Source: Viridothelium virens (taxonomy: Eukaryota > Ascomycota > Dothideomycetes > Trypetheliales > Trypetheliaceae). From it: a stretch of 64,000 bases of DNA. Position numbers and translations under genes: made by a program. Position 1 is the first letter of the stretch; each line of letters starts with the position of its first letter. The stretch covers positions 35,499 to 99,498 of the forward strand of contig ML991857.1 of the NCBI GenBank assembly GCA_010094025.1. The letters are read 5' to 3'. The notes under the pieces are model-generated. The model was not told the DNA's origin. It did no database searches and saw nothing but the letters and a program-made list of their open reading frames with translations. Positions 1 to 64,000 of the stretch are shown here, piece by piece.

Positions 1-1
1 T

Positions 2-337
2 GGGTTGAAGAGCGTCAGGGAGACAGCGTGGGACCAGATGTGGTTCTTCCCCCGCGCCCGCGAAATGCTAGACTTAGCCATTCAGAAAGGCACTCAGCCT
101 CTTGCGGTGACGAAGGATTTGCGAATGGATCCGGCGAAGAACGAGAACCGTGTGAGGAGGTGGTGGAGTGCGGTAGAATTGAAGGGAGGTGCGTGGAGTG
201 GGAAGGAGAGAGAGGGGGGGAGATGGTTGCGATTTGGCGACATGTGCCCCGATGCGGAGGCATTGTTTAGGGATCAGAAAGGCGAGTGGGTAGATCCGAT
301 ACAGGACGTGGCGTGGGCGTTGAAGGATAGTCCTTAG
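2..337 (+). CDS. 3' end of an unidentified protein gene (5' part outside window)
   Basis: The reading frame is open from the left edge, in the phase starting at base 2, and stops with TAG at 335-337. No start codon is needed inside the window: the apparent first codon is TTG, so this is best read as the C-terminal ~111 residues of a gene beginning upstream. The visible part is rich in Trp, Arg and acidic residues, has no membrane segment and shows no motif I recognise. It could be a last exon. Codon choice looks coding, but I cannot name a family. Confidence 0.5.
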   Translation, partial: GLKSVRETAWDQMWFFPRAREMLDLAIQKGTQPLAVTKDLRMDPAKNENRVRRWWSAVELKGGAWSGKEREGGRWLRFGDMCPDAEALFRDQKGEWVDPIQDVAWALKDSP

Positions 338-469
338 CGGTGGCGATTGGAAAGAAATGTAGATCGTCATGGGGATCATAATTGTATTGCAATGTCTTCT
401 TGGATACACTTCGTCAGTGGATAAATTCAGATCAACTCTTAAGTGGCAGAACTGCTCTCTTCGGACTCC

Positions 470-541
470 TGTGTAACTCACGCCCAAAAGCAGAAATAGA
501 TTTTGTATGAGGTTACTTTGTGCTTGAAGATTCTTCACTAT
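470..541 (+). repeat. Dispersed direct repeat, copy A
   Basis: About 72 bp matching copy B at 3231-3301 in the same orientation. Shared blocks include CACGCCCAAAAG, GAGGTTACTTTGT and CTTGAAGATTC. Where the copies differ, copy A more often has A or T where B has G or C (TAACTCA against TGACCCA; TTCTTCACT against TTCCCCGCT). That fits decay by C-to-T change. The two copies bracket the HET gene. Confidence 0.8.
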
Positions 542-639
542 GATCGCAGACAAAGTGACCTTGCCATACACCTGAATGGCTTGGCGGCCTTGGCGCGCTG
601 ACTCGGCAAATTTCGGCCGGCTCAACCTCAGCTTAACTC

Positions 640-731
640 AGCTCAGGCTTGCACCGCCATAGCTCAGGCTTGTACCGCCACAGCTCACGCCCTGCTCAGC
701 TCTGCTCAGTTGCGCTCAGTTGTGCTCAGCT
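640..731 (+). repeat. Short tandem repeats (21-bp pair, then CTCAG-type units)
   Basis: Two adjacent 21-bp units (640-660 and 661-681), each AGCTCAGGCTTG followed by CACCGCCAT or TACCGCCAC, differ at two positions. They are followed by degenerate units containing GCTCAG up to about 731. No function is evident; it may be a minisatellite or transposon remnant. Confidence 0.7.
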
Positions 732-1627
732 TTACTTATATGGTGTCCAAAAATCATCTAGGGCTGAGCACCCATAAGATCTACTTAATTTTACTACATG
801 TCCCAGTTTTAGGAACTATTCGTTTTTTATTAAGGGAAGGGACCATGGAAGCGCAGCACGTGACCCACACCACCTACCTACGTCCCGCGTCTTCACCTTC
901 ATGTTCACCTTGCCAGCTTCTTCATCTTCAGACATCAGACAGAGTGAATTTAGACTACCTTACTACTTTTGTTTCACTATGGGACCCGCCAACACTTTTG
1001 TACGCCCATTGAAAACATATTCTTACTTTTACGTGACCATTGTAGGGATCCTAAAACTGAGCTCCTGTTAAAGTCTTGGATACCTCAGATCTTTGGCCTC
1101 TGGTGTAGTAGAGTAAGCTACTATAAGCCATCTGCCTCTATCTGAAAGTCTTGGTAAATTCAAGACAAGTTCATCGACTTGTAGGCCAAGTCAAGCTGAA
1201 AGATTTGAAGGCGGTGGCTTATGGTTTGCTCCGCCACAACTCCCCAACAAACCGCAACAAGCTAAGGCCAAAGTAAACATCACTCCCACATGCATTACGC
1301 TGTATATTGGAGACAATTCCGATTCCGATGTTTGGTTCAATCGGGCAGTGAGTGCAGAAGATGCAGAGAGGAGAACCCATAGGTTTACGCTGTTCTCCGC
1401 CAGAGCCTCACAGCCGCTCAAGAGTGTTACAGGGCTGATTCTATAGATAATTCAGCGCATGGTGACGTCTAACTATCAGGCTGCATCCGACTCAGCCTCG
1501 TCGATAGCAGAGTACTAATAGAGTTCCCTTGACGGATACTGCTTCTCTGGCAGCGGAGAGGATTACTAGCTTTAGGCAAACGTTAGTATCTCCCTTCTTA
1601 TTAGCTAAACAGCATCCAGAACTAGCC

Positions 1628-2830
1628 ATGTCGGGCATGCGATTGCTCAATGTCCATAGCCTTCAAGTTGAAGACTTCACCAAGCGGCCTGCACCACAGT
1701 ATGTCATTCTATCGCACCGATGGGTAGATAACGAGCCCAAGTTTCAAGACTTTGAAGAGATGCATTCACTTCAAGCGACCACCACCAACACACAACGTCT
1801 GGCGGCCTTACGGAATTGCAACAACGGCAACTTTGGGGCGAATGATGGCTTCGCAAAAGTAGCGTGGGCATGCAAAATGGTACGAGAGCGGCAGCACGGT
1901 GTACAATATCTATGGGCTGATACATGCTGTATCAACAAGAACAATCTTGAGGACCCAAAGGAGACGAGTCGGGCGATCAACTCGATGTTCGACTGGTACC
2001 ACAACGCCGTCGAGTGTTATGCTTACCTTGGAGACACGTCTGGGAAGAATGCTATGCGCAACAGTGTCTGGTTTAAAAGGGGATGGACCCTCCAAGAACT
2101 TCTTGCGCCGTCACGTTTGCAATTTTTTGATCAGCGGTGGACGGATCTGGGTACTCGAAGCGATAATATCGATGCGATTTGGGAAGCAACCTCGATCGAC
2201 CAAAAATATCTCAATGGTGATGAGCAGTTCCGAAGTGCCTGCATCGCCACAAAGATGAGCTGGGCGGCGAATCGGACTACTGCCTTGGCAGATGATAGAG
2301 CGTACTGCATGCTTGGCCTGTTTGGTGTCCATATAGAAGCTCCGTATGGTGAAGGCATGAAAGCTTTCCTACGCTTGCAAGAGGAGCTAGTCAACCGGAC
2401 AAACGACGAGTCAATCTTCGCGTGGTACGACGCTTCGATCGTACAAAATGGACTCCTGGCTCCATCTCCGAAGTGCTTTGAGGGCTGCGGACAGTTGACG
2501 GTCAATTCCGCGAAATTTCGGCCACGGAAAAGCTATAGCGCCATTAAAGAGGGCATCGAATTTTGGCTGCCATCTTTCTTGCCAGACCATGCGAACGGTG
2601 CCGACTGGAACGATCTCATAGCCAATAAGCGAAAGTCATTCGATCTTAGGCTCAACTGCTGGAGACCAGATGGAAGAACGGTTGTGATCAAACTTCGGAA
2701 GGAAAAGGGGAAGTGGCGCCGAACGCAGTGTGATCAAGAGTTCACCATCAATAAGGCTCCACGCAGTAGCGAGAGTATTTTCGGAATAGGGACAAAGGCG
2801 AGGCCAGCTCAAATTTCACACAATGTCTGA
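1628..2830 (+). CDS. HET (heterokaryon incompatibility) domain protein
   Basis: A 400-aa intronless protein. The frame can be extended to 1529 only through a TTG; the first ATG (1628) gives the usual HET-domain start, with MRLLNV close to the N-terminus. HET hallmarks appear in order: YVILSHRW (residues 25-32), the YLWADTCCI block, then WYHNAVECYAYL, WFKRGWTLQELLAP and the DDRAYCMLGLFGV block. After that comes SIFAW...GLLAPSP, as in the larger HET proteins. No WD40, ankyrin or NACHT repeats follow, so it is a stand-alone HET protein. Family knowledge: such proteins trigger cell death when incompatible strains fuse. The partner is unknown. It sits alone between two copies of a direct repeat, which suggests an accessory island. 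Confidence 0.88.
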   Translation: MSGMRLLNVHSLQVEDFTKRPAPQYVILSHRWVDNEPKFQDFEEMHSLQATTTNTQRLAALRNCNNGNFGANDGFAKVAWACKMVRERQHGVQYLWADTCCINKNNLEDPKETSRAINSMFDWYHNAVECYAYLGDTSGKNAMRNSVWFKRGWTLQELLAPSRLQFFDQRWTDLGTRSDNIDAIWEATSIDQKYLNGDEQFRSACIATKMSWAANRTTALADDRAYCMLGLFGVHIEAPYGEGMKAFLRLQEELVNRTNDESIFAWYDASIVQNGLLAPSPKCFEGCGQLTVNSAKFRPRKSYSAIKEGIEFWLPSFLPDHANGADWNDLIANKRKSFDLRLNCWRPDGRTVVIKLRKEKGKWRRTQCDQEFTINKAPRSSESIFGIGTKARPAQISHNV

Positions 2831-3635
2831 TGATTGTGCTTACATTTGCATTCTTACGTTTTGCGATCAGGATCGTGTTATCCTGCACGGGGGCTGAATT
2901 TATTTGCTACAGCGCTAGGTTTTCTTGGAGTAAGGTAAAATACCTATCTACTAGTGGTTCTCTAATTCTATTCTACTATTGTATTTTAAATTGCGTACAT
3001 AAGAGTGATACTGATGTCTCCTGCAATTGGGTCGATGGAAGACTGCTGCAAACCTGCGGCTCCTAATTGATCGGGAATGCACAAGGCTCTAGGACTGAGT
3101 CCCGTGGAGAGGTGCTTCAAGGTGCTATCAAAGCTTCAGGATGGCCTCCAGTACGGTACCTTAGAGTAGTCCACGGCATTTGCTCAGTAACATCTCAGGC
3201 TGCCGATTCGGCGTTCAAGTTATAAGGTAATGTGTGACCCACGCCCAAAAGCCGGGGTGAATTTTGTAAGAGGTTACTTTGTCCTTGAAGATTCCCCGCT
3301 AATACTCTGCGTTGGTCGGCAAAGCAAAGCGTTTGGTGGATGATCTGCGACCGGCGCCATCCCTGCCGCATCCGCTTTTTAACCCTTCAAATTTTCCACA
3401 TTGAATTGGCTTCAAAGCGCTGTTTCGAACCGGCTATATTTGATGTACACACAAGTACTGTAATGATCTTCCGCCTCTGATGTCCTACCATTTTAGACGT
3501 TTGATAAGGATGCCCATTCCGCTCGTTTGCGCACTGTCCAGATGCAGTTCTCCCTTGAATTATCTTAGAGTCGCTGTCCATTCACCCTCATAAGCTTTTC
3601 ACCTTGAACCATTTACCATTATAGCCTTTCACATC
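2831..3635. other. Intergenic; repeat copy B and GH53 promoter
   Basis: No supported gene. It carries repeat copy B (3231-3301) and, downstream of it, the presumed promoter of the galactanase gene. Short ORFs at 2830-3066 and 3387-3581 show no recognisable content. Confidence 0.55.
3231..3301 (+). repeat. Dispersed direct repeat, copy B
   Basis: Partner of the copy at 470-541, same orientation, about 2.76 kb away and on the other side of the HET gene. This copy is the more GC-rich of the two. Confidence 0.8.
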
Positions 3636-4772
3636 ATGCTTGGACGCTTTCTCTTCCGTACGCTGCCGTTTCTTGCAGCTATGAGCGGTGCAGCTACCGC
3701 CATAGTTCACGGGCATGACCTCTCGTCGGTAACACAGATGGAACAAGACCAAGGAGCCAACTGGTACACTACATCAGGACAGAAGTCGACGATCGAAAGC
3801 ATTCTGGGTGATGGCGGTATGGATAGCGTGCGGCTCCGGTATTATTGAGAAAGCCTTCGAATGCGATACCACTAACTTTTATTGACGCCGAATCATAGGC
3901 TCTGGACAGCAGATGAGTATGGACTCAGTTATACGCTCGCGCTGGCTCAGCGCTTCTACAAAGAAGGCTACAAAATCTACTTGGATATGCACTTCTCGGA
4001 CAATTGGGCAGATCCCAGCAAGCAGGCGATACCCGCGGCTTGGTCTTCCTCGTCCATTACTACACTTGCGAGCCAACTACAAACTTATGTTCGACAGACT
4101 CTGACGTCTTTTCACAACGGCGGGGTCCAGGTCGAGATCCTTGCGCTTGGGAATGAGATCCGCAACGGCATGCTTTGGCCTCTCGGTCAGATCAGCGGCA
4201 GCTCCTACACCAATTTCGCGATTCTTTGGGCTGCTGCTCGCGCAGGAGTCAACGATGCTGTGAGCGCCGGTGTACCGAAGCCACAAGTCATGATTCACCT
4301 TGACGATGGATGGAATGAGTCGCTCATGGCATCCTGGTTCAAGGGTGTCTTTGCTACCGGCAAAGTCAAGACGTCCGATGTCGATGTGTTCGGCTTCTCC
4401 TTCTACCCGTTTTACGGCACTAGCGCCACGATCTCGAATCTCCAGGCTAGCTTGAACAATCTCGCGAGCACGTACGGTAAGCCGATGTATGTTGCGGAGA
4501 CTGACTGGCCTGTTGAGTGCTCGGGCGTTAGTCTGAGCGCCAACTATCCCACAAGTGCGCAGGGACAGACTGAGTGGGTGCAGGCGATCGAAAGTACTCT
4601 CACGTCTGTACCCAATGGACTTGGGGCTGGATTATTCTACTGGGAGCCGGGTTTTCTTAATGATTCTAGCTTGGGCAGTAGTTGTACTTCCGCGCTCCTA
4701 TTCGATGTTGACTGGTCCGGTTGGCCGACTACTAAAGCTACCGCTCTATCTTCGGTCAACATGTATAAATGA
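3636..4772 (+). CDS. Secreted arabinogalactan endo-beta-1,4-galactanase (GH53)
   Basis: Two exons, 3636-3838 and 3899-4772, with a 60-nt intron; the joined frame gives 358 aa. An N-terminal signal peptide (about residues 1-22, ending GAATA) precedes the GH53 barrel. Family motifs: DLSSV, then SVRLRLWTA across the splice, and YLDMHFSDNWADP. The acid/base Glu is in ALGNEI (about E154) and the nucleophile Glu in YVAETDWP (about E268). The enzyme cuts beta-1,4-galactan in plant pectin side chains outside the cell. The usual NP after RLW(V) is replaced by TA, a small loop difference. The intron position is fixed because RLR/LW must be joined in phase. Confidence 0.92.
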
Positions 4773-6041
4773 AAGTTCCCGTGTTGAACTGCGTGAGCCC
4801 CTATACCCGATTGCATTGGAATATTTCCCTGTACATACTCTCACCCGCAAATTAATGCAATACTATTCGAATTGTATGAGGAATTCAAGCCTGGTCAGCT
4901 GCCACGAGAATTGTGGATTCCAAAAAATGACTTTCATCCAGGTATGACTTCATGCCGAGCCGTGTCAGCTTACCAGAAAGAATGAGAGTTAGTAAGTTTC
5001 GGATACCTTTTGGGAGCGCACTATTGAGTTGTATGGAATACACTCGCGAACCCGCATTTGCTCAAAGGGATCTTTATGGCATTTTCGTAGTTTTATGCAG
5101 TAATGCACGTCATACGGCTTGGTGGTGTGTCCCTTACTGATTTCATTCTAAAAGAGGTTAAGACTGCCCCTTTCGTTGGCCGTTGCAGCGTCCCCGCATT
5201 TTCCATGCCACTGCCGAACTCACCGTTCCACCGGTTCTTGCATGGCTCCAACTTCAACCCTCCAGCCTTACCTTTTGGTAGCGGGATTCTTTCCTAATTC
5301 AACCAGCAAATGATCGACGCAATGTTGCTAGCAAGATCAGGATTTCACAAGTTGCCCCATCATGTGAAAGAAAGCGTACAGGATAGGTAAAGAGTGACGC
5401 AGAACTTGAATCGGGACAAGCAAACACCTGGCCGCTGTTGTGGATGCTCTGCTGTCCAGGTCCTTGTTTACACGCTTGACCTGCCTTGCTTTTCGACAAT
5501 ATGGCACTGATGGATCTTGGACAAGCTGAGGCTGGGTACAAATTCAAAGAGTAATTCACTCTATTTGAGTACCTGTCCAGGTTCCTTTCCACTCTAGTCC
5601 TGGAAAGGGGTGCGGCATTTGCCGTGCCCCATTTGTGTCTGCTGTTACAACATTGGTGTGCTGTTGTCCAAGGCACCAAAACTACCTCTCAATGCACCAC
5701 AACCAATCGCAATGGTATGGTGCACGTACAAGCCTCGGCTCACTGAACATGTCTCTTAAGTTAATCGTTCGGGCGACCACCAAAACAGTGAGTATGTTTT
5801 ACATGTGAAGGCTTGCATGGAACAGTTGGAAATAAAGTTCAGGAACTAGGAAGGATACGGTTGCCTAGTCATTCATGGAAGGGGACAAGTCAAGGGTTCC
5901 TTATACCAGTACTTCGCCTAAACATAGGGGCAGAACGACTTCAAATACTGCAATATTGAGCCTTTTTTTTTTTTTATTAATTGTCCCGACATCTTTATTA
6001 TTTCTCACTCTCTCGAGTATACAGCAGACTATTTCGTAAAT
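4773..6041. other. Intergenic between galactanase and lipase
   Basis: Open frames of 60-130 codons on both strands show no recognisable motif. A T-run lies near 5965-5977 and a pyrimidine-rich stretch just before the lipase ATG. I see no other structure. Confidence 0.55.
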
Positions 6042-7204
6042 ATGCTTTCTGGATTCTTGACTACTATCGTCCTAGCACCTGTCCTGGTGGCTTCAATGCC
6101 GGCGGATCTGGAGAAGAGAGCATTTCCAGGTAAACGCCTCGCGAAAAGATTTACTCAGTCGGCCCCTGCTTAAATTCTTTTTAGCAACTGCATATGATTA
6201 CAATGAGCTCGTCCGTGCTGCCACTCTATCTTCAGCTGCATATGAGTATGTATCGCAACACTTGTTAAGCTCTAAGGAAGCAGACTGACATGAAGATAGC
6301 GGGTGCCAAATCCAGGCCTTCGACGTTAATATCACTCAGCAGCTTTATGATGTGGCCAGCGATACGCAAGGTTATATTGGATTCAGTCCTTCTGAGCAGC
6401 GTATTTCCGTTGTACTGCGAGGCTCTACAACACGTATGCTCTTCTGTCAAAAACCTTCAGCTCCTAGCTTATGCCTTCGAAGCTCAGGACTTTGCGAATG
6501 ACATGGATACTGCTCCTGTTACCCCTGTTTTGTCCGGTGTAAACTTCCCACCAGGCACTCAAGTCATGAACGGCGTCTACACCCCTTGGTTATCTGTTCA
6601 TAACCAAACCATTGCAGAAGTCCGACGACTAATTGGGCTCTACCCTAATTATACCCTAGAGTCGACGGGCCACTCACTCGGTGGCGCCTTAACTTATGTC
6701 AGTGGCTTTTGTATTCTCTCCTTCGCTTCTAACAATCTCATTCCACCATCTCCAGGTTCCTGACATTTACTATAGCTTTCGTACATTTCCTTAGCCCAGA
6801 ATTTTCCCGGGAAGAACATCACTAGCAATGCGCTTGCTGCATTTGCAATTGGCAATGACATATTCGCCAACTTTGGCAGCAGTCAGCAAGGTGAGCTAAG
6901 ACGCGGCAACAATGTCGATGATGGGGTACCGGTAAGATCTTATTTTTGAGCTTTTTGCTCGATAGTGAATAGCGTCGCTAAGTTACGAAACTAGAATACA
7001 TACCCACAGTTCACGCATTATGGCATTGAGTTCTATGGAAATGGTACCCTTGCATCTACTGTTCAGTGCGAAGGGGAGACGGATTCCCAATGTTCAGCAG
7101 GTAACGGGCTGACGTACATTACGCCAGGCCATTTCTTCAGCTTCGGTATCGAGCTTGGTACCACCGGTTGCGGAGGTGGGATCCCGAGTGTACCGACGAA
7201 GTAG
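6042..7204 (+). CDS. Secreted class-3 lipase
   Basis: Six exons reconstructed by phase: 6042-6129, 6185-6245, 6300-6433, 6483-6697, 6776-6931, 6995-7204, giving 287 aa. The start has a signal peptide with a likely Kex2-type KR before AFPA. Family blocks: YIGFSPSEQRISVVLRGST, the nucleophile elbow TGHSLGGAL (Ser about 159), AFAIGNDIFANFG, the VDDGVP Asp region, and the C-terminal catalytic His in TPGHFF (about 264). It hydrolyses triglycerides or related esters outside the cell. The least certain border is the intron 6434-6482, which needs an AAG acceptor; other acceptors there break the frame. No single long open frame covers the gene because the introns carry stops. Confidence 0.86.
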
Positions 7205-8570
7205 GAGGATCAGAAATGAAGGATGGTAATGTGGCGAAACCCAAACCCAGAATGTCTGGATATCGTATTAATCTCCATTGGACTAGCTTCTGGAGATAAA
7301 TTGTCAAGGGCTGATGAAGTGCTATTTTACCACGCTGCAATAACAGTCTCTCAAATTTGATAAAGAAGCAACATCACGAAGCACTTCTCAAAGGTCGATT
7401 TTCGCACCAGGAATCTTGCCAGTCGATTCCTTCTGAGGAATCAACTCTGACTTGCGCTGATCTTGAATTTAGGCAGTATTCATGTCTTCCTGGCCGATGG
7501 GATTGTAGAAGCGAAAGCGATTATTAGGGGCTTATCGAGACTTGAGGCCACGAAGCCCCTCCATGCGCTACGCCTCGTGGCCATACCATTGTTCCAGACT
7601 CTCGAAGCCGTTGGTGATGCAATCAATAAGGTGATTACCAGTCCGGAAGGGACAGGCTGAGTCATCTAGGCTCTTGCTGGTAACCGCCTCAGTGGAGTAG
7701 CCTTCATGAACAGCAAAGCCTCCGTTGGCGAGCTTAAGGTTCTGCTTAATGTAAGTATTTGCAACTCTTTTATTGCTGGACGAGACAGCCCTCTTCAGTC
7801 GTAGCCTTCGTAGAATGGAGATTGGTGGTGGTACTGGTAGTACAACGGCGAACATGAGATAAGACTGAATTGAGAAGTGCTGGTGGCCACGGGTCAAGAC
7901 CTGTAAATCATATGGTAGAAGCTCCTATATTTCAGCCCTTTCGAATACATTGCTCCCAGCGTGGCTCTGGCAATTTTGGCTGCACAGAAATTATCCAAAG
8001 ACTTGGGCGCTCCAAAGCCGTCTACCTGGTATGGCCGTGAGCTACACACCTACCCGGTACCGAGTAGTATTCGGAAATGGTAGTCGTAGTTCAGGACACC
8101 TTTGGTAATGAGACTCTTGGACTTTGACATCTAACGTCGAAAAAGATCGATGTCTTATGCTTCCGCTTAATTAATGTAATTGTAAGTCTCTAGTCTATCT
8201 TCTGTAAATGATGATCTCACAAGCTGTGAGTGACTAGTATTTGTTTAATGAAAGTAGAGACCTTTGCATCACCCACAGCGCCTAATACAATGCGCGTACC
8301 AAACGAATGACTCTTTGAAATGGTGTAACAAACAGTGGTATTATTCACAGCATCTTAATCCATCCAGTCATTGCTACCACGGCCATGTGATTGTAGAGAC
8401 GAGCCTTCGGAACTCCTCTGCTCCCTGAAACTCTTGCTGTAGCAACATGCCCATAATTCATAAGGCTCCTTCCGCGGAAACCTCTGGCATGACCCAAAAG
8501 AAATTGTTCTCGAACTCAGTGTCTGTTTCATTGGTCAATCACTTCCTTGCCTTATGTCTGAAGGAACGGC
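7205..8570. other. Intergenic, no supported gene
   Basis: Overlapping short frames on both strands near 7463-7900 have no recognisable motif and no splice pattern that joins them. Nothing else stands out. Confidence 0.5.
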
Positions 8571-8825
8571 CTACCTGGAGAGTATCCACCTCTCGATCAG
8601 TAACCGCACGATCAGGCCGACGATGAGTATGATGAGATAAGGCTGAAGATTGCAGATGTAACAGCCGGGACACGCATTGTTGCATGATTCATTGCTGAGG
8701 AAGAAGATCTGCCGTACCAAATAGAAAATCAGGACTGCTATAATGTACATGGATGCGGCGATGATGCGATTGAGAATGCTACGACGCTCTGCTTCCGAAG
8801 TCCTTTCAGCCATCGTAGTTGACAA
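8571..8825 (-). CDS. Small two-helix membrane protein (84 aa), unknown function
   Basis: Single-exon frame from ATG at 8825; a second in-frame ATG lies four codons later. A short charged N-terminus precedes a membrane segment at about residues 21-42 (IIAASMYIIAVLIFYLV). Next comes a Cys-rich linker with the pattern CNNACPGCYIC (about 48-58), then a second membrane segment (about 62-78) and a basic end. The two helices and clustered cysteines are unlikely by chance in so short an ORF, but I do not recognise a family. The linker could form disulphides or bind metal. Confidence 0.5.
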   Translation of the reverse strand: MSTTMAERTSEAERRSILNRIIAASMYIIAVLIFYLVRQIFFLSNESCNNACPGCYICNLQPYLIILIVGLIVRLLIERWILSR

Positions 8826-9142
8826 TACCAGCCGGCGTCCGTCTTAGCCTAGCGTCGGAGTCGAGGAGAGGATAGAGCGATGGTGATAGAACAGGAAATT
8901 CTCAGAAGCTAACGATAACTTTAAGAAGCTTGAAAGATGAGATGGAGAATTTGTCTGCTTTCGGGTTTGAGAAGTCAGGTAGTGAGAGTATCCTCCAGCG
9001 ACATCCATGGTTTCCAATCGAGATGGCAAGAAGGGTCGTCCATGTTTGGCCGCAAAAACAGAAACCGAGATGGGGCAGGTGTGATGCTGTTTCCTCTCCT
9101 AAACGCATTGAAGAGATTAAGAAGCGACTCGCAAATCCCAAC
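8826..9142. other. Intergenic between two minus-strand genes
   Basis: Contains the promoter of the 84-aa gene and the 3' region of the next gene. Overlapping short plus-strand frames here are antisense noise. Confidence 0.5.
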
Positions 9143-10600
9143 TCACCCCAGCCTGATCCTTCCCAGCCTATTTCCTCCCATCGTAAACCCTCCAACACTC
9201 AAACTCCCGGCCCCACCCCCTAAATCATCACCACCCCATCCCAAGGCTCTGTCTCTCTGCTCACTCACCCCCTGGATCCCTGCCACAACTCCGACCACTG
9301 TATCCACCACCGTATTCCCGCTTCCCCTCCTACCGCGTCCCTCTCTCTCCTCCCTCTCCGCCTGCATCACTCTCATCATATCCTCCCTCCCCACCTCGCC
9401 CTGCCTCCGCGCCACGGCCTCCACCACAATCATCTTACCCCACGACGCCAAAAACTCCTCTTCACTCATACTTGCATAACACCAAGCCTCACTGAATGCC
9501 GGCAACACCTCCCGGTCCTCCTCCCCTTCCCCTCCTCTACCCCCTCGCCGTCCCCGCCTCGCCTCCATCCGCCTCACCACCTCCTGCCTCGGCAGCTTAT
9601 ACGGCCACCCCACCTTTACAACCTCAAACCTCGCCGTACACAACCACAGCAACGGCCACGTGAGAACCCACAACTGCAGCACAATGCAAACCCAGTACAC
9701 CCACCGGTTCAGCCGCAGCCGATTCATCCAGTGGTCGCTATACACCACAAACCCCTCGTTCTCCATCTTGATCTCGAAGTCGATTCGTCCGCGGTAGTTC
9801 GTCCCGCCACGCACCATCGCCGTCAGCCGCGACGAGAGCAGCCCCGTGTCCCAGTCCGCGACGTGGCGCGTGAGGCGGAAGGTGCAGGGGAGGGCGGAGT
9901 GCGCGGCGCGGCTGCTGAAGATGTGGCACCAGGTTTTGAGGGCGTGGGTGCGGTCTTCGTCGGGGGTTGGGGGGGCTGCTGTGGAAGGTTGCTGCTGGGC
10001 GCCCGACTCGAGATCGGGCGGGTTGGCGGTGGAGCGATTGGCGCGTTGGCGGAAGAGGGTGCCGCGGTGGGCTTTGGTGTCGTCGGGGATGGTGGAGAGG
10101 GTGGGCCAGATGGTGCGGAGGTCGCCGAGGAGACCGTGGGTAAGGTGGTGGGTGCAGTTGAGGATGATGTGGAAGTCTGTGACGCGTTCTCGCTTGGTTT
10201 TGCCGTCGCTCTGCCGCTTGTTCTCGAGGTGGTGGCCTTGGAAGTGGAGCATTGGTCGAGGTGGAAACTTTGATTGGTGTTCGAGAAGGGCACAGAGTGC
10301 GTTTGGATCTTTTGAGAACATTGGATCCAGAGTGGTTTGCTTGGCTGAGGTCGCTAGTACTGCATCATGCCATGGAGGAGTCTCTGATGACTCTTGATTC
10401 GGGTCAGAAAAGATACCTAGTGGGTCAAAAGAGACGGTTCCAGGATTGTCAGTATAGTTCGGAAGGCCTCCGTTGTCAATTTGTTCCTCATAAGTATGAA
10501 GTGAGACTGCAGAATGCAGTGAAGCAGTCTCTGCCGCTCGTCCTTCACCTACTTCATCTTCATACGAAGGTAGAATTTCTGGCTGGGATGGATATCCCAT
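9143..10600 (-). CDS. Conserved fungal membrane protein of unknown function
   Basis: Intronless, 485 aa. The N-terminal ~110 residues are acidic and disordered (starting MGYPSQPEILPSYEDE). The core begins at PRPMLHFQGHHLE and continues with KRERVTDFHIIL. A W-C-H segment follows, then MVRGGTNYRGRIDFEI, and a membrane hairpin at about residues 295-330 (WVYWVCIVLQLWVLTWPLLWL). The C-terminal third is Arg/Gly/Glu-rich and low complexity. The core resembles a widespread family in filamentous ascomycetes with no assigned biochemistry; some databases label members transporter-like, but I see no ATPase motif. Base composition is skewed, so frames on other strands stay open across it; these are shadows. 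Confidence 0.72.
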   Translation of the reverse strand: MGYPSQPEILPSYEDEVGEGRAAETASLHSAVSLHTYEEQIDNGGLPNYTDNPGTVSFDPLGIFSDPNQESSETPPWHDAVLATSAKQTTLDPMFSKDPNALCALLEHQSKFPPRPMLHFQGHHLENKRQSDGKTKRERVTDFHIILNCTHHLTHGLLGDLRTIWPTLSTIPDDTKAHRGTLFRQRANRSTANPPDLESGAQQQPSTAAPPTPDEDRTHALKTWCHIFSSRAAHSALPCTFRLTRHVADWDTGLLSSRLTAMVRGGTNYRGRIDFEIKMENEGFVVYSDHWMNRLRLNRWVYWVCIVLQLWVLTWPLLWLCTARFEVVKVGWPYKLPRQEVVRRMEARRGRRGGRGGEGEEDREVLPAFSEAWCYASMSEEEFLASWGKMIVVEAVARRQGEVGREDMMRVMQAEREEREGRGRRGSGNTVVDTVVGVVAGIQGVSEQRDRALGWGGDDLGGGAGSLSVGGFTMGGNRLGRIRLG

Positions 10601-11735
10601 GGCTTACAGGCTTTTACTCACAGATCAGAGTAAGGAAAACGGGAAATGGCAAAATTAAATGAGAGAGAGCAGCTTATAACTAAGACACTTACGAATGATT
10701 CTCTGGGACCGAGCTCAATTAGTGTGCATCATTTTGGCCCTCTTGGCCTTCTTACCATAGCTGAAATCCTCCGACGGGTGCCTATTAGCTGGGGTAAAGG
10801 GGCTTGGCGTAGCGCCACCATTAATGCGGGCTCGTATCTGAGCCCAATGCAGGGTGCTATTTGTGGTGCGACGTCAAGTTCCTCAAAATAATATAGGTGT
10901 GTAAGCAGGGATATTGTCTACAGAGCACAGGCAATGTCGGCAGAATCACTGAACAGCGTGATATCAATCTCTCGCCCGTCCGGGATAAAGGCTTGCAGCC
11001 GTTAGGTATGATCATATGGTTAGAGTAAATCATAGACCAATCGAAAAGTATCGCGAGCTCTGTTGGGTACAGCGTCTTCCAGCGTCTGGTGTCTACAAGT
11101 TGCATGAGTACGGTCTGATTCAAACAATGAAAACCACTGCGTAAGGAGGAAATTTGGAGAATTAAAGAGGAGCTCCTTGGGTTTCGACTCGCCGAGATTC
11201 ATGGGCAAATCTCTTGAAAAGGTTTAAACGACTCCGTTAAAGGATATCATAGACGCTAGAGGCAGGAAGATGCTGTAAATTCACTCCTGTTCAGGAACCA
11301 AAGACCGAGGTATTTAATAGCATGCGATCTAAGAATATAAACTATGAAATTCGCGTGATAGATAAAACGTCTAAATTTCAAGGATGACATGGCGAGGATC
11401 TAGACTTCGCCTTGTAGATAAATTGTAAGGATCAAACCTCAAAGAGTGCGAAAAAAAAAAAAAAAAAGATACCGTATTATAAGCCATATTTACAGATCGA
11501 TATATCCGACTTCAATCGCTCGGTTGGCACCGTCCGTGGATCTCAGCATGTGAATCATCAATAGATCCAACCACGGGTGTGAAACCCCATGCCGTATCTC
11601 CTACGCCTCCGCCATCGTAGAAATTCGGAACCCGTTATTTTCGCCTTGAACGCCGCGGAGACTAAGTGATGAAAATGTGGGTATTTGAGAAAGAAGAGCA
11701 GAAACGAGTAGATTTTGCCTTCAAGGGCTCGAAGG
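10601..11735. other. Intergenic, no supported gene
   Basis: Upstream region of the membrane-protein gene and 3' flank of the Bqt4-like gene. There is a long A-run at about 11451-11467. Short frames show no motif. Confidence 0.55.
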
Positions 11736-13222
11736 TCAACCGAAGAAGTATGGAATCGCCGCGCTGCCCAACAGTTAGCACATGTCGCACTTTCATTGAT
11801 AGAGTCTCCAAGACTTACGCAATAGTGAAAGTTGCAGTCAATCCGATTAGCGCCTTCGATCTGGCCTTCAGCTGTTCGTGTTCCCTCACCGTTATCTTCG
11901 CCTTCTTCTCAGGCCTTGCACTGCTCGATTCTTGGCCCTCTTCTTCAGCTCCGGTGATCTCTTCTGCCTTCCTCTTTCCCTTCCGCCCAGCTCCCTTACC
12001 GCTAACCTTACCGCTATCATTGCTATCGAGCTTTCTCGCCTCCTCCACCATCTCCTTAGCCGTCCGTACCATCTCTTCTGTGTTTTCCGGGAGTGGTAGA
12101 TCTGAATTACCCTTTGGCATCTCCACCTTGACTTTCGTGTTTGTGACTTCTTCGCCGTTTTCGGCAATCGCAACGCTCGTTTCTACGCCCACCTTGACCT
12201 TATCATCGGCGCCGTCGAGAGCGGGCGGGGATTCGGCGATCGCGTCCTGGAGAGCATTGCTTGTTTCCCTAGTGCTGGCGCCGCGCTGACTGCCTTTTGG
12301 CACGCGTGGCTTGCGTGGACTGGCTATCTTGCGACTTGGGGTGGCGATCTTGGTTGGCGACACAGAGCGCCGAGTGCGAGGGCGCGTGGACGTCGACTCT
12401 GGCACATCTGATTTGGGTGACTTGGGCGATCCTGCAGTACCATTGACGTTGGTACGCGTATTTTTCGCCATGCGGAAAATTGGAGGACTGGAGATATTAT
12501 CGGAGGGGCTTTGGTGGACTGGTTCGGGATCGAGAAGAGCTTGGATCCACAATGTCATGGAATACTCGGTGCCAAGCTCAAGCGCTACGTTGCCAAAAGC
12601 AGTCAGAATGAGCCGTGACGAGTTGTATGCTGTAAGCGTGGAATGTAGGGAGCTTACCCTGATCCGGCGGGATCCAAACATTACCCGCGACTTCATCATC
12701 TGCCGTCGTCTTCAAGCTCGTGATATACTTCCGCTCAGCAGCCTCCTCTTCGAGTGATGCCCAGGGAAACGCGGCCTTGAACATGCCTGTCGCACTGAGA
12801 TAACCGTCACTGCTGCGTCTCTGTACACACAAACGCGTGTTAGTCGGAGAAATTCCGCCGATCGCGACTCACGAATCTCATGCGCTTACCATCAGGAAAT
12901 ATGCTTCAGGAAATTTGCGATTAGCCTGCAGCTGGAAAATACCAGTGCCTTTGAGGTCGGCTGGCAGTGGCACGCGAAGATGCGCATAGTCAAAGACGCC
13001 AAGGTTCTCCTTCCTGGTCGCATTCGCTACGCCAACTTGACCGGGTTTCACATCGAGGTTTGTGCTACCAAGGCGACGACGTTCGACGAGGATCTCCACT
13101 GGATTGTGTGTTAGTGTGTGATGCGGAGTTTTCAGGAAGCTGAGGCTGGACTTGCACTGCGGACTGTGCTCAGGCGTGAGAAGCGGGTTGCGCTTGGAAG
13201 GCAGTGTGCGTCTGGCAACCAT
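11736..13222 (-). CDS. bqt4: Bqt4-like inner nuclear membrane protein with APSES/KilA-N-type domain
   Basis: Exons, reading on the minus strand: 13222-12890, 12820-12658, 12584-11819 and 11763-11736, giving about 429 aa. The N-terminal domain has the Bqt4 signature: ILVERRRLG, NLGVFDYAHLRVPLP, then YFLM joined to RRSSDGYLSATGMFKAAFPWAS across intron 1, and AGNVWIPPDQ/ALELG across intron 2. A long disordered, Ser/Lys/Glu-rich middle follows. The last exon is only 28 nt and completes a hydrophobic tail, ALIGLTATFTIA + AAIPYFFG, that fits the C-terminal anchor of Bqt4, which tethers telomeres to the nuclear envelope. The intron before it starts GCGTAAGT: retention ends the protein at once with TAA. 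A further intron within exon 1 (about 13160-13100) is possible because a branch-site-like CTAAC precedes CAG, but its donor is poor. An APSES transcription factor is less likely given the tail anchor. Confidence 0.82.
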
Positions 13223-14245
13223 TGCGAATGTTGGTGATGGACTAGTGGGTGATTGAAGCTGGTGTATTTGATGGTGAGCGGTTCGACTCCGGGAAATTTA
13301 GACTTGGATGCGCCGGCGCGAATTGAGGGTGAGATCCAAGGCCAGTCCCTGGCAAAGAGGATGTCGCAGCACCTAGAGAACCCGATTACACAGGTCAAAA
13401 GGGAAGCGAGGGCAACTCGATATGGCAAATGTGGAGATGGATCGATAAGAATGATGGTGACGATGGAAGTCGAGCTTATGCGATGAAAGGGTGGAAGTGG
13501 CAGGGTGTCCCCAGCCCATCAGAGCCAGTGTCCGTGTGTCCCTCCACCGCTGAGCTGGCCCGCAGTAGGAAGTGTAATTACCTTAGCACCTTAGTCTAAT
13601 ACACCCACTCCGTACCTAGACGTATTGGGGCAAGTGGGTGGCTGGGATGAGATGATCGATGGAGGAAGCAGTTGAAGATGGCTGGCATCCTTCGGTGCTT
13701 CCTCTATATTCTGTCTTTCTCAACGTGATCAATGCAATGATGAATGATAAGCACATAGAAAGATTTTCTGCTGCGACTCCGTCTACAAGGCAAGCTATTG
13801 CAGCATAACTAATAGGTGTTCAGCCAACCTCGTTTAATTGCCAACTGCCAGCTCGACGAGATAGTAACCCATCGTGCTCGAGTGGACCCATCGCATGTTT
13901 CACTCTCAGACGGACTCACATGAAAAGGGTAAAAGCACAACAGGGAGGGAATACCTGTGCAGCATTTGTGAGCAGGGCGTGGCTTGGTGTTGTCCTTGAA
14001 AAGTGCTTAAGATGACTTTCGCTCGCCAAGCGGTGAGCCTCGTCGCACTCGCCTCGTCGCCTCTAAGCACTTCACCAACCCCACCAAACCCCATTCACTC
14101 CCTACCCATATTCTGTACTCTGTGTCCGTATTCTACTCCCGTAATTCTCTTCTGCCCAGCCTTGGCACACAGTCCAACCTGCGCAGCAAATTTCTGCCCA
14201 CACGGTCAACCTCAAATCTCTTGAGCCCGTAGGCTTCTCATCATC
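13223..14245. other. Divergent promoter region, bqt4-like / RhoGDI
   Basis: About 1 kb between head-to-head genes. Short frames at 13253-13486 and 13906-14094 carry no motif. I see no clear regulatory box beyond pyrimidine-rich tracts ahead of the RhoGDI ATG. Confidence 0.55.
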
Positions 14246-17200
14246 ATGTCTGCCGACCATCACGAGGACGATCTCGCTGTGGAGGGCACGGCTGGGTTCA
14301 AAGTCGGCGAGAAGAAAACAATCGATGAGTACCAAAAACTAGGTAAGTCATATTGGCTGCACCGGAATTCAAGGAAGAGCATCCACTCCATCCTCTGGAG
14401 ACGCGATAAGACGACTACGATTGGCGCGTGTGATTGGATCTGGATTTTGGACTCTGGTACCGCCCAAAGGTTGCACAACCAACCTAGGAAACTTCGACCT
14501 ACCATCCACCATAGATTATTACTTGACGTGCAAAGTTCCATTTGTTTCCTTGCACTATGACGAGAAAAGCACAATTCTTACTCTCCTGGTCCACGCCACC
14601 CTATTTTGGAGACATTCATCGTTGGCCTTGCCAGCGAACTACTCTTCTGGAAACAATAGAAGGTTCCAAGCTTGTGAAGATGGCTCTCAACAGTGAGTGC
14701 GGACATTTGCCAAATTGCTAGGAGTCCAACTGATCCCTCTTCTGATCTCTCCTTCGTTCTTCCTGATACCCTCGAAACTCCTTCCTGTCAACTTGGGAGT
14801 CTTCGTGCCGTAGATCAGACTATATCACAGTGGAAGACGTTGGACCAGAATCCAAATCCTCCATTTATTTTCGAGCTTTACCGGTGTACTTCTACGTGGA
14901 CTCATTCTCCAAGTGTTGTTCTACGGCACACCACGATAACATTTGCCAGTGTTAGCTTGGACAGCGATTATACTTACCTTCGAAATCGAACCAGTTGGAT
15001 TTGTGTCCTTTGAGCTCTACTGGTGGTCCTCCATTGCTTACTCTCAAGGCCTGCGTATCGAATCCACCACATTCATCCGCACACTACAGTACCTTCTTGT
15101 CTTATAATTTTAACGAGCATCACTACGTTGCGAGCTTGGAAGAGCCGGTCTCTATTTCGGCAGACTAGCTTCCGTCTTGTACAAGACGCTCGAAAATGGC
15201 CCCCAGTACCGATGACCATGCGCAAGATCCAATGCCGGGCCCTTCATCATCCCGTCGATATCGACTTCCAGACCTTGAGCTCGGATCTGCGGACTTGAAA
15301 TCGCCGTCGGCTATTGCATCTGACAACCCAGAGAAAGACCAAGCCAATGATTCTTACGTTTGGCATGATGCTCAGGAGGAAATGGCTGGAAATTCTGGAG
15401 ACAAACTCAACCGTCTTGCACTTGCTAGACATCAGACCAAGCTGCCCTTACCCTCTAAAGAAATTCCCGAACATGAGCTTGCACGTTTTCGGTCCGCACG
15501 TTCCTCCAGATGCTTTCACAACGCACAAGAGTTTGACATCATGTCCAAAAATTTCTTTGACAGGCAACCAAGACTCAACCTGAGATACAAGGCGCCGTCT
15601 GAGAATTTGAGAGGCTCGGACGCACAAAGTATTCAGACATTTCAGACCACGCCCAATGCTTATTTCCTTCCAAATGCAATGTCCATTCCTCCACATATTG
15701 ACTGGATCACTCATGCCAGAAGGTCCTGTGGACCGGTGCGATCTGAACCTTCTTTATATGAGGGGCTGTCTGCTTCTCAAGGGCTTGACCATTTGTCGGA
15801 CACTGCACTTGCTCAGATGAGTGAATTCCATAAACAAGTCTACCACTCGTTATCGAAGCATATTGCGGAAAAGCAGTCAGGCCCGACAGCAGGCTCAAAC
15901 GAATACGATCCTTCACATCAATCCTCAGCCAACGACAATCATCTCAGGAAAGACAGCAGATGGAACGAGAAGCCTCCCTCTCCGTACGTCCAAGGCGGCC
16001 AGCCGATGCAGCAGCCAGGACAACATTCTATGTTGTGCGAGGATCGTATCAACGACAGGACAGTATCGAATTTGGAAGATGCTTCATTTCCTTTTCCAGA
16101 GGCACCTGGTGACCAAAGCTCCTCCAAAGCCGGAAAGCTACCCCTGTCTAACACTGACTCCTCAGAGCAAGCTGCTCGCCAATATTCTGTTGGTATCGAA
16201 GAAGCCACTTCTTCAGTGAACCTAGCGGAAAGCCCCAAAGCTCGCTTGATCCACAATTATCGGCCAACGTATTCACGCTCTTCCAATAAATCTTATGACA
16301 GGAATTGCTTCAAAGCAGTCGCGGAAGAAAGCCGGGAATCCAATACGCGAAGTGAAGTTGCTGAAGGAAGCGCAACGGATCAGCCAAAACTTGTTCCATA
16401 CGGAACTGCGACTGGATACTTCGCTTATGATTCACGGAAGCCCCCTCGACCAACTATGCATCGCGGACCAGACAGTTCCGGTTCCGCCAACAGTTTCAAT
16501 GCAAAAAAATTCACCTCGAAAGGTGTATATATGAGGGGTGCTCTTGGCGTACCGTCTCACTTGAAGCAATCGAAGCCGAAAAGTGAGGGGAAAGATTCAT
16601 CTGCTCCAGACGATGGCGAGCAGCAAAGAGGGACTGACAATGATCAGCCTCCAGATCCTTCTGAAACCAATGCAAGTGCAGTTCCGGCCAAATCGCCCAA
16701 AGGGAAGCCAAAGAAACCAATTGGCATTACTATTGAAGAGCCTAGAGTCAAACCCTCGAAATCTTGGAGGTACTCAGAAGCCTTTACACAGATGAAGAAG
16801 CATGAGGCCGGACTGAGAAAATTGGTTGCGAAGTTGGCGAGAAAGCCCTCAGTAGACGGTAAGCAAAGCACTGACATGGGGTCTAAGTTGACCAAGACCC
16901 GATCGCCATACCCGGACGAAAACGTCAAGTCTGGGAGGGTCCCTCTTTTAGCTAAGAAGCTTTCTTCCAAAGTATTGAGGAGAAAGAGCAGTCCGGACTT
17001 ACAATTACATGTTCACCCGGCAGAGAGAGTTCCGCCACCTCCAAGTGCCAACGATGGAAACGCGGCTTCAGATATCAACAACAACAGCAGTATAGAGCTC
17101 ATCCGAATCCGGAGCAAGGACCCTCAAGGACGCCCATGTAAACCCAAGTCCAGAGCATGAGTACTGACGCGTGGTATCTCCTGCAGATCAGAACGACGAG

Positions 17201-18001
17201 TCCCTGCGGAAGTGGAAGGAAAGTCTCGGGCTCGGCACAGGCGAAGACATCAGCGACTCGAGCGATCCACGCCGCGTCATCATCAAGAGCTTGGGACTCG
17301 AGGTTAGCATTTTCCCAGTCCCCTCCTCTCTCTTTCTGCTCCTTTGCCCCCCCCCAAACCCGTTCCTACACACTTCCCTTTCACAGACGACTCTGGAAAT
17401 TGATGTGAGCTAATGCATGCCGCCATGGCGGGTTTCTACTGCAGGTCGAAGGCCGCCCTGACATCATCATCGACCTCACGGGCCCCGGAGCCGTCGAGGC
17501 GCTCAAAGAGAAGCCCTTCACCATCAAAGAAGGCGCCAACTTTCGAATGAAGGCGACGTTCAAGGTGCAGCACCAGATCCTGTCCGGGCTGAAGTACGTG
17601 CAGAATGTCAAGCGGGGGGTCATCAGCAACAAGATGCAGGAGATGATCGGGTCGTACTCGCCCAATACGAAGGAGAAGCCGATCTATGAGAAGAAGTGTG
17701 AGTTTTGTCGGTTCCTTTTTTTTTTCTTCTTCTTTGTGGGAGACTATGATGATTTCCACGGCCTCGTTGGCGGTTGCGACGAGGCGCGGCATGGAATACC
17801 GAAGGCAGAGTTCTTGCTCGTGCTTTATGAAGTCTCGAATAAACATGGCTGATACCCCTGCTCTCTGTAGTTGAATCCGAAACGGCTCCTTCTGGTATGA
17901 TCGGGCGCGGCCACTACAACGCTGTCAGTAGATTCATCGATGACGATAAGCACGTGCATCTCCAATTCGAGTGGAGCTTTGACGTTAAAAAGGACTGGTG
18001 A
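14246..18001 (+). CDS. rdi1: Rho GDP-dissociation inhibitor (RhoGDI) with a giant first intron
   Basis: Four exons: 14246-14342, 17187-17302, 17445-17697, 17871-18001, giving 198 aa, the normal size. Exon 1 encodes the typical N-terminus (MSADHHEDDL, then GFKVGEKKTIDEYQKL). Exon 2 starts DQNDESLRKWKESLGLG and ends KSLGLE. Exon 3 starts VEGRPDIIIDL and carries the immunoglobulin-like fold, including the YVQNVKR strand. Exon 4 ends FEWSFDVKKDW. The protein extracts prenylated Rho/Rac/Cdc42 GTPases from membranes and keeps them inactive in the cytosol. Intron 1 (14343-17186, 2,844 nt) is exceptionally long for a fungus and contains a 654-codon ORF on the same strand. Splice phases agree throughout (GTAAGT donor, CTGCAG acceptor for intron 1), so the split is real unless the assembly is wrong. 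Confidence 0.92.
15196..17160 (+). CDS. Disordered 654-aa protein nested inside RhoGDI intron 1
   Basis: A single open frame of 654 codons from ATG 15196 to TGA 17158-17160, wholly inside the 2.8-kb first intron of the RhoGDI gene and on the same strand. It stops 26 nt before the RhoGDI exon 2. The protein is Ser/Pro/Lys/Asp-rich and mostly disordered. It has two denser patches: LNLRYKAPSENLRG (about residue 130) and a basic helix-prone stretch around EAFTQMKKHEAGLRKLVAKL (about 525-550). I recognise no domain, signal peptide or membrane segment. The frame is far too long for chance at this base composition. It could have its own promoter in the ~850 nt of intron upstream, or be made from an alternative RhoGDI transcript. 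Confidence 0.7.
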   Translation: MAPSTDDHAQDPMPGPSSSRRYRLPDLELGSADLKSPSAIASDNPEKDQANDSYVWHDAQEEMAGNSGDKLNRLALARHQTKLPLPSKEIPEHELARFRSARSSRCFHNAQEFDIMSKNFFDRQPRLNLRYKAPSENLRGSDAQSIQTFQTTPNAYFLPNAMSIPPHIDWITHARRSCGPVRSEPSLYEGLSASQGLDHLSDTALAQMSEFHKQVYHSLSKHIAEKQSGPTAGSNEYDPSHQSSANDNHLRKDSRWNEKPPSPYVQGGQPMQQPGQHSMLCEDRINDRTVSNLEDASFPFPEAPGDQSSSKAGKLPLSNTDSSEQAARQYSVGIEEATSSVNLAESPKARLIHNYRPTYSRSSNKSYDRNCFKAVAEESRESNTRSEVAEGSATDQPKLVPYGTATGYFAYDSRKPPRPTMHRGPDSSGSANSFNAKKFTSKGVYMRGALGVPSHLKQSKPKSEGKDSSAPDDGEQQRGTDNDQPPDPSETNASAVPAKSPKGKPKKPIGITIEEPRVKPSKSWRYSEAFTQMKKHEAGLRKLVAKLARKPSVDGKQSTDMGSKLTKTRSPYPDENVKSGRVPLLAKKLSSKVLRRKSSPDLQLHVHPAERVPPPPSANDGNAASDINNNSSIELIRIRSKDPQGRPCKPKSRA

Positions 18002-18530
18002 TGACGGGACAAAATTGGAGAAGCTGGAGTATTTGTGCTTGTGAAGGTGGCCGTAAGTTGCTATGCGTTGCGTTGAGATGTTGCTGGATGGCGTGATGGT
18101 TGACTCGTGTGAGACGGAGGTTGGCTATCGTTGAGCAGCGCTGATATCGTACAACTTAATACTGGTTCTTGTCTCAAACTCGTCAAGCTATTTCACGACA
18201 TGGACTTAAGGCTGCGATATTGATGGGTGTGATGAAAGCTCAATAATCACCCATGCAAGTACGCGTGAGGCTCCTTCGAAAGACTCAACTATGATGAACT
18301 GGCAACCAAAATTGCTACTTTAATGTCGGGATTATGGAGTTAGCGGCGTGTGGAATAGCTAGTCAAATGTCCAACCACAGCAAATATTCTATTAAGGCGG
18401 AAGAAATGTAGCTGATTGTATCATTGATTCCTTTATCGCATAACAAGTAGCACTAACATCATTGTGAAGACCTCATATCCCTCTGTGTAGTCAAGACCAC
18501 TACCTAATACCAACCTCCTCCCATGGTCAG
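18002..18530. other. Convergent 3' region, RhoGDI / thioredoxin
   Basis: Tail-to-tail space of about 530 bp. It must hold both polyadenylation regions; AT-rich patches occur at 18370-18470. No gene seen. Confidence 0.6.
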
Positions 18531-19193
18531 CTACTCAGCCTTCGTAGGCTCCCCTCCCTCCGTCTCGACCTCCTTCTTGATGGCGGCCTCGAGCACCTTC
18601 GGGTTGGCGCCGACGACCTCGGCCACCTTCTCGCCATTCCGGAACAGGATGAAGGTCGGCATGGCCCGGATGCCGAGCTCCTGCGCGACGTCGGGGACCT
18701 CGTCGACGTCGAGCTTGTAGAAGGCGGCGGTGGGGTAGGTGTCGGAGAACCTGAAGAACGACGCACCAGCGGTTAGCATTTTGAAATGTATAATTGAAGT
18801 ATATAGGGAAAGAGAGAGGGGGGAAGGGAGAGATTGAGAAGAAGCTTACTTGACAACTTGCGGCGCGATGATCTTGCAAGGCCCACACCAGGTTGCGAAG
18901 CAGTCGAGCACAATCAGCTTATCTTTCTGTGCAAGGACCTCGTCAAATTCGGTCTTTCTGTGTAAATGCGCAGGTCCGTTAGCCGGTGTTCTCCTCAAGA
19001 TGGCGCTGCTGCTTCTTTGATGGTCGACATACTTGCTGAGATTGTGGACCCCCTCTTTACCCATGATGGCGTGGAACTGGCGAATCCCCTGATAGATTGG
19101 TTTCTGAGTAGATAGTGTTGTGGAAGTTGAACCTCGCGCGGTGGTTCTTGTAGCTTGGAATAGACTTCGGCGTAGAACTTGAGGACTGAGCAT
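18531..19193 (-). CDS. Thioredoxin, possibly with mitochondrial and cytosolic forms
   Basis: Exons 19193-19033, 18957-18850, 18750-18531; 162 aa from the first good ATG. The catalytic WCGPC is at about residues 77-81 within [17 protein letters not shown]; the cis-Pro segment [17 protein letters not shown] follows. Both introns fall in the usual phases (NLSK/KTEF and VVK/FSDT). The N-terminal ~43 residues are Arg/Ser/Thr-rich, lack acidic residues and look like a mitochondrial presequence. An in-frame ATG at residue 44 (MGKEGVHNL) would give a normal cytosolic thioredoxin of 119 aa. The acidic tail ([13 protein letters not shown]) is slightly longer than usual. It reduces protein disulphides with NADPH-thioredoxin reductase. 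Confidence 0.92.
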
Positions 19194-20794
19194 GAAAGGG
19201 AGGCGGGTTAGCTGGAGGGACGGAGGCTTGATATAACACAAGGCAGGTAAAACAGAACGTTCAGGAATGGGATAGTGGAATTGAGGAGAGTGATAAATAG
19301 AGAAAGGTTGTGTAAGCAGAGGATGCGGGTATTTGAATTGAGTGGCAGGAATTGATTATTCAACCAGGACGGATGATGTGGTGATGTGGTGATGTGTTGA
19401 TGGGTGGGATGCCGCGATCAAGGGCAGCGAGAAATTCGCCATTCGCCCTCGGCCCTTGCTCGGCCGGCATTTGGTGGCGGGGCAAATGGCTGTGCTCAGC
19501 ATCGAGAGAGAATTTAAGAGAGCTTGAATGACAAGGGGGAATTTGAATAAGGACACACCTTGTCTGACTTGGTCGTTAATCAATACTTGCGAGCAAGTTG
19601 GGCAAGGTCTAGATGTTTAAACATGTGAGCGCTCTCCAGCGTGGACCGGATTTGGAATCGCTTTTGTCAGCAGCAGGCTGGCTCACTATTTACCTAATCC
19701 ACTCGCCCTCTTGGGCCGCCGATGACGTTCATCGAAAACGACAAAGACGCGGGAAGAGCATTTGGCCTATAGGAATTGAGCTGGAGCAACATTTGCTTCT
19801 TCCCTGAGACGGATTGTTATCTCTGCATGTCAGACTCCTTGCATGTGCTACAAGACTCAATCAAAGCCAAATTGCTTTTCGCTGCCTTTGCATTCATACT
19901 GTCTGCTTGCTAAGAATGCTATCTGATCAATCTGCTGTCGAAACAGAACATTGTTCTAACAGGCACTTGTATTCCTCCATTGGGGTCTCGCCGACCAAAC
20001 ATTTCAAAAGATCAGAAAATCAAGTGTCAAGAGTAGCGACTGCAAGACCACCTCTATTGCGTGAAGTAGGTCATTTGGTATCATCCGTTCCGTGCATCCC
20101 ATGTAGGATTATACATGTAAGCCGACAATCAATTCAGGCGCTCCCAAGAAATCGGCGAAAATAACAGCAACAAAATGTGGTATAGAGTAGTGTTACACTC
20201 CAGTGCGCCAAACAAACCAGTGAAAGCCTCGAAAACCGACCGTAACCGCCCGAGCGTCGTAGGGTAGATCTAGTAATTCAGTTTGTGCCAACGTAAAGAT
20301 ACTAAGTGAGCCCGATTCAAATTATGGGATTGTCTTCGTAGAAATATGTGATGTGAGTCCAGATGCGGGGCTGCTTTGAGTCGTCGGGGGGAAAGTGAGA
20401 ATTAAAACTGTAGAGGGCGCGCTACATCAACCTCCAGGAGGCAGAGACAACGCAGTATCCACTAGGCCAGGACCATTCAAGGAGCGTAAGACCATGTAAT
20501 AGATGCCAGACGAGCAAGTTCGCAACACAGAAGGAAAGAAATAAGAACAGCCAAACTAAGGAAATTGTAAAGAGTGACTTGATCACCGTGGCATATGGCA
20601 AGATCGTAGGTTCGTTTTGACAAAGGAAAGATAGATGAGCACGTAGATAAGGAAAATTCAAGGAGTGTGGTGTCTGGCTAAATGAAAGTCTTTTATGGTC
20701 TTTGCCCAATCATGGTCCAAGCCTCGTAGAGAAGTATTCATCCCGCTACTCTTGTATGGTCTTCGTAGCGCCCTCGATGAATAGACCGTAGCTC
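19194..20794. other. Intergenic 1.6 kb, no supported gene
   Basis: Upstream of thioredoxin and downstream of the large disordered protein. A 95-codon minus-strand frame at 20422-20709 has one hydrophobic stretch but lies in the likely 3' untranslated region of its neighbour; I do not call it. GATGTGGTGATGTG-type short repeats occur at 19371-19395. Confidence 0.5.
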
Positions 20795-23584
20795 TTAGTT
20801 GTTCGATTCTCCAGGTGACTGACTCGAGATATTAACAAACGACTGACTCATTGGACTCGCTGGATTGGAACTCATTCCAGCGGAAGATGCTCTACTGTTC
20901 CTCTTCGAATCTCTTTTGGGCAATTCAAGTAGCCTCGCACTCCCTGCGCTCACCTGCCTGGAGTGATGCTTCAGATTAATGCTCTCGGCCCGTTTCATCT
21001 GCACAGGTTCATGTTCTTCTAGCGGAGAATCTGGTTCGTCGCCCTCAGATTCGGCAACTTGAGAATCTATTCTCTCAAGACCATTCGATGGAGAGTCGGT
21101 GGGCGTGGCATAATCCTCTTCGGCACTCTGCGCTTGATGGAATTGGTTTAAGAGACCTTCAGAAGATTTGACACGCTGGGACCGCTCGATCACAGTAGGC
21201 CTTCGTTCCGAACCTGCTCGAAGTAACGTCTGATCCAACCCACGCGGGTCGCGCGGGTCAACGTCAATAGCCTCCGCACCGCCAAGAGCCTGGCCATTTC
21301 CTTTGTTACCGAACTTCCGGTTCCTCGGTATCTGTCCATCATCATCTTCAGGTGCTGGTGTCAATCGCTTGAAGTACTCCTCTTCTGGCATTCCGAGCTC
21401 TTCGTAGCTTCCACTGTAATCATCGCTTCGAGGTCGCTTCTCTGGGCTTTCCCCACTACTGAGTCGGTGCGAGCTCCGTGCCTGTTTCGATGTCCGCCGA
21501 GATGGTTTTCCGGAGAGCCACGAGCCTTCACTGTCAACCGATGCGAGAGATTGCGACATCAGTGCGCTGGATGCACGTCCTGGAGTTGGGGAAACGGGAG
21601 AGTCGGTCCGTTGCGACAACATAGTATCCCCAGGGGATGCGCGTGAGGAGCCACCGGTGGGCTTTGCTTCAGCACCAGCAACGGCTTGCTTTTCGATGGG
21701 TCGAGGCATTGGTGGTAGAGCGGTCACCTCTGGAGACTGTCTTCGAGAATCAGGGGGCGACAGCGGCATCTCAGGCAGGTCTTCTCTGAATTTGGATTGC
21801 GTACGGTGAGGTACGCCTGAACTTCGCCGTCGTTCCGAAGGCTGTTGTTGAAGGTGCGCCGGGATCTGTCCACGCATAGACTCTCGCGACGTATTCGAAA
21901 ATGACACTTCGGACGGGTTTCCCTTGTTCTCCGACTCCCGTTTCCTCTGGCTACTTGTGCCACGACGGAAGAAGGAAGTCCACGTTCCTACACGGCGAGA
22001 GGGGCTTGAGCTGAGCTCTGTTGGCGCTTTCCGCTTGACTGCTTCGTTCGGGGGAGCAGCTACGTCTGGAGTACTTGTATGGCGAAGGTCTGTAACTTGG
22101 GAAAGACCTGATGGTGCACGAGTTTGCTCCGGTGATACTGGTGGAGTATGTTGTATACTCGCTTGCGACAAGCGTCCAACTGGCGCCGTCTCCAGCTTGG
22201 GTTCGTCAACTGGTGACTCTGGAGCTGCCTTCGCTTGTGCCTCCATCGAGGTGTACATTGGAGTATCGATGTGCTGCTCTGATTGAGCAGGGTATGCGTT
22301 TCGACTTTCAGCAGTGGCTGCAAAGGGAATTTGCGGAACCGAGTCCTGGCCTATTGACTCAACCGTTGTTGCGGTCTGAGCGATTGGTTCCTGGTTCTCC
22401 TTTTCCCCTTTAGACTTCGGTTCGTCTTCCACGTCCTTGGTAAGCGGTTGCTCAAGACCTAAGCCAACAGGTTCTTTCCTTCCTTTCTTATCCTCCAGTA
22501 TATGTCCAGATCGTTGAGATCTTGCTGGTGACGAGTCACCTCGTTGTCTCCTCATCTCTTGGTAAGCTTGCTTATCTGCCCGCCTTTGTAACCTTCTCCT
22601 AATCCTTTCTTCCTCCTGTGCCCTCTTCTTCTCTTGTCGCCTCTGATCCCGCTCCATTAACGCACGAAGTCCACCAGCATCAAGATCATCTGCCAAATCG
22701 TCGATGGTCCTGCTCTCCTTAAGCGTTTCCTTTGTAACAGTACGCTGCTTCTCTTTTTTGGAGTCGGACTGTTGGGAGGTTCCATAGATGGTGCTATGAT
22801 GACTATGATGACTCCCAGGCAACACTTGAGGGCTGCTGGAATAGCGCAGGCGAGGTCGAGGAGAGAATGCGTCAAATCCATGAATCATAAAGGTTCGCTG
22901 TTCCGAGATGCCAGACATTGATGAATGGATTGAGTCTTCCAATGGTAATGAGACGTTTGAGTCTGGTCGTTCGCCTTGTCGACTAGAGTTATTCCTGAAT
23001 TTTTTGCTTTCCCTTCTCAAGATTCCATTGTCTTGACCAGCCGGTCTTTTGGGGATGGGAATAGGCTTGCTCAAATTTCTGATTTCTTCCTCGCGGATAG
23101 GATCCGACCTTCTTTTCTTGCTAGACTTACGTCGCTGGACATTAGCCTCACTCTTGGACATGAGCTTGGTAGGACGTTGGAGTTTGCCTCTTTTTTCATT
23201 AGGCGGTGTCTCGGATCCTGAACCACTTTGATGAGAATTGGTCGGTATTTCTGAGCGATCGAGGTTCACTGGTCTTAGGTGTGGACTCGCACCAATTCCT
23301 CGATCAGCGGGTAGCGCAGTGATGTTTTCGATACTTCCTCTGTGTGGCAAAAGGTCTGTCGGGTATCTCTTAGTATTTTTTTGCGATGCACTATCTTTAG
23401 TGGATGTTCGTCGAGATCGTTGACTCTGCCGACTGCTAATATTCTGAGGATCCGCTGCCTGGAGTGGCCCAGGCCTTACGTCAAAGGAGGATTGTTCCGG
23501 CTTCTTCCCTTCTGCGACAGGCTGTGGCCCCGCCTGCTTCACTTTGCTACGCCGGCCCCGGCGCCCGAAGGGCCACATGGGCAT
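20795..23584 (-). CDS. Large disordered protein with N-terminal MWPFGRR motif (929 aa)
   Basis: Intronless. It starts MPMWPFGRRGRR, a short hydrophobic-basic N-terminus of the kind seen in a family of uncharacterised filamentous-fungal proteins; the second Met is also a possible start. The rest is Ser/Pro/Arg/Glu-rich and disordered. One strongly charged helix lies at about residues 305-350 (GGLRALMERDQRRQEKKRAQ and onward). A short acidic motif, YEELGMPEEEYFKRL, sits at about 735-750. There is no signal peptide, membrane segment or enzymatic motif. A cytoskeletal or polarity scaffold is possible from composition alone, but that is a guess. Shadow frames on the plus strand are ignored. Confidence 0.75.
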   Translation of the reverse strand: MPMWPFGRRGRRSKVKQAGPQPVAEGKKPEQSSFDVRPGPLQAADPQNISSRQSQRSRRTSTKDSASQKNTKRYPTDLLPHRGSIENITALPADRGIGASPHLRPVNLDRSEIPTNSHQSGSGSETPPNEKRGKLQRPTKLMSKSEANVQRRKSSKKRRSDPIREEEIRNLSKPIPIPKRPAGQDNGILRRESKKFRNNSSRQGERPDSNVSLPLEDSIHSSMSGISEQRTFMIHGFDAFSPRPRLRYSSSPQVLPGSHHSHHSTIYGTSQQSDSKKEKQRTVTKETLKESRTIDDLADDLDAGGLRALMERDQRRQEKKRAQEEERIRRRLQRRADKQAYQEMRRQRGDSSPARSQRSGHILEDKKGRKEPVGLGLEQPLTKDVEDEPKSKGEKENQEPIAQTATTVESIGQDSVPQIPFAATAESRNAYPAQSEQHIDTPMYTSMEAQAKAAPESPVDEPKLETAPVGRLSQASIQHTPPVSPEQTRAPSGLSQVTDLRHTSTPDVAAPPNEAVKRKAPTELSSSPSRRVGTWTSFFRRGTSSQRKRESENKGNPSEVSFSNTSRESMRGQIPAHLQQQPSERRRSSGVPHRTQSKFREDLPEMPLSPPDSRRQSPEVTALPPMPRPIEKQAVAGAEAKPTGGSSRASPGDTMLSQRTDSPVSPTPGRASSALMSQSLASVDSEGSWLSGKPSRRTSKQARSSHRLSSGESPEKRPRSDDYSGSYEELGMPEEEYFKRLTPAPEDDDGQIPRNRKFGNKGNGQALGGAEAIDVDPRDPRGLDQTLLRAGSERRPTVIERSQRVKSSEGLLNQFHQAQSAEEDYATPTDSPSNGLERIDSQVAESEGDEPDSPLEEHEPVQMKRAESINLKHHSRQVSAGSARLLELPKRDSKRNSRASSAGMSSNPASPMSQSFVNISSQSPGESNN

Positions 23585-24936
23585 CGTGGATGTGGATGAT
23601 GGTTAGTCTGGGGGGCGCTCCTGGGGGCCCACGGCCAACTTTGGGTCCTGCATAGATCGCACAATGATGGAGACTATTTCATATGGCAGAATTGATGCTC
23701 ATATCGAATAGTGTCGGAGATTTGTTTCGTCGCGCAGCCACAGGGTGGGCTAATTATGGCGATTTATCGATTTCGCGTTCGATGGCCTTTGCTCCAACCA
23801 GGAAGCGAGTGACAGCGGGCCGGTTATTTAGACTGAAACGGAACGGCCTGTGCTGAGCGTGGGCAATAGTAAGCGCAATGGAGACGAGAGAAGCAAGAGC
23901 GAGCGCTGGCCCAACACACCAGCCAAGTGTGCAATGTAGAGAGTGACGAACCGGACAACGAGCACTGAGAATGCCAATGGTGATGCAAGGGCAAACGGCG
24001 AGGATGAAGTATGTAAGGAGACGGGGCGGGTGGGTTGGGCGGGATGGGTAGGATGGGCGGATAGCGTTAGCAGCTTGGGGTGCAAGTGAGGCAGACACGA
24101 GGGCGCGGCGTGACCTTGCAATGCTTGCCCAGGCTCTGGAACAGCGACCGTCTCCCGTCTCTCTAGCTAGTCTTTTTAGAACCACTGTCGCCCCAGCTTG
24201 TGTGGAGCACGCGCAGAGGAGCCGAGTCGCGGTCGCTTGACTGTGAATAGTATGGACACGGCGATCAGCCCGAAGCCTTCGACGATCGCCCAAGCCAAAA
24301 GATCTTACCAATTCCAGTACAGCATAAGCAGCATCCGCAAATACATCCACAACGCACTGTGATCTAGCCTGCAGCGAATGACAAGACAAGTTGTGCCACG
24401 TCGGTTATGCAGACCGGCAGACGTGCACCAGGGCCGGGACAGAGATTCCATCTCCTACACGAATGACTTGCTAGGAAGGCAACATAGCAGGCTACTCTTT
24501 GCTGTTCAATACTCGGCTTGGTAAAAGGGATCATCGCTGGCTCGACTGGGTTTGACGTCGCTCCTGATCCTTACCCGCACTGTCCAAGCTAGCATCGCAA
24601 GGTTCTCGTTGAAAGTTTCAAAAAGGAGTTTTTCAGTTGAATTTGATGGGAACAGAGTTTTCTCATTTCCTAGCTTTTCGATCGCTCCGAATTTACGATC
24701 CAATCGTCAGCTCTGCGGCTCGGTCCCTTACTAGTTGGCATGACTACAGTAGTCCGTATGGACAGCATAAGCCTTCTCCGTCGCAGTGCGCGATGGTTTT
24801 ATCAATGGGTTCTAGGAACGCCCAGGGACGGATACCGGAAGCCATTGCGTTGGAAGCACCTGGGTGGCTGAGCGCGAGTTGCGAAAAGGGAGAACCTTAA
24901 CCGCTCGTATTTGAAGAAGGCACCCGGTCTTTACCT

Positions 24937-25074
24937 ACGCGTCTTGATTCGACAATGTTACTAAATTGGCTTACAAAAGCAAAACTGGCTGATTAGAGGC
25001 TGCGAATGAGAGGCCTCTTCAGCTACACATTGCATCAACACGATAAGCCTTGGTACGTAAGCTCAGCAACGCGT
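24937..25074. promoter_or_regulatory. Two ACGCGT (MCB-like) boxes upstream of NUF2
   Basis: ACGCGT at 24937-24942 and 25069-25074, about 510 and 375 bp upstream of the NUF2 start. In yeasts, ACGCGT is the MBF site of G1/S-expressed genes. The match is exact, but whether it works here is inference. Confidence 0.3.
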
Positions 25075-25143
25075 TCCTGGGAATTCAATCTTTGTACTCC
25101 GTACGGAAGTGTGGAAAAGCCCAAGCTTCAGGTACGATTATGT

Positions 25144-25157
25144 AGGTACCGGTACCT
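25144..25157. repeat. Perfect 14-bp palindrome AGGTACCGGTACCT
   Basis: Two 7-bp arms with no spacer, about 290 bp upstream of the NUF2 ATG. It could bind a dimeric factor; nothing else supports a function. Confidence 0.4.
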
Positions 25158-25444
25158 GCAGGCAAATGGCGGGGAATGGTGTGCGTAATCGCTGGTAAGG
25201 AAAGGGATGGATCGAAGACGGAGGTGGTGCGAGGCGTCAACGCACGTGATGCTCCCTCTTGCCTGTGAAAGCGCTATGCTTAAACGGGAACTCTGTTGAC
25301 CTCTGAACTCCACGCGCGGTAACCCGCGAATCATGAACAGCTGGATAAGGTAACGAAGTCTTGATCCATCGCAAACGTGATTCTATATTTTGCGCATGTT
25401 AGAACAGTTTCTCAAAAGTGCCACAGCTGCTACCCGTTCCCGGC

Positions 25445-26885
25445 ATGGATTTCAATCCACGCATGAGCGTCGCGCGGGCGTCGCAGAACAACAACCAGCG
25501 CAAGAGGGAGGAGGAGAGTGATGCATTCATGACATTGGTACTGTTGCTCGTCTACAGCATGCGATGACCGCCTACTGATTATCTTCTCACAGCCCGATCG
25601 AGAAATTGCCGGATGTATCAGCGACATCGGAATCAACTTCACAGTCGCAGATCTTCAAAAGCCAAACGCGCAGCAAATACAGAAGGTCTTTGAATGGTTC
25701 GCAGAACTCCTGATGAACACGACACGCGAAGTGGTGGCACCGGCAATGAAGGCAGCAGCAGAAGACATGTGTGGCCCGGACGCAGAGCGCATTTTTACAT
25801 CAGACACGCGAGACCTGATGGGCTTTTTCGTGACATTGCGAAAACTCCTCATTGAGTGCGGTATCAACGACTTCACCTTTCAAGACTTGTACAAACCTAC
25901 GCATCCGCGGCTTGTCAAAATATTCAGCTACATAATCAACTTCATCCGATTTCGCGAGAGCCAGACCGGTGTCATTGATGAACATTTCAACAAATCCGAG
26001 AAGACCAAACTCCAAATCGAGCACCTATACGCAGAAAACCAAGAGAAACAAGAGCACCTCGACTCCCTCCAACACAACCGCAAAGCCACCGAACAAGCTC
26101 TCCAAGAAAAAGAAAAGCGCACCTCTGAACTTAAACAACGCCTGCTCGACCTCAAAAAGGGCCAAGAGCGCGTCGCCGAGAAGCTCGAGCTTGCCCGCCA
26201 GGAACAACACCGCCTCAAATCCGTCCTCGAAGACAAGACCACCACCGCCATGACCCTCCGCCACGACGCCGCCAAACTCCGACCCTACACGCAGCAATCG
26301 CCGTCCGCACTTGAATCCGCCCTGCGCGACCTCAGCAACGCGCTGACCACCGACCGGGAGTCGATCGAGAAGCTCGAGCGACGGGCACGCGCTTTGCAGA
26401 CTTCGTCGGACACGTTCGGGGTGGTGAAAGGCGACATCGACGGGCTGATACGGCTGCTGACGGAGCTCAGCGCCGACCTGGCGAAGGAGGAAGCCGAGCT
26501 CGCGACGGCGGGGAAGCGTCGGGATGCGCTGTCGGAGCGGTCGAATAACGTGCGCGATGTGGAGCGGCAGGAGCGGCTGCTGCAGAAGCAGTTGGGCAAT
26601 ATTACGGCGCGGACGGAGAAGTTGCGGAAGGGGAGTGAGGAGAGGGCGGAGGAGGCGAGGAGGAGGATGGAGGAGCTGAAGGGTGTGCATCGGAGGTTGG
26701 CGGAGGAGAGGGGGGAGAGGGGCAGGGAGATGGAGAGGAGGAGGGTGAGGATTGAGCAGACGGAGAAGAAGATGGCGGATTTGAAGGAGAATATTGAGGG
26801 GGAGGTGGCGAGTGCGAGGGAGCAGTATTTGAAGATGGAAAGTCATATTAAGCTCTACATTACTGAGATGGAGCAGAGCATCTAA
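25445..26885 (+). CDS. nuf2: Nuf2, subunit of the Ndc80 kinetochore complex
   Basis: Exons 25445-25537 and 25593-26885; 461 aa, normal for Nuf2. Exon 1 is a disordered basic start ending DAFMTL. Exon 2 opens with the calponin-homology-like domain: PDREIAGCISDIGINFTVAD, LQKPNAQQIQKVFEWF, then ECGINDFTFQDLYKPTHPRL. From about residue 150 to the end it is coiled coil for pairing with Ndc80 and Spc24/25. The complex links kinetochores to spindle microtubules. The C-terminal DNA is rich in GAGGAGG repeats, giving Glu/Arg-rich coiled coil. The upstream frame containing the PDREIAG block has no ATG of its own, which confirms the first exon. Confidence 0.94.
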
Positions 26886-27179
26886 GGGGTTGAGCCTCCA
26901 TCTTTTCGTCATGATATTGGAGTTTGGGGAATTGAGGTTTTGATGAGGCGTCAGTCTCAAATTTGATGGACTGATTTTGAGATACCTTTGATGCCTTCGT
27001 TTCAGTCAGTTCGGAGACACTGAAATTAGATGTATGAAACACCCGTGTTGCTATGCTATGCCTGTCTATGAATGCGATATGTACAGTCATTAATAGTAAG
27101 CCCTGGAGGTATCTTGGCGTCCACCGAATACAAACGCCTGGTAAATGACCACATCGCGGTGGTAAAGGATCTCTCCTAT

Positions 27180-28285
27180 TCACAAGAAGTAATCCGGGAG
27201 GTTCTGTCCTCCTTGATTCTGCTGCTGCTGTTGCTGCTGTTCGAGACGATGCACCTCGTTCTCAGGCGCTGCTTCAAATACATTGAAGAATCGTTCTCCA
27301 CTATCGCTCACTTCCAGTACGCTTGCCATGTTACCGCACCGATAACAGTAATTGGGTGCACTCCACACCGTGCTCAATCGATCGTCGTACAAGACTTGGT
27401 ATCCCTCCTGACACAACTGATGTGCACGCAGTATGTGGTTGAAGTTGTTGAGCTGTAAAAACTTCTGGACGACCCGCGCGCCAAAGGTATATCCTGCACC
27501 TCGGGGCGAGAGAGAAAACTCGTCACGACTATCGTCGGGGTCAGACCACACTAGATCTGCCATAGGACCCTCATGAGGTATTTCTCGGAAACGGTCGATG
27601 ACCTTGATCTGATCGATGGAATGGATGCTCGGACTCAGGCCGCCATGTACACAGAAGATGGCGTCGTTGATGACCACGCTAAGTGTCAGGAAGTCGAACA
27701 GATCAGTGAAGTGGTGCCACACTGCTGCGTTGCCATATTTACGACTGCACTCTGTGTAGAAGCCATAGGATTGAGTGACGCCTCGAGACTCATGATTCCC
27801 ACGAATAAGGTGTACACGTGAGGGATAACGGAGCTTGAGGCAGATGAGAAGAGAGATTGTTTCGACACTGAAGAGCCCACGGTCGACGTAATCACCTGTG
27901 ATGTGGAGACCCGGTTAGCGGAGACAGATCTTTCAGAGTGATTCGACGCGCTCTGGCAACTTCGAGGCTCAACGTACCAAGAAAAAGGTAATTCGTGTCC
28001 GGGCAAAAGCCACCTATACGAAAGATCTCCAGCATGTCAAAGAACTGCCCGTGTATATCTCCTACAACTGTCACCGGTGCTGCAATATGTACCACATTGC
28101 TCTCCTTCATCAACAATTCCTTCGCTTTCGCGCATATTGCTTCAATGACCGAATCCGCAAGGAGTTCTTTCTTGTACAGTCGGGAAATGCATTCGTCCAA
28201 GTCAATACTAGCTTTAGCAAGTCAGCACCATAATCTTTTGCAAATCTCTCGCATTAAGTTTCTGAGTACCTGGGAGACCGGGCAT
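27180..28285 (-). CDS. ppg1: Ppg1-type serine/threonine protein phosphatase (PP2A-like)
   Basis: Exons 28285-28270 (16 nt), 28211-27978, 27895-27180; 321 aa. Metallophosphatase motifs: VVGDIHGQF (about 54-62), GDYVDRG across intron 2, and LIRGNHESR. The HGGLSPSIHSIDQI block and the SAPNYCYRCGN segment follow. MLEIFRIGG, DECISRLYKKELL and the C-terminal DYFL match Ppg1 better than Sit4/PP6 or PP2A itself. The DYFL end is the carboxyl-methylation/regulatory tail of PP2A-like enzymes. Just before it is a short poly-Gln run encoded by CTG repeats. Ppg1 works with the STRIPAK/Far-type complex in yeasts. Exon 1 (MPGLP only) is inferred from phase and splice sites. It is divergent from the P/Q-rich gene. 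Confidence 0.9.
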
Positions 28286-29136
28286 CACTCCTACTCGGAC
28301 CTGTAATTACCCAAGTGGCAACGAGGTCGTGTGCCAGGTGTTGGCGATCAGCAGAAGGAGAGAAGGCACTTCGCCTGTGAGTCTGGATGTTGAGATCGTG
28401 GGATCATCCTCATGCGGCTTGATTCACGTCACAAGGCGCGTGCAGAGGGCAGCACAAACATCGTGAACTTTGGCGGGGAAGGCTGCTGTGAAATCAGATT
28501 TTGATTCTGTGAGAGAAATTCGATGTCACGTGGAGCAGGGTTCAGCTTTCAATCTGGAAGCTTACCTAAGATAAAGTTCGTTTAGGGAAAGTTTGGCGGC
28601 GTGTAGGAGCCTGGCTCGAGATGTGGACTTGAGACCTCGCGCCAGCTTCACCTGCAATTTTCTGCCGTCTCTCTCGTCCGTCTACATCCTCATCACACCG
28701 TATCCCATCTTTCCTAAGCTTTCCTTCATCTAGTTCTCTGTATCTCGCGCCAGTGGAACCATCTCTTATTCTCTAATGTCCTGCTTCAGGCCCTCAATCT
28801 TCACACCGAGCGATACGTAATCTCCGCCCCTTCCTTCACCGTTCAGGGTCCTTGCTAGCCAACAGTCACTCTTCATCACTTATTTTGCTAGAGTTCTCGC
28901 ACCGTGCCGTTACGTCAGGTGCTCGCTGTTACCAAGCCTCTCTACTTCACTTTTTCTTTCGCTTCTGTACGCTGATGCATGAAGCCATGATAAGTGGGTG
29001 CCTAGATGGTTAGTGATACGTCTGTCCTTGCAGTCACTTTTCGCGGGGAGGATCGGGGAACTTCCAACCGAAACCTTTACCAGCGTCTCTGATATTCATC
29101 AAATCCTGTTCATAACTCCATACCCCGCCTGTCGAG
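28286..29136. other. Divergent promoter region, ppg1 / P-Q-rich gene
   Basis: 850 bp between head-to-head genes, pyrimidine-rich towards the right-hand gene (28660-29100). No gene or clear box seen. Confidence 0.55.
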
Positions 29137-31466
29137 ATGTATCAGCATCCAGGCTCTCAATACCAGCAACCACAGCAAGGTTATAACCAGGGCCAGTATG
29201 CCGCACCTCAGCAAAGTGCACAGGCATACGGTCAGCAACCACCATACCAGTATCCGCAGCAGCCATACCAACAACAATACAACCAAGGCTACCAGCACGG
29301 TCTGCCATCACAAGGTGGACCTCCAAACCAGTAAGTCATTTCTGCGTAATATTGCGATACTCGAGCACCTTCACAATTGCATATCAAATCATCCCACTTC
29401 GAGCTAACTATGCCTTGAAGTGGATATGGACCTCCACAGAAGAAGAAGGGGCATCCTGAGATCACGCGCTATCCCCCTCCTCCGGGATATCGAGGGCCTG
29501 CCGCTCAAGGTGGCCCTCCTCAATATCCAGGACCACAGGGATATGCACAGAGCTACCCACCACAGTCAGGCTATGGCCCACCACAAAATGGATATCCACC
29601 TCCATCTGGCTATCAACAAGCACCGAGCTACCCACATCAAGGATCACCACCTCAAAATTGGCACCAGCCGCAGCATTACCCGGCCCAACAGGGTTATCAA
29701 TATCCATCCCAGCAAGGCTATGAGCAATCGGGCTATCAACAGCCACACTATCCCGGACCTCAAGGGTACCAAGGACAACCATCGTATCAAGACCCAAATC
29801 ATCAGTGGCAACAACAACCTCCTTATCCGGGCCCAACTCCGCCTTACGACCCCAATTTTCCTCCTCCGCAAAATGGCTACAATCCGCAACAACCGCCATA
29901 TCAAGGCCCAAATCAGTCTTCGTATCAGCAAACGGGACCTACTCCCCCCCAATCAGCCACCACAAATGGGGAATCCAAGTACTCGCAAAATGGGTTTGGA
30001 TCCCAGTCAAGGGCCATGAGTGTAACTGAGGATGCTGGTTGGGACTACGATTACTACGGCGAACCTTGGGCGAAAGACCCCGATACTATTGACCCTAATC
30101 TTAGCATCGGCATTATAGGTAAGAGTTACAATAATTGCATAGCCTTTTAGTCCTTTCTCTAAGTCTAATCCTATTTCAGTCTGGCACCCTGCAAATCGCA
30201 CGTCTTGCGCTTTGCCTTCTACTTTTGCCGAGGCAGAGAAAGAAATGGCAGAAGCTGTCAAGAAACCGGACAACAAGAAACGTAGGCTCGATGAGCAAAT
30301 TCAAGAATCCGTCTCAAAGTATTTTGTCGGCGAAGATGCCGAGGAAGCTTTACTCAACATAAGACAGACCAGTGAGTGGCAGATTGTCAAAGATGAACTC
30401 ATTTTTGTTGAATTCCCTACGTCTTGCGATCTCATTCCCCTGCACGAGGTCAAGGCACGTCGTGACCGTCCGGCTATGGAGGAGGATCCTGGTTCGGAGA
30501 TGGATCTCGAAGATGGCGAAGAGCCAGACTTACCTAAGCCTGAGCCTCCGCCCCAGGGAGACCAGAAGCATTGGAATGTCATGGACAATCTTGAGCAAGC
30601 TCTCTCTTCGAGCGATTATTCTACAGGGAACAAATCCGCCTCGGATACCACCGCATTGACAACTCCAGCTGCAGGACCTCCTGACCAGAAACATGTCCAG
30701 CCGCTTCAACCAGTACGAGACACGGCACAGGAAGACATCCTTGCTCAACTAGGTGTTTCCGGATCTCCGAAACCTGTATATCCGACTCCAGGCCCGGCAT
30801 ATATGCCGCCGCGTCAAGATTCGCCTAGCTCTCAGAACCAGCCGACTCCAGCTGCAGAGGAACCAGAAAGGCAAGCACTTTTGCTACATTTATTGACAAA
30901 TTTTGACGATTCTTTAGAGCTACCCCGATGGACTGGGCACATACTCAAGGCCCCTGCGATCGAAATCTAGGTTATGGATCTAATCAGCCGCAAGGAAACA
31001 TAGCACAACAGCAGTCTCAGCATCATCCGCCACCACCTCCTCCAGAGCCAGAGAGGTCTCCTGAGTACGACCCCTGGAAGGTCAACGATATGAGCATCGG
31101 CCGCCAAAGTGGAGCGGTAGACGGCGCACAAGACAGTCCTGGCGGTCGATCTGATCACAGTCAACACACTCTCGTCGGTTCCGATTTCCATCCGGAGGAA
31201 GATAGAGGCGATGATGCGTTCAATCAAAACTCGGAAGTAAGGCCCAAGCTCCAGCTAGAACGTAGTGTGAGTAGTGTGTCTCGCAAGCGGAGTTACCAAG
31301 ATGAGGATGAGCAGGATGACGAGCGGAGGCGTCAACATGATGACGTGACGCCTCGTTTAAAGAGGAAGCAGCCGAAAGTTGACGCGGCCTATGGGTAAGT
31401 GACCCTACCAGTGCTCACCCAACTCACCAAACACTGATCAACTTCTCGTATAGTCGCCGATGGTGA
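29137..31466 (+). CDS. P/Q/G/Y-rich disordered protein with conserved C-terminal region (690 aa)
   Basis: Five exons: 29137-29330, 29421-30118, 30180-30870, 30918-31394, 31454-31466. Residues 1-300 are a prion-like Gln/Pro/Tyr/Gly-rich tract with many GY and YPPPPGY units. From about 310 it becomes an ordered, conserved-looking stretch: DPNLSIGIIVWHPANRTSCALP, the charged AEAEKEMAEAVKKPDNKKRR segment, and EEALLNIRQTSEW. A disordered acidic region follows, then YDPWKVNDMSIG and a nuclear-localisation-like RLKRKQPKV. The last exon is 13 nt and gives the ending AYGRRW. Intron 3 has a GC donor (GCAAGC) and TAG acceptor, needed to keep the frame. A role in nuclear RNP condensates is suggested by composition only. 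I know no named homolog. Confidence 0.78.
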
Positions 31467-32233
31467 TTTCCCCCGCTTCACTCATTTTATTTAGTATTTA
31501 GTCTGCTTCTGCTACTTGTTCATGGAGGGCATGCAAAACGGGTCACCAGTCACGGTCGAGCTTTTTTTTCTTGAATAGGTTCTAGCATCTAAGCATCAAG
31601 CGAGGAGTTACAGGCCTGATAAGCGACACTGGGTAAAGCAGTGCAAAAAGGTCAGGTCGAGGATTTCTTCAAGTACTTTAACCTTCAACTCTCCGGCTTC
31701 AGTCTGACCGTCATCTTCCTACTATCATCAGAACTCTTATTAAGACTTGTTCATCGATTCGTAACTAGCTCTGCAGCTTGTGTGATCTTTTGCCAATGTT
31801 TGCCTCAAGAAGCCTTTCCGTTAGGCATCCACTTCATCCTTATGCGCGTCCGTATGTCAGTGTCAGAGAAAGAACGTTTCTTCGCTTTCTAAGAGCACCC
31901 GTTCTTCATTCGTTTATTCGTTCAATGATAGATGTATCCCTTTGCAGCTATCTTCTCTTCTTAATTGCTCATCATCTTAACACGGAGCAACACCCGCCCA
32001 TGGCGCCATTTTCATTACGCCTCGGAATTTTGTCGGAAAGTATGAGAGGGTTGGAAGGATTCTCGCTGCCTCAGCGGAGCAGATGTACTAACCGACAGCC
32101 TGCTATCGAAGCATCCGAGCGCAATGTATGGTTGAACGCGGATTCGGGAAAATTGTCCGACCAAGCTAGGATGAGAGGTACAGACGGCACGATCCATGAT
32201 ACCAAGGTGTCACTCGGACGTCCAATGGCATCT
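31467..32233. other. Convergent 3' region
   Basis: Between the P/Q-rich gene and the AP-3 beta gene, tail to tail. Plus-strand frames at 31641-32564 are hydrophobic by composition and partly antisense to the AP-3 acidic tail, so they are not called. Confidence 0.55.
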
Positions 32234-34765
32234 CTATTTAACAAGTCTGTCTCCCTCATTTCCATCCTCGCTCTCTTCTTCAGTCTCTTCTTCGCTACTA
32301 TCCTCATCTGTTTCTTCAGATTCTTCGCTCTCTTCGCTCTCCTCCTCTTCTTCATCAAGCCAATCATCCAAAGTTTTCTCCTTTCCGCTAGACATACTAA
32401 GCCCATTGGGCTTCTCGACTGCTGGTGGCGTAGCGCTTCCCAGCCTTTCACTGGCTGTTAACTGCCGCACGCTCGTATCTGCCTTGCCACCACTCACAAC
32501 CTCATCTCTGAGCTTCGGATCTGGCTCCTCACCCTCCTTGACCCAATCGGGTAGGGACTCGTAACCTCGAAGACCCGTGACGCCGCCCCCATCGCCGATG
32601 ACGAGGCTCGCAGAACCAAGCACATAATTCTTGCGTGTCTCGCTGGGGCTAGGCGTCTGTGGTACTGGCTTTGGCGCGAGCAGCAACAGACTAGCCAGCT
32701 CTGTAGAAGCGGGCACCGCAAGTAGTGCCTTGTATAACCGCGCTCGATCCCGCAAATCATATGACGTGTCATAGCGCGCTAGCAGTAAGACATATCTCCA
32801 TAGTACTGCAATCGGATGGTCGGGTTCCTTTTCCTTCGTCGTTTCTTCTGCCCGTTCGTGGGTGTTTGGGTCCGGCGTGTTCTCTCCGAACCCACCTTCA
32901 TCCTCCGGACTCGCTATTATCGAGCTCTGCATCGGTACTGACGCTTCTACCACCGGCGTCGACGCTTTTTCAGCCGACGAATTTGTCATATTCAAATGAT
33001 GCACATAGACTTTCGCCGCCAACAGCACAATCTGCAACTTCGCGGCCTCCCGCTCGTCTGCAAACCCCTTGGCCAGGATCCGCAGCACGTCGGCCGCAAT
33101 GTTGTTGCCCGGCTGCAACCCCGCAAACTCGCCCACCAGCCAGATGATGCTCGCGCGCGCCTGCGGACTCGTCGCAGTGTCCAGGTTCTTGGCGAGCCGA
33201 ATCACAGTCTTGGTGTGGGCGTGCGGGTCCCGCTGGATCAGGTGTCGGATCACCTCGAGCGACTCCGCCACGAGCGTGCCGTCTGTGCTGCTGATCTGAG
33301 CGAGGAGAAGGCGTAGACAACGTGCTGAGGTGGTGGCGTTGGAAAATTGGGCGCAGCGGCCGATGGCGCGGACGCTTTCTCGGACGAGGTCGGCGTTGGA
33401 GCCGCGAGAGAAGTGCTCAAGTTCGCGGAGGAGGAGCCCTTGAGTTGGAGGTTCGGCGTGGGGGAAGATGAGGGTGAGGACCTCGAGTTTGAGACGCCAG
33501 ATTGCGGGGGCGTCGACGGAGCGGATGAGGAAGTGGGAGAAGTAGCGGACGAAGGGTTGGGGGCGGACGAGGCAGACTTGGACGATGTTCTGGAGGGCGA
33601 CTTGCTGGATGTCTTGAGCGGATCGTAGAAGTGCCATCAGAGGGCCGATAGCGAGATCTAGGTAAGTCGGAGTGCCGAGGTAGAGATAGAGACGCGCAAC
33701 GGAGGTTATTACGGCCGAGTTGCGGGATTGTAGAAGAGGTCGTGCAGCATTGAGTAGTAATTCCAAATCAGGATCTAATATCATTTCTTCCTCTCCATCT
33801 CCTGATGCATCGTTTCGCGTGCTTTCCCGCTCAGGCTCTTCGTCATAAAATCCCTTCGTCGGATCTTCCCCTTCACCACTCCCGTCGACCGGCCTTCTCC
33901 TGACCCTCCTCGTCCGTCTCGGAAAGCACCTCCGCCCATAATACACCATCAGCCGCAACATCGCTAGCTGCGCCCACTCGTCCATATCCACCAGCTTCCT
34001 CACGAGGCTCCTATACACCGGATGTATCATCCCGAGCCTCTCCTCCCCCCTCCACCCCGGCACCTCCAAAAACGCCATCACCGCCGCCCCAGCCACCACA
34101 TACTGCTTATCCGCCAACAAGCCCGCCAGATACTCCAGCAGCTCCGGCTCCGTCACCGGGTCCAAGCGCCAGCACTTCGGCACTGCGAGCGCCGCGGTCC
34201 TTCGCACCAAGGGGCTCATATCGCCCACCGCCTTCTTGATCCCCAAGCTCACAATCTGCGAGATCACGGGCACGCGTATGCCGCTCATGACGCGCAGCGC
34301 GAGGGCGCGCTCCTGTGGCGACGAGGACGACAGCGATTTCTGGATCGTGTTGATCGAAAGGAGGGTCGTGTCCGGGGCGAGGGCGGCGTGGTGGAGGAGG
34401 TAGATGTAGATGAGTTTGCGGACTTCGAGGGAGGGGGAGGCGAGGTTTTTGATGATCGGGGTGAAGAAGGGGAGGGTGGCGGAGGAGGGTTGGCGGTATT
34501 GCATCTGTGAGGGGTTGGTTAGAGGGGTTTGAGGGAGGGGTTTTACGGACGAGGGTAGGAAAAGAGAAAGGAGGGGGGAAAAACTTACGGCGATGACTTT
34601 GCGGAGAGCATCGAGTACTTCTCGCTCATTTCGGCTGTCGAGGAGCTTCTTGAGTTGTTGGGCGGGTATAGGCCGGTTGGAGGATTTGCGGACGGAGGAT
34701 GATGCTTCGAGTGTGAGGTCTCTAGCTGTTTCCAGCATGCTGGATATTCTAGACATGGACTCCAT
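32234..34765 (-). CDS. apl6: AP-3 adaptor complex beta subunit
   Basis: Exons 34765-34589 and 34504-32234; 815 aa. The N-terminus (ISSMLETARDLTLEA, then LKKLLDSRNEREVLDALRKVIA) and the HEAT/armadillo trunk (the EVRKLIYIYLLHHA segment, PLVRRTAALAVPKCWRLDP, IWLVGEFAG) are those of beta-3 adaptin. The C-terminus ends in a long Glu/Asp/Ser-rich hinge (DDWLDEEEEESEESEE and beyond). No ear domain is seen, as in fungal Apl6. AP-3 carries cargo such as alkaline phosphatase from Golgi to vacuole. The 84-nt intron is a multiple of three with no stop, so retention would insert 28 residues without breaking the frame. An alternative start is Met4. Confidence 0.93.
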   Translation of the reverse strand: MESMSRISSMLETARDLTLEASSSVRKSSNRPIPAQQLKKLLDSRNEREVLDALRKVIAVSFSPLLSLFLPSSVKPLPQTPLTNPSQMQYRQPSSATLPFFTPIIKNLASPSLEVRKLIYIYLLHHAALAPDTTLLSINTIQKSLSSSSPQERALALRVMSGIRVPVISQIVSLGIKKAVGDMSPLVRRTAALAVPKCWRLDPVTEPELLEYLAGLLADKQYVVAGAAVMAFLEVPGWRGEERLGMIHPVYRSLVRKLVDMDEWAQLAMLRLMVYYGRRCFPRRTRRVRRRPVDGSGEGEDPTKGFYDEEPERESTRNDASGDGEEEMILDPDLELLLNAARPLLQSRNSAVITSVARLYLYLGTPTYLDLAIGPLMALLRSAQDIQQVALQNIVQVCLVRPQPFVRYFSHFLIRSVDAPAIWRLKLEVLTLIFPHAEPPTQGLLLRELEHFSRGSNADLVRESVRAIGRCAQFSNATTSARCLRLLLAQISSTDGTLVAESLEVIRHLIQRDPHAHTKTVIRLAKNLDTATSPQARASIIWLVGEFAGLQPGNNIAADVLRILAKGFADEREAAKLQIVLLAAKVYVHHLNMTNSSAEKASTPVVEASVPMQSSIIASPEDEGGFGENTPDPNTHERAEETTKEKEPDHPIAVLWRYVLLLARYDTSYDLRDRARLYKALLAVPASTELASLLLLAPKPVPQTPSPSETRKNYVLGSASLVIGDGGGVTGLRGYESLPDWVKEGEEPDPKLRDEVVSGGKADTSVRQLTASERLGSATPPAVEKPNGLSMSSGKEKTLDDWLDEEEEESEESEESEETDEDSSEEETEEESEDGNEGDRLVK

Positions 34766-35047
34766 GGCGGTTGAAACGCAGCATAAGAGCCTTGGGATTT
34801 ATACCGATCAATCAATGAGCGAGTGCCAGGCACCTATTGGTCACGCGACTATATTCTGTTCTGAAAAGTCTCATAGTGGGATGTTTTGATGTCGGCCGCT
34901 TGTCGGTGACGCTGGAAACTCCCGTACCGATTTTAACTTCGTTATGTCTGTTCCAATCAGAGAATCATCCAGCATTGGACCAAAACAGTTTTACACAGCT
35001 TCAGACGAACTAAAGGTTCACTTCTACGGGAGAAATACTACTTCGCA
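34766..35047. promoter_or_regulatory. Divergent promoter, apl6 / RecA-like gene
   Basis: 282 bp between two start codons pointing away from each other; it must hold both promoters. No specific box identified. Confidence 0.5.
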
Positions 35048-35785
35048 ATGCCTCAAGTCCCAGTTGTGCTCCGTCCAGTATCCCTACTGCTCCTACTGGA
35101 ATACGTGCTCCAGAGGCACGCAGAGCCGACTACAATATTAGTATGCTCTTCTCGAGAGGTACTTCTACGTAGTCTACTTCAGTCAGTGGAGGGACGGCAG
35201 CGCAATGAGAACTCGCATGATTTGTTGACGCCGACACTACAATTACTCAAAGCGTCTCGTGCAATCAATATGGCATACTGTCCATCAGTGCAAGTTCTAC
35301 AGGCATGGCTCTGTTCTTACATCACCCAATCCACCCCAGATTCAAATCATGGGACAAATGCACAGGTTGGTCCTCGAGCCAGTCATAGACCAGCGCGAGT
35401 TCCGATGTTAGTCGTCGTTAACCCAATTGCACTCCACCGTGAGACCTCTGCATACTCTGCACAAGGCTTAAGTCGAGCCTTTGCCGCAATGGTAGAGGCT
35501 GCATCAAAGACCAACAGACGGCTTGTCATAGGCGAGTGCTCGATTCCTAATACTCCTAACAATGCAAACCCGGATGAAGACATAGATAGGCAAGACGAGG
35601 AAACAACGTCAGAAGCTCCACTATATCACGCCGAGCATGCAACTGTTGATCCTTGGGAAGAAGATCTTTCTATTCTAAACGTGACTACGAAAAGCTTCGG
35701 CGCTGGCGAAAGAGGATGGGTTGGTAGGACAGTGAAGATTGGACAAGTAGTCGGGAGATGGTGCCAGTTTGAATCGCCATTCTAA
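35048..35785 (+). CDS. RecA-fold-like protein without P-loop (possible Rad51-paralog/Shu-type)
   Basis: Intronless, 245 aa. The layout resembles a RecA/Rad51 core: a hydrophobic strand TTILVCSSREVLLRSLL where the Walker A strand would be but with no GxxxxGKT, then NMAYCPSVQVLQAWL. A strong Walker-B-like strand follows (VPMLVVVNPIALHRETSAYS), then AQGLSRAFAAMVEAASKTNRRLVIGE. It ends WVGRTVKIGQVVGRWCQFE, like the terminal beta-strands of Rad51 paralogs. Such P-loop-less RecA folds occur in the Shu complex (Psy3/Csm2, Rdl1). That identity is inference. Genomic context adds nothing: the neighbours are AP-3 beta and a small unknown gene. Confidence 0.68.
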   Translation: MPQVPVVLRPVSLLLLLEYVLQRHAEPTTILVCSSREVLLRSLLQSVEGRQRNENSHDLLTPTLQLLKASRAINMAYCPSVQVLQAWLCSYITQSTPDSNHGTNAQVGPRASHRPARVPMLVVVNPIALHRETSAYSAQGLSRAFAAMVEAASKTNRRLVIGECSIPNTPNNANPDEDIDRQDEETTSEAPLYHAEHATVDPWEEDLSILNVTTKSFGAGERGWVGRTVKIGQVVGRWCQFESPF

Positions 35786-35994
35786 TCGCAGTACGAGAGA
35801 TTGGAGAAATGGGTATCCGTTACAACGTCTCTACCCAAAGTTCTTCCAGATGTCGCCCATGGATGTATCCAGCAGATGCCTACACCAACACCTTACTGCT
35901 CGTATTAGTGTATATTCACATGACTGGAAGTTGACGAATAATATTTCGATGGAAGGATGTCTCAGAAGTGCAGCCCCGTTTTCTTTCAATTCCC

Positions 35995-36537
35995 TCACTT
36001 TGACTTCTTATGGAATCCAATGTCAATCGTATCGGCTGTATCATGTCAGTTCTGAATTGGACGAGCGGACTACCTTTGTCATCTCAGACTTACTTCGAGC
36101 CCTGCGCTTATCTTGAATGGTCATGCGCACCACGTATGTAGCGGGTGGGAGATCAACCAACTTGTTTTGAATGCCTTTTGGCGGCGTGCGCTTGCTTTCA
36201 AGAGCACCAACATTCCCGTCTTTCCTGGCTTTTTCATCGCTCATTACTGAGTCTATTCGATCTATGTCTTCTTTCAGCGTTGAACTTTCTGTGCTGCTGG
36301 ATTCCTTCCTGGCAAGAATGCCGGATAGCGGGTCATTCTTCACCACATTTGGAATCGGTGAGTTGATTTTTGGCGACGAGGACGCTGCTCTAAAAATTTC
36401 ATTAGCTCCATTGGCAAAAGAGTTAAATGCTCTGACGGCAAAGGAAAGCGCGAATCGTTCGAAAAAAGTCCTCAGGTTGCGACAAGACGAAATCGCGGTA
36501 CTCACATCTTTGAGCTTTCCGCCCGACCGAAAGTCAT
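35995..36537 (-). CDS. Small basic protein of unknown function (136 aa, three exons)
   Basis: Built from splice consensus: exons 36537-36506 (32 nt, GTGAGT donor), 36431-36094 (GTAAGT donor), 36035-35995. Phases agree and the reading joins MTFGRAESSK to AFNSFANGANEIFRAASSS, then LVDLPPATYVVRMTIQDKR, and ends IGFHKKSK. It is Ser/Lys-rich with no membrane segment. Two perfect donor sites and branch-like CTGAC before CAG favour a real gene. A plus-strand frame (36171-36641) overlaps it and is taken as its shadow. I recognise no family. Confidence 0.45.
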
Positions 36538-37617
36538 ATCGCAACGAGAAAAGATATGCAGAATCTGTTCCTGACTATTGCTTGTCTCTGCAAAAGAATT
36601 CTAGCGAGGAAAGGAGGATGAGGGGAAAAAATTTCTTTTGAACAGATTGTGTGGAAGGCCGACCTTGCCTCAACTTGCAGACCGAATCCAAATGCAGGCC
36701 AGAGCTGCATTGGCCTTTGCGGGCGGCTGCTCCGACGAAGGTGCGCCAGAGTCGAATTTAACGGCTTCAGTGCGTTTAGGCGAGCGTCTGACCACCCTGG
36801 CTACCACTATTATCTCTGATGAAATTAGCTACAATGGTCTTGCAAGCGCGACTCCATATCTCGGTCGAATCTCTGGTACGGCCACCATTCCTCGAAATGG
36901 ACGACCATGGGAGTTAGTCACACTACTCAATCAATATATGAACTCGGGAACTTTCGAGGGGTGGGGGATGAATCCATTGGCCGCATTGCCGAATTGCATC
37001 TCATCTTCATTTGGTAGTTCATGAGCAGTACGGGCCGGTCCGGCTAGCACGATTTCCCCTTATTCTCTAGGAATTACTACGGAATTACTACATCAAACGC
37101 AACGCGGACGCAGCATAATATAAGAGTTCTTATCTCTCATTGAAGATAACGTCAATCTGGCGATCTCGTCACTTAAAAGCATGCTCAATTATCGTGCTAG
37201 AAAGATCGAGGAAGTCACGTACAATGCCTGCCGAGTGCCAGACACAGCAACCAAATCGCTACTGCCAAAAGTAGCTTGCGACTTCAAGTCTTGCGAATCA
37301 TGGCACAAGCAAGTACTGCGGACTTAAACTTCGCAGCGACAACGCAGTATCGACAGCAATAGGTAATCAATATTCCCCGACCATGGCGCACATACCCGCT
37401 GTACCAGCCGGAGCTACCCTCAACAGCTTGTCAAGGTCAACGTCTCAACCACCCTACTTCAGCACTGCAATCTCTTCTCCTCCTTGGAAGACACCTGTCG
37501 CTCGTTCCTGCACTTTCCTTCGTATTCTCAAATCCGCTGCGCCTCTTCATTGCCGCTCGTTTTGGATTCCTGGTCGGCGTCTGATGATTTGGATATCATA
37601 GAGCAGCTGACTCCTGT
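36538..37617. other. Intergenic, no firm gene
   Basis: A plus-strand frame at 36638-37024 starts at TTG and shows no motif, so it is not called. The right half is the promoter of the large wall-protein gene. Confidence 0.45.
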
Positions 37618-40600
37618 ATGAAGATGCGGTCTGCCGTTCTTCTCAAGGTGCTTGTCGCCTCAAATATCGGCTGGGCAGCAGGTTCACGCCATCCAATCGA
37701 AAAGGGATATGGTAAAGATACCCATGATCAACGTTGCATTTATTGTGATTTCTGATGGATCCTTTTCGTTGACCACATCGACAGATACCCCTGGAGACGA
37801 CGGAAATGATGTCAATATACACATTGACGTGCCGGATGGCCAGACGATCGATAAATTTCACATGTCCGCCGCGTTTGGCAAGGCAGGGTGTTGTCCGAAC
37901 TGTCCATCAGGCTCGAATGATTGCTGTAACAAGAGCTGTACTTCGAGCGTCCTATCATCTCTGAGCACGAGTGTTGCCAGCTCATCAACAATATGGCCGT
38001 CAGCATCCACGACGAATGGCACTTCTATCCACAGCACGACTATCCCGGCATCTCTTTCTACAGAATCCTTTCACTTAGTACCGGGAACCTCGGTCTACAG
38101 CTCTACAGTCTCTACCCCTGGGCCCTCAAATTATACAGTACCTCTTACCACAGCGTCGACTACTTCAGCGGGTACGCCTATGAGCTCAACTGCTGGACCT
38201 TCGCGTTCCCATTCTTGTACCTTGTGCTCAGTGAATCCATCGACGAACTTGACCGCATCTACGATTTCAACTACTACTGAGACCACCACATTCGTTCATT
38301 ATCCCAGCACGATCAAGGAAAACTCTACCTCTATCAGGCCGACAAAACACATCGATTACAACATCACCACTAGTACCGTTGCGAATTCCGATTCCGTAAA
38401 GCATACCACCCATCACCACTCGAACACAACAGGCTTGTCTGAACCTATTACCACTAGCTCAGTTCCGTTCTATAATGGTACTGTGTCCAGTACATCCCAG
38501 CCAGTGGCGTCTCCGGGTTCCGGTACTACATCAGAGCAGCCCTCTACCACAACTTCCGTGATCTATCCACCGTCCAATCAAACAACGGATACTCAAGCGG
38601 GGCCTAGTTCTGCGATCTCGAAGAATCTCACAAATACATCTGTGTCTATCATCACTGATGTTCCGTTGTCGACCACTCTGGCAGTATACAATACGACAAC
38701 GGGTGTGCCGTCCCCAACTCCGACACCTGATCCCGCATCTGGAACCTCGCAAAACTTCACATACGTAACAAGCGGGCCGTCTTCCGGGGTCTCCAAGAAC
38801 TTTACGTATCCAGCTACAGCCAGCACTGCTGACGTTTCTTCTCTGAATACCACGGTTGGTTATAACGCCACAACAAATGTGACACCGTCACATCCGACAA
38901 CTGAACCTTCGTCTGCGAATACCACGGTTGGTCATAACGCGACAACTTCGCCGCCACCGTCAGATCCGACCACTGAACCCACGTTCACGAACACGACGGC
39001 TGCTTACAATTTGACAACAGACGTAACGTCTCCATATCCGACGGCTGGGCCTTCGTCTGCAGTTTCGAAAAACTTCACACATTCGGCTACAACTAGCAGT
39101 ACTGACGTTCCTCCTGTAAACGCCACGACTGGCTACAATGCGACAACAGATGCGACACCGTCATACCCAACTATCACACCTTCATCAGTGAACACCACGA
39201 TTGGATACAACGTGACAACAGATGCGACACCATCAGATCCAACTACCAGGCCTTCGTCAGTGAACACCACGATTGGATACAACGTGACAACGGACGCCGC
39301 ATCACCATATCCGACGGCCGGACCTTCATCTGCAGTCTCGAAGAATTTCACATATCCCGCTACAACTAGCACTGCCGGTGTTCCGCTTTCAAATGCCACT
39401 GTTGGCTACAATACGACGGGCGAGCCTACATCCGGAATTGCGAAGAACTCTACCTACCCAAGTGCGATAAGCACAGCCAGCATCCCATTTTCGAACACGA
39501 CGACTGGCCAAAATACCACAAGTGTACCTCCCCCATACACAACGAGTGGGCCTACCTCTGCAATTCCGAAAAACTATACAAGCCCGACTGTGACTAGCAC
39601 GAACGAGATTCCATTGTCAAATACCACCGGTACCCACAATACTACAGTTCAGGTCACGCACCCAACGGACGGGCCCACATCTGCAATCTCCAAGAACTTC
39701 ACAAGTCCAGTTCTATCCAGCACTGGTGAGGGTCCCTTACCGAATACTACAGCTGTCTCCAACGCGTCTTCCAATGCAACGCCCTTCACTTATCCAACTG
39801 ACGGACCTTCTTCTGCAGTTCCGAAGAACGCCACGAGCACGACTGTGACTGGCACCGAAATAGCTCCCTTCCCAAATACCACAGCTGTCTACAATACGAC
39901 TGCAGATGAGACACCCATCACGTACCCAACGGGTAGACCTTCGACAATTTCGGACAACTTTACGACTCCAGCTATTGTCAGTACTACCAACGCTTCGGTC
40001 TTGACTGCGACAGCAGTTTACAACACGAGTACAATTTTAGTGCCCTTTACGTATCCAACGGATGGGCCTTCCTCTGCGATTTCGAGAAATTTGACAAGTC
40101 CCACGGTTGTCAGCACTACCGATGCTACGTTCTTAAACACTACAGTAAGCTATAACACCACAAGCAGCACATCAACTCATTTCACAACAAGCACATTTGT
40201 GCCCGTGTCGGATACTACGACTACGCAGACCTCTGCCCCGACATCATATGACACTAACAGTGTGAACCCAACTGGACATGGCAACGGCAACGGCACCAGT
40301 GCTTCAAGGCAGCCCAAAACCAGTACAAGGAAAACAAGGACAAGAAAGCCCAAGCCCACGGGGTCGACAGGTCCAACGGGTAATTCTACTCTTGGAGGGG
40401 AGAGATTCACCAACACTACTCGTGTCGACACTGTGCCATTGACAACGACGACTACGGCACCGTTTATCACGGCCAGTACCAGGTCTATGTATACTAATAC
40501 TTCAAGCTCGCCGGTGACTCAGACCATTACTTATTGTCCTGCAGCCGGGAACCTTTACGGCGATGCTGTCACGGATGCTGATGTCACTCAATTAGTAATA

Positions 40601-43486
40601 GAATGCCCGCACAAAACGCCAGCCACGAAACGGAGGAGATGGGAATACACGCAAACAAGCACAAGCTGCTCCACAAGAACAATTGTTATCAGTGGTCCAG
40701 ACTTGCCAACTCGTCCTACGCCACCTCCTGGCACGGTTTGGCACACAGTTACTAAGTGTGTTGAATCAGTCTCGCACCCGCCGGTCAATACTACGATTCC
40801 TGAGTTGAAAACGACGATACCGCTCGAGTCCATTTGGTATTCGACTTCATTTCCACCAAAAACTTCAAGTAGTCCAGGTATGACCATGCACTCAGTGTCG
40901 CAGCCCACTTGGGAAAGCTCCAATTCTAATCATGGTTGTCACAAGCATTGTAACTTTACAATTACTAATATTATACAAGTGACGTACGTTGACAGTTCAA
41001 CGACGACGGAAAGCCGTAAGCCAACAACCCATTCAAGATCTGGCAACGCAACAATAAGTATGTCAGCACCGACGGAAAGCCGCAAGCCAACAACCCATTC
41101 AGGATCCAGTAATGCAACAACAAGCACGTTCACAACTTGGAGTCCTCCGGCTACAACGAGTCCACCGGCCACCCACTATACAACAGTGATTACAAAGTGT
41201 TCCTCGAAAATCTGCAGCTATGTTACAAGCACTGTTCCTGTAAGCCCTTCGACTTCGGGTACCGTACCTACTGGTTCCAATACTACCGCAAGCCAGCCGC
41301 CTTCCTCATGGAGTCCTACGACCACTTATCCTGTCACTCCATCTACGTATGAAGTTTCCTCTACGACTCATCCGTCTTCAGGGAGCACACCAATTATTCC
41401 AGCGAGCCCGTCGGTCCCGGTATCGCCTTCCACACCACAAGACTCTCATCCTTCGACTTCAATTCCTGGATCGACCGGAAGTAAGACAAGTGGTTATATC
41501 ACGGCTTCGACCTCGGAAACGGATTCGCATTATGAGTCTGTTCCTACGCCCTCTCAGCCGTCTACCATAGGCACGACTTCGTACACCCACAGTACTTATG
41601 TTGTTACGAGTAGTGGCACTACGATAACAACAACAGTGAAGATTCCATGCACCAGCTCCTCATCGCGGACTGAGGTACCTCCAATTTCACCGCCAGAATC
41701 AGGCCCCCTGCCACCTGTGACGCCAACGCCTACTTCCCCATCTACTCCAGGTTCAACTTCATATACGCAAAGCACGTATGTTGTTACAAGCAGTGGCAGC
41801 ACCATAACGACCACGGTAGAGGTCCCGTGCACTACCTCGTCATCTGAGATCCAGATACCTCCAAGCTCGTCAACAGTACCAGGTACACTACCTCAAGTGA
41901 CGCCTTCAGGGCCACTATCTTCTCAGACAGGTTCCACGAGTCAGGGTGCATCACCTCCTGAAAGTCCTCCTGCAACGCCAACAACGGTCTCGAGTACAAC
42001 TCCAGCAGTGCCGCAAGGCCCCACTACTACAACAGTCACCACTCAAGAATGTCATTCTTGCACCAAAACCCATGCCATTCCAAGTTCAAGCGCCCCTTCC
42101 CAAACTACGACATCCACTTCGACTCCAGGGCAGCCCAGTAGTAACGAGATTCCGTCAACCTCCACGGCCACTACCAAGAATACAAGGACTGTTCTCTCAT
42201 CTTCTACGGTTTATTCCACTTTCCCTAGCTCTTTCCCGCCCTCCGTTCCTACCTTGAGCAGTTCACCAACGATATCTATACCGAGTAGCAGCACTTCCCT
42301 GTCAACAGCGCCGCTTATCAGTACAACATCTCAGTCCACTGTTCCAGGAACTAGTCCAATTTCGTCGCAGTCATTCTCACCCAGCAGCTCTTCTTCGCTT
42401 CCATTGAGCTCTAATGGAACACCTCCTGTGTCTTCTGGTCCAAGTACAAGCTCGAGCGTTTCTCAGCCCCCTCGTCCATCTGGCAGTTCCTCTCCACCAG
42501 CAACACCTGCTACTGAAACGCCTCCTCAGTCTCCCACTTCAAACACCAGTCCCAGCATCCCGCACTCTTCTGGGACAGCCAGTAGCTCTTCGCAGCCATC
42601 AATACCTGGAAGTGGAACGCCTCCAAAGTCTTCTACTCCAGCTACAAGTCCCAGCATTCCACAAACCTCGGGACCAGGCTCGAGTTATAGTTCTTTCACA
42701 GGTCAAACGTCGACGCCAACTGCACCCAGCAGCCAAAGCGCTCCTCCAACTCCTAGTTCCACGCCATCTGCACAACCAACGTCTGGGCCGGCTACCATAC
42801 CATCTACACCACCTACGTCCGGACCGGCTACTACTCAATCTACGTCACCAACATCGGGTCCTGCAACTACTATATCCGCACCGCCTATATCCAGCCCTGT
42901 CGCAACTCCATCAGCAGCGCCGCCGACATCTGGTCCCGCCACTACTTTATCAGCTCCGCCATCCTCTAACCCATCCGGACCACCGACGTCTGGTCCCGCT
43001 ACTACTCCATCAGGACCACCGACATCCAGCCCCACTTCATCACCACCCACGCCGCCAGCATCCACTCCCACCACAACACCATCCGCACCGTCTCAATCCG
43101 GTCCGGCCTCTCCTCCATCAACGCCAAGCAGCCCCTCCAACCCAGCTTCTGCACCCTCTGCTCCGCCCACGCCAACACCGTCCACTCCCGGCGGGCCCAG
43201 CGCTCCTACCTCGAGCCCTACTGCTCCGCCATCTACAACGCTCAAGCAGACGCCTCCATCCTCAAGTCCAGCAAGCTCTACTGTCACCTCCACGCGTGAG
43301 CATTCTTCGAGCAGCGCGGCTCACACCCAACAGAGCTCGACGGGACAGCCTAGCACGGCTACCTCGGCTGGGCCGTCATCCTCGCCGTCAGGGCCTGTGG
43401 TCGTGGGTGGTGCGGGCTTGCTTAGCGCACGGTCTGGTTTCGTGATGATGGTCGCAGGCTTGGTTGCAGTGACAATGGGGATATAA
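37618..43486 (+). CDS. Giant Ser/Thr/Pro-rich GPI-anchored cell-wall protein (adhesin-like)
   Basis: Exons 37618-37711 and 37785-43486 (73-nt intron); 1,931 aa. The upstream exon restores a signal peptide (MKMRSAVLLKVLVASNIGWA); the long frame alone lacks one. After the splice comes GYDTPGDDGNDV and a Cys cluster CCPNCPSGSNDCCNKSC. Next is a very long Ser/Thr/Pro-rich, N-glycosylation-site-rich body with three kinds of internal repeats (listed separately). A few Cys-bearing strands interrupt it (TITYCPAAGN, TTVITKCSSKIC, ITTTVKIPC). The end, SSPSGPVVVGGAGLLSARSG then a hydrophobic stretch ending VAVTMGI, is a typical GPI-attachment signal. Heavy O-mannosylation is expected. Its likely place is the outer wall; adhesion is inferred from architecture. 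No ligand-binding domain is recognised. Confidence 0.88.
38590..40180 (+). repeat. Tandem ~40-48-residue repeats in the wall protein
   Basis: About ten to twelve degenerate copies. Each contains a SSA(I/V)SKNFT-like block, then a ST block, then NTT(V/I)GYN(V/T)T-like, then a P-rich spacer. Some neighbours are nearly identical in DNA: 39185-39219 and 39257-39291 match over 35 bp, 72 bp apart. This indicates recent slippage or unequal crossing over. Every copy keeps several N-x-T sites. Confidence 0.85.
41010..41930 (+). repeat. Two further repeat types in the wall protein
   Basis: A pair of ESRKPTTHS-containing units lies at about 41010-41120. A pair of ~60-residue units, each with STYVVTSSG(T/S)TITTTV then PCT, lies at about 41575-41930. 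The second type resembles Cys-bearing beta-strand repeats of fungal wall proteins. Confidence 0.75.
42755..43120 (+). repeat. PTSGPATT-type short repeats near the C-terminus
   Basis: Repeated P-T-S-G-P-A-T-T-x-S-x-P-P units form a Pro-rich stalk just before the GPI signal. DNA copies differ mostly at third positions. Confidence 0.8.
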
Positions 43487-44328
43487 GTGATGATGCGGGT
43501 TTCGGTGGAAAAGTCATTCTGCTCTGTTCTAGGATGTCCTTCTTTTTTCACTTTTCCTTCCTTTTCAATTATCGCGCTTTTGCTTGTTCTGGTTTGTTTT
43601 GTTTGGCTGCCTTTTAACTTTTGAAATTCGCTTCTAAGAGGCAGATGCTAGATAGGTCATCTATGGTCCACCAATTATATAGCGCAGGCAGTGAAAGCAG
43701 TAAAGGCAGCTATCTATGCACGTATGGATTTGGTTGGGCATGCTAAGCCTTCTCTCTGTCATTCAAGCTTGCTTTACTTTACTTTGTTGTAATAATGGGG
43801 AGGCATTGGAAGAGAAATTGAAGATTGACTGTGATAGTCTGGATGGAAGAAAGGATGCGTGGAAAGGGTAGGCATGGAGGGAAGGAGAGGGAAACTGTCC
43901 TATATATAGGATAGAAGTTCCAATATGAACTACTTAATCTAATGTTCAATGGCCAGAGTCAAGACATGAAGGATTAGGCAGCTTCTAATGGAAATTCTTG
44001 ATCCTTTGTGAAGAGTCGTGGTTATATCTATCTGTGTTATCAATGTTATCCCACCTAGAACAGCTCCAGTGAAGCGTCAAGTCATTGCCCACCCTCTGGT
44101 TATACCATCATCCTTGACTGCCCAGATAACTTCTGTTGAGTGTGCCATCCTTGTCTGAGTCCTGGCCATGGGGGACTCATGCGAGCTTCTTGGCTGTAAA
44201 TATCTATCTTCAGAGACTTTAGCGCGACGTCACAAACGCAACAGCGCCAGTCGGTCTCTCAGTCCGGCATTATTTCAACTCCACACCATAATTCGCAGGC
44301 ACCCAATCTCAGCCTTCACTCCACTTCC
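43487..44328. other. Convergent 3' region
   Basis: 842 bp between the wall-protein stop and the La-Arb1 stop, tail to tail. T-rich just after the wall-protein gene (43545-43620), as expected for its 3' untranslated region. No gene seen. Confidence 0.6.
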
Positions 44329-46406
44329 CTAATCCCACGCCTTGGCTGCATCGTTTTCAGAGTCTACCTCGTCCATATTGTCACTCGCATTTCCTCCGTC
44401 ACCCCCACCACCCAGCGGAGTTTCTCGGATCACTCCATTATCATCTACCTGATCGACGGTTAGCCCAAACGCCTCAAGTAGTTTCCTGTGCGGCGCCGGA
44501 GCCTTGTATCCGCGCATCAGCTCATTGGGGAGAACAGTGTAGAAGGACGGGCACAGCTTTTTCAAGGAATCTAAGAACCAGATTTCCTCTGCCTCGTCAT
44601 TCTCCACGTGGTTTGACAGTGCTCCAGCCTCAGGCCCCTTCATGACGCACAGTTTCTTGAGTGTGGCGATAAGCTTTGTGCCCACGAGCTCAGTATGTCC
44701 GACGTAGGCAGGCTCCGGAAGAGACTCAGACTCCGATTCTTCTTCATGAGCAGGTCGCGGAGGAGGCTGAGTAGGTCGGTGCGTGGTTAGTGGGCTGACG
44801 TGGAAGTGCTGCAGGATGTCATCTTCGAGCCAGAGAGTGTAGGTCTCGTTGGGAAGGTAGTCCGGATGGGAAGGATCTGTGGTCCTGAGATTGGCAGGAA
44901 GATCATACTCGACAAAGTCGGGCTCAAGCCACGGTTTCAGGACAACCTTGCCCAAGGGTGGAAGCTGTGTGCCGGAGAGCTCGTGGCGGGCATAGAGATC
45001 GTGGACCTCGGGATCGGGAGGGATAATGGAGACAACTTCAAGGCCTATTGTCTTCTCGTCCACAACAGTAAACTCAAGTTTCCTATTCTTTGCTACCGCT
45101 GCAAGTTGTGCTTCTGTGCCTTGAGCCGCTATTGCGGTCTTGATGATTACGCGCGCTACCTCGTCTGAATAAGCAGGTTTGAAGCGAAACTCATCTTCCC
45201 AATCAGTACCCTCGTCGGCCGCCAATGCATCGCGGTCCGTGCCGAAGAGAATGCTGCAAGCAGTATTGAAAGGGCCGCGCAGCATTCCGCGTAGGTGATA
45301 GATCCCGGTCAGCTCGATAGAAGCACGGGTGCACAGAGCTCGTGCGGCATAGATGAAATCTTTCCAGTCTGGCGCGACATCATGCGTCAAAAGGTAGTTG
45401 TAAAAGTTTCGAAGAATGTTAGTAGCCTTTTCGATTTTTGCCGGGGATTCGACGTCCGTACTGAGATAAGCAGGAGCGTAGGACGATCTAATCAATATCA
45501 GCATCTGCTACTTCGTCATTTCAATCTGTCTAGCTGCGGAAAATGAGACTGTAACTTCAAGATGCGAAGAGGATGACGAAGGCTCTGAACGTACAAGAAG
45601 GCCATCGCAACACCTTCGAAGTCAACGATGAATTTATATCCATCACTTATGTCCTCAAAACACCAGTGAGTCGCCATTCTCTCTGCGATGTCTTCGGCTG
45701 TTAGGTCTTCCAAGTCCTCTTTACTTAGTTGGCCTGAAATTCTTGGTCTCTGCTCGATCCCGCCAAACTTCATCCATCCGTTGAAAATCCTTGCAGTATC
45801 TTCGTGGAGCGTACGTCTCGCCATGTAGCGCTGTACAGCCCTTTCGATCCGATCACCGAAGGTATACTGTTCCGGATCATATATGTCACGTTCCTGTTCA
45901 TAGGTCTCTGGAGTGATAGGCGGATCAGTATAATATTCCTCAAAGCCTGTAGGCTTGAGTAAGCCTTTCGTCATGCCTCCCTGGGCAAGAGCCTCGCGTC
46001 GAGCGACCTCCTTCTTCTCCGGTTCAACTTTCAAAGGGAGTCTTAGCGGGTCCCGTCGGCGGATGGCTTTGTCATCGACGACTTCAAGCTTAGTGGAGAA
46101 CTTGAGAGCCTCAACAACTTCAGTGTAGGGTCTGTATTTCCTCATTCGTGGGAAGCCGCAGATACTCCGAATGGAGACTGGAAGGTTCTGCTGACCATCG
46201 CATTTTGCCAGAAGATGGGCATCAGTAGGGAGATTTGCGTCAGAGAAGTAAAACTCCACTTGACGAATAACGTCGGCATTTGACCAGTTGCGTTCCTTTG
46301 CTGGTGCGTCAACACGGTCCTCGTGGGACGAGGTACTGCTTGCAGGATGCTGATGACTCTCCGTTGGAGACATTTGAGGAGGATCAGCGGAGGATGTGGC
46401 AGCCAT
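44329..46406 (-). CDS. arb1: La-motif / Arb1 (Argonaute siRNA chaperone) fusion protein
   Basis: Exons 46406-45595 and 45487-44329; 656 aa from MAATSSADPP (the frame extends further up but without the feel of protein). Residues ~42-120 are a La-type winged helix: NADVIRQVEFYFSDANLPTD, LPVSIRSICGFPRMRKY, then ALKFSTKLEVV and IRRRDP. From ~140 the Arb1 domain begins: KPTGFEEYYTDPPITPE, RIERAVQRYMARR, FGGIEQRP, then DFEGVAMAFLSSYAPAY across the splice and ILRNFYNYLLTHDV. The Arb1 domain runs to ~590; an acidic tail follows. In fission yeast Arb1 belongs to the ARC complex, which holds Ago1 with duplex siRNA. The La motif would add RNA 3'-end or structured-RNA binding. Both domains lie within exon 1 without a break, so this is not an artefact of joining exons. 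It is divergent from IPMK. Confidence 0.86.
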
Positions 46407-47218
46407 AGCTTCGGTCCTTGCGTGATAGAGATTGAGAAGGATGTCTTGGGGAAAGAGATTTTTAGGAAAATAGAGTGAGCCAATTATTTGTGGGGCAAAT
46501 TTGAAGTACAGAAGTGTGAACGGCGGTGATTGTTGCGGTGAAGGTGTCAAACAAACGCTGTATGCTACGCATAGTACCTTACACTAGATGACCGTCACAC
46601 AAAGCATGCTCTTCGAGGGAAATTAAGTCATTGAAGAACACCATTAGAAGTCCCGAATTGAATTAAAAGCCAGAGTGAGGCGTGCAACCATCAGCCTGAT
46701 CCATCGCTTGTCGTTCCTACTTCGGCCATTTGCATCACGTCCCACTCGGACCTACCTAGTACTTTCGCGAAAGGGTGCTGATGTGTGTAGCACCCAATAA
46801 ATCTATTCAATGCGCAAGATGCATACACGAAGTCTGCTGTTCAGCTCGGCAAGCCTAACAGTGTAACTGATCCCGAAAAATAGACGAAAGGGAGGGTGGG
46901 GATAGGAGGATTGGAGTGAGGGCCAGTCGCCGTTTTGGGTTTACGGACGCGAGGCCTCACTCAGCTTTGGCAAACCATTCTGATATTGCCTCTCATTGGT
47001 GCCGGGCGATATGATGATGGTCAGTTTCAGCCCTACCCGGATTGCGGCATGTCTTTATTTTAGTTTGATTTGACCTGGTCAACGTCACAAGCACTAGAAA
47101 TGCCCACACCAGTGCCCGGACACTGCCTCAGCTAATTCAACTCTCCAACCCCCCTATAATAGCCGTCCAGAGATCATGTACGTTTGCGTTCACTTCACCA
47201 TCGAGTTGACCGTTTTTT
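46407..47218. promoter_or_regulatory. Divergent promoter region, La-Arb1 / IPMK
   Basis: 812 bp between head-to-head starts. A TATA-like CTATAATAG lies at about 47153-47161, some 60 bp before the IPMK ATG, after a C-rich tract. No other site is clear. Confidence 0.45.
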
Positions 47219-48947
47219 ATGATCATGGTCCCCAGTTTAGATCCGGCAACGTGGACAACTTACGAGAACGTCGCTGCGGGACAGTAAGTACACATGCATC
47301 CACGTCTGATCTGCCCAACACCTTTCTTTCCTCCCACCTTTCTCGCTCAATTGATGACCCTCCCATTGCTCAATCGCCATGCAATTCGTGTCCGAGACCG
47401 AGACTGACTCCGACTCTTCCAGCCATGGCGTCCTCATCGATTCTACCGGCGACGTTGTCATCAAACCCTGTACCGAAGCCGAAATCGACTTCTATGAAAA
47501 GACTCTACAGCTCCACCGCGATTTTGCGGCCCACATGCCCACCTATATGGGCCAAGTCCGTCTGAAGAATCCCGAAGAGAGCATCAAGACCGGACCCGCC
47601 ATTGCGCGCTCTCCCAAATTGAGCCGAGCCCCAACTCTCCCCTCCCAGAATCGTCCCACCTCCGGATCCACCTCGGAAGCAGTTCCGCCTCCGCGACCCT
47701 TCCCTGCCCCTGCTGATACTACCGGTGACATGACGCAACGCAACAAAACCAACGACAACAACAACAGCAAGGGCAAATCAGGAACCAAGGACGACAGCAA
47801 CAACGACCACCACCATGCCGCTGTCTCAAGCACCCCAGGCACCACGCTCCCCTCCACCGCACTCGAAACCGAAACCGCCATCGTCCTCGAGAACCTCGCC
47901 GCCGGCTTCGTGCGCCCCAACATCCTCGACATCAAGCTCGGCGCGCGCCTCTGGGCCGACGACGCACCGCTCGAAAAGCGTGCACGTCTCGACGCCGTCG
48001 CCGCCAGCACGACCTCTGGCAGCCTCGGCTTCCGCGTCGCGGGGATGCGCGTCTGGCGCGGGAGGCCCGCGGGTGCGGTGCCGCCGAGCGAACGAATCAG
48101 ACCCGGGGACACGGTGGCGGGGATTGCGGGAGGGGCAGGAGCTGGCGCTGGAGGGGGAGGGCAAGGAGGGGCAGGGATGGGGGGAGGGATCATACATCCG
48201 GCGAATGTGGATATGAGCGGGAGTCCTACAGTGCTGCAGGTGGAGAGCGAAGGGCGGACGGATCCGGAGGCGGGCTATCAGATCTACGATAGGACGTATG
48301 GCCGGAATTTCAATACCGTGACGGTGAAGACGGCGTTTGATGAGTTCTTCCTGCCTGCGGACTATGCCTGCGATATCCGAGCGAGAAGGCATGTGGTGGA
48401 GAAATGTGTGCGGGAGTTGGGGGAGCTGCAGGAGAAGCTGGAGAAGATGGAGTGCAGGATGTATAGCGCGAGTATCTTATGCGTCTACGAGGGCGACAAT
48501 TCGGCGCTTGATGCAGCAATCCGCGAGGAGCGTTTTCCGGGGAGTATCACGTCGGCGGCAGCCAGGACGGGTGATCCCGCTCAGACAATGGCCGCGGCGA
48601 AATTGCAGCTTAGGGGTGGGGCTGGTGTCACTCGTGGCAATGGCTCTCCTTCAACTTCTGCTGCTGCATCTGCCACTTCCTCAACAGGGCATCTCGGGCC
48701 CAACGCGAGCCATGATGACACGAACACTGACCAGGACTCACCAGAAGGATTGGATTCGGACGAAGAGTCATCCGAGCCTGAAGTGCCGAAAGTCGCTACA
48801 TTGAAACTCATAGATTTTGCTCACGCAAAATGGACTCCAGGCTTCGGACCCGACGAAAATCTGCTTCAAGGTGTGCGGAGCGTTCATAGGATTCTCGAAG
48901 ATTTGCTTGCAAGTTCGAATACAAATGGGCCGACGAGCGATCTTTAG
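47219..48947 (+). CDS. ipk2: Inositol polyphosphate multikinase (Ipk2/Arg82 type)
   Basis: Exons 47219-47283 and 47423-48947; 529 aa (an ATG two codons later is also possible). The splice joins YENVAAGH to HGVLIDSTGDVVIKPC, the normal N-terminus. The family signature PxxxDxKxG is present as PNILDIKLG (about 187-195), and LIDFAHAKW (about 485-493) carries the metal-binding Asp. The frame ends NLLQGVRSVHRILEDLL. Long insertions (residues ~75-170 disordered; a Gly-rich loop of AGAGAGGGG type at ~255-275; another at ~410-460) make it larger than yeast Arg82. It phosphorylates IP3/IP4 to IP5 and acts in the nucleus. Confidence 0.9.
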
Positions 48948-49399
48948 ATCTGTGGCAGCTCGTAGGTTGCATGCGGGTAAAGCTCGTAAATGGAAGAGGT
49001 GAGCACGGGGAGAACTCCAAAATGTAAAGTACGCAGTCTACGACTCATTCGACAGTAGCCCGTTGTATGATAGGGAATGGAGTTAACGGTCTCCATTTCC
49101 TATGGATGGACCTTGGGTTTGGGTGGCATTTTCATTCTCTGTTTCCTATGCTCAATCGCAGGCTGTTTGGGCGGCTGCAATTCGATACACTGCTTGATAA
49201 CTGTAGTTTAACATCTCACAGATTGCTATGAGAGCGTTTCCAGTATTCTAGGTATTGAGATTCTGACTCGACCAGCCTACAACTCCATGCTTCAATCGCA
49301 CAATACATATTCGCTTTCTACCATCTGAGTTGGGCCCGTCCTTAATTTTCGTCGCCTATCTCGGCAAGAGCGAGATGCAGAGCCCCTTGCCTATCTCGA
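48948..49399. other. Convergent 3' region, IPMK / Clp1
   Basis: 452 bp, tail to tail; no gene seen. Confidence 0.6.
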
Positions 49400-51040
49400 T
49401 TACCCCAACAAATCTACCACACCTTCGGGCCAATCTCCCCACACCAATGTGCGCCCCTCCAATCTGGTCGGCGCCGGTACCAATAAGCGAATCGCCTTTC
49501 TAGTCTCATCCACGTCCGCCACATACGCAAAACCCATGATACTCGACGTGAGAAGATCAGCATGAGGCGTTGAGGGTGCTGATGTGTGTGGAATGGCAAG
49601 GATAGCATTGGAGAGGCCGAGAGAAGGGGTCGTCTTGGTGAATATGGTGGTGGAAGACGTTGACGGGTTGAGGGTGGGTTGGTACTCGGAGTCGGAATCA
49701 GAGTCATTACCTGGAAGGTAGGATGATGTGCCAGTTGAGGAGGAAGCTGGAGCCATGTTAGACAATGATACAGGGTATATAATACAATGGAGCGTACCTT
49801 CAGTGTAGCGATATATAGTAACATCGTCGAATCCGACCATCACAGTCAGCGGATTCAGACTCAGCCCCTTATCCCCAAAAAAGTATCCCCGGATCTGCTG
49901 CGCGCGAAGAGCCCTCATATACGTCTCATCTCGAGCTACGCATCCTTCACTCTTGGTCAGCTTCACCACCCTAACACTCTCTTCCGTCGACGTCTGTCCC
50001 TGCGGCGCAAACTTCCTCCTCATATCACTGTAAAGTCTCTCCGATCCCAGCACAAGCACCACGTTTACACTGAACTCCGAAACCACATGCTCCACAAGAT
50101 CATACCCCTTCTTATCCCCCAACACGGCCGGCGCATCAATCAAAAATCCCGCCGCCTTCGCTTCCGCATCATCCTCCATCCTCCCCGTCACCGCCAACGC
50201 CATCCTCGTCACCACCGCTTTCCATACTCCGCGGCGACCCCCCTGCGGCTCCCTTCCCCCTCCCATTATTCCCTCCCCGAGACCTTCCATCCCGTAGAAG
50301 TACACCAACGGCGTGCTCGTAGGCACAGCACTCGGCCCCGTAATCCCCGAACTCCCCCATCCAGACACCGACTCCGGATCCAGCAGGCCCGCGACCACCG
50401 TCGCCGTCAGTGCCCCCGGCACCGCCGCATGCCCCTCCGCATGGTCAAGATTCACTACGACCGGCTGCCTTCCCATACGGAGAGCATAGCTGCTGAGGAT
50501 CTTACAAAGGCTCGTCTTGCCGCTATCTTTCGCGCCCAGAACCAGCACCCTCGGTCCCCCCATACTGGCATCACCACCAACGCCACCACTCCTCGTCGAC
50601 GCCTCCCGCAAATTCTCCAGCGCAAAATGCACATTCGCCGCCTCCGCCATACTCGTCTCCTCCGCCACAAACTCACTCTCCACCTCCCCCTGCACCTCGA
50701 GCTCCGCCCCGGCCCAGCTGAACACCGCGGCGCGGGCGCCGGGCGCGAACGCGTAGGGCCGCGAGGGCGCGAGCTCTGTCCCGAAGAGCTCGGCAGAGCC
50801 ACTGGTGACGCGGAGCGTGAAGGCGGCGTTGATGGAGGAGAAGGAGGAGGCGGGGTCGGCGGAGAAGTGCGGGTGCGAGAGGTGCGATTTTAGAGGGAGC
50901 TCGAACCGGTATTCGGAGCCGGCGGGGAGGATGTGCGTGCGTGGTGGGGAGGGCTCTGCGGGGAGAGTGGCGGTGGTCGTGGGGTGGAGGTCGGAGGGGT
51001 CGCAGGAGAGGCCTGGGATGGAGAGGCCGGGGATGTTCAT
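49400..51040 (-). CDS. clp1: Clp1, mRNA 3'-end cleavage factor IA subunit / polynucleotide-kinase fold
   Basis: Exons 51040-49798 and 49746-49400; 529 aa from MNIPGLSIPG. The N-terminal beta domain (EYRFELPLKS, AELFGTELAPSRPYAF, then AVFSWAGAELEVQGE) precedes a P-loop domain. Walker A is VLGAKDSGKTSLCKIL (about 167-182); the next strand is PVVVNLDHAEGHAAVPG. The C-terminal domain includes RGYFFGDKGLSLNPLTVMVGFDDVT-type sequence and ends FAYVADVDETRK, LVWGDWPEG. In fungi Clp1 bridges Pcf11 and CF IA and keeps ATP bound. The 51-nt intron is a multiple of three with no stop, so the gene also reads straight through; removing it gives the expected RYTEASS junction. Confidence 0.93.
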   Translation of the reverse strand: MNIPGLSIPGLSCDPSDLHPTTTATLPAEPSPPRTHILPAGSEYRFELPLKSHLSHPHFSADPASSFSSINAAFTLRVTSGSAELFGTELAPSRPYAFAPGARAAVFSWAGAELEVQGEVESEFVAEETSMAEAANVHFALENLREASTRSGGVGGDASMGGPRVLVLGAKDSGKTSLCKILSSYALRMGRQPVVVNLDHAEGHAAVPGALTATVVAGLLDPESVSGWGSSGITGPSAVPTSTPLVYFYGMEGLGEGIMGGGREPQGGRRGVWKAVVTRMALAVTGRMEDDAEAKAAGFLIDAPAVLGDKKGYDLVEHVVSEFSVNVVLVLGSERLYSDMRRKFAPQGQTSTEESVRVVKLTKSEGCVARDETYMRALRAQQIRGYFFGDKGLSLNPLTVMVGFDDVTIYRYTEGTLHCIIYPVSLSNMAPASSSTGTSSYLPGNDSDSDSEYQPTLNPSTSSTTIFTKTTPSLGLSNAILAIPHTSAPSTPHADLLTSSIMGFAYVADVDETRKAIRLLVPAPTRLEGRTLVWGDWPEGVVDLLG

Positions 51041-52784
51041 CGTGGGTCGTGGGAGGGTATTGTGGTGCGTTGGAAGGAGATGAGGAGGTGAGGTGAGAAG
51101 AGGTTGTCGAGAGAATGGAGGGTCTTGTTGTAAAATGATCCCTGCGCTCTTGCTTTGATCGTAACCTTGCTTTGTCTTATAGTCCAGTCCCAATAGGTGT
51201 AGAGCGCAGTTGGAAGAGAGTATGCCGAGATCGAAAAGGGCCGTTGAACGTAAAAGAGCGATTAAACTGAGATAGGCTTGTGCCCAATAGTATCGAAGTC
51301 AGATAGCTGCGAGAGTCTTTATCTGCAAAAAGCCTAGCATCTGATTATGCTGTTCAACGTTTACTGCGTCGCCACTTCCTAAAAATGCCAATTCTCCAGA
51401 GCATGCACCTTAGCGCCTCAACTGCTCTGCGAAGTTTTTATCTTCCGGGGTTTTAGTTATCTCTTTTCGTCTGGTCTCGATATCCGCTTTGCTGTGAAGA
51501 AGCACCTTGCAGATCCGACTCTACTCTAGCAATCAGGTGCTTTGAAGCGTTCGAGGTTGGAGTGGAGATCTTGCTTTGTACCGAATGTGAGATGGCCACC
51601 AGAGTCCTTTCTCGATGTCAATGATGCCAGGTCTTGTGCGTTATTGCGGCTAGACTCGAAGAGAACGGGATCATAAAAGTGCGCGTTCAGATCTCCAACT
51701 TCTTCTTCAGGAGGCTGCGTGCGTCGTCGTCTCGCTCCTCTAGACTGGTGTTAAATCTCACCTCGGATGTGGCTCTATTGAAAATGATACTGTAGATCTC
51801 ATGATGCGATGAGTGTAGATCAGAGTTCTGACCGTAAGATGGACCAACGGATGACTATAGCATGAGAATATGTTGTGAGCTGCCACAACAGTCAGGAGCT
51901 AATTCTCATCTATTCGATCACTCAAAAGCTATATCTCATTGCTGACGTCCCACATCTCTTGAAGTGCTTGCACACACCTGACGAAGGTCGCGGATGCGGA
52001 AATAAAATTTAGAGTAAGCAAGGATTGATCAACGTTCGGCCCGACGGCTCTACGTCCGACGAGAAGATGTCCGAATTTAATGTTTTAATATTTGCTCATT
52101 TTGCCATTCGCTCTGTGAACTTCGAGCAGCAGTTTACAGTAGCTGTTGTGTCACCAAAGATAAGTAAGATGAGAGGAGTTGGAGGTGCAGAAGCGTGAGG
52201 ACATTGTTATTATTTGTTGTTGGTCCGTGTGCCAAATCGGACCTCTTCAGAGCACTCCGTCGGACGTAGAGGCCGTTGAGCCTCAGCACAGCAATTTTAG
52301 TGTCGCTGGCGCCAAGGACACGTACCTTGTCACCTTGGCGTACTTGCCCCGACCAGCAACAGTCTCGTAGTCATTAATGTGAAACTTCACTCAAATTAGT
52401 TCATGCGTCTCCAATGGTAGGCTTCTTCGTCTTGAGAGAGATACAATGGCATATCAAATGCTATCTACGTACTTGTTCCGAAAGTCAATGCAGTCCAAAT
52501 CCGTAGCAATAATTCTCGTCGACCATGCATGCATAAGACCCTAATCGTCAGGTACAAGAAAAAAGTCGAAACAGTAGGCTTGCAAGGACCCCCAAATTCC
52601 CTAAACTCCCAATATATGACGACCCCATAGAGTCCATCTAGGGTTTTTCTACATCTCGAGCCGATCGCCGTGCCCTTTGCCTTTTGCAACGGTCGAAAAT
52701 ATAGACAAGCACAAACGGAAGACCCTAGCAAAATGGCAATATGTTAATATTTGAGAAAAAAGCGAAAGGATGCACAAAAGTCTA
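51041..52784. other. Intergenic 1.7 kb, no supported gene
   Basis: Clp1 promoter on the left and GH72 3' flank on the right. Short frames (52179-52370, 52465-52731) carry no motif. Confidence 0.55.
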
Positions 52785-54394
52785 CTACAACACCAGTACG
52801 ATAATGCAGCTGAACAGCCCAACAAGGAAGACCCCTGGCATATGAGAAGCCAGCCCAGTCGCACCGCTATGCTTCGGTGCGGGCGTATTCGACGCACTTC
52901 CCCCACTCGTTCCCGCCTGGTTAGGCGTGTTGGCCTGGTTGCCTTGGAGGGGCTTGATGGCCAGGCCCTCGATCTGACTGCCATTGGTGGCGTATACCGA
53001 CATAGGGACTTGCGTGCTCGAGACCTGAACGACCTTGCCTTGCTGAGGGTTCGACAATCCGTTATTGATGAGATCCTGTGCACCAGACGGAGTGCTTGGA
53101 AGCGTGAAGTTGGCGCCAAACTGGCTCGATGAAACAACGCCGGAACTGCAAGCCGGCGGCTGGGCCTGAGTTTGAGAAGCGTTTGAAGACTGAAGGAGTG
53201 TGACATTCAACTTGCTCATCTGCGATTGGAGGTTGTCGTAGTCCACGAGAAGACTGGCAGTCCCGTTGTCATTCACATTGATCAGACCGAAATTGGAGGT
53301 CTCCTGTGTGAATTCATAGACGAGGCCGCCAGAGAGTGTGGTCATTTGAGGCCCATAGAGCGCTTGCACTTCATTAAAGACGCGAGGGCTTGGGGTGTTG
53401 CAGCCATACTCAGAGAAGAAAACCGGGATCGTGGTGGCGCTGAACATTGAAACGAGCGCGTCATATCCAGCAGACTGGAAAGTTGCTTGGTCTCCGCACC
53501 AGGAGTAAGAGTTCAGACCGAAGAAATCACTGCGTGACACATCTTTATCATTACCGTCAATTGCGCATTGGAGGTAGGCCCAGGTGTCCTGCAAGACTTC
53601 ACGAACATCTGCGGCAGAGTAGCCAACTGGAATGGAGCGAGATGAGTGCTTGGCAATGTAGTTTTTGAGGTCGCGTTGGACAGCCTGAAGCAGGAATTAG
53701 ATGAGGATGCCGCATGATCAACTCGTTCAACTGACCCTGATATACGGAGGATTAGCCTTCGAAGTTGGCACGTCATTTATAATCTCATTGCCAGCGAAGA
53801 AGGCCATTGTGTTAGGGTAGCCTTTGAAAGCCTCGACGACAGCGAAGGTCCTATGACCTGTCAGTAAAGCTTCGCCTTTGGTCCGTTAACCACTTTATTC
53901 ATACCTGTTCAAGTAGCTAGCAGTGTAAGACCCAGAAGGGTTCGAACGGTCGATACTTTCTCCACCAAGTGGGGAGTTGACGTCCACAATCATGTATATG
54001 CCAACCTCATTGAAGATGCTTGCACACTGGTCGTGGTTCAAGTCTGGATCGACGTTGTAGACCCTAATTGTGTTCAATCCCAAATCTTGCATGAGCGCAG
54101 CATCCCGTAAGCAGACGGTTCCGTTACTTAGCGGGTCAACGCCAGACCCGGGATCGTAGCCAGACTGTCCTCCAGGTTGATAGTCGACCCCTATTACCAT
54201 GACTCTATTATTGGTTGTTGAATCGACGAAATCAGCTCCCTTCATGACGACGGGGTTTACGGCGAGGGCGGCACCGGCGAGAAGGCCCAAAGCTGTAAAA
54301 TACTGCAACCTGTTAATCTGTGTATCTTGCTGGGTGTGCTTCCAGATTGCTTGAAGGGCATGTGGAAAGCTTTTGAACATACAGATAGCATCAT
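52785..54394 (-). CDS. GPI-anchored 1,3-beta-glucanosyltransferase (GH72)
   Basis: Exons 54394-54383 (12 nt), 54302-53905, 53850-53736, 53684-52785; 474 aa. Joining the tiny exon 1 (MMLS) to YFTALGLLAGAALA gives a proper signal peptide. GH72 motifs: GADFVDS, VIGVDYQPGG, then NTIRVYNVDP. The acid/base Glu is in FFAGNEIINDV (about E159) and the nucleophile in VFFSEYGC (about E267). The C-terminus is Ser/Ala/Gly-rich and ends in a hydrophobic GPI signal (GVFLVGLFSCIIVLVL). No CBM43 X8 domain follows, so it is of the Gel1-like subfamily. It cuts and re-joins beta-1,3-glucan chains in the wall. The frame is open through intron 1, which can mislead start calling. Confidence 0.92.
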
Positions 54395-55496
54395 AGCGAG
54401 TTGTGATAGCAATCGATCGAAAAACGGCTTTGAAATGCAAGATAGAGATTCAAGAGCCAGTGAATGAGTGAGAGAAGTGAGCTTGTAGCAGCCAAGTGTA
54501 TTATCTACAAAGAAAACAAGCGAAGGGTAGCCACGACCAAAAGCAAGGCTGGGAGCAGGGCGCAAGAAGAAGGCGCAAGAAGAGAAGAGGAAGCAGAACC
54601 GGACACAGTCTGCGAACGCCAATACAGCAAACGGGTGGTGGGTGAAGGTGGCGTGGATGGAGGCCGCGGCGAACCTGTACTTTCATGGGCTGGCTCGGTC
54701 ATGCATGGGGCGAGCCAACAAGGGTCAAACAAGCCTGACTTTCTCATTTCCCGCACCGCCAGCCAATCTCGGACCAATTAGAGCATGAGCTTTCTGAAAC
54801 ACCAGAAACCCTCCATCCTTCTCATTTAACAGGTCAGACTGTATTCTTGAAACACTGATGTCATAATGCAGTCTACATTTTGCTCCCGTGTGGAGTGCGG
54901 ACTTCGAAGCCATTCAAGGAGGCATTTACCATTGCTTTCTATCTTTTTTTTCTCTAGATCTCTACGATCAAACGGGCAATTGTGTAACAAACTGGTTTTC
55001 TCCATCATCGAATAACACCGTACGCACATGAGCAAAACAAGAAGCCCAGTACTCTGGAAACCCGACGACTTTATGCTCTCAGTCGGGGCCCCGTATGCTG
55101 GCCTATGTATACAAGATTGACCAGTAGTCGCTGGAGGTAGGAACGTGAGTTAACGAAACGATCATGTCTCTGCTGTCCTCACGCACCATTGGAAAACGTT
55201 ATTGATCCGACCTTATTCCAAAGGCGCCAGAGATACGCTTGTAGATTGGACTTTCGTCAATATCCATACTCAATACGGTCATCGCCCTCGGTATCCGTAT
55301 TTTGTCAATCTCATTTCCACCATTCTCACAAATCACTTACCTCTATCCACTTAGTCGTCCTTACGTTGCCACTATCGATAACTCTCAGGTCGGTAACCAA
55401 ATCTTGAGATATGCAAAAGTAATGCATTACGAGTCCACCAGTATAAAGTTATTCTCATCAAAACAGAGTTATCCCTGCGCATAACTCTCGATCCCT
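54395..55496. other. Intergenic, no supported gene
   Basis: GH72 promoter region, then AT-rich DNA up to the decayed gene copy. Frames on both strands near 54464-54781 are compositional noise. Confidence 0.55.
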
Positions 55497-56585
55497 CTAA
55501 ACTGGCATTAAAGCGGTAATTGTAGCAAGTACACCTAATACTAGGAGCCGCTTATGACTGTAAGATAATGATCCAACTGCAGCCGAGGCGAAAGGGACGG
55601 CGGTGGGCCTGCGACTGCCATTTGCGAGACTAATTGGTCTCAAACAAGCTACACTTGCTTCAGACTAAGCTTCCGTTTCATTGTCTGCGGTGAAGATTGT
55701 CCATACCATGGGTGTTACTGAAGCAAGTCCTTGATCCTATCCATCGTAAATGCCTAGTTGCTCATCTACGCTGGCATTGTAAGACCAATCCACAAATTGG
55801 CCCCGAAGGATGCCAGTAGAGACGGCTCTGTGTGCAAGAGTCCACTTGGTATGGATTTTCTTCTAGTATTCCTGACGGATCACTATGAGAGCTCCCATTG
55901 GCAAAATTGTGGAGACCACCTCCAGCGTACTCTGTCGGATAAAATGATTAGAATAGTCCGATCGAATCGAGATATATGACTGCGATTTACGCATGCCTAA
56001 CAAAGCATAACCATGACGAGTTGCATGGGCGCATTTCCATGGCAGGCTGAAATTCCCGGCGACACTGGTGCAAATATCGAGCTAGATGTTCTGATTCTGA
56101 TAATGGAGAATCGCATCTTAGAAGTTGGACTGCAGCTCTTTGAGTCAAAGCCCGCTCAGTATGCTATCATAACTACCATTGTCAATTTGTCCAGCCTTGA
56201 TAGTTGCGACTGGCAAGTCTAGGAAGAATAAGATACAACCCACATATTGTAATGTTGGAGATGGAAGATTCTATTCTAGTTGTACCCATAACCAGGTTTG
56301 CTGGTTGATCCGTAGGAAATCGAAGATAGCTGTGATCCAGATCCAAGTCCCCCCGAGATATCTGGGGCCATTCGGAGGCGAAAAGCCCGACTGGGAGATC
56401 TGTCCTATTGCATTTACAGGTAGCAGAATCGCGGGACCTTCATTTGGGTACGGACTGCCAATATAATTGAAAAGGAAATTGGAAGACGCATTTGAAGAGT
56501 TCAACAATTGAGCCTGCACGACGTTCATAGCCGCCACGAAAACGATTATCAGACCGAGTGGCTTCAAGAGATTTGAGGTCGCCAT
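55497..56585 (-). pseudogene. Decayed copy A of an unrecognised secreted protein family
   Basis: The opening frame (ATG 56585) encodes a signal peptide (ending VVQAQ), then LFNYIGSPYPNEGPA and GQISQSGFSPPNGPRYLGGTW, closely like copy B (61769-62922). Reading on in the same frame, similarity to copy B continues (YVGCILFF, TIKAGQIDN, AILHYQ, GNFSLP). It is broken by four in-frame stops: TAG, TGA, TAA and TAG. A GT-AG intron (55990-55932) follows. The last exon starts YAGGGLHNF like YAGSALNSS of copy B, then needs a frame change to continue (LASVTPMVW, ACLRPISLANGSRRPT, a hydrophobic tail). It has two more stops and ends at 55497. Several stops correspond to Gln or Trp codons in the partner (C-to-T or G-to-A). 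No function can be given. Confidence 0.8.
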
Positions 56586-58118
56586 TCTTCACTTGACTTG
56601 AGACGTTTCTGAACACTGGTTCATGCTTGTCCGCCTAAGTCTCTTGATTGGGGGTGCAGTTGGGAAGCCTCAAACGTTACCCGGCCGATTGTATGATTTA
56701 TCGACAAGAGCTAGACTCTGTAGGACGCCTATGAATAGTTATAACTAAGCCTTAGCTTAAGATACGGTAAGCCGTTAAGCTGTTTGTTTCGTTTGCTCTA
56801 TATAAATCGGATACCTTTGTCACGGCCTGTGTCGTACACATTGCGCTTGAACAGAAGTGGCACGCATTTCCCTGATGTGCACTTTTGAGTGTGATGTATT
56901 CATGGCCCTCAGGTATCTTTGGCTTCCGTAATAGAATGCTCTACCTCATACCTTACGTAGCTATCACGTGGACCGCAGTTCGATCATCCAAGGGCAGATT
57001 GCTGTTCCTCATGGTTGGTCTACTCCATGGGGGTATCGATGACACACGTTAGCGCATCCTCATGCTGGGGATAATCAATCACCGCCCGATGAGAGAGGCA
57101 TAGACTTGTACGTCATTGTGACCTCTGTGCAAATTTCCTTTTCGAGGTCAGATTTCCCCGCCGAAGGGAAGTTGGGGAAAGCACGAGGTCGGTTGTACAA
57201 GGAGTCTGTGCTCCGCCCTAACTTCGGCATCGCTCGTTACACCCATGTCTACGTCGCTTCCTGTGTCGACGGAGAAATGAGTACCTCTAAGATGAAGACT
57301 CCAGAGACTGGATGATAACCATTTCTGTTTGATTCATTGTCATTCGTTCCGAGTACTACAGCCATGAACCCATCTCACAACTCGGGACGTCTTGCTGTTC
57401 TATCAGCAGACCTCGAAGCGCACGTCATACTTTGTGCCTTAACCAAGATGGCCGAGATTGTCCCTTTCCAGAATTGTGTGCAGCACCGTCCTTCTGACTC
57501 TTCTCAGCCTCAGGAACATCTCTTTCTCACAGCCTTTGAGTTCTGGAAGTTACCGGTATATTGGCTCCTATGTCTGCCTAACCGAAAAGCGGCATCCGAT
57601 GGAAGCCCAGTGTAGATATGATCATTTTTCCCTTCCACTTCGAGAACTCAATCATTGAGTCTCTAGCCACTGAATATGTAATATCTAGGCGTTCTTCGTT
57701 CATGGTCATTCTTTAGGAAAATGTCTGTCTCGCTTTTTAATTTCCATATGAAAAAAGATAAAATCTCACGACCAATGAACCCTAATTGTCGTGCATCAGT
57801 CAAATGTGGGGTTCGATCCTTCGAGAATTAAGGAATTGCCTTCTCCGTGAACCGCGGAATTAGCTACCGTATAAGCTGATACCTACGGCTCTCACTACAT
57901 ACTCCGGGATTAGGCCTCACCAGATACCAATATCCCTGATGCTGGATCCAAAACATGTGCTCGAAGATCTCGATTCCTAGTTCTCTGTGCGAAATTTGAT
58001 ACTTAATCACTGCGGTATGACCCAATTCGATTATGTATAACTCATACTAGGGAATCAGTTCTACCCCAGTTGGTCCAAATTCTGTCAAGATTTTTTCAGG
58101 AGCTATTGTCCTTGAGCT
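56586..58118. other. Intergenic 1.5 kb, no supported gene
   Basis: Short plus-strand frames at 57106-57315 and 57337-57615 show no motif. A GGTTCGATCC block at 57810-57819 does not lie in a foldable tRNA (see rejected items). Confidence 0.55.
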
Positions 58119-61017
58119 ATGTATCCTCTTAGATTCACAGGCATGCCGGACCATAGGGTCCTACTCCTACTTGGATTGCTGTGCATCCCAACTTCAGTAT
58201 TTTTGGCACCGGCATTCAGTCCAGACACCGAATTAGGCGCGCCAAATAATACCACCAACTTGCCTTCGAAGTCTTGCACTGGTGTTTGTGACTCCACAGA
58301 GGGCTCTTCCACTAGCACTATCTCGACAACTCCTCTGGCCTCTGCCATTTCTCTTAGCTCTAGCCTCTCCTCTGTTTCGGGCACTACTTCCGTCTCCACA
58401 GGAAACGGGAACTTTTCTATTTCAAGTGACTGGACATCTCTCTCGTCGTCTAGCGTTTCGACAAATTCCGGCCTTCTATCTGCTTCTGACACCACCTCAG
58501 GCTCCACAGGGAGCGTTTACATTCATAATAGCTGGACGTCTCTCTCATCACCTGGCATCTCCACAGACTCTGGCCGCTCATCCATTTCTGACACCACTTC
58601 AAGTTCCACGGGACCCCTTTCTAGTGGTCTCGTCTCGACAACTTCTACGGCACCTGGTAGTCCCACTAGCACTAGCTTTCTATCCGTTTCTGGCGTCACT
58701 TCGACCTCCACAGACAGCTTTTCTACAGCTACGCCTCTCAGTCATAATGCCACTCTTAGTTCTGAAATTGCTAGCTCCACCATTACTCAGAACTCTACCT
58801 CAGCTCTCAACTCTAGCGATTCTAGTAAAACGGCCGACCTGGCAACGTCACAGTCTTCAAGCACTTGTTCGAAACCAACAGCGGGGACTAATGGAGAGAT
58901 TCCCACGACCTTTGAGTGCAAGCAATGTGATTCATCGACAGATCTCAACATATGGCCGAACCTAGACACCTATGCCGCTTGGAGGGCAGCAGACGCCAAT
59001 GATGCTCTAGCCGAATCTCTCAACTGGTACAACCTTGCGAAATGGGGGGTGGACAATGATTGCCCATTGTATGCGCCAGATCCCTCGCTGGAGCAAGATC
59101 CGAATGCGCCCTTGCCATCAAACGGGAATTGCACCGACAAACACGTAGATGCTCTTCCAAATGCTCAAAACTACATCCAGGGGATTCAACTACTTTGGAA
59201 ATCAAATGAAACCCTCCAGTGCGCCATCACAGAGGGCCCTTGCCAGACCTTGAAGTGTACAGATGGTCTTTGTAAGTTTCTGCAATAGGCGAATGGCATG
59301 GCAACTAACAGTTCTTAGACCCTTGCAATTATCTGATTACCAACTCTTTCGTCAATTACGTGGGTGTTCTGAAGAGTCAATACAATGCTCTGCAGCAGGC
59401 TCAAACCGAGGTTCAGTCAAGGATTTCTGACGTAGACATGACCAATTTTCAGCAAGAAGTTGGCATTCCGCTAATACTTTTACAATAGTTTGCATCGAAT
59501 TTCGCCCCTGTCTTAGAAGATCACACGCTTTCGATAATACAAGATGTACTCGATGGCTTTACATTCACTTATGGAATGTTAATGGCGATTGGCTGGAAAA
59601 AGCTTATGAACTCGATGCCACTATTAGGTGACGAGGAAGCTGAGGATTCCGCGAAAGGTACAGTTGCTGAATGCTCTCTGTGGAATGGCTCGTGAATTTG
59701 TAACGAGTGCTTACCATTGTCGTTATAGACGCATTGAACAGCATCATTATTTCAGGTGCCGGGACAGCTAAAGATCAGGCTTCACAGTAAGCAGCAAACT
59801 CTTCTTATCTCTATAACTTGGCCCGAATACTTCCTTAGATGGGAGTTGTGGAAGCCCAGCGGTCCAGTATAGTCTCACACCTAGAAAGAGCAGCGGAAGC
59901 TACTGGGGTTTCTACAGAATATTTTGTAATCACTACTGACTCTTTGCACCAATAGGGTCGCTAACGAGTTAAAGAATGTGGATTCACTGACTGCGCTGAG
60001 TTGGAATTTGACCTCTAAACTGATGGATACCATAGAGACTCATGTGCTCGAGATCCAGAATGGCTCTCTCTCCAGCAATCAGGCTTTGAATGCGACGCTC
60101 TACAACGGTACATTTCTTAGCTTCACTAGTGCAACATCGACGATGGAAGATATGCGCGAGGCTGCCGTACAGACTATCATTAGCCAGCTGATCGTACCAG
60201 CATGGAGCCTGGTCGCAGATGCGACGGGTATTGGCAACATACATCCGACAATTATGTAAGTAACTCCAGAACCATGATCATGTCGCCAATCAGAAAATGA
60301 GGGGGGAATACTCTAATCGTATCGACAGGGTACAGCCTGGGTCTTGTAATACAACCAATCCCTTCGCCGGAGGGACCTGGCCGAACAGTTGGGACCCTGA
60401 AAATGCACAACGAAATCAGGATGGCACACGTTGGATGATGGGAGATAAGGATGCTGATGCATCTCGTGTTTGCTTGGAGTAAGTTCCACAAATCGTGTCA
60501 TCTTTACCGAGTATCCTCTGACTGATTCGGGTGGCTCTAGTGGCTCAGGTTCTACGTATTATTTGCTCGCAACAGGCTTCGGGGGCGTTGCGGGCCCGTC
60601 GATGAAATTAGTGCACAAACTGCCTGGAATTCAATATATACAGCAACAGCCAAATGAATATGGCAACATCACGGCTACAGCTATCGTGAACAGGTTTGTC
60701 GGCCCCATCCATTTTCTGTATACTCCGGCCTACATCGCTGTACTAACTGTGACTGCCGTAGTTCTGTCATGGCCTACCAACTGAATGGCTTCCAGAACGG
60801 GTACGTCATGCCTGATAACTCAAAGACCATCGACGGATGGGGCAACGAAGGGGACTTCGTCTATCAAAATAACATAACTACACCAGGCTGGTTCACAGTC
60901 CCCATTTGCGGCATGTTTGAAATGGCGTATGGTACGCTCAAAATAAATCCGAAGCAGAACAACTGTACCAATTTTTGGCCCTGCTGTGGCCAGGATGGAT
61001 CTCACAGTCCAAACTAG
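58119..61017 (+). CDS. Secreted eight-exon protein: Ser/Thr stalk plus Cys-rich globular domain, unknown function
   Basis: Exons 58119-59271, 59319-59431, 59489-59657, 59729-59786, 59956-60255, 60329-60478, 60541-60693, 60762-61017; all phases agree, 783 aa. An N-terminal hydrophobic segment (VLLLLGLLCIPTSVFL) is a signal peptide or anchor; a Met ten codons in (MPDHRVLLLL) is the tidier start. Residues ~50-260 are Ser/Thr-rich with loose repeats containing SDTTS. From ~265 a globular domain begins with FECKQCDSSTDLNIWPNLDTY and WNYL-type Trp/Cys motifs. Helical segments follow, then PGSCNTTNPFAGGTWP, STYYLLATGFGGVAGP and TPGWFTVPICGMFEM, ending NNCTNFWPCCGQ. The domain looks like a fungal family of unknown function (a DUF7872-type resemblance, from memory, low certainty). 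No catalytic motif is seen. Confidence 0.78.
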
Positions 61018-61768
61018 CAGTTGGGCAAGATGGAACGGCCCGATGTTGCCGCGTGAGATGGAAATAAGGAAATTGACATTCACATTCTATCTTTCTTTGA
61101 CTTCTTACTTCTGCCTTACAGTCTGTAGGATCTTGGTTTCAGCGAGGATCTTTAGAGTATCACTGGCGGACTCTAAGGCGTTTGCGTCTATTTCCAGCAT
61201 TTAATCCAGCAAATTCCTCGTGGGATTTCAAGAATATCAAGCCGATTCAAAGTCCCCTCATAGACCACTCTACAACTGCCTTCTCATTTTGAGGACTCAC
61301 CGAGGGAGATTATACAGATTTAGTCCTATAATCACCAGAACAAAAGATCTATACGGTGAGATCAAGGGCTCACCTGTGCGAGCCCTTTTTGTAAAAAAGC
61401 TTTACGGCTCCATGTCTCTTATGCATATTTTTGACTAATTTCTGAACTGAACGGATACTAGCAACGCGTTGATGCTTGAATCGCTCGCATAACAGCACCA
61501 AAGACTTTCTCTCATGGCTTGATAGAACGACTATACAAGAAGGGCTAGAACAGAAGATAGGCAGTGTATCATGATACATAAGCTTCCTTACTTTGACCTT
61601 TTTGCAAAAGGTTGTATAGGAATGTCAAATAAAATTTATGGAGAGAGCACAGATCTAGATATGCTAATACAAACGGTACCTGTGGTACATCCTGATACCT
61701 CTAGCAACAAGTCGTCTGGCCCCAAAGCATGTCCAAAAGTTCACAAAGCTGCATCTCTAATGCCTCTA
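61018..61768. other. Convergent 3' region, no supported gene
   Basis: 751 bp between the eight-exon gene and copy B of the decayed family. AT-rich; short frames without motif. Confidence 0.6.
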
Positions 61769-62922
61769 TCATGACATCATTGTAGTGATGATCGTAAGTG
61801 TAATAATTACCAGTAATTTTACGAGAGTTCGAGGCCTTCCGTTAGCTGCTGCTGAAGGTTTTGGTACACCTGTAGGCCTTCGACTGCCTTGTGCAATATT
61901 GGTCGGTCTCAAGCACCCTATCTTCGCATCTGACCATGGTGTCGTGACATTATCCACAGTGAAGAACGTCGCAACCATAGGGTTCACCGAAGTCAACGCT
62001 TGATCAAAACCAACGTAAGTACCTGAAGCGTCTGTAGCTGCACCTGGATAAGGCCAACTCATGAGTGGCTGAGACGGTTCCCAGTAAATAGTGCTTAGTG
62101 TACAGTTCTGATATGAACCCCCATAATCTCCCAGGTCATATGAATAGCAGGTCCCATTTGCAGAAGAGTTGAGAGCGCTTCCGGCGTACTCTATTGAATG
62201 GAAAAAAAAAAGTTAGCACGGTTGTATAGGACCATCATGTATAGTGGCGACTTGCGGACGCCTATGATGGATGAACCATTGTAACTTGAACCGGTTGCAT
62301 TGACGCATTCTGATGGCAAGCTAAAATTCCCAACGACATTTCCACAAATATCAGGTTGGTAGGTGAAGGTCTTGGTACCGTTATACACTTGGGGCTGTTC
62401 AGTGTGGTCTTGATAACGGAGTACCGCATCTCTGAAACTAGATTCGAGCGCGTCGATACAAGAGACCGTGAAGATACTTTAGCAATTACGATTATCACTT
62501 TGCCCCGCCTTGATAATTGCAATAGGGAGCTGTTGAAAAACGAACAGGCAGCCAGCGTAGTGCAGGGCTGAAGATAATAGATCTTGCTCTGTTTGCGTAC
62601 ATAGCCAGACTTACGAGTAAACTTTCCCCTCGTTGTCCTCGTGGGTAAGGAAATCAATTAAATCGTAGACGGCTGTGGTCCAAGTCCAAGTTTCCCCCAG
62701 ATATGAAGGTCCGTGGGGAGGGGAGAAACCTTGCTGGGAGAACTGGCCGGTCGCATTCGGTGGGAAGGGTCCAGCAGGGCCATTATTGGTCTTTGGGCTA
62801 CCAACGTAGTTGAAAAGAGTACTGGAAATATCTGAATCTGATGGCTGCGATTGGGTGAGTTGAACGTTTGAGCCGAGTGCAATGATCGGGAAGAGAAGCT
62901 TCAAGGAACCATATGAGGCCAT
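61769..62922 (-). pseudogene. Copy B of the unrecognised secreted family, two in-frame TAA (possibly spliced out)
   Basis: Exon 1 starts with a signal peptide (ATG 62922, cleavage near TQSQ), then LFNYVGSPKTNNGPAG and GYS-type GFSPPHGPSYLGETWTW. The same frame runs to 62256 with two TAA stops, one right after KVYS and one after SDNRNC; between and after them it still matches copy A (YAGCLFVF, IAIIKAGQ, AVLRYQ, GNFSLP). Then a GC-AG intron (GCAAGT donor, 62255-62191) leads to a 140-codon last exon ending in a hydrophobic tail (LVKLLVIITLTIITTMM). A perfect GTAAGT overlaps the first stop. Splicing 62614-62477 (138 nt, a multiple of three) would remove both stops and give a 316-aa protein lacking a segment conserved in copy A. 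So it is either a pseudogene or a shortened gene. Confidence 0.72.
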
Positions 62923-63542
62923 TCTCTGTTTGACTTCGGTATGCTCTACAAATGTGTTTGATCTCTACATTCAGAGTCTCTTGGGAATGTACGTACCTGC
63001 TTTGACGCGATACTAGTTTGACTAGAGACCGCGGGCCAACGCGATTGATAAGAAAATCTAAGTAGAGCCATGCTCTACAATGGAAATTACTTTATTTCCA
63101 TTCGTAACATCCGTACCTGGCAACATGGCCTATGGTACTCATGTGAGCGATTTGCTAACGGTACCTAAGGCGGCTAGCCGTAATTGTGCTCACACAATTG
63201 TCGGTTCGATATCGGAGGGTACGACAGAGTATCGCAGAGGAGGAGGAGGTAAGTACGGTACGATACTCTAGCGCGCACGTGCCTTCCCACATGCATACCC
63301 ACGTGCGCTCTCACAATGCCGGAGATACCTCCTCTAGAGTATGAGCCGCAGTGTCTTTCTCCCCTATTACCTAAGGACCCACACAACCGTATGCCGGTAT
63401 CGAGCCAATAATATTTGCATGAACTACAGTGCACAATACTGCACGGAATAGGAGTATCCACGGGTCCGTGCAACCCACGGGTATCTGCAACACCGCTCCG
63501 CGTTGCGCACCACCACCTTCAAAATTGAATATCTCCACAACC
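62923..63542. other. Intergenic with inverted repeats near the transposon remnant
   Basis: No gene. Contains a hairpin-forming inverted repeat (63273-63308) and a CCACGGGT direct repeat around 63457-63482, just before the transposase start; these may belong to the element's terminal region. Confidence 0.5.
63273..63308. repeat. Inverted repeat, 9-bp arms GCGCACGTG / CACGTGCGC
   Basis: Perfect arms at 63273-63281 and 63300-63308 with an 18-nt loop. A looser outer pair (GAGGAGG... / ...CCTCCTC) lies around 63235-63345. Could be a transposon subterminal structure or a CACGTG-binding bHLH site pair. Confidence 0.55.
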
Positions 63543-64000
63543 ATGGATCTGATTGATCAGCTAATTACAGCATCGAATTCGCAAGAGCCTGGCGAAGAGA
63601 TTCTACCAAAAATTGAGAAAAAAGTTCATCGTTCAACGGCTTGGCGGCACAAAGTCGGCCAAACAGTGCCAAGAGGTAATGTGCGGAATCACACCAACGC
63701 GTTGCTTCAGCACCAACAGGAAATGGACCTTGTTGCTCAAATTAACAAAGCTACGGATTGAGGCACTCTACCAACACCTCAAATGGTACATAACTGGGCC
63801 GCTGTTATTGCCAAAAAACAGCCTGGAGTTAACTGGGCTACAACCTTTATAAAGCAACATAAAAACGAGCTTCATAGTGGCTATATTCAACCACTTAATA
63901 TAGAGCGAAAGAAGGCAGATAATTACTACAGTTATAAATTGTACTTTGACTGAGTAAGTAGGGTCAAACTTTTAGTATTTAAGATAATAATTTGCTAGTT
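63543..64000 (+). mobile_element. Remnant of a pogo/Fot-like DNA transposon (5' part of transposase, interrupted, runs off window)
   Basis: From ATG 63543 the frame gives the start typical of fungal pogo-type transposases (MDLIDQ..., EPGEE, a short HTH-like region), then LPTPQMVHNWAAVIA and PGVNWATTFIKQH, the CENP-B-type DNA-binding part, then YKLYFD. It is broken in frame by TGA at 63759-63761 and TGA at 63951-63953. The first stop falls where relatives have Arg (CGA to TGA fits C-to-T decay). The DDE catalytic part would lie beyond the window. It is inactive as read here. Confidence 0.7.

Follow-up and report, generated by a model that had tools for sequence, protein, structure and literature searches.

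A conserved 654-codon gene in the first intron of RhoGDI in Viridothelium virens, with a transcript that probably overlaps its host at the 3' end

In the window, a stretch of 64,000 nt of the Viridothelium virens genome, the gene for RhoGDI carries a second gene in its first intron: a protein-coding ORF on the same strand, which has conserved relatives in related lichens and is crowded at its 3' end against the next RhoGDI exon. The sequence is best accounted for by a nested gene, probably with a start and a stop of its own, whose transcript would overlap RhoGDI at the 3' end. The RhoGDI exon junction 14342/17187, its in-phase join across a gap of 2,844 nt, the same-strand ORF of 654 codons and its distance of 26 nt to the acceptor were all part of the initial annotation and are confirmed. 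The features, all on the forward (+) strand, are as follows.

14246..14342, +, RhoGDI exon 1 with the start codon, encoding the N-terminal arm (MSADHHEDDL...DEYQKL), homologous to the N-terminus of human RhoGDI1 and to exon 1 of Aureobasidium models
14343..17186, +, first intron of RhoGDI, 2,844 nt long, from GTAAGT to CTGCAG, containing the nested gene
14343..15195, +, ATG-poor leader or promoter stretch before the nested ORF, whose only two ATGs, at 14557 and 14680, open frames of 54 and 13 codons, respectively
15196..17160, +, nested ORF, 654 codons, uninterrupted, Ser/Pro-rich, predicted to be mostly disordered
15799..15876, +, residues 202-227 of the nested protein, predicted to form a helix, within a stretch conserved in Bathelium
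16390..16554, +, residues 399-453, the block with the best conservation in the nested protein, LVPYG...F.YD.R ... KxFTxKGVxxxGALGVP
16859..16864, +, ACG|GTAAGC, a donor-like sequence in phase with exon 2, with the highest score (9.43) among the 114 GT sites of the intron
17138..17143, +, CAT|GTAAAC, a weak candidate donor 49 nt ahead of exon 2, from which the public fused model splices
17158..17160, +, TGA that closes the nested ORF
17162..17186, +, TACTGAC, similar to a branch point, and the intron 1 acceptor CTGCAG, following immediately on the nested stop
17187..17302, +, RhoGDI exon 2, beginning DQNDESLRK
17445..17697, +, RhoGDI exon 3
17838..17843, +, AATAAA in RhoGDI intron 3, candidate early polyadenylation signal for the nested transcript
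17871..18001, +, RhoGDI exon 4 with the stop codon

As for the host, its four exons give a spliced product of 198 aa, with exons 1 and 2 joining in phase through the codon G|AT (Asp). This product covers positions 5-193 of the 193 positions of Pfam Rho_GDI (PF02115, E 4e-64), N-terminal arm included, and aligns with human RhoGDI1 (1cc0_E) over residues 7-198, from within exon 1 to the end. Since both alignments start inside exon 1, this exon is genuine. Rho_GDI matches in the genome comprise three exon matches, all at this single locus. The host is a complete and ordinary member of its family, and the oddity is confined to the first intron.

The intron's donor at 14343 has a score of 8.07 (rank 3 of 114 GT sites), and the acceptor AG (17185-17186) is preceded by TACTGAC, which we take to resemble a branch point. 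The unusual length proposed for this intron holds up: 33 other introns of the genome, estimated in three other gene families and within the families' domains only, measure 49-286 nt (median 66, none above 500), and RhoGDI introns 2 and 3 have 142 and 173 nt, respectively. An Rfam search of positions 13000-19000 for structured RNA reports no matches up to E 1. A search for possible insertion scars gives a direct repeat of 14 nt and three inverted pairs with imperfect matching, none of which flank the nested ORF.

A complete ORF thus sits between two exons that join in phase, which is the arrangement that defines an intron-nested gene. The longest same-strand open stretch has 663 codons, compared with a maximum of 300 in 1000 dinucleotide shuffles of the intron; because of this difference, and because relatives occur in two other genera, a chance origin of the ORF is excluded. 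Its codon score of 0.103 exceeds those of 25 out of 33 long ORFs and lies above all the wrong-frame scores of the same ORFs (maximum 0.061). Upstream of the ORF, ATG occurs 2 times versus 11.2 expected, a value as low as this being absent from 2000 shuffles, whereas CAT, its counterpart on the other strand, is present at a normal level (16 versus 14.3 expected). Depletion of ATG but not of CAT is as expected for a scanned 5' leader, and it is the strongest among 35 long ORFs (this one and 34 others compared). Judging by codon usage, chance tests, upstream ATG depletion and conserved relatives, the nested ORF is a real protein-coding gene.

The homolog check proposed for the 654-aa protein yields relatives in Bathelium (217 bits over residues 9-643, best of 500 shuffles 10.3 bits) and Bogoriella (51 bits over residues 320-487, best of 500 shuffles 8.0 bits). 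The significant similarity to Bogoriella spans about a quarter of the ORF, and Bathelium shares 23 of 50 residues within positions 201-250. Both relatives adjoin RhoGDI exons 2-4 (on contigs of 271 and 702 kb), and the models of all three lichens start at the aligned ATG and place 626-649 residues ahead of RhoGDI. Within Trypetheliaceae, the linkage of exon 1 to the ORF is known from the V. virens assembly alone. The suggestion of a lineage-specific gene is upheld to the extent that relatives were found in these three genera of Trypetheliaceae only, the searches being liable to overlook distant or separately located relatives. In the V. virens genome the ORF matches only itself; in bacterial contig collections it has one 52-residue match, taken as chance, and in viral contigs none. 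The protein has no Pfam or PDB matches, and structure prediction from four sequences describes it as mostly disordered (mean pLDDT 41).

The explanation we favour can be laid out as follows. The RhoGDI transcript would begin upstream of 14246, and splicing would remove the first intron of 2.8 kb. Transcription of the nested gene would start between about 14,250 and 15,190, and its own ATG at 15196 and own stop would allow independent translation. With so few nucleotides between the nested stop and the end of the intron, the nested transcript can hardly end inside it; it would run on into RhoGDI exons and introns, and RhoGDI sequence would serve as its 3' untranslated region. The nested transcript may end where that of RhoGDI does or earlier, for instance at the AATAAA of intron 3. 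As one transcript would give one product or the other, both outputs should be linked, in line with the coupled expression that the initial annotation expected from the layout of the locus. The nested protein itself, kept in the three Trypetheliaceae genera seen, is perhaps adaptor-like. A direct in-frame splice from exon 1 to the nested ORF ahead of its ATG was also considered and rejected: among single-junction routes, none of the 12 in-phase AGs leaves the frame open to the ATG.

A similar arrangement is found in Aureobasidium, a black yeast from another order, where an ORF of 424-442 aa occupies RhoGDI intron 1. Like the nested ORF described here, it lies on the same strand, has its own ATG and is uninterrupted, and gene predictors join it to RhoGDI. 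The order RhoGDI exon 1, ORF, exon 2 is seen in 6 of the 11 fused models. Unlike the nested ORF, it has a partly ordered predicted core (low confidence, mean pLDDT 49), and the two show no detectable similarity: homology is unsupported by hhalign (probability 0.1, E 0.79), which likewise gives no support for stretches from Elsinoe and Monosporascus. A PDB search with the Aureobasidium protein reports no matches at E 0.001. With ORF stops placed from where the proteins end, G-x-R closes all 12 stand-alone Aureobasidium ORFs, which suggests constraint on the sequence as far as its stop. This end is cut off, at varying places, in 10 of the 11 fused models, the exception being P0009, which keeps G-A-R at the ORF-end position. 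Because the ORFs are not recognisably homologous, the conserved end provides an analogy only.

Public models in all three lichen genera join the ORF to RhoGDI exons 2-4, as returned by a Trypetheliaceae model search that could return fused models only. These models, together with those of Aureobasidium, speak for the main alternative, a rather unlikely one, in which an internal promoter drives a second RhoGDI isoform and the ORF serves as its long 5' exon. A donor close to the end of the ORF (17138 or 16859) would be spliced to exon 2, and the isoform could have as many as 813 aa, a disordered N-terminus replacing the first 32 RhoGDI residues. In-phase donors and a good acceptor are available, the nearer pair enclosing 49 nt, which is the low end of the introns measured in this genome, and a common 3' end is expected anyway. 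However, the donor of the public model scores only 2.6 (rank 20 of 114 GT sites, with 23 of 24 training donors higher), while donor 16859, if used, would delete the last ~99 codons of the ORF, which are conserved in Bathelium. The residues at the fusion junction, compared as proteins, also disagree among the three lichen models (Y, KD and NEG), and the Aureobasidium joins are scattered over about 20 codons. Moreover, a fusion would place the conserved C-terminus of the Aureobasidium ORF in an intron, where it could drift, and it would lack exon 1, part of the N-terminal arm. Since the junctions vary by species and the donor here is weak, we think that the fused public models are mostly prediction artefacts. 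The initial annotation's idea of another product of the locus agrees with the public models, but the weak donor, the differing junctions and the conserved Aureobasidium end make it less likely.

In genes with alternative first exons, an internal transcript shares downstream exons and the 3' end with its host, and here the shared part would be RhoGDI exons 2-4 together with the 3' end. In contrast to such genes, the 'first exon' is a full ORF with its own stop past the candidate donors, and its GC3 is unlike that of the host (0.47 versus 0.76). A combination of both forms, with most transcripts using the ORF's own stop and a minor share spliced into the fusion, is quite improbable: both sets of signals are present, but the minor form is backed by gene models alone. 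That the ORF is not a gene but an open intron stretch, or that the long intron stems from a wrongly read exon 1 or a join in the assembly, would suit the intron length far beyond the measured range and the lack of Pfam or PDB matches, but is extremely unlikely given the relatives adjoining RhoGDI exons 2-4 in two other genera, the codon usage and chance tests, and the matching arrangement in Aureobasidium.

Nested protein-coding genes in introns have been described in vertebrates, flies and nematodes (PMC3488318). The animal genes covered by that account resemble the present one in being complete protein genes in a host intron without recognisable relation to the host. The differences from them are a fungal host genome whose introns measure about 66 nt, the same strand, and a stop so close to the intron end that a separate 3' end has no room. 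The account concerns animals, and the gene reported here adds a conserved same-strand case in a short-intron fungus. The lack of room for an own 3' end raises the question of how one locus yields two unrelated proteins.

An Aureobasidium-type gene was also sought elsewhere in the V. virens genome, and the one weak match (36%, E 0.0086) was rejected as chance. By eye, the ORF at this match resembles a homeobox protein, and a small local comparison with the most divergent Aureobasidium ORF gives a weak 29% identity (E 0.001).

Occupation of the RhoGDI intron in another order as well suggests that the intron is special, as opposed to one accidental insertion. Tentatively, and with a little less than even confidence, RhoGDI intron 1 may be a recurrent nest in Pezizomycotina, where at least two orders (Trypetheliales and Dothideales, and perhaps also Myriangiales and Xylariales) have gained or kept in it unrelated or unrecognisably diverged genes that lie on the RhoGDI strand and extend into RhoGDI. 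In that case one locus and one 3' end would serve both a Rho regulator and a fast-evolving protein, each made at the expense of the other. The findings also suggest that the public models in these fungi, which have 300-816 aa and are annotated as hypothetical or as 'E set domain-containing', are chimaeras hiding two genes.

We regard the conserved coding region nested within the first intron of the RhoGDI gene as real, and it is most likely an independent gene that has the RhoGDI 3' region in common with its host. The host gene consists of four exons:

14246-14342, forward strand: RhoGDI exon 1
17187-17302, forward strand: RhoGDI exon 2
17445-17697, forward strand: RhoGDI exon 3
17871-18001, forward strand: RhoGDI exon 4

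Together they encode 198 aa with a complete Rho_GDI domain, PDB relatives align from exon 1 through to the end, and no second Rho_GDI match is found in the genome (30.7 Mb, 175 contigs). The initial annotation had joined exons 1 and 2 across an intron of 2,844 nt in a genome expected to have short introns, and the comparison agrees: 33 other introns have lengths, estimated from domain coordinates, of 49-286 nt (median 66), all within domains, so that introns outside them, many first introns included, escape detection. The set derives from exon matches of the proteasome, ubiquitin-conjugating, and Ras families, with 65 of the 102 listed matches used, chiefly those having a neighbour on the same contig.

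The nested ORF (654 codons) matches only itself in the genome and nothing in Pfam or the PDB. Open frame on its strand of the intron extends to 663 codons, versus a maximum of 300 in 1000 dinucleotide shuffles. According to codon score (0.103), the ORF exceeds 25 of 33 non-overlapping ORFs of ≥300 codons from 200 kb of the same genome (mean 0.081, minimum 0.005). Wrong frames of these reference ORFs average −0.056 with a maximum of 0.061, overlapping slightly with the true-frame scores, and those of the nested ORF score −0.08 to 0.018. GC3 equals 0.47, versus 0.76 for RhoGDI. AlphaFold predicts a mostly disordered protein, with helices of some confidence at residues 202-227 and 527-548.

The earlier reading of this frame as a gene is strengthened by a search of public proteins with residues 420-813 of its fusion to RhoGDI, which yields relatives in the Trypetheliaceae Bathelium mastoideum (816 aa, 649 residues preceding RhoGDI) and Bogoriella megaspora (792 aa, 626 residues preceding RhoGDI). 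Stripped of their RhoGDI parts, they align to the nested protein with 217.0 bits (residues 9-643 of 647) and 51.1 bits (restricted to residues 320-487), respectively, versus best values of 10.3 and 8.0 bits in 500 shuffles each. Global alignment gives 205 and 145 identities over 647 residues, 75 being common to all three proteins, and the strongest conserved block lies at residues 401-450. As a query, the nested ORF alone matches only P0001, a 393-aa protein from a Trypethelium eluteriae MAG that is identical to the final 393 residues of the ORF-RhoGDI fusion in the window, which points to this lichen fungus (Dothideomycetes, Trypetheliales) or a very close relative as the organism. Residues 420-813 of the fusion match 18 proteins, the Bathelium and Bogoriella ones among them, in a search that reaches only proteins of ~450-1,420 aa containing this query part; it would largely miss relatives in which the nested gene is separate, unannotated, or absent.

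A fused RhoGDI isoform, into which the nested ORF would be spliced as in the public models, is a less likely alternative. In the public model of the window locus, a 49-nt intron separates 17137 from 17187; its donor, CAT|GTAAAC, scores 2.6, the exon 1 donor of RhoGDI scores 8.07, and the top donor in intron 1 (16859, in phase with RhoGDI exon 2) scores 9.43, on a matrix of 24 donors (own scores 2.4-10.8) that is biased toward consensus because 22 of them were inferred by a consensus-favouring rule. Use of donor 16859 would remove a C-terminal stretch conserved with Bathelium, and the junction residues differ among the three lichen fused models.

As for the start of the nested gene, none of the 12 in-phase AGs that could allow direct in-frame splicing from exon 1 upstream of its ATG is open, so exon 1 cannot be joined in this way. 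The stretch from the exon 1 donor to the ORF contains 2 ATGs versus 11.2 expected, a scarcity matched by 0 of 2000 shuffles, with none in the final 513 nt (5.5 expected, P 0.0015). CAT, the reverse-strand ATG, occurs at a normal 16 versus 14.3 expected in the same leader, and the 646 nt upstream of RhoGDI show no depletion (11 ATGs, 11.0 expected). When the 35 long ORFs of 200 kb and the window that have a complete upstream region are compared, the nested ORF has the lowest count, 2 versus 5-24 in the other 34. We read the ATG-poor stretch as a sign of a scanned 5' leader. However, the other 34 ORFs lack such depletion, so leaders of this kind are uncommon in this genome, and ATGs are scarce over almost all 853 nt.

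The most interesting aspect is that the RhoGDI intron is also occupied in a second order. A profile of both ORF kinds lists 24 proteins, mostly Aureobasidium and without Bathelium or Bogoriella: 12 stand-alone ORFs whose similarity marks them as Aureobasidium-like, 11 RhoGDI fusions from Aureobasidium, and P0001. The order exon 1, ORF, exon 2 is seen in 6 of the 11 fusions. All 12 stand-alone proteins end in G-x-R, and since they finish there we infer a stop codon directly after it. This conserved end is missing from 10 of the 11 fused models, whose junctions scatter over ~20 codons; the eleventh, P0009, may keep it, since ...FRWMGAR runs directly into LRKW and the start of RhoGDI exon 2 is skipped. 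Over 268 shared residues the fused P0006 and the stand-alone P0028 show a single difference; after these they diverge, P0028 continuing through the conserved end beyond the point where P0006 departs. Judged from these sequences, conservation reaching a fixed end resembles a gene's own C-terminus, unlike an intron.

No similarity is detectable between the window ORF and the Aureobasidium ORF, and no credible Aureobasidium-type gene is found elsewhere in the genome of the window species; thus, either two genes would have entered the same RhoGDI intron or one gene diverged past recognition. RhoGDI models with additional coding sequence before exon 2 also occur in Elsinoe (P0008) and Monosporascus (P0012, P0013). 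The first intron may thus be occupied in Myriangiales and Xylariales too, to which we give little weight because there are one or two models each.

If the nested ORF is an independent gene, the geometry suggests one locus with two start regions and a single 3' region. RhoGDI transcripts would have the intron with the nested gene spliced away, and those begun inside intron 1 would retain the ORF, run past the RhoGDI acceptor, and finish in RhoGDI sequence, at the RhoGDI terminator or earlier (AATAAA at 17838), with RhoGDI exons as their 3' untranslated region. Downstream spliced introns could expose a transcript to nonsense-mediated decay; nested transcripts with such introns spliced could undergo it, holding the nested protein low.

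Nested genes are mentioned for vertebrates, flies, and nematodes in PMC3488318; the text of PMC5640933, as far as available, contains neither the word beginning 'Rho' nor 'dissociation inhibitor'. Among titles and abstract starts of mainly open literature, no paper evidently concerns a gene nested in a fungal RhoGDI, and 'RhoGDI' together with 'nested gene' gives no match in a search that leaves most subscription journals outside.

Among other RhoGDI proteins, P0014 (871 aa) carries PF17111, PF12757, and a C-terminal RhoGDI domain without the N-terminal arm. RhoGDI, SH3, and PX are annotated as one protein in Backusella, Rhizopus, Gilbertella, and Cokeromyces (P0015, P0017, P0018, and P0019), a layout like that of Bem1-like polarity scaffolds; these could be true fusions or merged neighbours. 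The window also holds the following:

18531-19193, reverse strand: presumably thioredoxin-like gene, judged from a CGPC motif seen by eye, split into two pieces and running convergently to RhoGDI
20795-23584, reverse strand: 929-codon ORF, charged and of low complexity by eye, no Pfam match up to E 1
37709-43486, forward strand: uninterrupted 1,925-codon ORF, no Pfam match at E 0.001
1628-2830, forward strand: HET-domain gene
44329-45504, reverse strand: Arb1 siRNA chaperone subunit
49400-51040, reverse strand: CLP1 polyadenylation factor
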